Shown: positions 1 to 27,355 of the stretch, one piece after another
Numbering within the stretch: the stretch's first letter is position 1
Layout of the letters: each line of letters starts with the position of its first letter
DNA from: a virus
Virus record (IMG/VR): IMGVR_UViG_3300026094_000032
Span: 1 to 27,355 of that record
DNA: 27,355 nucleotides
Strand: one strand, 5' to 3'
Program-made: the position numbers and the translations under genes
The notes under the pieces: model-generated
Told to the model about the DNA's origin: nothing
Databases searched by the model: none
What the model saw: the letters and a program-made list of their open reading frames with translations, nothing else

Positions 1-425
1 AAGCAGCAGTTAACTGGGACATTGATACTATTCCAACAGACACTGTTTTAACTAGCAGTTTGGGTGCAAGGTCAAAAATCGATTATATTATAGATCCACA
101 AAAATCTAATCCTCAAGATTTTGATCTGAGTGCCAATCCAAGAATATTAATTTTAGAATCAATTGGCGACTCTCGAAACACAGACGGAGCAGACGCTTGG
201 AAGAATCAAGACGGCTCAGACTTTACGGCTAGTGCTAACGACATTATAGAGTGGACAGGCACAGAGTGGCAGGTTGTGTTCGATTCTACTGACTCGGATT
301 CCACAGTGACGCCAGTGTATACTACTAACCTTAACACAGGCGTTCAATATAAGTTTGAAAATTCTGAATGGCGTCTTTCATTCGAAGGCGAATATCCGAA
401 CGGAACCTGGCGCATAGAATTCTAA
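1..425 (+). CDS. C-terminal part of a virion-type protein (5' end outside window)
   Basis: The frame is open back to the first base of the window, so this is the 3' portion (about 141 residues) of a longer gene. An internal TTG at 60 has no ribosome site and is not a likely start. The segment is acidic and rich in Asp, Ser, Thr and aromatic residues. It contains EWTGTEW, then a TGVQYKFENSEW segment, and ends in GEYPNGTWRIEF. This style is common in marine T4-like structural proteins, and from memory the ending resembles neck protein gp14 of cyanophages. That identity cannot be confirmed here, so no symbol is given. It is followed after 13 bases by the NUDIX gene on the same strand. The structural nature is moderately supported and the exact family is weak. 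Confidence 0.55.
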   Translation, partial: AAVNWDIDTIPTDTVLTSSLGARSKIDYIIDPQKSNPQDFDLSANPRILILESIGDSRNTDGADAWKNQDGSDFTASANDIIEWTGTEWQVVFDSTDSDSTVTPVYTTNLNTGVQYKFENSEWRLSFEGEYPNGTWRIEF

Positions 426-438
426 TATAATTACTAGT

Positions 439-879
439 ATGGACACTGTAATTTGTTCCGGAGCTCTCTTTTTTGCTCTTGACACACAAAGATTTTTATT
501 TTTACATCGCGCTAGAGGTAAAAGATCTAACGTGTGGGGATTAGTAGGCGGCACAACGGAAAATGACGAAACTCCCTGGGAAGGATTAAAAAGAGAAATT
601 CACGAAGAAATAGGTAATCAGAATATCAAGAAATCAATGCCCCTAGAAACTTTTGTGTCAAATGACAGAATTTTTAACTTTCATACCTATCTCTGCATAA
701 TTGATAACGAATTTAGTCCTTTATTAAACGACGAACACAACGGCTACGCATGGGTATCTTACGGAAAGTGGCCAAGACCTTTGCACTATGGTCTACATAA
801 TACACTAAACAAAAAACAGAACAAAACAAAGATACAAACACTGTTTGAAATCACGGAGTTATTAAACGTCAATGAGTGA
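439..879 (+). CDS. NUDIX hydrolase
   Basis: A 146-residue protein with a nearly canonical Nudix box: G38, E44, R52-E53, E56-E57 and G59 fit GX5EX7REUXEEXGU, with only the last hydrophobic position replaced by Asn60. The family hydrolyses nucleoside diphosphates linked to another moiety (damaged dNTPs, nucleotide sugars, NADH, dinucleoside polyphosphates) using Mg2+ held by the box glutamates. The substrate cannot be read from the sequence. The protein is short and single-domain, as is usual for the family. The ATG lies 13 bases after the upstream stop without a clear Shine-Dalgarno site, and the 3' end overlaps the cupin-like gene by 8 bases (ATGAGTGA), suggesting translational coupling. A role in nucleotide-pool sanitation or nucleotide-sugar turnover is inference. 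Confidence 0.88.
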   Translation: MDTVICSGALFFALDTQRFLFLHRARGKRSNVWGLVGGTTENDETPWEGLKREIHEEIGNQNIKKSMPLETFVSNDRIFNFHTYLCIIDNEFSPLLNDEHNGYAWVSYGKWPRPLHYGLHNTLNKKQNKTKIQTLFEITELLNVNE

Positions 880-1240
880 ATCAGTTACTAATACCAATTT
901 CGGGTATCAGCTTGTATGGGCCGATACAGAGAATTACAATTGTAAAATTTTAATTTTCAATTTACCTGGTGCTATGACTCCTATGCATTTTCATAAAGAT
1001 ACTACAAAATCTTGGTTTGTAAACGCAGGAAGATTTAGAATCCGATGGATAGATACCGCAGATGGCAATCTATACGAAAAGGACATTACAGAAGGCAATG
1101 TGTTTCATGTTCCTGCTCTTATGCCGGTCAGTATGGAATCTCTGTCTGCGGATGCAACACTATCTCAGGTAAGCAATCAGGATCCGGATCTTGATTATTT
1201 TCACATTAATCCTGCTGAAGGGAACATTGATGCTTCCTAA
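872..1240 (+). CDS. Cupin-like small protein with degenerate metal site
   Basis: A 122-residue protein with a cupin motif 1: G33, H39-F-H41 and G53 match G(X)5HXH(X)3-4E(X)6G, but the usual Glu position is Lys45/Lys46 (KDTTKSW). Motif 2 is recognisable as G75 NVFHV P81, yet the expected His is missing (ALMPV). This is a single-domain cupin fold with two of the usual four metal ligands. It may bind metal differently or have become a non-catalytic binding protein. Cupins include sugar isomerases, epimerases and dioxygenases, and nothing here picks one. The start overlaps the end of the NUDIX gene and the 3' end overlaps the next small gene, so the three genes form one translation unit. Confidence 0.7.
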   Translation: MSESVTNTNFGYQLVWADTENYNCKILIFNLPGAMTPMHFHKDTTKSWFVNAGRFRIRWIDTADGNLYEKDITEGNVFHVPALMPVSMESLSADATLSQVSNQDPDLDYFHINPAEGNIDAS

Positions 1241-1490
1241 GATGACCGATATCCCCAAGGTAAAGAGAGATCTCAAACAGTATCAAGAAGCAATCTCTGC
1301 TATACCAAACAATCATGTGCGGCAAATGGCGCAAAAACTTCTAGACGATCTTGTTTACGAATTCAAAATGATAGACAATGGTCATGCAAGTGAATATGAT
1401 GGTAATATACAACCTAAAGATCTTAGAGACAACGTTGTTAAATCTGTCGAACTGAGACGTGAATTAGAAAAATACGTTAAGATTAGATAA
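1230..1490 (+). CDS. Small conserved-looking helical protein, function unknown
   Basis: An 86-residue protein from ATG 1230, which has an AAGGGA ribosome site six bases upstream. An in-frame TTG at 1191 would add 13 residues but lies deep inside the cupin gene and lacks such a site. The product is charged and predicted mostly helical, with the landmarks DIPKVKRDLKQY, MIDNGHASEYDGNI and LRDNVVKSVELRRELEKY. From memory, small proteins of this style recur in marine T4-like phages without known function. It overlaps the end of the cupin gene by 11 bases. Its stop (1488-1490) overlaps the convergent tail-fibre stop (1483-1485), leaving no room for a separate terminator. Confidence 0.7.
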   Translation: MLPKMTDIPKVKRDLKQYQEAISAIPNNHVRQMAQKLLDDLVYEFKMIDNGHASEYDGNIQPKDLRDNVVKSVELRRELEKYVKIR

Positions 1491-3570
1491 CAGACAGACG
1501 TTTTAATTCGATACCGCCTACCATAGACGCATGGCTTAAACACTGATATCTATAGGTTCCGAATATTGTTTCTAGTATCCTCCAATACAGTGTTCCAGAA
1601 TCCTTTCCCTGCGCATTAGAGCCGGTAGAAACATTACCACTTGCATCTACATGAACAAGACCATCTGTGAGATTATTTCCTTCTGAATCTTGAATAGCAA
1701 AGGGATGCCCTCCAATTTCATCTAGATCAAATGCAACTGTAGAGCCAGACAGCGCATATATTGTTGGATTCGCGCCGGAGTAGTGCGGAGCGAATGTATA
1801 AGAGCCAGTACCTACGTTATTCACTCTAAACATCAAAAGAGCCGGCTCGTATATTTTGTCTACTGTAAGTCCTGCAGCATTTGTTTCTGTAAGACTAGCA
1901 AATGATGTTGCAGAACTCTGTTGATCAATTGTAAGAGTATCTCCGCTAACACTTGTTGTAATTCCGGTGCCGCCTGCTATTGTAAGAGTATCTGTTATAG
2001 AATCTGCAGTGGTTGTACCTGAGTCTCCCACAATAGTAGCAAATACATTTTGGTCTGGATCGCCGCCTGTACCTTGTACTGTAACAGTGGTAAAGGAAAA
2101 ATTACCTAATCCATCTGTAGTCAAAACCTGTCCGTCTGAGCCATCTGAAATGTTTAAGTCTAATAGTGATTGAGGTATAGAAGGCTTATTTATAAGATCG
2201 TTGTAATCTTCTGAAAATGCCTCAGACTCGCTTACTGCATCGGTAATTCCGTATCCCGACAGAGTAGTGGGGGTTGAAGTTAAATCACTAAATGTAACTG
2301 ATGTAAGGGCTCCAATTCCCTCTGCCGTAGGCGGAGTAAATCTAAAAATACCTACCGTGTCGTCATAGGTTATAGCGCCGTTGCCTGCTGGCGATAATTC
2401 ATTTCCCACACTTATGTCTGATAATAATAAAACATCCGGAGTGTTTGTAAAATTATTATAATCAAGATAATAAGAACTGTCGAATCCGTCAAGTGTATCA
2501 GCATCAAGCCCAGCTCCGCCTTCAGCTATATCAGTACCTGGTGCCCACTTTGCACCGTCCCACTTGAGAACTTCGCCTGTTTGAGGAGCACTGGTTGTTG
2601 TATCAACATCAGAAAGAAAGTCAATCGAAAAACTATTCAAATTTACAGTAATTTGATTGCTGTCTGTAACAGATTCAGTAGATATGTTTTCTCCGCCTAA
2701 AACACTTAGTGTGGTAGTGTTAGCTGCATCATACGAGCCGTCATCTGTTTCAACTAGATCAAATGTAGTCGTGCCTCCGGAACTTCCAGTTTGATCTACA
2801 AATGTAAAATTGCCGGCACCGTCTGTGGTTAGGACCTGTCCAGATGTGCCGTCGTCAATATTAAAATCTAAAATAGATTGAGGAGTACCTTCTAGGTCAG
2901 AATAGGCATTTGAATAAGCCGCTGCGCCGAGCGGGTTATTATACCCTGCAGATTCAACATCGGAATGGACAGTGTCTGTAAGCAGTTTTCTCCAGGCGCC
3001 TGCGTGAGCATAATATAGAGCACCTGTCTCATGCACATGCATTGTCATGCCATGATAAACACCTGCGTCATAGTTGGCAAGATCTGATTCTAGTTGTATG
3101 GCATTAGCGTATTTAATTATGTTGTTGCCAAAATCCCAAGTACCTTCGACCCATTGTAATTCGTCTGCAGTGTCTGCTTCGTATGGTATCGATGAGGCTT
3201 CTGCAAGATTTGCAACTGGAACCCACTCGGCTGCGTGAGCAAAATACAGCCTACCTTCGGAGTGTACATGAGCAATCATGCCATGATAGGTAACAGGATC
3301 TACTTCACTTTCAAGATCGGTAAGTGTGTCCCAGTGAAAGCGTATACGATTTTTTTGGCTTTGAATGTCTATCTGCGCTGCTGGCAGTATGTTACCAAAA
3401 TCTGATCTTGCAATTTCGAAGCCGCCTATATCTTTGCCTGAATAAACCCTAAGACTATTTGTTTCGCTATTAAAGAATACTTCGCCACTGTTTCCGCTAT
3501 TCCGTGACAGGAAATCAGCAGGACGAGGAATAATTCTTATTCTATCTACAATAGGGGCAAAATTTGACAT
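1483..3570 (-). CDS. Tail fibre protein with C-terminal cupredoxin-like domain
   Basis: A 695-residue fibre-type protein. The start ATG at 3570 has AAAGGA six bases upstream. The N-terminal part has collar motifs seen in phage fibres (GEVFFNSETNSLRVYSG). There are two copies of a YHGM..HVH..G.LY.AHA.AW module near residues 95-120 and 170-195, two copies of DG..GQVLTTDG.GNF.F near 240 and 480, and repeated YNDL..KP-type linkers. The last 120 residues look like a cupredoxin: GHPFAIQD supplies His622, and the YRYQCLSHASMVGG segment supplies Cys677, His680 and Met683, the four ligands of a type 1 copper site. The gene stands alone behind its own late promoter. The adhesin or host-recognition role is inferred from architecture, and copper binding is untested. 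Confidence 0.85.
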   Translation of the reverse strand: MSNFAPIVDRIRIIPRPADFLSRNSGNSGEVFFNSETNSLRVYSGKDIGGFEIARSDFGNILPAAQIDIQSQKNRIRFHWDTLTDLESEVDPVTYHGMIAHVHSEGRLYFAHAAEWVPVANLAEASSIPYEADTADELQWVEGTWDFGNNIIKYANAIQLESDLANYDAGVYHGMTMHVHETGALYYAHAGAWRKLLTDTVHSDVESAGYNNPLGAAAYSNAYSDLEGTPQSILDFNIDDGTSGQVLTTDGAGNFTFVDQTGSSGGTTTFDLVETDDGSYDAANTTTLSVLGGENISTESVTDSNQITVNLNSFSIDFLSDVDTTTSAPQTGEVLKWDGAKWAPGTDIAEGGAGLDADTLDGFDSSYYLDYNNFTNTPDVLLLSDISVGNELSPAGNGAITYDDTVGIFRFTPPTAEGIGALTSVTFSDLTSTPTTLSGYGITDAVSESEAFSEDYNDLINKPSIPQSLLDLNISDGSDGQVLTTDGLGNFSFTTVTVQGTGGDPDQNVFATIVGDSGTTTADSITDTLTIAGGTGITTSVSGDTLTIDQQSSATSFASLTETNAAGLTVDKIYEPALLMFRVNNVGTGSYTFAPHYSGANPTIYALSGSTVAFDLDEIGGHPFAIQDSEGNNLTDGLVHVDASGNVSTGSNAQGKDSGTLYWRILETIFGTYRYQCLSHASMVGGIELKRLSVI

Positions 3571-3689
3571 ATCATTTCCTTTTCATTATTTATTTAATAA
3601 GATAACTACAATTATATAAGCAGTTTTTTAATGCGGAATTATAAAAGTTTAATTTTACCAACGTGCGATAATTCCTATCAAATAGCATT
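3571..3689. other. Divergent intergenic region
   Basis: A 119-base AT-rich gap separates the minus-strand tail-fibre gene from the plus-strand oxygenase gene. It holds the late box for the fibre gene. On the plus strand only weak sigma70-like hexamers are visible (for example TTTACC and TATCAA 16 bases apart near 3655-3682). No open reading frame and no strong hairpin were seen. Confidence 0.5.
3587..3594 (-). promoter_or_regulatory. T4-like late promoter box (AATAAATA)
   Basis: The minus strand reads AATAAATA here, matching the NATAAATA late box described for marine T4-like phages, about 16 bases before the ATG of the tail-fibre gene and just ahead of its AAAGGA ribosome site. The region is AT-rich, so a chance match is possible. 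The placement in the only gap before a late gene supports it. Confidence 0.55.
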
Positions 3690-4268
3690 GTGAGTGAAGA
3701 AATTTATCCTATGAATCTACAAATTATCGATGACTGCATACCTGAATTTTATCAAGATTACTTCGAAGCACTATGTCTAGGAAAAACCAAAGGGTGTGAA
3801 ATAGAAAATGGGTTGCCTTGGATGGCAAAATATGAAGGTACTGCTCGTAGAGACGGTGTAACTCCACTAAGTTTTAAACATATACTAAAAAGTGATGCAG
3901 AATTCTCATCTCATTTTGTTAATTTTAGTACTATACCTGTAAGTGTAGTCAATCAATTGGGATATGCGCTAAACCAAATTATGTATGCAAGATCTTTTTT
4001 GACAACTCCGTATGACACAGATTTACAAAATCACGCTCCGCATGTTGATTTAAATTTTCATCACACAAGTTTAATATATTATGTAAATGATGCAGACGGC
4101 GATACTGTATTTTATAGCAATAATTATAAAAATATAATTAATAGCATCACACCAAAGAAAGGAAGATGTGTAATATTTGATGGCCTTATACCACACGGTG
4201 CAGGAATTCCTAAATTGGGTCCAAGATGTATTGTTAATTTTAATTTAATAATAGGGGATAATAATTAA
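3690..4268 (+). CDS. 2OG-Fe(II) oxygenase superfamily protein
   Basis: A 192-residue protein with the full facial triad of the 2-oxoglutarate/Fe(II) dioxygenase fold: H118-V-D120, distal H169 in LIPHGAG, and R179 ten residues later for the 2OG carboxylate. These enzymes couple decarboxylation of 2-oxoglutarate to hydroxylation or related oxidation, and the substrate is unknown. It is closer in layout to prolyl-hydroxylase-like phage proteins than to DNA dioxygenases. The GTG start at 3690 has no good ribosome site. ATG 3711 (MNLQIIDD) is an alternative giving 185 residues. It overlaps the parvulin gene by one base (TAATG), so the two are coupled. Together they form a plus-strand island between minus-strand blocks and look AT-richer than the fibre genes. 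Confidence 0.85.
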   Translation: MSEEIYPMNLQIIDDCIPEFYQDYFEALCLGKTKGCEIENGLPWMAKYEGTARRDGVTPLSFKHILKSDAEFSSHFVNFSTIPVSVVNQLGYALNQIMYARSFLTTPYDTDLQNHAPHVDLNFHHTSLIYYVNDADGDTVFYSNNYKNIINSITPKKGRCVIFDGLIPHGAGIPKLGPRCIVNFNLIIGDNN

Positions 4269-4597
4269 TGGATAAAGTTAGATGTAGTCATATATTGTTA
4301 AGTCACGAAGATGCAATCGAGTCAACTCACTCTCGAGAACTTTATTTTGCTATTTTTGATGCTAAACAAATTATTGCAGAATTATCTCGCGGAGGGATTT
4401 CTTGGGCAACTGCTGTCAAGGAACATAGTGCATGTCCACATAGCTGGTACAAAGATGGTGATTTAGGATGGTTTGACCTTAATGACGGAGTTGTACCGGA
4501 ACTATATCTTTCGGTAAAATCGGCACCAAAAGATCAATTGTTAGAAGAACCGATACAAACTCCGTATGGCATCCATATATTAGTCAGAACTGGTTAA
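4268..4597 (+). CDS. Parvulin-type peptidyl-prolyl cis-trans isomerase
   Basis: A 109-residue stand-alone rotamase domain. It starts with VRCSHILLS, has a central DGDLGWFDL segment, and ends with TPYGIHILVR, the three hallmarks of the parvulin/PpiC family in order. Parvulins catalyse cis-trans isomerisation of Xaa-Pro bonds and help fold proteins. No signal peptide or membrane segment is seen, so it should act in the cytoplasm. The ATG shares one base with the stop of the preceding oxygenase. Its stop overlaps the convergent stop of the neighbouring minus-strand gene within the palindrome TTAA (4594-4597). A role as folding catalyst for phage virion proteins is inference. The pairing with a hydroxylase-like enzyme suggests a shared protein target. 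Confidence 0.9.
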   Translation: MDKVRCSHILLSHEDAIESTHSRELYFAIFDAKQIIAELSRGGISWATAVKEHSACPHSWYKDGDLGWFDLNDGVVPELYLSVKSAPKDQLLEEPIQTPYGIHILVRTG

Positions 4598-4926
4598 TCT
4601 AATTCATTATCAATAGTAAAAGAAGTTAGCTTCCCGACTAAACTATCATTATCCCTATTTCTATAACTTTTTACTCCGTTGGGGGTAGTAGGATCATCGG
4701 CTAATTTTTCTTTTTCAGTGAGTTCTTCTTCTGTTTGTCCTGCTTCAAGTTGTATATCTAAAATCTCACATCCTTTATTTGGATGATTTTCTTGTATCCA
4801 CTTTTCGGCATTTTCTCTAATTACAAATTTTCTAATTTCTTCGTAACCATCACCGTCTGGGTCCCATGTGTGCCAAACTTTAACATGTGAATGTACCGGA
4901 TGAGGTTTTTTAATTGCAAATGGCAT
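4594..4926 (-). CDS. Small acidic protein of unknown function
   Basis: A 110-residue protein that I do not recognise. The ATG at 4926 has AGGAG six bases upstream, overlapping the TAG stop of the HAD gene, so it is the last gene of the modification operon. The N-terminal half has VWHTWDPDGDGYEEIRKF, which could make a small mixed sheet. The spacing DPDGDGYEE resembles a calcium-binding EF-hand or dockerin loop, but there is no paired helix pattern to support that. The C-terminal half is Glu/Lys-rich (AGQTEEELTEKEKL) and probably flexible. No signal peptide or membrane segment is visible. Its position with the oxygenases suggests an accessory role, which is speculation. Confidence 0.75.
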   Translation of the reverse strand: MPFAIKKPHPVHSHVKVWHTWDPDGDGYEEIRKFVIRENAEKWIQENHPNKGCEILDIQLEAGQTEEELTEKEKLADDPTTPNGVKSYRNRDNDSLVGKLTSFTIDNELD

Positions 4927-4935
4927 TGTTATCTC

Positions 4936-5493
4936 CTATAGTTCTTCTGCAAAAGCTTGCAACGAATCAAATACGTATGCTGAGCGCTTAATGTTCTTGT
5001 ATGTATATTTATTCAAATCTTCTTCAGTCTTTAATCCGTAACCTGTTCTAACAAGCACAGGCCTCGCCCCTATTTTTACTGCTGCTTTTAAGTCTGACAT
5101 TTGATCGCCTACATAAAAACCATTTTTCCAATTTAGATCAGAAATATTTTTCTGACTTAATTTAAACATACCGGTATTTGGCTTAGCGTAGGTGTCTCGT
5201 TTATCGCTACTTTCGCTGTAATATATTCCGTCTATGTCAGGACAACCTGCTTTGCCTAGTAAATTTAACATCTGATCGTGAACAGCATCTACGTCCTCTG
5301 TTGTCATGAAACTCTTTTGTATGCCGCCTTGATTTGAAATAATAACTACTCCATAACCTTTTTTTCTAATTGTAGCTATTGCTTCTAAGCTACCAGAGAT
5401 TGGTTGAAAGTCTTGAGGATGCGTAACATAACCTAAGTCTTTATTTATAGTGCCGTCTCTATCTATACCTACGAAGATTTTTTTACTCGTCAT
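4936..5493 (-). CDS. HAD-family phosphatase, GmhB/HisB-N-like, without zinc loop
   Basis: A 185-residue HAD hydrolase of the histidinol-phosphatase/heptose-bisphosphatase group. Motif I is D11-R-D13-GTIN, motif II is S53 in IISNQGG, motif III is K104 in AKPNTGMF, and motif IV is G129-D130-QMSD134. Known relatives dephosphorylate D-glycero-D-manno-heptose 1,7-bisphosphate (ADP-heptose synthesis) or histidinol phosphate. The usual Cys-rich zinc loop before the KP motif is absent. That stretch reads YYSESSDKRDTYAKP, so the substrate may differ. The gene overlaps the upstream oxygenase by 11 bases. A GT9-like transferase starts the same operon, so a heptose or related sugar link is tempting, but no other heptose-pathway enzyme is visible here. 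Confidence 0.88.
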   Translation of the reverse strand: MTSKKIFVGIDRDGTINKDLGYVTHPQDFQPISGSLEAIATIRKKGYGVVIISNQGGIQKSFMTTEDVDAVHDQMLNLLGKAGCPDIDGIYYSESSDKRDTYAKPNTGMFKLSQKNISDLNWKNGFYVGDQMSDLKAAVKIGARPVLVRTGYGLKTEEDLNKYTYKNIKRSAYVFDSLQAFAEEL

Positions 5494-6064
5494 ATGTATA
5501 CCATCCGGTGATAATATATTTGTAGCCTGTGTAAATCGGATTACCTCTATGCGGAAATAAAAAGCTAGTAGGAAATAATACTAGTTTACCTTGTTCGGGT
5601 TTAAGTTTAACACCTTGGTATAAGAATTCTGTTTCACCACCTTCGTCTATGTCGTTGAGATATAGCATGTAATTTACTATACGTGTAGAACTACTTTTAT
5701 CAGATGCTTCGGCATGCCAGGCATGAAATCCTTCATGTGGGCCTGTTCTTTGTAAACTCATTCCTTTTGGACTATGTTGTGCTCCGTGCTTTAGCATAGA
5801 ATATTTTTCAATATAATCTTCTATATAAATCTGATTAATTGTTTGGTAGAAATGATCGCACAGATTATAGTCATAATGATAAACCTTTTGGGTGTGTGCC
5901 CAGTCAAAGACAATTCTGTTATCTGTAACAAACCCATGTCCTCGATTGTTAGGTTTGACAATATCTCGTCGAGCCATTACTTCGAAATGTTTAATAATTT
6001 CTTCGCAATATTGCGGTTCAAATGCGTTAGGATATTCTTCTATTCCCGAGTAAAGTTCGCTCAT
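5483..6064 (-). CDS. Prolyl-4-hydroxylase-like 2OG-Fe(II) oxygenase
   Basis: A 193-residue single-domain oxygenase. The metal site reads H117-A-E119 inside GFHAWHAEA with distal H172 in LFPHRGN, so Glu replaces the usual Asp. Lys182 stands ten residues after the distal His where most relatives have Arg. Collagen-type prolyl 4-hydroxylases also use Lys to hold 2-oxoglutarate, so this member is the best protein-hydroxylase candidate in the cluster. The core strand NYMLYLNDIDEGGETEF is typical of the PKHD/P4H group. The start has AAAGGAG just upstream and overlaps the stop of the SGNH gene by 4 bases (ATGA). Whether it modifies proline, another residue or a small molecule is unknown. Confidence 0.88.
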   Translation of the reverse strand: MSELYSGIEEYPNAFEPQYCEEIIKHFEVMARRDIVKPNNRGHGFVTDNRIVFDWAHTQKVYHYDYNLCDHFYQTINQIYIEDYIEKYSMLKHGAQHSPKGMSLQRTGPHEGFHAWHAEASDKSSSTRIVNYMLYLNDIDEGGETEFLYQGVKLKPEQGKLVLFPTSFLFPHRGNPIYTGYKYIITGWYTYDE

Positions 6065-6873
6065 TTTCTCTCCTTTAAATAAGTTATGTAGTCTCTTGCA
6101 ATAAGGTCGTGTACGTAATAGTTATAATGTTCGGGGTCGACTTTTTCTTGATCAAGAGAATTATCTGAATGTTTTTGCAAATACGTTAGTGCGTCTTGTT
6201 GTGCAAATGTTGTTTGTGTTAAATCTGTATAGTATCCGTCGACATTGTCTGGAATAAAACACCTATCATTAACATTCCAAACATGTAACGGAATATTTCT
6301 TTCTCTGCAGAGCATATCCATGAACGTTATATCTTTCATGTAATCCTGCTGTTCTAGATGTGTTTGATTGTAATGCCACATCTTAACATACAAATATGCA
6401 CTGCGTCTAATGTCAGGTTGCCGAGTGATAGTAGTATCTTGCATATACTGAAAATCGTCCCAGTCTGACGGTTCTACTTTTAAATATTGTTCTAGATATT
6501 TTTTCTTTTGTACTAATCCTAATTGGTATCTTTTTATTAGATTGTTACTCAAATCTTGTTCTATAAAAAAGTCTAGCGGATAAATTTTCTGTTCATCTAA
6601 ATCTGGATTAATTGCTATAGGAAATCTGCCCCAATAAGTTGACTGTACAAAAACTTCGTCAATATCATCGTAGTGCCTTAATGCATGTGCTAAAAAATTA
6701 GGATACGCTCTATTACCGCACCCTGCACTTGCCATAACTATTATTTCTTTATCGTTTATTTGAGAATAAATTTCTGCATAATTATTTTCCTGCCAGACTT
6801 GTGCAGGAGTATCTAAACTATAATGTTTGTAGCCCATACTATGACTACACCCGATAAAGAGAGTTTTACTCAT
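6061..6873 (-). CDS. SGNH/GDSL-like hydrolase
   Basis: A 270-residue protein with scattered SGNH blocks. Block I is FIGCSHSMG with Ser10 as nucleophile, and a Gly/Asn block is SAGCGNRAY with Asn54. A DPEH segment (Asp247-His250) near the C-terminus matches the DxxH catalytic pair. The second candidate His is H256. The superfamily includes esterases, lipases, carbohydrate O-acetylesterases and O-acetyltransferases. No signal peptide is visible, so it should work inside the cell. It overlaps both neighbours by a few bases (ATGAGTAA upstream, ATGA downstream) within a run of oxygenase genes, which suggests action on the same product, for instance adding or removing an acyl group. The superfamily is fairly safe and the reaction is unknown. 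Confidence 0.75.
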   Translation of the reverse strand: MSKTLFIGCSHSMGYKHYSLDTPAQVWQENNYAEIYSQINDKEIIVMASAGCGNRAYPNFLAHALRHYDDIDEVFVQSTYWGRFPIAINPDLDEQKIYPLDFFIEQDLSNNLIKRYQLGLVQKKKYLEQYLKVEPSDWDDFQYMQDTTITRQPDIRRSAYLYVKMWHYNQTHLEQQDYMKDITFMDMLCRERNIPLHVWNVNDRCFIPDNVDGYYTDLTQTTFAQQDALTYLQKHSDNSLDQEKVDPEHYNYYVHDLIARDYITYLKERK

Positions 6874-7414
6874 GCCATGTTACCTCAAAATCAAATACCA
6901 TTACACGTCTCTCGTCTAATGTAGGATATGCTCCGTGCCAGATTCGAGAATCCATAACTAGCAATTTTCCTTGTTGCGGTTGCCACCATTCTACATACGT
7001 TTCCCCTAATTCGTCTTGCAATATTGCGTAGAATGCTCCTTCATCATTTGGTTGATCTTCAATATTATCGAAATATAAAACTGCTGTGCATCCTGTTTTA
7101 CCTTTAGCGTGGTTATGTAATCCTTTCCAGCCGCCTGGGTAATATCTAATACTCCAAGTCTGTATATGTGTATGCAGTTCGCATGGAATTTCACCTTTCT
7201 TTAATAGATTATTTGTTGTTTCTATGATAAAGTTAGCTATGTCTTTGGTTTCTTCAGTTGTATGCGGAATCTGGTATCCGTTAACTGTTGTGCTTATTCC
7301 TGGCGTCACTATATTAGGATGATCAGCATTTAATAATACCTCATACTCTTGCCACATAGGAGCATATGTTTCAACTATCCACCTATTATTCGCTATGTAT
7401 ATAGTATCATTCAT
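6866..7414 (-). CDS. 2OG-Fe(II) oxygenase-like protein with HxH motif
   Basis: A 182-residue member of the phage oxygenase group. The metal region is GWKGLHNHAKG (H100-N-H102), followed by a CTAVLYFD strand, distal H160 in DSRIWHGAY, and R169/R170 for 2OG. The second ligand position is His, where classical enzymes have Asp or Glu. This occurs in the PF13759-like family as I recall it, so it is probably a subfamily trait. The substrate is unknown. It overlaps the genes on both sides by 8 bases (ATGAATGA upstream, ATGAGTAA downstream), a clear sign of coupled translation. Confidence 0.8.
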   Translation of the reverse strand: MNDTIYIANNRWIVETYAPMWQEYEVLLNADHPNIVTPGISTTVNGYQIPHTTEETKDIANFIIETTNNLLKKGEIPCELHTHIQTWSIRYYPGGWKGLHNHAKGKTGCTAVLYFDNIEDQPNDEGAFYAILQDELGETYVEWWQPQQGKLLVMDSRIWHGAYPTLDERRVMVFDFEVTWHE

Positions 7415-8015
7415 TGTCTTGTACCGGCGTTATTACAAAATTTGCTGCAATACTCGCTCTTAGATTTTCTGACTTGCTAGGTAAAACATAATGTGAAATC
7501 CAGCTAGGAAACAATATCAGTGTTCCTCTTTCCATTGGAGGAATAATATGCTGATAATTATATGCGTTAAATATTCGATCTAAACCAGAGCTTCTAATCA
7601 TTTGAAAATTAGGACATTCAAAGACTAGTTGGCCGCCGGCGTCTTCGTCGTCGGGGTATTCTAACAAGTATATTAAACTAATACCCCTTCCTGGAAATGC
7701 ATGATCGTGGGGTTCTTGATAATCACTTTTGTTGTATACGTTTAACCAATGCTCGTCACATATAATTTTATAAGACATCTGCGGATCTAAAGATTCTAAA
7801 AAACTATTCAAGTGCGGCTCGATCGAATTGAAAAAAGAACTCCACGGAAGAGAATCATTTTGTTTTCCACTTCTAATTGTAGTTTTAGCCTGCGCCATCG
7901 TCCAATCACCGTTTGAAAACAACGCTGAATCGTTAAAAAACGGAGACCATTCATCTAAAATTTCTCTTGAATTTTCAAGTTTAGCCGAGTAAAAATATGT
8001 CGCCCATAAGCTCAT
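7407..8015 (-). CDS. 2OG-Fe(II) oxygenase, PF13759-like (HxH)
   Basis: A 202-residue protein with a clear late-barrel signature: WLNVYNKSDYQEPHDHAFPG carries H103-D-H105, the strand ISLIYLLEY follows, and LILFPSWISHYVLPS carries distal H175 with R186 in LRASIAANF. This matches the layout of the 2OG-FeII_Oxy_5 family (PF13759), common in marine phages and their hosts. As in that family, His stands where Asp is usual. The first 80 residues form a helical N-terminal region without recognisable motifs. The ATG directly abuts the stop of the upstream gene. The substrate is unknown. Confidence 0.87.
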   Translation of the reverse strand: MSLWATYFYSAKLENSREILDEWSPFFNDSALFSNGDWTMAQAKTTIRSGKQNDSLPWSSFFNSIEPHLNSFLESLDPQMSYKIICDEHWLNVYNKSDYQEPHDHAFPGRGISLIYLLEYPDDEDAGGQLVFECPNFQMIRSSGLDRIFNAYNYQHIIPPMERGTLILFPSWISHYVLPSKSENLRASIAANFVITPVQDNE

Positions 8016-8519
8016 TTATATTGTTCCTTTGATAGTCGATTCGGCATTAAAAAAGAATACCTGTGTTAGTCTTCCAGTTTCTGGACTATTGCCAAATCCG
8101 GGAATCATACTGGAATGATCTATATTTCCTTTATATAAAACTAGTCTATTATAAACGTTACCGATTGCTGTGACTAGCTCGTCATTTTCATTGTACAACG
8201 CCGTGCCTGCTTCTACTGGAGCATCAGGTGTAAGATAAAGAACACCTGCCCAATCACAGCCATCTCGATGAATCCAAGTTTTGGCTCCTTCGTACACTAG
8301 CTGAAAACAAAAGCTATCGTATAGAAACTCACTTACTGATACATTTAAAATCCTAGCAACTTGCTTTTGAAAGAATTGTTGATAGTCTCTGTCGGCAGCG
8401 TCGCTACGCATTCCAGGGTATTTTCCTTCCTGGCTGTTGAAAGGTAATTTTACAACCTGCTCTCTTACTAAGTTAGGATTCGGTAAAAAGTTGTCAATAA
8501 TTACAGTAGATACTTCCAT
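8016..8519 (-). CDS. DUF6445-like 2OG-Fe(II) oxygenase-type protein
   Basis: A 167-residue protein with the triad H84-R-D86 in TWIHRDGCDWAGVLYLTP, H135 in LYKGNIDHSSM, and R150 in GRLTQVFFF. The YNRLVLYKGN and GRLTQVFFF strands are the signature I associate with DUF6445, a family in phages and proteobacteria related to 2OG-Fe(II) oxygenases. Unlike its two downstream neighbours it has the classical HxD motif. The ATG shares one base with the stop of the upstream gene (TAATG). The N-terminus (VIIDNFLPNPNLVREQ) matches the typical start of this group, so the start is likely right. Substrate unknown. Confidence 0.85.
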   Translation of the reverse strand: MEVSTVIIDNFLPNPNLVREQVVKLPFNSQEGKYPGMRSDAADRDYQQFFQKQVARILNVSVSEFLYDSFCFQLVYEGAKTWIHRDGCDWAGVLYLTPDAPVEAGTALYNENDELVTAIGNVYNRLVLYKGNIDHSSMIPGFGNSPETGRLTQVFFFNAESTIKGTI

Positions 8520-9037
8520 TACATAAAATCCATATAAATATTTCCAGAAATAGTAGTTCCTCTATTTCCAGGTCTTACAAAGTGTTCGATAAAACTAGGA
8601 AATATAATAATATCTCCCTTATTACATTGAGGTCTGAAGTCTAAAGGAAATTCTTCCACATTTGAACCAAACTGATTTTGCACGTCTTTTAAAATAGGAC
8701 TCATAAAAACTGTCTTTGATGATTCAACAGTTTCATAAATTATAAAACTCCAGCTGGATCTAGGGTGAATATGAATATCCTGCCAGTCATTTTCTTCGTA
8801 CTTATTTCTCCATATTTCGCCAAATCTAGGATTGCCTCCGATTAGTTCAGTGCCTAAATTCTTAGACATAACTTCAATAAGATATTCGTATGTGCTGTCA
8901 GATATATCATGATTTTGCCCTAACGTTGAATTAGTTTCACTTAACCACAAACGTTCAAACGGTGCATCACTGATCTGTATTTTTTCTAAGTCTATAGTAT
9001 CAATAAAAATTGGAACGTGAAACATATTATATTTCAT
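8519..9037 (-). CDS. 2OG-Fe(II) oxygenase, PF13759-like
   Basis: About 172 residues from ATG 9037. A TTG at 9046 would add three residues but sits only three bases from the GGAG site, and ATG 9025 is a third option. The metal region is QDIHIHPRSSWS, with an HxH pair about 90 residues in, then IIIFPSFIEHFVRPG with the distal His, and R in NRGTTISGN. This is the same architecture as the 202-residue neighbour at 7407-8015, and the two are probably paralogues. The N-terminus (MFHVPIFIDTI) resembles family members that begin with a short strand naming the target side. Substrate unknown. The stop of the upstream gene lies one base before the ATG. Confidence 0.84.
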   Translation of the reverse strand: MKYNMFHVPIFIDTIDLEKIQISDAPFERLWLSETNSTLGQNHDISDSTYEYLIEVMSKNLGTELIGGNPRFGEIWRNKYEENDWQDIHIHPRSSWSFIIYETVESSKTVFMSPILKDVQNQFGSNVEEFPLDFRPQCNKGDIIIFPSFIEHFVRPGNRGTTISGNIYMDFM

Positions 9038-9038
9038 A

Positions 9039-9674
9039 TTATACAAAACTCCTTTGAGGTAAGGAATTAGCTCTCATAGTTTTATAAACTAAAGTTGCAC
9101 GTAATCCTTTATAATTTTTGTTAGGCGGAAAACCGTGATGGGGGATATTACCTTTGAACAAAAATACTCGGCCAGGTTTGGGATAAACTTTTTTCCACTC
9201 TCCGTCGAGCTTAATTACGGTTTCTCCGCCCCATTCTTCTTTCCACTCTCTATTTACATAATAAATCCAGCTAATACCGTTATCACATTGACAATCAGTG
9301 TGTTCAATAGTATTATGAATCCATTGTTGACCATTAACTAATATTTCTCCAACTTCAAGTTCAAACGGAATCATTGTAGCAATAGCAGCATATATCATAC
9401 TCCAAGCACTGTCGTTCGCATTTCCACTATGCGGAGGATAAATTTGTTGTTTGAAAGCAGGAACCTCTGGCCATGATAGGTCTGCACCTATGTCATGCGT
9501 CGGGTCGTCAGGATAATTACTAGTGTGTCCGTAGAACCAATTGTATCCACTAAAAACTGTGCTATGCACATGTTCAATCATCCACTGCGGGAAAAGATCG
9601 TCTATTACTATCATCTGATCTACAGTTAGGTCGAAGCCTCTTAGATCGGCTGCCGGTTTTCCATTAATTAACAT
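9039..9674 (-). CDS. 2OG-Fe(II) oxygenase superfamily protein
   Basis: A 211-residue protein with H125-T-D127 in NTIEHTDCQC, distal H179/H180 in GNIPHHGF, and R192 in GLRATLVYK, the complete set for an Fe(II)/2OG dioxygenase. The strand GISWIYYVNREW and the segment WGGETVIKLDGEW match the prolyl-hydroxylase-like phage group. It starts directly after the carbamoyltransferase stop (TAAATG) with GGAG six bases upstream. It is the first of five oxygenases transcribed after the carbamoyltransferase and before the SGNH gene. The triad makes activity likely, but the substrate cannot be read. Confidence 0.87.
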   Translation of the reverse strand: MLINGKPAADLRGFDLTVDQMIVIDDLFPQWMIEHVHSTVFSGYNWFYGHTSNYPDDPTHDIGADLSWPEVPAFKQQIYPPHSGNANDSAWSMIYAAIATMIPFELEVGEILVNGQQWIHNTIEHTDCQCDNGISWIYYVNREWKEEWGGETVIKLDGEWKKVYPKPGRVFLFKGNIPHHGFPPNKNYKGLRATLVYKTMRANSLPQRSFV

Positions 9675-11492
9675 TTAAATCTCCATCTTTAATAACTTTT
9701 TATGTTCTGGTAAGTAGAGATATTCGATCTCACTGTTTGCTAAAGTCCGCAATGCATCATCAAGTGTCTCTACTAAAGGTTCTCCACCTAGATTAAAACT
9801 TGTGTTAAAAATGACAGGAACGCCAGTTTGTTTGTAAAACTCATTTATTACTGAATGATAATGTTTATTTTGTGATTCTTTAACTGTTTGAATTCTACAG
9901 GTTCCGTCTACATGAATAATGCTAGGAATTTTTTCTGCTACACCTTCTTGGCAATTTACAGCATACATCATATGCGGAGATTCTTCCATGCCTCGCATGT
10001 CAAACCATTCATGTGCGTGTTCTGCCAGAATAGATCCTGCAAACGGACGGAAATACTCCCTACGCTTAATACGATTCACCCAATCTTTACCATCTTCAAA
10101 TGTAGGATCAAACATCAAGCTTCTATTACCTAAAGCACGTGGGCCTGCTTCTGATCTTCCTTGGAACATTGCCACAATGTTCTTACTGCGCATTAATCCG
10201 ACTATACCTTTTTCATCGATATCTAAAATTTCTGCATTATACTTTTCGGCAGTAGATACAACTTCTTTGTAACTATATTCTTTCGGCAAGCCTAAATATA
10301 AATTTTCGCCAAAGGGCTTAGGTGTTTTATCTCTAGATATTTGTTGCCAAACAATATATGCTGCACCAATTGCTGTGCCTGCATCAGAACTAACCGGGTC
10401 TACATAAAGATTTATATCGAGCTTATTGAGCTCTTCTAGGTAGTAATAATTAGCTACACAATTTAGACCATATCCGCCAGAAAGTACAATATTCTTTTTT
10501 CCGGTCATTTCATATGCTTTTAGGATTAATTTTAGCGCTTGCCCTTGACTTTCTTGCTGTACAGAATATGCTATATCTCTCCTATTTTCTAGAAGAGTCA
10601 CTTTATCATGCTGTTCTCTCGACTTATAGTACTCCGGCGAAGTTGTTAGGAATTCGTAAAAACCTTCATTAATAACAGCACCATTCGGATAAGTAGGAAT
10701 AACTAAATGACGATTAGAAACTGTCCATTCGCCGCCAGCGTCTAGGTATAACGAAGGAATTTTATTGTTAGGTTTGCCATACGATGACAGCCCCATAGTT
10801 TTACCTGCTTCGATCGATGTAAATCCGCAATAGGTAGTCACCGCTTCGTAGGCCTTTACGATACCTGCAGTGTCATCGACTACACATTCGTGTGTTCCAT
10901 ACTCATCATACCTATCGCTAGGCATTTCTTTAGTATATGACGATTTAAACGGTCCGTTGCCGCCAATGTGCTTCCATAGTGTTTTTATATCAAAAGGATA
11001 TTCACAATCAAAAATTGTTTCTAGTTCATACAACATATCCTCCCCGGTTCGTTCAAATTCGGCAGGAATAAAGGTTCCTGCACCGTCGATAACCACTGCT
11101 GCTGCTGACTCGAATCCCGAACGGAAAAATGCAGAAGATGCATGTAACTTATGATGTATGTGTGCTAGGTCGATTACCTGAGGATGGTTGTAGATATCAA
11201 CCTTTGGATCGTTGTCAATAAGACCCAATTTACGTGCAAGTCCTGTATAAACATCATCATCTGTAAAGTCAATCTTCGCTGCTGTTTCTTTTAATGGCAT
11301 CGTGTGTGCAATAACTAAGTAATCTAACTTATCTGTGTAATCTAAAATTTTAATCATCGATGCTAGAGGACCGCCGTCGTACTTGTGTCTGCTCAGTCTT
11401 TCTTCTTCAATAAAAAATACAATTTCTCCGTCCTTCAAAAGACACACTCCTCCGTTGTGTCCCCTTGTTATAGCTGCAATCCATTTGGTCAT
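9675..11492 (-). CDS. Carbamoyltransferase, NodU/CmcH family
   Basis: A 605-residue protein with both domains of the O-carbamoyltransferase family. The N-terminal Kae1-like domain has ITRGHNGG at the start, the histidine motif HIHHKLHA (residues 111-118), VVIDGAGT, and LSGGYGLNCVAN. The C-terminal YrdC-like domain has FQGRSEAGPRALGNRS near residue 445 and FNTSFN followed by GEPLV near 560. Relatives (NodU, CmcH, TobZ) make carbamoyl adenylate from carbamoyl phosphate and ATP and transfer the carbamoyl group to a hydroxyl of a sugar or antibiotic. I chose ATG 11492, which has GGAG nine bases upstream. TTG 11507 would overlap that site. It follows the glycosyltransferase by one base, implying that a glycan or hydroxylated product is carbamoylated. 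Confidence 0.95.
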   Translation of the reverse strand: MTKWIAAITRGHNGGVCLLKDGEIVFFIEEERLSRHKYDGGPLASMIKILDYTDKLDYLVIAHTMPLKETAAKIDFTDDDVYTGLARKLGLIDNDPKVDIYNHPQVIDLAHIHHKLHASSAFFRSGFESAAAVVIDGAGTFIPAEFERTGEDMLYELETIFDCEYPFDIKTLWKHIGGNGPFKSSYTKEMPSDRYDEYGTHECVVDDTAGIVKAYEAVTTYCGFTSIEAGKTMGLSSYGKPNNKIPSLYLDAGGEWTVSNRHLVIPTYPNGAVINEGFYEFLTTSPEYYKSREQHDKVTLLENRRDIAYSVQQESQGQALKLILKAYEMTGKKNIVLSGGYGLNCVANYYYLEELNKLDINLYVDPVSSDAGTAIGAAYIVWQQISRDKTPKPFGENLYLGLPKEYSYKEVVSTAEKYNAEILDIDEKGIVGLMRSKNIVAMFQGRSEAGPRALGNRSLMFDPTFEDGKDWVNRIKRREYFRPFAGSILAEHAHEWFDMRGMEESPHMMYAVNCQEGVAEKIPSIIHVDGTCRIQTVKESQNKHYHSVINEFYKQTGVPVIFNTSFNLGGEPLVETLDDALRTLANSEIEYLYLPEHKKLLKMEI

Positions 11493-11493
11493 G

Positions 11494-12537
11494 TTATTTT
11501 TCTCCAAAGCGTTTTATGATAGTATTTCCTGGAATAAGGTTACCTTTAGGTGACTGTGTTGATGATTGATTAGGCAATGAATGTAATTCTTTTTTGTTTG
11601 CTGTGCCAAGGCGTGTACGTACACTTTTTAAAATCATGTCGATTTGATTTTGATCAAGTTCCATTACTTCGTCGTTAATTCTGTCTTGTTCTTCTTCCAT
11701 AGTAATTCTTATAGGAGAATAAACTCTTGATCCATCACCTACATCAATAATATCAAATTTATCATCATCAGGATAAGAAATATTTACAGGATAAGTTGAC
11801 CCGGTAACAATTGTAGCTGTTTTTCCTAATGCTTTAACAATATGCTGACCTAAACTATCGCATCCTAAAAAATGATCTGCAATATCAATAATTCCTGACC
11901 AAATTCTCATGTCTGGAATTTCGGGCTGTGCTACAGGATGTTTAGGGTTAGGATTATCGTCAACAACTACAGGATGCTCACTCATTATAATAATGCCATA
12001 CTCTGTTTTAAGTTTGTTAATTATATCAATAATATTGTTTAATTGAAAACTTCTAGATGTTGCATCTATTAAAAAATCGCCCATATTTTCGACAGTTCTA
12101 CCAAACGGCTGTACAACTAGAACTTTATCAAAACCAGTAACTGATTTAACTTCTTCTACAACATTTGCTGCGCTAACGACTTCCTGCTTGTTTAGTACTA
12201 TTGTTGGCTTATCTAGATTGCGAATTCCCTTTTTGTTAATTTCTATATCAAATGCTTGTGACAAACTACATTTTTGATTATAGTATTCCCAAACACGATA
12301 CGGCTCCGGACTTACACAATTTCTGTCTTTGATTTTTTCTTCGAATAATCCTTTGTGCCAGTTATCGTAAACTCTTGTTGAGAGTGTTGGATGTCCTTTA
12401 AAAAAATCTGTGCCGCCTTCGCACACAATAATAAAATCATCGTCTGGATTTTCTTTTTGAAATAATTCGAAAGCGGGAATAGAAGCAATTACTCTTCCTG
12501 CACCGCCGTTAATAAAAAATGTTGTTGATCTCGACAA
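11494..12537 (-). CDS. GT9-like glycosyltransferase (heptosyltransferase superfamily)
   Basis: A 347-residue GT-B type protein. The N-terminus FINGGAGRVIASIPAFE matches the first loop of GT9/ADP-heptose transferases, and GCDSLGQHIVKALGKTA matches their C-terminal DSGxxH nucleotide-sugar motif, with Leu-Gly in place of Gly. Family members transfer heptose or related sugars to LPS core or to other acceptors. The acceptor here is not evident. The reading frame is open to a GTG at 12570, but that codon lies between the -35 and -10 hexamers of a promoter. TTG 12537 has AGGAGT six bases upstream and gives the expected N-terminus, so I take TTG. The last 50 residues are polar and low in complexity (NQSSTQSPKGN). 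It is the first gene of the modification operon. Confidence 0.8.
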   Translation of the reverse strand: MSRSTTFFINGGAGRVIASIPAFELFQKENPDDDFIIVCEGGTDFFKGHPTLSTRVYDNWHKGLFEEKIKDRNCVSPEPYRVWEYYNQKCSLSQAFDIEINKKGIRNLDKPTIVLNKQEVVSAANVVEEVKSVTGFDKVLVVQPFGRTVENMGDFLIDATSRSFQLNNIIDIINKLKTEYGIIIMSEHPVVVDDNPNPKHPVAQPEIPDMRIWSGIIDIADHFLGCDSLGQHIVKALGKTATIVTGSTYPVNISYPDDDKFDIIDVGDGSRVYSPIRITMEEEQDRINDEVMELDQNQIDMILKSVRTRLGTANKKELHSLPNQSSTQSPKGNLIPGNTIIKRFGEK

Positions 12538-12558
12538 AATATTACTCCTATATAATGT

Positions 12559-12587
12559 ATAATATAGCACCGTATAACTTTTTACAA
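12559..12587 (-). promoter_or_regulatory. Sigma70-type promoter of the modification operon
   Basis: On the minus strand TTGTAA (12587-12582) and TATTAT (12564-12559) lie exactly 17 bases apart. The ribosome site AGGAGT (12549-12544) and TTG start (12537) follow, implying a leader of only about 15 bases. The match is good at both hexamers, though the region is AT-rich. Confidence 0.6.
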
Positions 12588-12589
12588 CA

Positions 12590-12597
12590 TATTTATT
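12590..12597 (-). promoter_or_regulatory. T4-like late promoter box (AATAAATA)
   Basis: The minus strand reads AATAAATA, matching NATAAATA, immediately upstream of the -35 hexamer of the sigma70-type promoter. If both work, the modification operon could be expressed early by host sigma and again late. Confidence 0.5.
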
Positions 12598-12609
12598 GAG
12601 GCAGAAATA

Positions 12610-12636
12610 ATAAATGCGCCTATTTGGCGCATTTAT
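12610..12636 (-). terminator. Hairpin terminator after the structural block
   Basis: A perfect 11-base-pair inverted repeat (arms 12610-12620 and 12626-12636, core GCGCC/GGCGC) with a 5-base loop starts 25 bases after the stop of the 237-residue gene. On the minus strand it is followed by UAUUU, a weak U-tract. It probably separates the structural transcript from the modification operon. Confidence 0.65.
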
Positions 12637-12660
12637 CGAACAGATATTAATTTTGTTTTC

Positions 12661-13374
12661 TTACATTACGATTGCGTCGGGATCGTCTGGGCCTTCTTCG
12701 CTTGCAGGATCGATTGGCTCCATGTTGTATGCAATCCAGGCCGGAACATCGTTAGATTCCATGATGTTAGGCCAATCTCTCAAACGCTGTCTATAATCTA
12801 ACCACTTGTTTCTTAGATCTTGTGGCATATCGTCAGTCATTTCGCTATCACTGTTTTTTAACAGTTGTTTTCTTTTTGCTCTAACATCATCCCATGTGGG
12901 CAATCTGTCGCCTGCTCCCATAACTGCCCAGGGGATAGATCTTGCCTGTACTGTAATGTTGTCTTTGCTATCAATGTGTATAGTTTCAGGATCGTATATA
13001 TCTAGTGGGGTTAAAGGAACTTGATAAGTGAAGTTGTTGTATCCTGGGATATCTATACTACCTGGAGGATACACAGCATCAGTGTACTCTTCGTCAGCTT
13101 CGTCAATGATTGGTCCTCTAAGTTCACATATCAACGGATTGGAGATACAATCTACTTCAACATATCTACAACCTTTGGGTAGAGGTCTACCGTCTGCTTT
13201 TTCAAGTTCAGTTATAGGTCCTAGATGCTCTTTACCTGTATCGTTTTCAACAATTAAAAACAATTTATCCGGACCATCATAGATACAGGTTCTTGTTTTA
13301 CCGTCAGTAAAACTGTGATCAATCATATATTCATTGGGCAAATTACATGTCCATTCAAATTCAACCATTGCCAT
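12661..13374 (-). CDS. Tail-assembly-chaperone-like protein
   Basis: A 237-residue protein. The C-terminal region (residues 160-202) has TWDDVRAKRKQLL, then NSDSEM, then KWLDYRQRLRDWP. This is the RxxLLxxSD...WxxYRQxLRDxP pattern of phage tail assembly chaperones (Phage_tail_APC, PF16778) and related fibre-assembly proteins. The first 150 residues are unfamiliar and rich in acidic and aromatic residues, with four cysteines. It may bind a fibre or contribute to the virion. It sits directly after the three cysteine-rich adhesins, the usual place for a fibre-assembly factor. The ATG at 13374 has AAGGAG ten bases upstream. A second ATG two codons on is equally possible. A perfect late box (13396-13403) precedes it and a hairpin follows it. 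Confidence 0.72.
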   Translation of the reverse strand: MAMVEFEWTCNLPNEYMIDHSFTDGKTRTCIYDGPDKLFLIVENDTGKEHLGPITELEKADGRPLPKGCRYVEVDCISNPLICELRGPIIDEADEEYTDAVYPPGSIDIPGYNNFTYQVPLTPLDIYDPETIHIDSKDNITVQARSIPWAVMGAGDRLPTWDDVRAKRKQLLKNSDSEMTDDMPQDLRNKWLDYRQRLRDWPNIMESNDVPAWIAYNMEPIDPASEEGPDDPDAIVM

Positions 13375-13395
13375 ATTGTAATGTCTCCTTGTGTA

Positions 13396-13403
13396 TATTT
13401 ATA
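13396..13403 (-). promoter_or_regulatory. T4-like late promoter box (TATAAATA)
   Basis: The minus strand reads TATAAATA, identical to the T4 late consensus, two bases after the stop of the third cysteine-rich gene and just before the AAGGAG of the chaperone-like gene. The position and the full match make it the best late promoter in the window. Confidence 0.7.
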
Positions 13404-13404
13404 C

Positions 13405-14217
13405 TTAAAAAAATGTTAATTTAACTACTCCGCCGCCGCCGGTGCCGCCTTGACCGCAACAACGACCGCAGTAATTAGAGTTTGCGCTTTGTCCGCCGGC
13501 GCCATAAGGCACAATCCAACAACCACAACGTATCCAACAGTAATTAGAATTCTGCTCGTAGTAATTGTCACTTAAATTCGGTGAACCTGTTGAATGTCCA
13601 ATATGCTTCCAGCAATGACAAGCACCGCCTGGATACAGGTATGATGATTGGCCTTGAAAGTTGCCGCCGTGTGTGTAACTGGCCCAATCGCCACTTGCAC
13701 TGGTTCCTACACAGCCCGGTCGAACACAGTAAGGCATAGTTGAATAGCACTGATCAGTCCACGATCCGTTTGTACAACCTCGCTGACCTCCACATGCACA
13801 TAGACCGCTTAGGTTAAATCCGTTTACATATGAAGTACAGCCGTTACAGCCGTTGCATGCACGAGATAAGCATCTGTAAACACCTGCTGCACATACCGTA
13901 TATTGACAGCCGGGATTGGTAGTTATGCTCTTTGATGTATATGCGCCACCACCGGGCGGTCCTGTGTGTTGACACCTTCTACAACTGCAAGCGCCGGCGC
14001 CGTTTCCGCCAGCACCCCAAAGTTCCCAGTTCAATCGCCTAGTGTTATCGGGCACTGTCCAAAGACAGCAGCAGCCCGGTGAACATCTACAACTAATTCC
14101 ATAAAACCATTTGACGCAAAAATTTTCTCTTACTCCGTCGGCAAGATTGTCATAATCAAGTAGATCGTCTGTTAATTGATCTGCAGTAATTTTTCTGTAA
14201 CTTGAATACGATGCCAT
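13405..14217 (-). CDS. Cysteine-rich, glycine-rich adhesin-like protein, copy 3
   Basis: A 270-residue protein with about 29 cysteines. The first 35 residues form a short polar stalk like those at fibre N-termini. Then come CRCSPGCCC, WELWGAGGNGAG (a glycine-rich collar found in phage adhesins), CSCRRC, CQYTVCAAGVYRCLSRAC, YVNGFNLSGLCACGG, a variable stretch, RCGCWIVPYGAGG and GQGGTGGGGVVKLTF. Conserved blocks alternate with one variable region (about residues 145-225), as expected for a receptor-binding tip. A cytoplasmic protein with this many cysteines probably binds metal or forms disulfides after release. ATG 14217 has AAGGAG five bases upstream. It is the longest and last of three paralogues, and its stop is followed at once by a late promoter. 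Confidence 0.85.
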   Translation of the reverse strand: MASYSSYRKITADQLTDDLLDYDNLADGVRENFCVKWFYGISCRCSPGCCCLWTVPDNTRRLNWELWGAGGNGAGACSCRRCQHTGPPGGGAYTSKSITTNPGCQYTVCAAGVYRCLSRACNGCNGCTSYVNGFNLSGLCACGGQRGCTNGSWTDQCYSTMPYCVRPGCVGTSASGDWASYTHGGNFQGQSSYLYPGGACHCWKHIGHSTGSPNLSDNYYEQNSNYCWIRCGCWIVPYGAGGQSANSNYCGRCCGQGGTGGGGVVKLTFF

Positions 14218-14226
14218 TTTGGCTCC

Positions 14227-15009
14227 TTAGATATATAATACTTTTACTAGGCCGCCGCCGCCTGTGCCGCCTTGTCCACAACAATCGCTATTGCAATATG
14301 TGTTCATTGCACTTTGACCGCCTGTTCCGTATGGTACACTCCAGCATCCGCACTTTATATAGCATTGTCTCAAGCCCTGTGTTGAACCGCCGCCGATTCT
14401 CATTGCCTGTCCTTGGTGTATTTCCTGTGGGTGACAATGACAGTATCCACTTGCTGTAGAAAATGCCTGCGTGTGTCCGCCTATAGCAAAATCACTGCCA
14501 GATTGTCCTGGAGAATAACAATAATAATTTGTAGCGAAACATCCTGTCGACCAAGAAGTATTTGCTTCGGCACGGTGTCCGCCGCACGCACAATAACCTG
14601 ATAAATTAAATCCGTTTACATACGAACTACAGCCATAACAACCTGTACACGCACGAGATAAGCATCTGTAAACACCTGCTGCACATACAGTATATTGACA
14701 GCCGGGATTGGTTGCTATTGTTTTGGAAGTGTAACCTCCGCCTCCTGCAGCTCTGAAGTGATGACACCTTCTACAAGTGCAAGAGCCGGCGCCGTTTCCG
14801 CCAGCACCCCAAAGTTCCCATGTAAGCCTTTTTACCTGCGGTGGTACTTCCCATCGGCAACAGCACCCGGATGAACATCTACACGGTACGCCAAAAAACC
14901 ACTTAACACCAAAATTATTTAAAGTGTTCTGATCAATCATATTATCGTCGATAACACTATCTGGTATCTGTGATCCGCTAACTTTTTTGTAACTTGAGTA
15001 ATTTGCCAT
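14227..15009 (-). CDS. Cysteine-rich, glycine-rich adhesin-like protein, copy 2
   Basis: A 260-residue paralogue with about 26 cysteines. It keeps every conserved block: CRCSSGCCC, WELWGAGGNGAG, CTCRRCHH, CQYTVCAAGVYRCLSRAC, YVNGFNLSGYCACGG, KCGCWSVPYGTGG, and CCGQGGTGGGG at the end. Its central variable segment (about residues 145-210) differs in sequence from both sisters and is His- and Gly-rich (GYCHCHPQEIHQG). The stalk (SGSQIPDSVIDDNMIDQNT) also differs. The start ATG lies exactly 792 bases from that of each sister. The upstream ribosome site is AGGATT, weaker than that of copy 3. It lies 12 bases after copy 1 and 9 before copy 3, so all three are co-transcribed. Virion location is inferred. 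Confidence 0.85.
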   Translation of the reverse strand: MANYSSYKKVSGSQIPDSVIDDNMIDQNTLNNFGVKWFFGVPCRCSSGCCCRWEVPPQVKRLTWELWGAGGNGAGSCTCRRCHHFRAAGGGGYTSKTIATNPGCQYTVCAAGVYRCLSRACTGCYGCSSYVNGFNLSGYCACGGHRAEANTSWSTGCFATNYYCYSPGQSGSDFAIGGHTQAFSTASGYCHCHPQEIHQGQAMRIGGGSTQGLRQCYIKCGCWSVPYGTGGQSAMNTYCNSDCCGQGGTGGGGLVKVLYI

Positions 15010-15021
15010 TCTCTAATCCTG

Positions 15022-15801
15022 TTATGCAAATGTAATTTTGACTACACCGGGGCCGCCCGTGCCACCTTGACTACAACAGTCACTACCACAATAACTGCTC
15101 ATCGCTCCTTGACCGCCGTGTCCTGGAGGTGCGATCCAACAACCGCACCTCGAGTAACACACGGCAAGCGCCATAGCAACGTTGCCTCCTAAGAAAGGTG
15201 CTCCTGTGGGTCTAACATACTGATGGTGACAATGGCAGTTAAAAATACCACTAAAGTGGCCGCTGTGGCTATTCATTCCAAAGTCGCCGTTGTTATCATT
15301 CGGCTGTAAACAACAGGTCCAGCAACTATAACAATACTGAGTCCAGTCTGTATTGGCTCGTCCACAGCCGCCGCCCACAGCGCAAAAGTCTGATAAACCA
15401 AATCCGTTTACATATGAACTGCATCCGGTACACCCTATACACTCACGAGATAAGCATCTGTAAACACCTGCTGCACACATGGTATATTGACAACCTGGAG
15501 AAGTTGAAATCATCTTAGAATTATATGCTCCGCCGCCGGCACCTGCGTAGTGATGACACCTTCGACAACTGCAAGCGCCGGCGCCGTTTCCGCCAGCACC
15601 CCATAATTCAAAAAATACACGTCTAGTACATCCAGGAACAGTCCATTGGCAACAGCAACCTGCAGAGCAACGACAGGCGTTGCCTATTAGCCATTTTGTA
15701 CACAAATTATGTCTAGTGTCGGCTGCAAGTTTATTTTCTGAAACTGTGCCGTCTATTACTTGTCCCTTTACTATTTTTTTATAACTCGAATATGATGACA
15801 T
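15022..15801 (-). CDS. Cysteine-rich, glycine-rich adhesin-like protein, copy 1
   Basis: A 259-residue paralogue with about 30 cysteines, including the local cluster YCYSCWTCC in its variable region, absent from the sisters. Conserved blocks are CRCSAGCCC, FELWGAGGNGAG, CSCRRCHH, CQYTMCAAGVYRCLSREC, YVNGFGLSDFCAVGG, RCGCWIAPPGHGG and CCSQGGTGGPGVVKITF. The ribosome site is poor (GAG within GGCAGAG). It follows the 238-residue fibre-type gene by 15 bases and is the first of the three. Proteins of this make-up occur in marine T4-like phages as unnamed Gly/Cys-rich proteins to my knowledge. The receptor-binding role is inferred from the collar motif, tandem copies and position. Confidence 0.85.
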   Translation of the reverse strand: MSSYSSYKKIVKGQVIDGTVSENKLAADTRHNLCTKWLIGNACRCSAGCCCQWTVPGCTRRVFFELWGAGGNGAGACSCRRCHHYAGAGGGAYNSKMISTSPGCQYTMCAAGVYRCLSRECIGCTGCSSYVNGFGLSDFCAVGGGCGRANTDWTQYCYSCWTCCLQPNDNNGDFGMNSHSGHFSGIFNCHCHHQYVRPTGAPFLGGNVAMALAVCYSRCGCWIAPPGHGGQGAMSSYCGSDCCSQGGTGGPGVVKITFA

Positions 15802-15816
15802 TTATACTCTGCCTTA

Positions 15817-16533
15817 TTAGATTGATAAGATTCGCCACCCGGCACTAGCATTATAATAAACTAGAGAAAATGCGGCGCCTTCTGTATTTACTACTAGGTC
15901 TTCTGAATCTCCCATTATGTTACTGCCGTTTCTACCTACGGTAAGAGCATTGGTATCAAACGTATTGTCGACATCAAAGAATCTTACTTCGTCACCTTTT
16001 GCAGGAGATCCTGGTAAATCGACTGTAACTGATCCGCTTGATGTGCTTACCCAATTTGTTTGAAACGGTAAAGTACTTCTGTTAGAACTTACATCTACAT
16101 CTTGGAATCCCGAAACCTGCCATTTAGAACCAGTGTAAACTTCAAGTAAATCATAATCAGTGTTAAATCTTACAAAACCTGCACTGGCGCCGCCTGGTCT
16201 ATTTGCGGTGTTGCCGCTTGGTATGGTAATGTGTGTGGAAGTAGTTCCAAATCCAGTCGAATCTTCTATTGTGCCTCCAGAAACAAGATCTCCTCCTGAA
16301 TTTAAATCACCAGCGATGCCAATGCCACCGCTTATTACCAAAGAACCCGTCGAAGTGCTGTTGCTTGTAGTAGTGTTTGATATTTCAAAAGGTGCATCTG
16401 TGGTTACCTTACCTGTGCCGTCTGGATCTAATATGAGATTAGCATTAGGCACAATTCCCTGCACTATGTTGTCACGAGCAAACAAATTACCCAGTAATGG
16501 TCTTCCTGTTACACCTGTTGATATTTTACGCAT
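15817..16533 (-). CDS. Tail-fibre-type virion protein
   Basis: A 238-residue protein of low complexity in its first half: LILDPDGTGKVTTDAPFEI, then STSTGSLVISGGIGIAGDL, a module repeated in many marine phage fibres. The middle has RPGGASAGFVRFNTD followed by LLEVYTGSKWQVSG, the beta-strand collar segment typical of fibre proteins. The C-terminal hundred residues (DVDVSSNRSTLPF to WRILSI) form a beta-rich domain that recurs as a fibre end. ATG 16533 has AAGGA eight bases upstream. It lies between a small virion-type gene and the cysteine-rich array, so it probably belongs to the same distal-tail structure. Confidence 0.8.
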   Translation of the reverse strand: MRKISTGVTGRPLLGNLFARDNIVQGIVPNANLILDPDGTGKVTTDAPFEISNTTTSNSTSTGSLVISGGIGIAGDLNSGGDLVSGGTIEDSTGFGTTSTHITIPSGNTANRPGGASAGFVRFNTDYDLLEVYTGSKWQVSGFQDVDVSSNRSTLPFQTNWVSTSSGSVTVDLPGSPAKGDEVRFFDVDNTFDTNALTVGRNGSNIMGDSEDLVVNTEGAAFSLVYYNASAGWRILSI

Positions 16534-16544
16534 TTTTTTATTCC

Positions 16545-16868
16545 TTAGGAAGTTTCTGTCTCTAAGCCGTAAACCACTGCTGTAACTGCTGTACTATTAG
16601 ACCTTACAAAAACATTATATCCTGCCTGTAATACAACCCCTGTTCTTTCTAGTGTTCCGTTGCCGAGCAGCTCTGTATCGTATTCAATATAATCTGCGTC
16701 TGCAGGAGCAGCTTGGTCTGTAAGCGCTATGCGTACAGATCTTGTTTCCGCATTCCTGTTGGTAACACTTATGGTTACTACAGAAAAAGTAGCTTCAGGC
16801 ACAGTATAAACTAGATCATCAGTGCCGGCTCCGAGTGCTTGTCTTCCTAAAACTCCGTTAATTGCCAT
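16545..16868 (-). CDS. Small virion-type beta protein
   Basis: A 107-residue beta-rich protein: LGRQALGAGTDDLVYTVP, then FSVVTISVTNRNAETRSVRIAL, then DYIEYDTELLGNGTLERTG and AGYNVFVRSNSTAVTAVVYG. This pattern (a short lead, a two-sheet sandwich and a final GxE) recurs as a small structural protein near fibre genes in many marine phages. Its precise place in the virion is not known to me. The start has GGAGAT eight bases upstream and lies 15 bases after the giant gene. No cysteines, signal peptide or membrane segment are present. Confidence 0.75.
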   Translation of the reverse strand: MAINGVLGRQALGAGTDDLVYTVPEATFSVVTISVTNRNAETRSVRIALTDQAAPADADYIEYDTELLGNGTLERTGVVLQAGYNVFVRSNSTAVTAVVYGLETETS

Positions 16869-16883
16869 TGTTTTTAATCTCCA

Positions 16884-19800
16884 TTATCTCAAGTAGTAAT
16901 TGAAAGCTAGCGGTTGTCCGAGGACTGCACCTTCAAATTTTACGTTTGCTCGTATATTTATCTGTTCGCCCGACACAGTAGTAATCTGATTAGTGTTAAT
17001 AAACACATCGCCGGCCGTTACAGAGTTAACATTTAGACTGGCGCCGCCGCCGCCGATCTGTGCTTCAATGAATGCTTTAACTGCTCGCTGTGTAGGAACA
17101 ACGTTATCAGAGTTCGCAGTAAAGAACGGATCTGTTGAGAACTCGCTGATTGCTGCGGAGTTTCCGCCTAGTGTAACCTCACCTAGTGATAGTTCCTGTA
17201 AGCCTGCAATGTTAAATGCTTCTGCATCAAGTGTGGCAACGCCAGTAGCCTGTTCTATTGAGAACAGATTACCTACTCTGAAGTTACCATCTTGGTCTGT
17301 GGCTGTAAAGAACACCCTGCCGCCGTCGAACTCATTGGTTTCTTTATTGGCGTCTGGAGCATTTACAGGTATTCCAGGATAATTAGTATCAACAAAGTTA
17401 CCAGTACCAATATCAAGGAAATCATGACTGGATGCACGTACCTGACTGTATCTTATTCTTAGTGTCACTCCGTCGCCGTCCTGAGGAGCATCTGTTATGC
17501 TCATTTCAGGTGATAGCTGCAAGAATGCTGTAAATGAACCTGGATTTTCACCTATAAATGACACCGTATTAACCAGTTTGAATACCTGTCCAGGCAAACT
17601 ATCAAACACAATGTTTGAACCATTTACTGGTCTTGCAGAAAGCTGTTTTACAGCAACAAAGCTGCCGTCCTGGAAGAAATCAGCAAAACCGTTTGAGTTT
17701 GTGTCGTTAATTTCTGCAGATGCAGTAGTAAAGGAAGATCCTCTAGCAACAAATGTTGGATTAGCAATTGAACCGTTACCTAGTCTAACTGCAAGCTCTA
17801 CAGGCTCAATATTGTTAGGATCAAATATCGAAATTTCAGGGGCAGTATCATAGTTACTGCCAGGCTCTTTTAAACGTACTTGGAATAACTGTTCGTTTGC
17901 TACACCTGATCTACCTTGAGCTCTTGCACCTATTTCTGCAACAGAAACTGTGGTTGTAGGAGCGCTTGCACCAACAACCAAGAACTGATGATTGAGATTA
18001 GGATTACCATGAGCAACTGCGTTATAACCAGCAGCTTCTGCTCCTAGGGTAAATAGCTCCCAAAGAACGCCGTCTTCTGAATAAGCAATAGAATTGTCGT
18101 CTCTAGTTGCGACAAAGATGCCTTGTCCATATGATAGCTGACTATATACTCCTCCTGTCGGAAGACTGGTTTCGAACCATTCAATGCCATCTATTGAATA
18201 CACAGCAACATTAGTATCATCGGCTATAGCAACAAATCTGCCATTGCCCCATTCTACATCTATCCATGCAGCAGTTGTACCGATTGTAGCAGTTGTCCAT
18301 GTTAAACCGCCGTCTTCGGAATAATAGGCGTTCTCACTTCCTCCTTGCAGTGCCATAAACCTACCTTTACCATGAGTAAGAGCAGTAACGCCTGTAGCTG
18401 GTAATACACCTGACTGAATAGTCCAGCTAGCACCGCCATCTGTTGAAGTGCTAACGTCGGTTGCTGTAGAATTGGTAATCAAAAATTTGTTATCGCCCGG
18501 CGAAGGTTGTCCGAACGCAATTTTGATTGTGCCTGATCCTATTCCGCTGTCAGCTGATTCAAATGTTTCAGCGTCCGAAGAATAGTTTACAGTTCCGTCT
18601 GCAGCAGCAATTACCAATGCAGATGGCTTAAGTAAACTCGAACCGTCGTCTAAAAGACCGCTTGCTGAATCAACCCAACTGGCTGAAGTAGCTAGTGTAG
18701 TAGAAGAATAGTTTAAACCTTCTGTGCTCACCTGTGCTGTGCTGCCACTAGACGGAGTAATAACAAATACACCCTTCTGTGCTAAACCATCAAAATTAAA
18801 ATCTATAACAGATCCGTTTGTTTTGTTGATAGTTGTAATTGTTACCGTAATATCATTGAGAGGACTTGTGCCTCCTAACAAATCACCTGATATCGTAACA
18901 GTATCTAATCTATTATACCCTTCGCCGGCGTTGTTAAGAGTCACATAGTATTTTGAACCCACTCTTGTTACGTCAAAGCTTGCTTGCTCTCCGTCTGAGT
19001 TTGTAGTAGTTGCAACAGCATTATATTGGGCTGCAGTTTCAAAATAGTCTGCAGTAGAATATGTACCTGAAGTAATAGACTCTACTGTTGCAGTCTTAGC
19101 AGGCGCAGTAAAGAATGCTCTCGGCTCTACTTGATAAGTAGAACTTGAGTTAGGAGAACTTATAGGCGTGCCTGGCACAATGTGTTCCCAGCCAAGCTCC
19201 ATTTCAATTGCAGTGCCTGTTCCTGATCCTGCACCTGTCGCAGTGAATATAGTTCCCGGTCTAGGATTAATAAGAGTTTCGTCACTGATACTATCCCAAT
19301 CTGTATCTCCTGCATCTTCAATTCTGTAGATTGTTGAGGTAGTAAAACTTCCTGCTGCAGTTGGAGTATAAGTAGTTGGTCTTACAACCTCTGCTTCTTT
19401 TGAACCCGAATCATAGGTATATACAGTGCCGTATAGTCCGGTAGCAGCACCTGCAGTTACATATACTGACATTCCTGGATAGGCAGAACTTAGATTTCCG
19501 TCAGTAGCAGCAAGGAATATACTAGTAAGACTTCCTGTTTGAGCTGTGTTAGAAATAAGCGTGAATCCACTTCCGCCTGCAGTATCAGGCTCAGTCTCTA
19601 CTATTCTTACCTGTTTGACTGCTCCGTCTCTAAACTCGTCTGCAAGTAACTCTTCACTGTCACCGGAACCAAATATGTCAATTGCAGCTTCTGTGTATCT
19701 ATCACCAGCATGTCCGAATTCTAACTGCAGAATTTGATCTTGATCAGTGAATACGTTTTCTACAGTAGCATTAAACTGTGTTCTATTATCTACAACGGCA

Positions 19801-22800
19801 GTTACTGGCGTTTCTTCTGGATCGACACCTTCTGCAGAGGAGCCAAATGTTCCATATGAATTGTTGCCGTTTGTAGCACGAATTCTTCCGCCTGCTTCTG
19901 CTAGGTAACCCACATGCGAATAATAAGTGAATACAGATACTAGCTCCGCTCTACCGTTGTTTGTGATCCATGCTCCGATGCCGTCTGATATTACCTGTGT
20001 GAAGTCGTTGGAAACAATGGAATCGTTGCCGCCATTATGCAGAGAACCATCAATCTTTTGACCCACAGCAGCAAATCCAAATGTAGATACGTTCTGAACA
20101 TAAGGAGAACGAGCTGTAATATGCACTCTAGTATCGTCCGGACCAAAGCCTGGATCAAGCGATGCATAAGCACCTGCAGTAGGTCTGCTAGTTCCAAATT
20201 CATTGGCTGGTTTAAGATCACCTTTCAACCCGTCCAGCGACATCAGTCTAAGTCCAGTACCGTTTCTAAGATAGAAGAAGTCTTCTTCCTGAGAACCTAT
20301 TACTGAATTGTAGTAGTATCTGCCTGCTAGTTTAGATTTATAAAAACCAGGTCTATATATTGTAACGCCTTCTGTGTATTTTCTTTCCCACTGTTTTGGC
20401 TGTACAAGATCCCATTCAATAGCATTAATGTATTCTCTAAGATCTCTTGCACATATCTCTTCGTCGTACTCGAAATCAGCGCTGACATTTAAAATAAACG
20501 AATATTGTCTATCAAGATATCTCGCAGTTTGAATAGCAATTCCGTCTTCGTTTTCCAGTAAGCTGCGCTGTGCCTTTTGAAGATTTTCATCTGCCCAGGT
20601 CGCTATAGGATATTCTACATCTCCAAGAACAATTAAGTTAAGAGTATTAGCTACATCTCTTGGTATGTCGAGTAAAGTTTCTGCTTTAGTGGCTTCTGCA
20701 GAAGTTGCAGGCGTTCCTGAGAAGTCTTGTGATACTGCAACTTGTAATTCTGTTACATCTGTTTCTACAATTATTTCTTGAATGATTGTTTTTATATAAT
20801 CAAGAGCATCTACTAATGCAGTTTGTTCTGTAGAACCGTCTGTTAGATTACCTTCTTCTGTGTAAATTCTTGCAATTTGTCTAGTAGCACTGTTGCCGCC
20901 ATACATTATATCATATCTTATTGCATCAATAAAATACCCTAGTTCTTCGCTTCTTTGAGCATCGTCGTAAGTTAGTGCTGCATAATTTTGATCAATATAT
21001 GCAATAAATTCTGCTTGCAAGAAGCTTCGATTATTTGTTAGCTGATCCACAGCATTCTGTTGGTCGGTTGTAGAAAGGTCACCTGGAGGTATACTGAGTG
21101 AGTCAGCACTCGCATCTCCGTTTTCTACAATATCTAACACTTCGTTGAATATTGCATTAACTCTTGATAATGCATTTACATCTAGTTTTACAGCTCTTAT
21201 ATCAGTTGCTAATATCTTACTAAAGCCAATACCGTCTAGTGTTTCTGATAGCTGAGTTGCTACGTCTGTACCTGCTGTTCCTCTTCTTACAGCTAATCCT
21301 CTAGTAACAGCATTGTAGTTTGTGTTAAGAACAGCATCCCAACTCGAACCTTCTATAATTAATTGTGTTTCTCTTCTAAAAGATTTTTTATTATAGTCGA
21401 AGGCAGATTGCTGGGGAGTGAGTTCTTCTTCAGTGCCGCCTATAACAGTAGATATTGTAAACGTGTTTTCATCTATAATATCTTTTACAAAATAATTCGC
21501 ACCGTCTTGCAGACCAAAGTCAAAAAGCGTAGATATAGAAGTATTTCTACGAACACTAAATTTAATAGGCATGTTTGCTGTAAGCCAACTTGTGTCTGCT
21601 ATAACTATTGTATTCGTTCCGACTTCTGATACTGCTACATCAAAAAACCATTCATCAACATATGCTTTTGCTTCTTGAACTATAAATTCTTTATTCAATT
21701 CTAGCTGACGCACTGCGTTGTAATTTTCAACAAAATCGACACTACTAACGTTTCCTTCTGAGGATGCGGACCAAATTATATCGTTTACGTATTCCCACGT
21801 AGCATTAACAGTGATTATTGCATCTACTACTCCGTTTACGTTGTTCTTTATTAAGCGGCGGGCATATTCGTTCGCTGCTAGTGTAGCATCTTTCTGCTCC
21901 CCTAACACTTTTTTAGATTCTGCTCTAAGATACGAATATGCTGCTAAAATACCGGCATAATTAGTATCTAGCATCCAATCGTATCTAGAAGCTTCAGCAA
22001 TTAATTCAAGATCGCGTGAACACTTAGCATGATTATATACAAAACCTGAATATTCGTTTGATACAAACTGTATGGCATCTACTACAATAGTATCTGCATT
22101 TGTATCAATAGTGCTCTTGGCAGTCTGAAATTCTGCATCTGCCCAAGTAGTGTCAGGGAATGATATACTCGGAACACCTGTCAGACTTTCGGCTGTTAGT
22201 GCATCCTGTATGATGTCAATATTAAGTTCAATCTGTCCGGCTTCGGTTGCAGTAGCCGGAGAACCTAGTGTGGTCTGTATTTCTGTATTTCCTGACTGTT
22301 CGGCGACGTCCTGTTCCTGAATTACTTCTTTTGTTATATCGCTAAGGTGTTGGTAAGCATCGACTATGTTTGCAATTTCTCCGTTCCAAACAGTTGTATC
22401 TTGAAAGAAGTAAGATTGTAGTAATTTTGTAGCTGCCTGTGTGCCTTGATAAAGAACATCATAGCTGAGAGTTTGTAGTAGATACTCTAGCTCTCTTCTA
22501 TAAAGATCTGCATCATATTCAAATTCGAACCATTTACTTGCTGGATCTGGGCTGTTGACCGTGTTTAACTGAATTTGATTATCAATGTATGCAATTGTAT
22601 CGGCTATTATAAAATCAATGTTTGCTTGAATAAGATTCTTTGCATCTACCCTATCTTGATCAACGCCTGTAGGAGTAGGGTACAAAAGAGTAGGTCTAGA
22701 ATCTCTACCTTTTCTAATAATATCAACTATATTGTTAAAAGAATCGATTGCACGAGTAGTTGCTGTTGTAGAACTAACAAGACCTGCAACTTCGTCGCGC

Positions 22801-24041
22801 ATAAATCTTATTGCACCGACAATAGCAGCTTGATCTGTTTTAAGTATCTCTCTATTATACGCTTTGTCATATACTAACCCGTTTGCAAAACCGTTATAGT
22901 TTGTACCTAGTGCTACATCAAACGCAATGTCTTCTAGAATATTTGCAAAGTCGTCTCTATACTTTGCACTGTCAAAAGTAAATGTACCAAAGTTTTCATT
23001 TATAAAATCAATTGTTTTTTCTTGTATCTCAGGCAGTGCTGCTACTAGAGCATCACTAGCTGCAACTTCTGCGTCAGGTGATTCTACAGTTGAAGGGTAT
23101 GTAATTGCAACAGTGCCAGAACCAGTATCTATAATGGCAATTATATCATTCATTAGTTCAGCTATAACGTCCGAAACTGTCTGAGTACCGCCTGTTCCAG
23201 AAATTTGATCTACGTCAGTTTGAAACACTGGTGTGACTGTTATGTTTCTACCTACAGTCTGTACAAGTGCTTTAAGGTAAGTCAGCGCATCTAGTGTAGC
23301 CTGTTTATCATTTGATCCTATGCCAAAATCTACGCCGTCAAAATAAGCTTCACCTCCATTTACACTCTGCCAATTGCCACCGTAGGTAAGATCATATGCT
23401 ACAGAATCAATTACAAATCCTATATCTTTTTTGGCTTTTGTTCTGCTGTATCTTATACTTGGATATTCTTCTGCGAGATAGGCAATTACTTCTGCTTGTA
23501 TAAACTCTTTGTTGTGAAGGTTGAGGTCTCTACTGTATCCAAAGTTAGGATCATCAAGATCATATGCAGGAGTTAGTTTTGCATCAATTTTGTTTCCAAG
23601 TTCTACATCTATAGTTTTCTTTATATTTCTTGCCAGTCTTGCTGCTTCCGGCGCTACCTGGGGAGCTTCTGCATAAGGCCATGAATCGATCTGAGCAACT
23701 GTGTTTCCAGGAGTAGTTCTGAAGGGAACTCCTTCAACTACATCTCCGATTACATCTTCGATTCTTTCAATCGCAAGAGAGCTGTACTTAAAGTCACTCT
23801 TAGAAGTCAATGTGCTGTTAGATTCTTTTCTTGGCTGAACGTTTGTAGAACGTAGCTCGTCGCCTAATATACAGCATTCTGCTGGCACTATAATCGGCAA
23901 TACCTCTCTATACTGTCCAGTAGATACTTTAATAAGTGTCTTTCTAATCGATCTAGCAGGAACTGCTTCGTCGGTACCGGCTGTAACTGCGTCTGTTACT
24001 ATTTTTCCTAGACTTTCGATTGTCTCAAATATCGTTGCCAT
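16884..24041 (-). CDS. Giant virion structural protein (2385 residues)
   Basis: The largest gene of the window, probably a baseplate or tail-fibre-associated protein. Residues 30-70 (TLIKVSTGQYREVLP, then GDELRSTNV) look like the first turns of a beta-helix. Residues 170-1225 hold seven divergent helical repeats of about 150-165 residues, each with a pattern like C-x-RD-x4-IDA-x2-YD-x3-GGN. An extra beta insert lies between the fourth and fifth. Residues 1225-1800 are beta-rich and fibre-like. Residues 1810-2030 hold Asp-box repeats of a beta-propeller. The last 230 residues carry RYSQVRASSHDFLDIGTGNF, TDQDGNFRVGNLF and NVVPTQRAVKAFIE, and are paralogous to the end of the protein encoded at 26051-27355. 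A strong GGAGGA nine bases before ATG 24041 supports this start. Confidence 0.88.
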   Translation of the reverse strand: MATIFETIESLGKIVTDAVTAGTDEAVPARSIRKTLIKVSTGQYREVLPIIVPAECCILGDELRSTNVQPRKESNSTLTSKSDFKYSSLAIERIEDVIGDVVEGVPFRTTPGNTVAQIDSWPYAEAPQVAPEAARLARNIKKTIDVELGNKIDAKLTPAYDLDDPNFGYSRDLNLHNKEFIQAEVIAYLAEEYPSIRYSRTKAKKDIGFVIDSVAYDLTYGGNWQSVNGGEAYFDGVDFGIGSNDKQATLDALTYLKALVQTVGRNITVTPVFQTDVDQISGTGGTQTVSDVIAELMNDIIAIIDTGSGTVAITYPSTVESPDAEVAASDALVAALPEIQEKTIDFINENFGTFTFDSAKYRDDFANILEDIAFDVALGTNYNGFANGLVYDKAYNREILKTDQAAIVGAIRFMRDEVAGLVSSTTATTRAIDSFNNIVDIIRKGRDSRPTLLYPTPTGVDQDRVDAKNLIQANIDFIIADTIAYIDNQIQLNTVNSPDPASKWFEFEYDADLYRRELEYLLQTLSYDVLYQGTQAATKLLQSYFFQDTTVWNGEIANIVDAYQHLSDITKEVIQEQDVAEQSGNTEIQTTLGSPATATEAGQIELNIDIIQDALTAESLTGVPSISFPDTTWADAEFQTAKSTIDTNADTIVVDAIQFVSNEYSGFVYNHAKCSRDLELIAEASRYDWMLDTNYAGILAAYSYLRAESKKVLGEQKDATLAANEYARRLIKNNVNGVVDAIITVNATWEYVNDIIWSASSEGNVSSVDFVENYNAVRQLELNKEFIVQEAKAYVDEWFFDVAVSEVGTNTIVIADTSWLTANMPIKFSVRRNTSISTLFDFGLQDGANYFVKDIIDENTFTISTVIGGTEEELTPQQSAFDYNKKSFRRETQLIIEGSSWDAVLNTNYNAVTRGLAVRRGTAGTDVATQLSETLDGIGFSKILATDIRAVKLDVNALSRVNAIFNEVLDIVENGDASADSLSIPPGDLSTTDQQNAVDQLTNNRSFLQAEFIAYIDQNYAALTYDDAQRSEELGYFIDAIRYDIMYGGNSATRQIARIYTEEGNLTDGSTEQTALVDALDYIKTIIQEIIVETDVTELQVAVSQDFSGTPATSAEATKAETLLDIPRDVANTLNLIVLGDVEYPIATWADENLQKAQRSLLENEDGIAIQTARYLDRQYSFILNVSADFEYDEEICARDLREYINAIEWDLVQPKQWERKYTEGVTIYRPGFYKSKLAGRYYYNSVIGSQEEDFFYLRNGTGLRLMSLDGLKGDLKPANEFGTSRPTAGAYASLDPGFGPDDTRVHITARSPYVQNVSTFGFAAVGQKIDGSLHNGGNDSIVSNDFTQVISDGIGAWITNNGRAELVSVFTYYSHVGYLAEAGGRIRATNGNNSYGTFGSSAEGVDPEETPVTAVVDNRTQFNATVENVFTDQDQILQLEFGHAGDRYTEAAIDIFGSGDSEELLADEFRDGAVKQVRIVETEPDTAGGSGFTLISNTAQTGSLTSIFLAATDGNLSSAYPGMSVYVTAGAATGLYGTVYTYDSGSKEAEVVRPTTYTPTAAGSFTTSTIYRIEDAGDTDWDSISDETLINPRPGTIFTATGAGSGTGTAIEMELGWEHIVPGTPISSPNSSSTYQVEPRAFFTAPAKTATVESITSGTYSTADYFETAAQYNAVATTTNSDGEQASFDVTRVGSKYYVTLNNAGEGYNRLDTVTISGDLLGGTSPLNDITVTITTINKTNGSVIDFNFDGLAQKGVFVITPSSGSTAQVSTEGLNYSSTTLATSASWVDSASGLLDDGSSLLKPSALVIAAADGTVNYSSDAETFESADSGIGSGTIKIAFGQPSPGDNKFLITNSTATDVSTSTDGGASWTIQSGVLPATGVTALTHGKGRFMALQGGSENAYYSEDGGLTWTTATIGTTAAWIDVEWGNGRFVAIADDTNVAVYSIDGIEWFETSLPTGGVYSQLSYGQGIFVATRDDNSIAYSEDGVLWELFTLGAEAAGYNAVAHGNPNLNHQFLVVGASAPTTTVSVAEIGARAQGRSGVANEQLFQVRLKEPGSNYDTAPEISIFDPNNIEPVELAVRLGNGSIANPTFVARGSSFTTASAEINDTNSNGFADFFQDGSFVAVKQLSARPVNGSNIVFDSLPGQVFKLVNTVSFIGENPGSFTAFLQLSPEMSITDAPQDGDGVTLRIRYSQVRASSHDFLDIGTGNFVDTNYPGIPVNAPDANKETNEFDGGRVFFTATDQDGNFRVGNLFSIEQATGVATLDAEAFNIAGLQELSLGEVTLGGNSAAISEFSTDPFFTANSDNVVPTQRAVKAFIEAQIGGGGASLNVNSVTAGDVFINTNQITTVSGEQINIRANVKFEGAVLGQPLAFNYYLR
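17950..18610 (-). repeat. Asp-box beta-propeller repeats inside the giant protein
   Basis: Four clear Asp-boxes at about 40-residue spacing: STDGGASW (residue ~1866), SEDGGLTW (~1907), SIDGIEWF (~1948) and SEDGVLWE (~1987), preceded by a degenerate SSDAETFE (~1825). Between them, strands of the type GRFMALQG, GRFVAIAD and GIFVATRD repeat. This is the BNR/sialidase-type propeller signature, but the catalytic Arg triad and Tyr/Glu of sialidases are not evident. Confidence 0.75.
20370..23450 (-). repeat. Seven divergent helical repeats in the giant protein
   Basis: Copies centre near residues 210, 375, 525, 690, 900, 1045 and 1210. Examples are KKDIGFVIDSVAYDLTYGGN, SRDLELIAEASRYDW and RSEELGYFIDAIRYDIMYGG. 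Each is preceded by a segment like NKEFIxxExxAYxxxxF. The identity is low but the motif order is constant. An eighth copy lies in the neighbouring 656-residue protein. Confidence 0.75.
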
Positions 24042-24044
24042 CTT

Positions 24045-26015
24045 TTAGTATCCTCCTATACCGCCGCCGGTGAATCCTGATGATCCTGTACTGCTGCCCG
24101 AAGCAATCCCGCCTGTGGTACTGCCTGTAATTGTGCTGTCGTAATCAACATTATCTTGTCTTCCATATTCTGGTATAAAATATTGTTCTACAATACGTGT
24201 AGAATTGTCGCCATTTAGAACCTGATACAATTCTTCAGGCTCTGTCTGTGCTAGAACATTCTGTATTAAAGTAAGTCCATAATTAATGCTAGCCACTGTT
24301 TCTTGTTTTTGGTTTTGATAGTCTGAATTTTCTGGAGCATTTACATATGCTAGAGCAGCTTCACGGGAGCGAACATTACCGCCGTGCTGCAAATCCCATA
24401 TAAAGGCATCAACTAGAAAGCCCATGTCTCTTTCACATTTTACAGTGTCGTAGTCAAAGCTTGATGTAAAAGGAGCAATAACATTATCAATTTGATATTC
24501 AGTCCATTCTACAATTTCTCTCTGAATAAAACGTCTATTAAGTCGCAGCAACTCTGCTGCCTTTGGTTCTTTTGTACCCTGCTCTACCTGTTGAGCAGCA
24601 TATCTAATTGATTTCCAAGGTCTATCTATATTTTTTCCGTATATAGGAGCCGGCTCGTCCTTGCCGGATTCTGCAACGTAATATACATCTGCCGAGTCGC
24701 CTATGAATGCCCATTCTGGTATTCCTTCTGCAGAAACAGAAAGAATCTGGCCATTCTCACCTATAGGCAGTCTCTGAGGACCACCAGTGGAGAAATATAC
24801 CAAATCGCCTACTTCAGTAAGAACACTCTGTTCTGTGCCTACTGCTATGATATTCCAATATGTGCCATCATCAAAGTCAGGTCTAGAGCTAGCAGCGCCG
24901 GAGCTTTCTGAAGAAAAATCGTCGCCTTCTGATATGTGATTTTGAACAGCAACATAGGAGTTGTCGCCAAATCGCACTACATCGCCTTCAAAATATTCTT
25001 GATCATCGAGCCAAGCGCCACGCCAGTTCAGTCCAGTGTTTAGTCTTTCCCAAAACTCTGCGTTAGGCGGCTGTTGGTTTTCGCTGTCTTTTATTGCTCT
25101 GTAGTTGTATCCGCCTAGTCTTACTACATCGCCTACCTGGTATCCTGTGAGAGAAGAATCTTCATTCCAGTCTCCTCTGAATCTTAGACCTTCACTGAAT
25201 AGGCTCCAGTTTTCTGTCGATGTAGATGGTATTGCATTAGAATTATCTAACAGTGCTATAAACTGGTTACCGCCATAATTTACAACGTCGCCTGGCTGAT
25301 AATTTTTGAAAGGAGACCATTCTGCTTCGTACTGAAAGCCTTCTACAAACTTGGTCCATTTTTCAGAATCTGCTCCGAAATCTTCCTGTGATGCATGGGG
25401 TGTGTTTGCTATCCAAAGACTAGCACCAAATTTTACAACATCATTCAGTTTGTATCGTATGGGATAATCCCAGTCTCCCTTGAAATCAAATCCCTGGTTA
25501 AACGGAGTCCATTTTTCAATGTCTTCTTCTAAGCCCAGTTCCTCTGTAGGAGCAGATATGTGAGGCGTATTGACTACATAGGTAGAACCACCATATTTTA
25601 CAAAATCATTAATTTTGTAATCAAAAGAAGTTTGCCAGTCACCTTTCCATTCAAGGCCTTCAGCATATATTTCCCACTTATCCAGATCTGCTTCTAGTCC
25701 CGTAGAAGAATCCTCTGCAGAAATATGTCCTTCTTTTGCAATGTAGAGTCTTGCGCCGTACTTGACAATGTTTTCTACTTGATATTCTTGTTGTGGTTGC
25801 CAGTTGCCTAGCCAGGTTTGGCCGTCAGCTACTATGTTCCATTTAGCAGGAATAGCAGTAAGATCGATATTGAAATCTTCTGCGCTTGTGTGTCCTATAA
25901 CACAGATGTACACTTTACCGTTAAAGGAAACTACATCATCTTTGTAATAAACAGTACCAGCTATCCATTCGTTTTTCCAAACAAATCTAAGCCTACCTAG
26001 TTTAAATTCAGCCAT
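24045..26015 (-). CDS. Virion protein with seven CBM5/12-like repeats
   Basis: A 656-residue protein. Residues 16-392 hold seven tandem modules of about 52-55 residues with the pattern Y-x2-GDVV-x-YGG-x2-Y-x-A-x3-HIS ... W-x5-G-x2-W-x-GDW, resembling carbohydrate-binding module family 5/12 (chitin-binding type 3). Residues near 400-440 form a short beta linker. VYYVAESGKDE and DRPWKSIRYAAQQV (about 445-475) start a beta-helix-like segment. A helical unit with KCERDMGFLVDAFIWD follows (~545), and the protein ends in a Gly/Ser tail (TGSSGFTGGGIGGY). A late box (26034-26041) and GGAGT six bases before ATG 26015 give a clear start. Glycan binding at the baseplate is inferred from the repeat type. 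Confidence 0.85.
   Translation of the reverse strand: MAEFKLGRLRFVWKNEWIAGTVYYKDDVVSFNGKVYICVIGHTSAEDFNIDLTAIPAKWNIVADGQTWLGNWQPQQEYQVENIVKYGARLYIAKEGHISAEDSSTGLEADLDKWEIYAEGLEWKGDWQTSFDYKINDFVKYGGSTYVVNTPHISAPTEELGLEEDIEKWTPFNQGFDFKGDWDYPIRYKLNDVVKFGASLWIANTPHASQEDFGADSEKWTKFVEGFQYEAEWSPFKNYQPGDVVNYGGNQFIALLDNSNAIPSTSTENWSLFSEGLRFRGDWNEDSSLTGYQVGDVVRLGGYNYRAIKDSENQQPPNAEFWERLNTGLNWRGAWLDDQEYFEGDVVRFGDNSYVAVQNHISEGDDFSSESSGAASSRPDFDDGTYWNIIAVGTEQSVLTEVGDLVYFSTGGPQRLPIGENGQILSVSAEGIPEWAFIGDSADVYYVAESGKDEPAPIYGKNIDRPWKSIRYAAQQVEQGTKEPKAAELLRLNRRFIQREIVEWTEYQIDNVIAPFTSSFDYDTVKCERDMGFLVDAFIWDLQHGGNVRSREAALAYVNAPENSDYQNQKQETVASINYGLTLIQNVLAQTEPEELYQVLNGDNSTRIVEQYFIPEYGRQDNVDYDSTITGSTTGGIASGSSTGSSGFTGGGIGGY
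24051..24056 (-). promoter_or_regulatory. Strong ribosome site GGAGGA for the giant gene
   Basis: GGAGGA lies inside the last codons of the 656-residue gene, nine bases before ATG 24041. Only three bases separate the upstream stop (24045-24047) from that ATG. The site fixes the start of the giant protein and shows that the junction is a true two-gene boundary. Confidence 0.75.
24840..25970 (-). repeat. Seven tandem CBM5/12-like modules
   Basis: Modules begin near residues 16, 72, 126, 182, 232, 283 and 334 of the 656-residue protein. Conserved positions include the module-final Trp in KGDW/RGDW, the GDVV strand, and the YGG/FGA turn. The copies are divergent at DNA level, so the expansion is old. 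Confidence 0.8.
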
Positions 26016-26033
26016 TAAATAACTCCGCTAGTT

Positions 26034-26041
26034 TATTTATC
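26034..26041 (-). promoter_or_regulatory. T4-like late promoter box (GATAAATA)
   Basis: The minus strand reads GATAAATA, matching NATAAATA, in the 35-base gap before the 656-residue gene. It is 19 bases before ATG 26015 and ahead of its GGAGT ribosome site. It could drive the whole structural block down to 13405. Confidence 0.6.
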
Positions 26042-26050
26042 ATACACATC

Positions 26051-27355
26051 TTATTGCATCGTATCGCTGGCATCATTTCTAAAAAATAAATTCTGTCCTA
26101 CGATAGTTCCCTGTATCTGTGTTCTGTTACCATTCGGATCCTCTCCGCTAAAATCAACATCTCTTGGGAATCTTAGATATTCTCCTGAAGATGTTTCAAT
26201 CACATTGTCAGATCCTCCTATTCTAGTTCTACCTGCTGTAATCTGGTTGGTTTCAAGATTTTCACCACCAACGGACAGCCTGTCTGCTAGGAATGTTGCA
26301 ATTGCTCGTTGAGTGGGCACAATGTTGTTAGAATCAGCTGAGAACGTAGGATCAGTTGAGAATTCATTAATTACCGAGCCCGAACCACCTAATCTAATGC
26401 CGCCTAGAGCAAGTTCAGAGAGTCCGTCAAGGTCAAAGAATTCTGCTGATATAGTAACAATACCAGTTGCCTGATCTACTCCGAACAATTCACCTACCCT
26501 AAAGTTGCCGTCTTGATCAGTAGATGTGTAAAATACTCTACCGCCGTTTAGCTCGGAAACTTCATTTTCTGGTGCTGCTCGGAAGAAATTGCCGCCTGCA
26601 TATATTGCAGGATAATTTGTTTCTTCAAAGTTACCAGTTCCGATGTCAAGAAAATCGTGACTGGATATTCTGCACTGACTGTACCTAGATTGTAATCTTG
26701 CTATAGTGCCATGTGCAAGGTTAAATTCATTTTCTAGTCCTGGCGTAATTGTAAATCTTACAAGGCGTGTTCCTCTACGAGTACCGTCGTCGCCTAGATC
26801 CTCGATTTCTACACCAACAAATAGCGCAAGGTCCTCAGGATCAGGTGTATCAGGATCTAATATGCCATTAATAATAATCTGCACACCCGGTCCAGGCACT
26901 ACATTAACTCCGGAAACTGTAATTATGTTATCTTCAGGTATAATGTCTGCAAAGCCGTTACCAGTAATAGTAATGTTAGAGCTTGAACTTCTATAACCTG
27001 CGCCTCTATCAATAAAGTCTGGCTGAGGAAGAACGCCGCTGCTCTGTCTTACATCAATTTCAACTTCGGTGACAAAATTAGGATCAGTAACAGTAATTTC
27101 ACAAGGACTATTGGTAGTATAAGCTGCACCCGGATCCCATATTTTAACAACGGTGAATATACCAGTAAAAACATCTGCTCTAAATTTAGCCTGTCTTCCG
27201 GCATTCACATTTACAATAGCATCAGTAGTAATACCGTCTGCTAGTAATACCCATTTTCCTGTTGCTCCTATAGAAGCATAACCTGCTGAGGACCATCTTT
27301 TTGATACCACAAGATCTCTTTCCTGCCAACTAATACCATATTCTGTAGTATACGC
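26051..27355 (-). CDS. C-terminal part of a large virion protein (5' end outside window)
   Basis: The frame is open through the right edge of the window, so at least 434 residues of a longer protein are present. An internal GTG at 27310 is not a convincing start, as coding-like sequence (YGISWQERDLVVSKRW) continues upstream. The first part is beta-rich (GATGKWVLLADG, SSSNITITGNGFADI). The last 230 residues carry RYSQCRISSHDFLDIGTGNF, TDQDGNFRVGELF, SEFFDLDGLSEL-type strands and NIVPTQRAIATFLADRL, in the same order as the end of the giant protein. Such ends are found in several large virion proteins of marine T4-like phages as I recall. It lies upstream of the late box at 26034-26041 and precedes the 656-residue gene by 35 bases. 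Confidence 0.8.
   Translation of the reverse strand, partial: AYTTEYGISWQERDLVVSKRWSSAGYASIGATGKWVLLADGITTDAIVNVNAGRQAKFRADVFTGIFTVVKIWDPGAAYTTNSPCEITVTDPNFVTEVEIDVRQSSGVLPQPDFIDRGAGYRSSSSNITITGNGFADIIPEDNIITVSGVNVVPGPGVQIIINGILDPDTPDPEDLALFVGVEIEDLGDDGTRRGTRLVRFTITPGLENEFNLAHGTIARLQSRYSQCRISSHDFLDIGTGNFEETNYPAIYAGGNFFRAAPENEVSELNGGRVFYTSTDQDGNFRVGELFGVDQATGIVTISAEFFDLDGLSELALGGIRLGGSGSVINEFSTDPTFSADSNNIVPTQRAIATFLADRLSVGGENLETNQITAGRTRIGGSDNVIETSSGEYLRFPRDVDFSGEDPNGNRTQIQGTIVGQNLFFRNDASDTMQ

Follow-up and report, generated by a model that had tools for sequence, protein, structure and literature searches.

The source record is viral, and the window analysed here, the whole stretch of 27,355 bases, encodes on its minus strand a tail protein of 695 amino acids that ends in a cupredoxin-like domain. 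The features that concern us are the following.

1483..3570, minus strand: open reading frame of the domain-bearing tail protein, 695 aa, with matches to phrog_677 and phrog_9729
3223..3288, minus strand: HVH-containing repeat 1, residues 95-116, YHGMIAHVHSEGRLYFAHAAEW, a possible second metal motif, read from the sequence and lying in the part matched by phrog_9729 (residues 92-134)
2992..3057, minus strand: HVH-containing repeat 2, residues 172-193, YHGMTMHVHETGALYYAHAGAW, read from the sequence and recurring in relatives
1486..1875, minus strand: C-terminal cupredoxin-like domain, residues 566-695 (core 580-693), from AlphaFold2, Foldseek, VIA-align and an HMM of its own family
1705..1707, minus strand: His622, predicted first His ligand (GHPF), directly before model strand 59-63; His in 90/93 close relatives
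1540..1542, minus strand: Cys677, predicted thiolate ligand, at the end of model strand 106-112; Cys in 91/93 close relatives
1531..1533, minus strand: His680, predicted second His ligand, in the loop preceding the last strand; His in 88/93 close relatives
1522..1524, minus strand: Met683, predicted axial ligand; Met in 93/93 close relatives

The four ligand positions come from the sequence and the model together, and their codons, read on the minus strand of the frame 1483-3570, are those that the sequence-only reading of this DNA had named. A PHROGs comparison of the tail protein yields E 1.5e-49 for phrog_677 ('baseplate wedge tail fiber protein connector') and E 2.4e-16 for phrog_9729 ('tail fiber protein'), and the cupredoxin-like domain by itself still matches phrog_677 at E 7.4e-21. 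No signal peptide is evident, and a Pfam search found neither PF07880 (T4_gp9_10_N) nor any other match at the N-terminus. T4_gp9_10_N is present in gp9 of S-SSM5 and P-TIM68; cyanophage gp9 thus has the same C-terminal domain as the window protein behind this N-terminal one, whereas the window protein lacks it, is longer and has fibre repeats. For want of T4_gp9_10_N, it is better named a tail-fibre/connector protein sharing the C-terminal module than gp9. The domain had been placed at the tip of a tail fibre; it does end a tail protein, but the matching family, phrog_677, and the relatives in cultured cyanophages (gp9) connect the baseplate wedge with the tail fibre, so that this part of the description has to be loosened.

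The surrounding genes comprise more tail-fibre families, 2OG-Fe(II) oxygenases, a carbamoyltransferase, a HAD-type phosphatase and a rotamase. Several of the 2OG-Fe(II) oxygenases are clustered with the HAD-type phosphatase and the PPIC-type rotamase at 3690-8015, adjoining the tail genes. An open reading frame of 2385 aa on the minus strand (16884-24041) adjoins tail-fibre genes, and a plus-strand frame at 439-879 looks by eye like a Nudix hydrolase, with a GLKREIHEEIG box. PADLOC gave no match.

We modelled the domain with AlphaFold2 from an alignment (A1) of 43 sequences, the window and related viral loci, obtaining a pLDDT of 94.9 and a pTM of 0.89, and the model is a Greek-key β-sandwich of the cupredoxin type. 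In the DSSP assignment His57 of the model (His622) stands before strand 59-63, Cys112 (Cys677) ends strand 106-112, and His115 (His680) and Met118 (Met683) lie in the loop ahead of the last strand, 119-126. This is the ligand order of cupredoxins: a His before a strand, a Cys closing the penultimate strand, and a His and a Met in the loop that follows. All 50 Foldseek matches listed from the PDB are cupredoxin-fold copper proteins, namely copper nitrite reductases, laccases, other multicopper oxidases, plastocyanins or amicyanins (best E 3.7e-5, TM about 0.5). With VIA-align the best match is Geobacillus NirK (Z 11.3, 2.6 Å over 117 residues), mainly through the second NirK domain, which we take to lack type 1 copper, and this match therefore supports the fold and not the metal site. 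In a viral library the model matches, among others, cyanophage connectors, the proximal tail fibre of P-SSM2 and a Fadolivirus protein named 'blue type 1 copper protein'. Judged by the strand topology and by the joint ligand losses described below, the four residues do not appear to lie far apart in the predicted fold.

The gp9 of S-SSM5 (L074:5125-6351), in which T4_gp9_10_N is followed by a C-terminal cupredoxin-like domain that neither Pfam nor NCBIfam names above cut-off, was modelled separately from 51 sequences. Overall confidence is low (pLDDT 62.7) and limited to the last ~110 residues, which are near 90, and we do not interpret the N-terminal part. The C-terminal part shows the same strand order around His351, Cys394, His397 and Met400, and superposes on the N-terminal cupredoxin domain of Hyphomicrobium denitrificans NirK at 2.2 Å over 93 residues and on rusticyanin at 2.8 Å over 100 residues, with identities of 20-22%.

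The kinship with cupredoxins becomes visible through family-level profiles only, since the window domain sequence by itself found no useful match in Pfam, NCBIfam or the PDB. PF00127 (Copper-bind) does not match the window; it matches 20 of 43 relatives weakly, with a best E of 0.0013 that falls short of the curated cut-off, and single members of these 43 match SoxE and Cupredoxin_1. The window domain has the amicyanin-type C-x2-H-x2-M loop and gave no match to the amicyanin equivalog TIGR02657, for which one relative scores 14.9 against a cut-off of 110.2, and no cupredoxin call above cut-off came from Pfam, PHROGs or NCBIfam. The HMM of its own family, in turn, recovers the window domain at E 7.9e-45 over residues 580-693 (numbered in the stop-to-stop frame). 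The close-family profile A1 reaches amicyanin in the PDB at E 1.3, non-significant by itself. A second profile, A2, built from 19 diverse phage domains with no known cupredoxin included, finds NirK (1.1e-5), plastocyanin (3.2e-5) and amicyanin (4.5e-5), followed by rusticyanin, auracyanin, pseudoazurin and azurin; among the 60 matches listed only three are unrelated (antibody chains, E 0.05), unrelated chains starting at E 0.054. An hhalign comparison of A2 with 14 cyanophage plastocyanins (E 1.1e-6) brings Cys and His into register and leaves the phage ligand loop two residues shorter.

The ligand set had been called plastocyanin-type, which holds for the order of the residues and fails for their spacing: C-x2-H-x2-M is the arrangement of amicyanin, and the cyanophage plastocyanins compared here have C-x2-H-x4-M. 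When amicyanin (GTYDYHCTAHPFMRGKVVV) is aligned with the family consensus (GTYRYQCSSHAAMVGAITV), the C-x2-H-x2-M loop is common to both. The amicyanin, plastocyanin, rusticyanin and NirK cupredoxin domains thus resemble the window domain in predicted fold, ligand order and profile homology, and amicyanin has its exact loop besides. They differ from it in being periplasmic, thylakoid or surface electron-transfer proteins or enzymes, whereas the window domain ends a virion tail protein and its metal is putative; moreover, the first His is followed by Pro in the window domain and by Asn in the known cupredoxins compared, including the plastocyanins. A Pro in this place does occur in multicopper oxidases (HPFHLHG). 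For Cys677 we had also considered a disulfide within the domain, which is ruled out because the domain has no other cysteine.

Conservation speaks for the four residues as a unit. The complete H-C-H-M set is found in 88 of 93 distinct close relatives and, after iteration, in 121 of 131 superfamily sequences, including 24 of the 29 that are less than 30% identical to the window; among the 41 superfamily sequences below 40% identity, each ligand column is more than 90% conserved. At the cyanophage gp9 loci the set is complete in 80/80, and these loci were retrieved with patterns containing no ligand, whereas some of the close-family retrieval patterns include GHPF and bias the His622 count upwards there. 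Both synonymous codons are freely used for the His and Cys ligands. It is this ligand conservation, rather than any counting of motifs, that excludes a chance origin of the motif.

The exceptions are equally telling. Three close relatives (L019, L030 and L063) lack both His, two (L053 and L054) lack the Cys and the second His, and none lacks just one of these three residues: each of the five that have lost His680 has also lost His622 or Cys677. Under independence, and ignoring relatedness and the GHPF bias, the coincidence of five His680 losses with five other losses has a probability of ~2e-8. A FastTree phylogeny puts the five losers on five separate branches, that of L054 being only 0.05 long and lying beside an intact sister. 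Ligands lost two at once in five lineages are what is expected of a single metal site. All four ligands are gone from a second copy of the domain in L072, whereas the matches to the second copies in L074 and L157 stop ahead of the ligand loop and are uninformative in this respect. As five close relatives and some second copies keep the family signal without the ligands, the metal is probably dispensable in some lineages. In another variant, a cupredoxin-like copy at L099:3-1205 and L100:3-1205, Gln replaces the axial Met (CHFHTGQG); Gln is the natural axial ligand of stellacyanin.

These ligand-poor copies (L019, L030, L053, L054, L063 and L072) are what would be expected if the domain were a plain β-sandwich knob that has kept the cupredoxin fold and, as metal-free leftovers, its ligands. 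We consider this quite improbable, as the ligands are among the most conserved columns of the family even in the 41 most divergent sequences, their His and Cys codons vary freely at synonymous sites, and the losses are joint and not scattered. Fold, profile homology, conservation and joint loss together strongly support the proposed cupredoxin-like domain with all its type 1 ligands, and very probably it is a genuine cupredoxin whose four-ligand site is intact.

The module is widespread in marine phages. A tblastn search with the domain matched 258 phage records, nearly all of them marine Synechococcus and Prochlorococcus phages and mostly under gp9, and the gp9 version used as query matched 349. 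Usually C-terminal and sometimes internal, the module occurs in gp9, in the adjacent large baseplate protein, in another frame near the tail gene (in many IMG/VR relatives), in subtilase-containing proteins and in a YHYH protein. The gp9 annotations that we checked do not name a copper protein. Second, divergent cupredoxin-like frames (for example NQHPLNFS...YYWCxxHxxMG) lie near the tail protein at L077:1292-2767, L083:389-1654, L110:2-1084, L138:464-1891, L146:148-1590 and L153:241-1494, and phages with such a separate frame would thus have at least two proteins of this kind. Subtilase- or YHYH-associated modules are found at L164:2264-4324, L165:3125-8309 and L167:3041-4411; a subtilase and the module share one protein in Synechococcus phage ACG-2014e, in S-BM3 the module lies in a protein annotated peptidase S8, and a YHYH domain accompanies the module in Actinomycetia phage DSL-LC01.

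Outside phages, a profile scan of genome contigs, starting from a four-sequence alignment, uncovered bacterial cupredoxin-like proteins that carry the same module with all four ligands and have secretion-type N-termini. Among them are a small Acidobacteria protein with a C-terminal anchor, 34% identical to the window (L258), lipoprotein-like proteins of Marivirga (L261-L263) and a Gillisia protein with CHRD domains (L266). They differ from the window protein in being proteins of cells, with signal- or lipoprotein-like N-termini or a C-terminal anchor, and some contain CHRD or DUF7282. PF25489, a plant-named family (At5g54830-like), weakly matches L258, L266, L265 and L074 and may point to eukaryotic relatives. 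The suggestion that the phage domain mimics a copper protein of the host finds no support here: the nearest relatives found in cells are proteins that Bacteroidetes, Acidobacteria and others secrete or carry on their surface, and its similarity to phage-borne plastocyanins is only remote. A recent origin from the phage's own plastocyanin gene (petE) was also considered and rejected, as hhalign of the close family with cyanophage plastocyanins reaches 58% probability over 26 columns and the secreted bacterial proteins align along the whole domain.

Within the whole S-SSM5 record, PF00127 finds the plastocyanin gene and misses gp9, which illustrates how the module escapes annotation. The same record bears on the idea of a domain that transfers electrons or does other redox work on the virion, for instance with a respiratory or photosynthetic partner of the host during entry. 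In favour of this idea stand the completeness of the type 1 ligands and the homology with proteins that transfer electrons. S-SSM5, however, already has a separate plastocyanin with a signal-like N-terminus, the window offers neither a redox partner nor an oxidase domain alongside, and the module sits on structural proteins beside fibre modules; with no partner in sight, we regard electron transfer as highly unlikely.

Metals in phage tails have a precedent in iron. The HxH motifs of the T4 gp37 tail fibre bind iron, and iron-bearing HxH tails have been joined to a Trojan-horse idea of tail function (PMC11705849). The window protein has two HVH motifs of its own, and 19 of the 169 fetched loci contain their wider form, YHGMxxHVHxxGxLYxAHAxxW, in which neither His is ever lost. 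As a tail protein with a metal site, the window protein would resemble T4 gp37 and the fibre of alterophage R22Y, but the sites of those fibres are His pairs of an intertwined trimer that bind Fe(II) (PMC11705849), whereas the cupredoxin site would be formed by Cys, His, His and Met of a single chain. An analogous use of copper, in which the loaded domain docks as bait on a copper-handling surface protein of the host, gains some plausibility from the published iron hypothesis (PMC11705849) and from the two HVH motifs. It is nevertheless very unlikely in our view, because there is no known receptor and the phages with ligand-poor variants presumably still infect.

Which metal the site holds is a separate question, and here zinc is the main rival. 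Zinc or another metal could fill the same four residues in a purely structural capacity, given that virion proteins fold in a copper-poor cytoplasm. The window protein lacks an evident signal peptide, its family is one of tail proteins assembled inside the host, and the joint conservation of the ligands calls for a metal without specifying copper. Type 1 sites can, moreover, accept Zn(II). Against this, the homologous families found by profile search are copper proteins, and a Met retained in 93/93 close relatives, together with one natural exchange for Gln, is the pattern of type 1 copper and atypical for zinc. We therefore think zinc rather unlikely and copper probably the metal in the virion. 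Because copper is scarce in the cytoplasm that produces virion proteins, the metal may arrive at lysis or from seawater, or else be zinc.

The reading that we favour, with a probability of roughly 0.6, is a true cupredoxin domain with a predicted type-1-like site that takes up one copper per subunit and thereby gives stability to the tail protein's exposed end and shape to its contact surface. On the virion, the domain would form the exposed last module of a tail-fibre or baseplate-connector protein. His622, Cys677, His680 and Met683 would form a predicted mononuclear site on the shortest, amicyanin-length ligand loop, and each subunit would take up a single copper. Copper would lock the loop between the last two strands, stabilising the exposed end, and the locked loop could shape a contact surface toward a neighbouring subunit or the host. 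What the analysis shows is the sequence, the predicted fold, the homology with blue copper proteins, the conservation and paired loss of the ligands and the frequent recurrence of the module in tail proteins; that a metal is bound, that it is copper and that it serves stability or attachment are inferred from these. Granted a cupredoxin site with copper, stabilisation or contact rather than electron transfer is, by elimination, the probable role. Proteomics of S-SM1 virions detected 41 proteins (PMC3037559).

In the open-licence literature, where absence is no proof, we found no earlier description of a cupredoxin module in a phage tail protein. Cupredoxins are known and metal-bearing tails are known, and it is the combination of both that appears to be new. 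A much bolder proposal, which we put forward as doubtful, would be that marine T4-like phages bear genuine type 1 copper centres on their baseplate or tail-fibre proteins and need copper for a step of infection, be it attachment, triggering or virion stability, so that the copper chemistry of seawater would influence their infectivity.

If the site does bind copper, a trace-metal cofactor would reside within the virions of a large class of abundant ocean viruses, and cyanophage gp9, whose C-terminal domain none of the annotations and family libraries that we checked calls a cupredoxin, would gain a property. A module with a metal site would then join the known parts of tail proteins, and phage infection would be linked to copper chemistry, as has been proposed for iron. 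The question is directly testable on cultured cyanophages.

Follow-up and report, generated by a model that had tools for sequence, protein, structure and literature searches.

A 27,355-nucleotide stretch of DNA from a marine T4-like virus (hereafter the window) carries six 2OG-Fe(II) oxygenase genes in one operon with genes for a carbamoyltransferase and a glycosyltransferase, beside three cysteine-rich tail-fibre genes. What do these enzymes modify? The initial annotation had proposed three possible targets, namely the phage's own tail proteins, a host surface glycan or a small molecule.

Layout of the operon

The operon (4594-12537) consists of eleven minus-strand ORFs. They are listed below, followed by the neighbouring features.

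11494-12537, minus: GT, glycosyltransferase of GT9 fold, first gene of the operon (phrog_8954; AF2 fold; conserved DSxGxH donor-site motif)
9675-11507, minus: CT, NodU/TobZ-type O-carbamoyltransferase (PF02543, PF16861; PDB 7xb6, NovN, TobZ)
9039-9674, minus: OG6, 2OG-Fe(II) oxygenase (PF13640; HxD...H...R)
8519-9046, minus: OG5, 2OG-Fe(II) oxygenase (PF13759; HxH...H)
8016-8519, minus: OG4, oxygenase-like protein (DUF6445/phrog_1644; HxD...H...R)
7407-8015, minus: OG3, 2OG-Fe(II) oxygenase (PF13759; HxH...H...R; solved relatives 3bvc/2rg4)
6866-7414, minus: OG2, divergent PF13759-like oxygenase (HxH...H...R)
6061-6873, minus: putative SGNH-like protein (GCSH as block I and DxEH as block V)
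5483-6064, minus: OG1, prolyl-4-hydroxylase-like oxygenase (HxE...H; bacterial P4H 3itq, E 1e-9)
4936-5493, minus: HAD phosphatase, relative of GmhB, the heptose 1,7-bisphosphate 7-phosphatase (4pnh, NF006506)
4594-4926, minus: small conserved protein, last gene of the operon
12661-13374, minus: apc, tail-fibre assembly chaperone (PF16778)
13405-14217, minus: F1, Cys-rich (10.7%), Gly-rich tail-fibre protein (phrog_4205)
14227-15009, minus: F2, Cys-rich (10.0%) tail-fibre protein (model like Pam3 fibre gp24)
15022-15801, minus: F3, Cys-rich (11.6%) tail-fibre protein
3690-4268, plus: OG7, seventh oxygenase, on the strand opposite to the operon (PF13640)
4268-4597, plus: parvulin-type peptidyl-prolyl isomerase (PPIase), convergent with the operon
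872-1240, plus: cupin whose family is found with HldE/HldD genes in relatives

In ascending coordinates, the gene junctions measure +9, -11, -4, -8, -8, 0, -1, -8, 0 and -14 bases, which bears out the coupled one-strand operon described initially. Overlaps of 1 to 11 bases and gaps of at most 9 hold for most junctions, but the last overlap, between 9675-11507 and 11494-12537, spans 14 bases and presupposes a TTG start for CT. The hairpin (about 12636-12613) and promoter-like TTGTAA-17-TATTAT (12587-12559) upstream, as well as the convergent end with the PPIase gene, were all located, but promoter-like sites occur in the region at near chance density (45 observed versus 36 ± 7 expected). The same gene order was found again in independent contigs, in which GT is 72-84% identical. 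The make-up of the operon is therefore not due to chance.

Folds and families of the encoded proteins

The glycosyltransferase, which has no Pfam match, was confirmed by its fold. Its AF2 model (pLDDT 82.5) has a GT-B fold of GT9 type, with matches to GT9 structures at Z 18-22 (3tov 22.3, WaaF 19.6, WaaC 18.5, TibC 18.0) and to the next class at Z ≤12. The C-lobe motif DSxGQH is invariant and aligns with NDSGLMH of WaaF, in agreement with the D-S/T-x-G-x-H-type donor motif. An invariant Arg15 takes the place of the WaaC catalytic Asp13 (D110 in TibC) in a weak alignment (E 0.015), so that the phage enzyme probably lacks the usual catalytic Asp. Homologues were found in 23 phage records. Among the bacterial and archaeal genomes searched, the only homologues were four phage-like contigs binned in MAGs, and a cellular source was thus not found. 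No useful match came from searching the PDB with sequence profiles of the GT, SGNH, OG4 and F alignments.

The carbamoyltransferase and HAD phosphatase assignments are firm. CT contains both the N- and C-terminal domains (PF02543 and PF16861), its metal site (HHxxH at 118-122 and D141) is conserved across 64 homologues, and it is related to GdmN in addition to the solved proteins listed above. The best solved relatives of the phosphatase are GmhB proteins (4pnh, E 5e-20); its match to NF006506 (E 2e-37) reaches 128 bits, below the cut-off of 178 for this curated GmhB family. The SGNH hydrolase call stands on its Ser block (GCSH/GDSH) and Asp-His block (DxEH), but the Asn of block III is indistinct and the Lipase_GDSL_2 match, in one relative, is weak (E 0.009). 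Among the viral contigs scanned, this protein was found only in the window's own contig and in one other (L003), and acyl transfer by it is a guess.

All six oxygenase calls are upheld by Pfam or PHROGs matches and by a conserved His-x-Asp/Glu/His...His pattern in the alignments, although OG2 is only weakly matched (PF13759, E 9e-4; phrog_81, E 2e-9). The facial triad HxD/E...H is found in OG1, OG4 and OG6. The canonical triad acid is absent from OG2, OG3 and OG5, which have HxH...H in its place; as the solved PF13759 proteins 3bvc and 2rg4 also align with HxH, these three fit that family rather than the canonical triad. The six oxygenases belong to different subfamilies. Their sole BLAST link, between OG3 and OG5, is at 27% identity, so the run did not arise by recent tandem duplication.

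The three fibre proteins adjoin the operon upstream, with apc between them and GT, an arrangement also seen in relatives. The fibre model (pLDDT 68) best matches the receptor-binding fibre of cyanophage Pam3 (Z 17.0 and 16.6, the latter over 191 residues with an rmsd of 3.0) and shows a TNF-like and Gly-rich fold. The modelled fold of the Cys-rich array is thus of the receptor-binding fibre type. Across the fibre family, conserved Ser/Thr residues are few. No PDB relative of apc was found by sequence.

Fibre and heptose genes in relatives

The initial annotation had suggested looking for co-occurrence of the operon with the Cys-rich array in related phages. This linkage is established: the constant unit in relatives consists of three Cys-rich fibres, the chaperone, GT and CT, and of the loci retrieved solely through fibre homology, all 55 whose flanks reach far enough have the GT-CT pair, standing after the fibre and chaperone genes. 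Occurrence of the operon in phages lacking such fibres had been named as evidence against the initial proposal; nearly all GT-CT loci with sufficient flank have this fibre family, these loci being ascertained by similarity. Gene order is kept across divergent phages.

Oxygenases vary from 0 to 7 per locus and are absent from 10 of 49 well-covered loci, the smallest architecture being GT-CT-HAD-cupin-HldD-HldE. They are therefore accessory, and not the core of the module. The weight that the initial annotation placed on them is not sustained, long runs also being ordinary in such phages. Further copies, many genome-wide, lie outside the module in relatives, which also encode halogenases (PF04820). 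Oxygenase count did not track fibre residue composition across loci. The phage S-SCSM1 has 24 oxygenases, and the functions of these enzymes are said not to have been specifically investigated (PMC9602691).

Co-occurrence with heptose genes is established too. HldE-II and HldD homologues were found in 15 of the 15 large relatives searched, and HldE-II alongside GT in all 23 phage records. The window fragment itself has the GmhB-like gene and a linked cupin as ADP-heptose-type genes, and lacks HldE and HldD. A search of nine relatives turned up no SIS_2-type GmhA; the cupin may replace this isomerase in the heptose pathway. The 'phosphoheptose isomerase' of P-SSM2 was rejected as such, since it matches the EcbF/BcbF HAD phosphatase. 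By their gene content, the relatives point to an ADP-heptose donor for a sugar left unnamed initially, and from these genes we infer that GT is a putative transferase of heptose from ADP-heptose.

Candidate substrates and related systems

Among the three targets first proposed, the phage's own tail proteins are the best supported, because the array is inseparable from GT and CT and its predicted fold is receptor-binding. In our estimation there is about an even chance that the operon encodes the enzymatic part of a module for tail-fibre maturation, which places carbamoylated heptose on the phage's own fibres. Three Cys-rich Pam3-type receptor-binding fibre proteins would be made together with their chaperone, while phage-encoded HldE, GmhB and HldD, with the cupin as candidate isomerase, would supply ADP-heptose. 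The GT9-type enzyme would move heptose from this donor onto the fibre, and the NodU-type enzyme would then carbamoylate one hydroxyl of it. WapO-type enzymes are thought to carbamoylate LPS heptose. The oxygenases, with halogenases in relatives, might modify the sugar or side chains of the fibre, for instance by hydroxylation in the case of the oxygenases, as an optional step giving a varied fibre surface. Counting for this reading are the 55 loci, the Pam3 fold, the GT9/TibC fold, HldE/HldD co-occurrence and the oxygenase-free minimal architecture; counting against it are the absence of HldE/HldD from the window, Arg15, the few Ser/Thr, the mismatch between oxygenases and composition, and the oxygenases and heptose genes located elsewhere. 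No virion mass spectrometry on the fibre-GT-CT module was found in the literature.

The main rival, which we consider unlikely, is that the cassette modifies host surface glycan (LPS or capsule) in infection, for example for superinfection block or progeny release, its adjacency to fibres reflecting joint inheritance with host-range genes. GT9 enzymes do act mostly on LPS, but no flippase, polymerase or membrane protein was recognised among the operon genes. Modification of the host is the usual interpretation of phage LPS genes (PMC3037559, PMC9602691), and in P-TIM68 and S-SM2 the heptose genes lie in LPS-like clusters with other glycosyltransferases, away from fibres; the invariable position of GT-CT after fibre and chaperone genes speaks against it. 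Moreover, marine Synechococcus LPS is heptose-free, including that of strain WH8102 (PMC4515613), whereas Sf-FS3, a phage of this host, has HldE, HldD, GT and CT, which makes an LPS-core role unlikely.

Rather less probable is a set of unrelated auxiliary metabolic genes, for example a 2-oxoglutarate drain altering nitrogen signalling, as suggested for cyanophage 2OG oxygenases (PMC3037559). Their many copies genome-wide would suit this, but the operon is overlapping and ordered, with a constant GT-CT core and an order kept across divergent phages, and burning one cofactor does not need six different families. We find it improbable that the product is a small molecule or secreted decorated peptide with the enzymes as a tailoring set in natural-product-cluster style: despite the antibiotic-tailoring enzyme types, the kinship of CT with TobZ, NovN and GdmN and the halogenases of relatives, no scaffold-forming enzyme is among the operon genes, and linkage to fibre structural genes is close. 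Hypermodification of phage DNA bases by oxidation, glycosylation and carbamoylation, known cases of which employ oxygenases and glycosyltransferases, is hardly credible and was dropped, as none of the six oxygenases has a TET/JBP match at E ≤ 1 and the operon lies among fibre genes, not DNA metabolism.

The proposed decoration of the fibres would have a bacterial counterpart in TibC, for which heptosylation of adhesins is established (PMC4358343). As in TibC/BAHT, a GT9-fold enzyme is tied to an adhesin-type surface protein, with heptose the likely sugar. Unlike TibC, the window GT has no four-Cys iron finger (no C-terminal four-Cys cluster is present) and is too short for the N-terminal beta-barrel; the putative substrate is a phage fibre, and carbamoylation and oxygenases are extra. 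The predicted F fold and adjoining tail-fibre assembly protein resemble Pam3 gp24/gp25 (PMC9608196), although here the fibres are Cys-rich, in three copies and next to modifying enzymes. The P-SSM2/S-SSM7 cluster has the same families (T4-GC 302-308) in the same place beside tail fibres, with fewer oxygenases in its operon; the publication describes LPS genes that may be 'stuffer DNA' and draws no link to fibre maturation (PMC3037559). In Syn9 (NC_008296), Gly-rich fibres are followed by two halogenases and about nine oxygenases, one of JmjC type, but the region lacks GT and CT and its fibres are Cys-poor (0.8-2.5%). Oxygenase runs beside fibres in cultured phages such as Syn9, and many oxygenases in cyanophages, are thus already known. 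We know of no carbamoyl or oxygenase set in mycobacteriophage virion glycosylation. Phage-encoded glycosyltransferases there modify virion proteins, as proposed here, but at capsid and tail-tube termini (Freeman 2023, cited in PMC12619734).

A heptose-carbamoyl module linked to fibres seems not to have been described before in the literature searched. We propose more tentatively that abundant marine T4-like phages have hypermodified tail fibres, in which an exchangeable fibre-linked cassette adds heptose, carbamoyl and hydroxyl groups, and in relatives halogens, to Cys-rich receptor-binding proteins. If so, host range would evolve via post-translational chemistry besides sequence, and this chemical layer would escape sequence-based prediction. 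Genes long catalogued as host 'LPS' or metabolism genes would finish the virus's host-recognition parts, a role offered by the fibre link to cyanophage 'LPS' genes and 2OG oxygenases long functionless in listings. Cultured phages with the module are Sf-FS3, S-SSM7, P-SSM2 and S-CAM1. The psbA gene is present in these four cultured phages and one contig, and was not found in seven other contigs, mostly fragments.

Operon genes and their oxygenases

The 27 kb window is a piece of a T4-like marine phage whose cultured relatives are cyanomyoviruses, and its virus record comprises this one contig and nothing further. On re-measurement, the genes, strand and junctions of the eleven-gene operon match the initial annotation, and the families it assigned to the carbamoyltransferase, the HAD phosphatase and the six oxygenases were confirmed. 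The features are as follows.

872-1240: cupin
3690-4597 (+): oxygenase and parvulin PPIase pair, convergent with the operon
4594-12537 (-): eleven-gene operon
6866-7414 (-): 2OG-Fe(II) oxygenase OG2
7407-8015 (-): oxygenase OG3
8519-9046 (-): oxygenase OG5
9675-11507 (-): NodU-type carbamoyltransferase, CT
11494-12537 (-): predicted glycosyltransferase, GT, first gene of the operon
12661-13374 (-): tail-fibre assembly protein (PF16778)
13405-15801 (-): Cys-rich fibre proteins F1, F2 and F3
16884-24041: 2385-residue fibre
24045-26015: tail protein with carbohydrate-binding modules
26051-27310: 419-residue protein

Sequence comparison places the six operon oxygenases in different subfamilies, and alignments show that their metal-binding pattern is kept among their homologues. 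OG2, OG3 and OG5 carry a His-x-His...His metal site in place of His-x-Asp/Glu, and His-x-His is also present in 3bvc and 2rg4, their solved relatives. The relatives of OG1 include bacterial prolyl 4-hydroxylases. Many oxygenases are already known in cyanophages, with 24 in S-SCSM1 (PMC9602691). The cultured relatives searched gave some 15 to 24 genome-wide matches to two oxygenase Pfam families, overlaps being counted twice, and on L003, the nearest fuller relative of the window, six of the seven sites matching these two families fall within about 5.3 kb, an interval picked post hoc. Phage genes annotated as "minor coat protein" or "DNA endonuclease V" are often oxygenases. The PPIase of the opposite-strand pair also occurs in L003 and in two other comparison loci, L012 and L033.

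The glycosyltransferase and the fibre array

The product of the first gene has no Pfam match, and its model (pLDDT 82.5) identifies it as a GT9-type enzyme. Its matches to GT9 structures have Z scores of 18-22 and include the LPS heptosyltransferases WaaC and WaaF as well as TibC, which heptosylates adhesins; the next class scores Z≤12. This fold bears out the GT9-like glycosyltransferase originally proposed. A donor-side DSxGQH motif is conserved in 60 GT homologues, and WaaF aligns there. An invariant Arg of the phage GT sits, in a weak alignment, where WaaC has its catalytic Asp, so its activity and mechanism are putative.

Cysteine makes up 10-12% of the three fibre proteins, and the family alignment contains 17 nearly invariant Cys columns and few conserved Ser/Thr. 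The closest structural match of the F2 model (pLDDT 68) is fibre gp24 of cyanophage Pam3 (Z scores of 17.0 and 16.6); next come a mycobacteriophage Bxb1 tail-tip protein and the Gly-rich domain of ALK. Pam3 gp24 acts in host recognition, with gp25 as its folding chaperone (PMC9608196). In the window, the Pam3-like fold of F2 and the assembly protein located between the Cys-rich array and GT would make the fibre a natural candidate acceptor of decoration. Elsewhere in the window, the C-terminal 340 residues of the 2385-residue fibre are 38% identical to the adjoining 419-residue protein, and the tail protein at 24045-26015 has five family 5/12 modules of chitin-binding type (PF02839, E 4e-34).

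The initial annotation had raised the co-occurrence of the operon and the Cys-rich array in related phages, and for GT and CT it was found. Comparing 80 viral contigs retrieved via the carbamoyltransferase reveals a constant fibre-fibre-fibre-chaperone-GT-CT core, the remainder being variable. A second set, retrieved by the fibre protein alone, comprised its best 80 matches (about 48-100% identity), more distant Gly-rich fibres lying outside it. Both GT and CT were present in all 55 of these loci with at least 4.5 kb past the last fibre gene; here and in the next count, near-identical contigs are separate entries. The 49 loci with 8 kb past CT show 25 architectures: ten have no oxygenase, and the remaining ones carry 1 to 7. 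This makes the oxygenases accessory to a core of fibre, GT and CT. In Syn9 (L173:24966-36789), Gly-rich, Cys-poor tail fibres are followed by genes for two Trp-halogenases and roughly nine oxygenase genes in a row, one of them of JmjC type; this fibre region has no GT-CT, and the 23 phage records with GT do not include Syn9. Thus, an oxygenase run beside fibres occurs independently of GT-CT in a published cultured phage, and GT-CT accompanies Cys-rich fibres, with Syn9 as the one control phage. In GTDB, genomes assigned to Rhodobacteraceae and Euryarchaeota contain contigs (L168-L171) that represent tail-fibre islands of T4-like phages and were probably misbinned.

Heptose genes and the proposed site of modification

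A heptose is the probable sugar. P-SSM2, S-SSM7, S-CAM1 and Sf-FS3 have gene families beside GT and CT in common, and P-SSM2 proteins match HldE kinase (3e-43), HldE adenylyltransferase (1e-30) and HldD (5e-62), all under curated cut-offs. HldE-II and HldD homologues occur in 15 of 15 large relatives searched, and HldE-II in 23 of 23 phage records with GT, many of which are near-identical strains. The HAD phosphatase of the operon resembles GmhB. No GmhA-type isomerase was found in the nine relatives searched; the "phosphoheptose isomerase" of P-SSM2 (L084:10461-10805) was rejected, as it matches an EcbF/BcbF HAD phosphatase instead. A cupin family found in 35 phage records, annotated there as "cysteine dioxygenase", adjoins the HldE/HldD genes (L084:10124-10480 in P-SSM2) and lies at most two genes from heptose genes in 22 of 26 cases; speculatively, it could replace GmhA. 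The window fragment contains the GmhB-like phosphatase and the cupin and lacks both HldE and HldD; in L003, an HldE kinase-adenylyltransferase fusion and HldD stand next to the cupin. In 2010 an LPS-type cluster was reported in P-SSM2 and S-SSM7, with no function given (PMC3037559). The association of a GT9-fold enzyme, a NodU-type carbamoyltransferase and ADP-heptose genes with a Cys-rich, Pam3-like fibre array appears to be new within the literature searched.

Modification of the host surface by the cassette is a live alternative, consistent with P-TIM68 and S-SM2, where heptose genes are in LPS-like clusters away from the fibres, without this GT. Against this, heptose is absent from the LPS of the marine Synechococcus strains WH8102 and CC9311 (PMC4515613), and Sf-FS3, whose host is WH8102, carries HldE, HldD, GT and CT. 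Placing a carbamoylated heptose on the phage's own fibres, as proposed here, would belong to an already known kind of process, in which enzymes decorate virion or adhesin proteins.

Follow-up and report, generated by a model that had tools for sequence, protein, structure and literature searches.

Gene content of the locus

The window, that is, the whole 27,355-nucleotide stretch of viral DNA analyzed here (positions 1 to 27,355 of the IMG/VR virus record IMGVR_UViG_3300026094_000032), carries three tandem cysteine-rich genes, c1 to c3, beside a series of tail-fiber genes (Table 1). The original prediction, made from the letters of the sequence, of three tandem paralogs with 26 to 30 cysteines each was borne out by the open reading frames, c2 and c3 being 53% and 58% identical to c1. 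The richness in cysteine is peculiar to these genes, as the products of the 18 other minus-strand genes examined contain 0 to 2.1%. CxC, CxxC, and CCC motifs are present in the cysteine-rich copies. Between copies, the anticipated pattern of a conserved glycine-rich stretch and C terminus with a single variable middle segment was also found, the differences lying at about residues 151 to 210. The first residues of the N-terminal arm (N-arm) are similar in the three copies.

The starts of c1 and c2 and those of c2 and c3 both lie 792 bases apart, and the linkers, 12 and 9 bases long, offset the coding lengths of 780 and 783 bases, as had been described. The meaning attached to this exact spacing did not hold. 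Among the 19 dereplicated loci of the clade that includes the window, 4 have equal steps, versus 9.7% expected from independently drawn steps, and the steps are unequal in other clades (800/805 in S-SSM7 and 795/821 in Sf-FS3). Near-equal steps arise because the three paralogs have nearly the same length and short linkers. We therefore rejected the spacing as a functional feature; judged from these comparisons, its exactness is a coincidence. The triplet itself is not.

Table 1. Features of the window
Feature	Position	Strand	Product	Evidence
Copy 1 (c1)	15022..15801	-	259 aa, 30 Cys	full-length PHROG 4205 match, E 4.1e-52
c1, N-arm	15694-15801
c1, core	15352-15693
c1, tip segment	15172-15351
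c1, C-terminal part	to 15025
Copy 2 (c2)	14227..15009	-	260 aa, 26 Cys	full-length PHROG 4205 match, E 1.5e-46
Copy 3 (c3)	13405..14217	-	270 aa, 29 Cys	full-length PHROG 4205 match, E 6.5e-50
Tail-fiber assembly chaperone-like protein	12661..13374	-	237 aa	PF16778 Phage_tail_APC, 31.6 bits (cutoff 26.6)
Fiber C-terminal module	15817..16533	-		blastp 47-48% identity; tail PHROG matches
Small tail-fiber-associated protein	16545..16868	-	107 aa	phrog_11338 tail fiber, E 2.2e-8
Giant fiber-like protein	16884..24041	-	2385 aa, 4 Cys	homology to tail-fiber-like proteins
Tail-fiber protein	24045..26015	-	five CBM5/12 modules	PF02839, E 3.8e-34, 5 stretches; phrog_9851 tail fiber
Tail-fiber-like protein	26051..27310	-	419 aa	phrog_9851, E 3.8e-45
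2OG-Fe(II) oxygenase-like gene cluster, with a DUF6445 gene	3690-9674			five above Pfam cutoff, one (6866-7414) below
HAD phosphatase, carbamoyltransferase, and phrog_8954 gene	4936-5493, 9675-12570
Parvulin-type peptidyl-prolyl isomerase, near the fiber cluster	4268-4597	+		PF00639, E 5e-10

The neighbors of the array are of the tail-fiber type. Residues 102 to 238 of the fiber C-terminal module are homologous to the C terminus of the tail-fiber-like protein of S-SSM7 and Sf-FS3; the module has its own open reading frame in the window and is fused to the fiber in those two phages. Homologs of the small protein next to it are PSSM2_302 and the S-CAM3 gene T040910_098, and those of the giant protein are tail-fiber-like proteins of S-SSM7, Sf-FS3, S-CAM3, and P-SSM2. 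The PF02839 (CBM5/12) family found in a further fiber protein is named after carbohydrate binding. On the other side, a homolog of the chaperone comes after the array wherever a downstream open reading frame was readable (143 of 143; 113 found directly, the remainder by profile search). A sequence search of the chaperone against solved structures returned weak unrelated matches only, and six window proteins matched no NCBIfam family.

Genes with possible sugar-related functions also lie close to the array. In isolate relatives, genes annotated as sugar kinase, nucleotidyltransferase, phosphoheptose isomerase, and epimerase adjoin it, and the relatives of the phrog_8954 gene in P-SSM2 and S-CAM3 gave weak matches to heptosyltransferase family 9 (15.4 and 17.4 bits, cutoff 22). 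Sugar decoration of the fiber or of the host is possible.

Relatives and copy number

All 21 named-phage records matching c1 belong to cyanophages or marine single-cell viruses. PHROG 4205 is a family of unknown function, and the relatives in S-SSM7, S-SSM6a, and Sf-FS3 are annotated as hypothetical. The direct relatives S-SSM7 and Sf-FS3 have three tandem copies flanked by a tail-fiber-like gene on one side and a chaperone-like gene on the other; beyond the chaperone come the phrog_8954 gene and the carbamoyltransferase. This gene order is that of the window, save for one extra gene after the chaperone in Sf-FS3. S-SSM6a, a direct relative within PHROG 4205, has three match places, as does S-CAM1. 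In S-CAM1, S-CAM3, and P-SSM2, the copies occupy an equivalent place in the fiber cluster and share the core. The S-CAM3 and P-SSM2 proteins also hold 24 to 36 cysteines each but are longer (300 to 356 aa), and their identity, about 38%, is confined to the core. S-CAM3 carries three of them (T040910_100 to 102, with 36, 35, and 24 cysteines), and P-SSM2 carries two (PSSM2_304 and PSSM2_306) with another gene between.

Three IMG/VR queries returned 266, 191, and 153 relatives, of which at most 80 per query were sampled by similarity, so that the sample favors sequences close to the queries. A single-protein query from P-SSM2 gave one further relative only, and 3 additional loci came from genome contigs. 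Three arrays (L088, L089, and L090) lie on contigs assigned to genomes of Actinomycetota, Rhodobacteraceae, and Flavobacteriales; these are probably misbinned phage contigs. One locus (L008), 100% identical to the window across 8490 bases, adds no independent information.

Three complete copies were present in 83 of the first 86 loci, the other 3 running into contig ends. Removing 60 duplicate arrays and 13 that touch an end from the total of 221 loci left 148 distinct complete arrays, with three copies in 145, two in 2 (P-SSM2 and L223), and four in a single array (L222, positions 3452 to 7681). Given these two- and four-copy arrays, three copies are a strong rule and not a law. In P-SSM2 (L003, 8837-9514), L223 (7083-7754), and L213 (5333-5986), a gene that resembles the chaperone on visual inspection separates the first cysteine-rich copy from the second, instead of, or besides, one after the array.

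Predicted fold

The AF2 model of c1, obtained with 132 natural rows, reached a pLDDT of 85.1 and a pTM of 0.80. Its best PDB match was the fiber of cyanophage Pam3 (E 6.3e-7), with Z 16.4 over 225 residues for 7ypx and Z 15.8 (rmsd 3.4) over 193 for 7yfw. Lower Z scores were obtained for the Bxb1 tail tip (12.1) and for the TG domains of ALK/LTK (about 8 to 10), and the best matches among predicted viral structures were S-CAM3 and P-SSM2 proteins. The Pam3 fiber gp24 is reported to be trimeric, as is its chaperone, gp25 (PDB 7ypx, 7yfw; PMC9608196). The model thus gives good support to a predicted c1 fold of the TNF-like plus glycine-rich kind seen in the trimeric tail-fiber tip of Pam3. The long N-terminal helical trimerization domain of Pam3 is absent from this model, in which the arm has low confidence (helices of 3 residues only in residues 1 to 33, and a pLDDT of 52 to 70 in the first 30).

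Against the PF21722 (Gly_rich_2) cutoff of 24.3 bits, c1 scored 15.1, and c2 and c3 were unmatched at E 0.1; the relatives SSSM7_114 (24.9), T040910_102 of S-CAM3 (33.9), SSSM7_116 (26.4), and SfFS3_97 (27.1) lie above it. The PF07484 collar domain had no match at E 0.1, no gp38 chain was among the matches listed for the c1 structure searches, and a sequence search of solved structures with the family alignment found no match up to E 1. A joint single-chain model of the three open reading frames read through in frame (12 rows, pLDDT 35.2) bears on neither side. The earlier label of adhesin-like gains support from the fold, from the fiber and chaperone neighbors, and from the synteny in isolates; c1 to c3 are very probably subunits of a tail-fiber tip.

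Evolution by array position

A tree was built from the 141 proteins of 47 dereplicated triples; on it, the array-position label changes 6 times, against a minimum of 2 and a shuffled mean of 66.5. The S-CAM3-type tree (129 rows from 43 triples) also has 6 changes versus 61.3 when shuffled. According to these trees, the copies in each of two divergent subfamilies cluster with others of their array position rather than with those of their own genome. The exceptions in the 141-protein tree, in which c3 of the L054/L058 group nests with c2 and c1 of the L001/L002 group with c3, would fit old conversion. A core tree over both types placed the three copies of type A in one clade (support 100, starred) and those of L213/L218 in another (94), although its information is low, with 28 of 99 branches starred and 20 of 102 rows lacking the trimming motif and entered untrimmed. 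These separate clades imply that sets of three arose more than once or were homogenized within lineages.

Silent sites distinguish the parts of the protein. Comparing the identity at 4-fold sites among the copies of one genome with the expectation from its own codon usage, in 47 genomes, we obtained 0.517 versus 0.413 for the core (43 genomes above expectation), 0.500 versus 0.414 for the C-terminal part (39), 0.479 versus 0.423 for the tip (29), and 0.366 versus 0.410 for the N-arm (16). Since the excess is found in the core and not in the N-arm, the core looks gene-converted and the arm does not. When the nearest row was sought among foreign genomes with less than 65% mean ortholog identity, it came from the same position in 90% of cases for the tip, 61% for residues 9 to 36, 52% for the C-terminal part, and 51% for the core, with 33% expected by chance. 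Consequently, the segment that varies between copies is the most position-bound part of the protein. The dN/dS ratios of close orthologs, which are rough because silent sites are near saturation, were 0.11 to 0.14 for the tip and 0.08 to 0.09 for the core, pointing to purifying selection on the tip segment.

These patterns bear on whether the copies act as alternatives. Three homotrimeric (or gp38-like capping) tips, carried by different fibers or virions, would widen the host range, and this is the reading that the homotrimeric nature of the Pam3 tip with the same fold, the strong differences between tip segments, and the similar first arm residues, as for a common socket, would favor. Such a menu should, however, vary in number and content, whereas nearly every array has exactly three copies, each position keeps its own tip segment from virus to virus, with rates little above those of the core and no sign of diversification, and a single chaperone gene follows the whole set; we regard it as unlikely. 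The original prediction had offered alternative or hetero-oligomeric tips, and the near-fixed number and position-specific orthology favor its second half over its first. It had also stated that it would be contradicted if the conserved and the variable segments evolved at identical rates. Rates among orthologs come close to that, and the contrast between copies is strong.

The fixed c1-c2-c3 order and the position-specific N-arms would also fit three homotrimers stacked serially along one fiber, each as a separate segment. Yet every copy retains the full TNF-like and glycine-rich tip domain, which is reported to be terminal in the Pam3 fiber, and the shared, converted core suggests like-for-like packing, leaving serial stacking improbable.

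Cysteine residues

Fourteen cysteine columns are invariant in the 141 rows. An odd number of cysteines, found in 100 of 210 proteins, implies that not all can pair within a chain and that many chains keep at least one such residue. Invariant cysteines, together with the CxC, CxxC, and CCC motifs and our finding no virion proteomics that places any copy in the virion, might suggest cysteine-rich nonfiber proteins used during infection, for example in metal binding or redox reactions. The fold, the neighbors, and the chaperone are of the tail-fiber type, and this explanation is very improbable.

One exchange of cysteines recurs on the tree. This swap of Cys104 and Cys134, chosen after a screen of all cysteine pairs, is better supported than the other candidates: of 11 independent pairs, about 8 change in opposite directions and not one in the same direction (median p 0.008). 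Their replacement in independent lineages is as expected if one thiol partner may be supplied from two places, and it would fit a disulfide or a metal alike. Other candidates were set aside: the Cys142/Cys163 swap (phi -0.97) is a single event on the tree, and the agreement at Cys243 within genomes (41 all, 6 none) reduces to 2 changes and is weak. Cys34 occurs in c1 and c3 and in none of the 47 c2 proteins; its coupling between c1 and c3 (Fisher p 3.4e-5) shrinks to just 5 independent pairs (2.2 in the same and 0.7 in the opposite direction) and is not significant when relatedness is allowed for. A wide disulfide network is reported for the virion of phage Milano (PMC10811340). The content of about 10% cysteine may reflect disulfides formed late or bound metal, the two options of the original prediction.

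A proposed heterotrimeric fiber tip

The reading that we favor, with a probability of about 0.58, is that c1, c2, and c3 form one heterotrimeric distal tip of the long tail fiber of a marine cyanophage, for which we infer a 1:1:1 stoichiometry. It is favored because a homotrimeric relative, a near-fixed number of three, fixed positions, a converted shared core, and a single chaperone occur together. In this arrangement, the three paralogous TNF-like plus glycine-rich subunits would assemble into a single fiber tip. The position-specific N-arm (about residues 9 to 36) would set the slot of each subunit, presumably by docking to the trimeric fiber or to the fiber C-terminal module, and gene conversion would hold the shared core similar, so that the three chains keep fitting together. 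Each subunit would contribute its own tip segment (about residues 151 to 210), giving one tip with three different faces that may bind receptors. The downstream chaperone would aid the folding and register of the three chains, the part played in Pam3 by gp25 for gp24, which is a homotrimer. Cysteines would staple the loop lattice, through disulfides formed after release into oxic seawater or through bound metal. The C1q heads, which are heterotrimers of three related chains, resemble the proposed tip.

Counting against the heterotrimer are the two copies in P-SSM2 and L223, the four in L222, the lack of Cys34 in c2, the PF21722 results below the cutoff, the choice of loci by similarity, our finding no virion proteomics for any copy, and the long N-terminal helix of Pam3 gp24, which has no counterpart in the low-confidence modeled arm. 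More tentative, at slightly below even odds, is the fuller scenario of an obligate heterotrimer of coevolving paralogs with fixed binding faces and a cysteine-stapled lattice, which would have evolved more than once from a Pam3-like homotrimeric tip and whose core would be maintained by conversion.

Comparison with known systems places the array closest to Pam3 gp24/gp25, with which it shares the TNF-like plus glycine-rich fold, the probable location at the fiber tip, and a dedicated chaperone gene. Pam3 has one gene, a homotrimer, and a long N-terminal helix, whereas the array has three paralogs, about 10% cysteine, a short arm, and separate fiber proteins. In the virophage DSLV2, three consecutive tail proteins are reported to copurify as a 1:1:1 heterotrimer (PMC12724248). 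The array shares the three consecutive tail genes and, if the proposal is right, the 1:1:1 trimer; the DSLV2 proteins are gp37-like collar proteins of another fold, for which the accessible part of that report mentions no cysteine richness. The gp38 adhesins of S16 and PP01 are reported to be single-gene polyglycine-II proteins with a beta-helix domain that sit on a gp37 homotrimer (PMC12892980). They resemble the array in having a glycine-rich lattice with variable loops at the fiber tip and differ in the beta-helix domain, against a TNF-like one here, and in being a single adhesin, against three paralogs.

Searches of the open-access literature gave no report on cysteine-rich cyanophage tail fibers, on cysteine-rich hypothetical tail proteins of Synechococcus phages, or on a heterotrimeric phage tail made from paralogs. 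Among titles and abstract openings on cysteine-rich phage tail fibers with disulfides, none dealt with these proteins. Phage fiber tips described in the papers cited here are homotrimers or single capping adhesins. The Pam3-type tip itself is already known; what would be new, if the heterotrimer holds, is such a tip built from three different fixed subunits.

The proposed tip offers a role for a widespread family annotated as hypothetical, with 266 relatives in one IMG/VR scan, and it raises a question, open to testing, about a virion protein that is so rich in cysteine and is produced inside a reducing cell. If the proposal is true, one fiber would read three surface features at once, which would bear on host choice in marine cyanophages.
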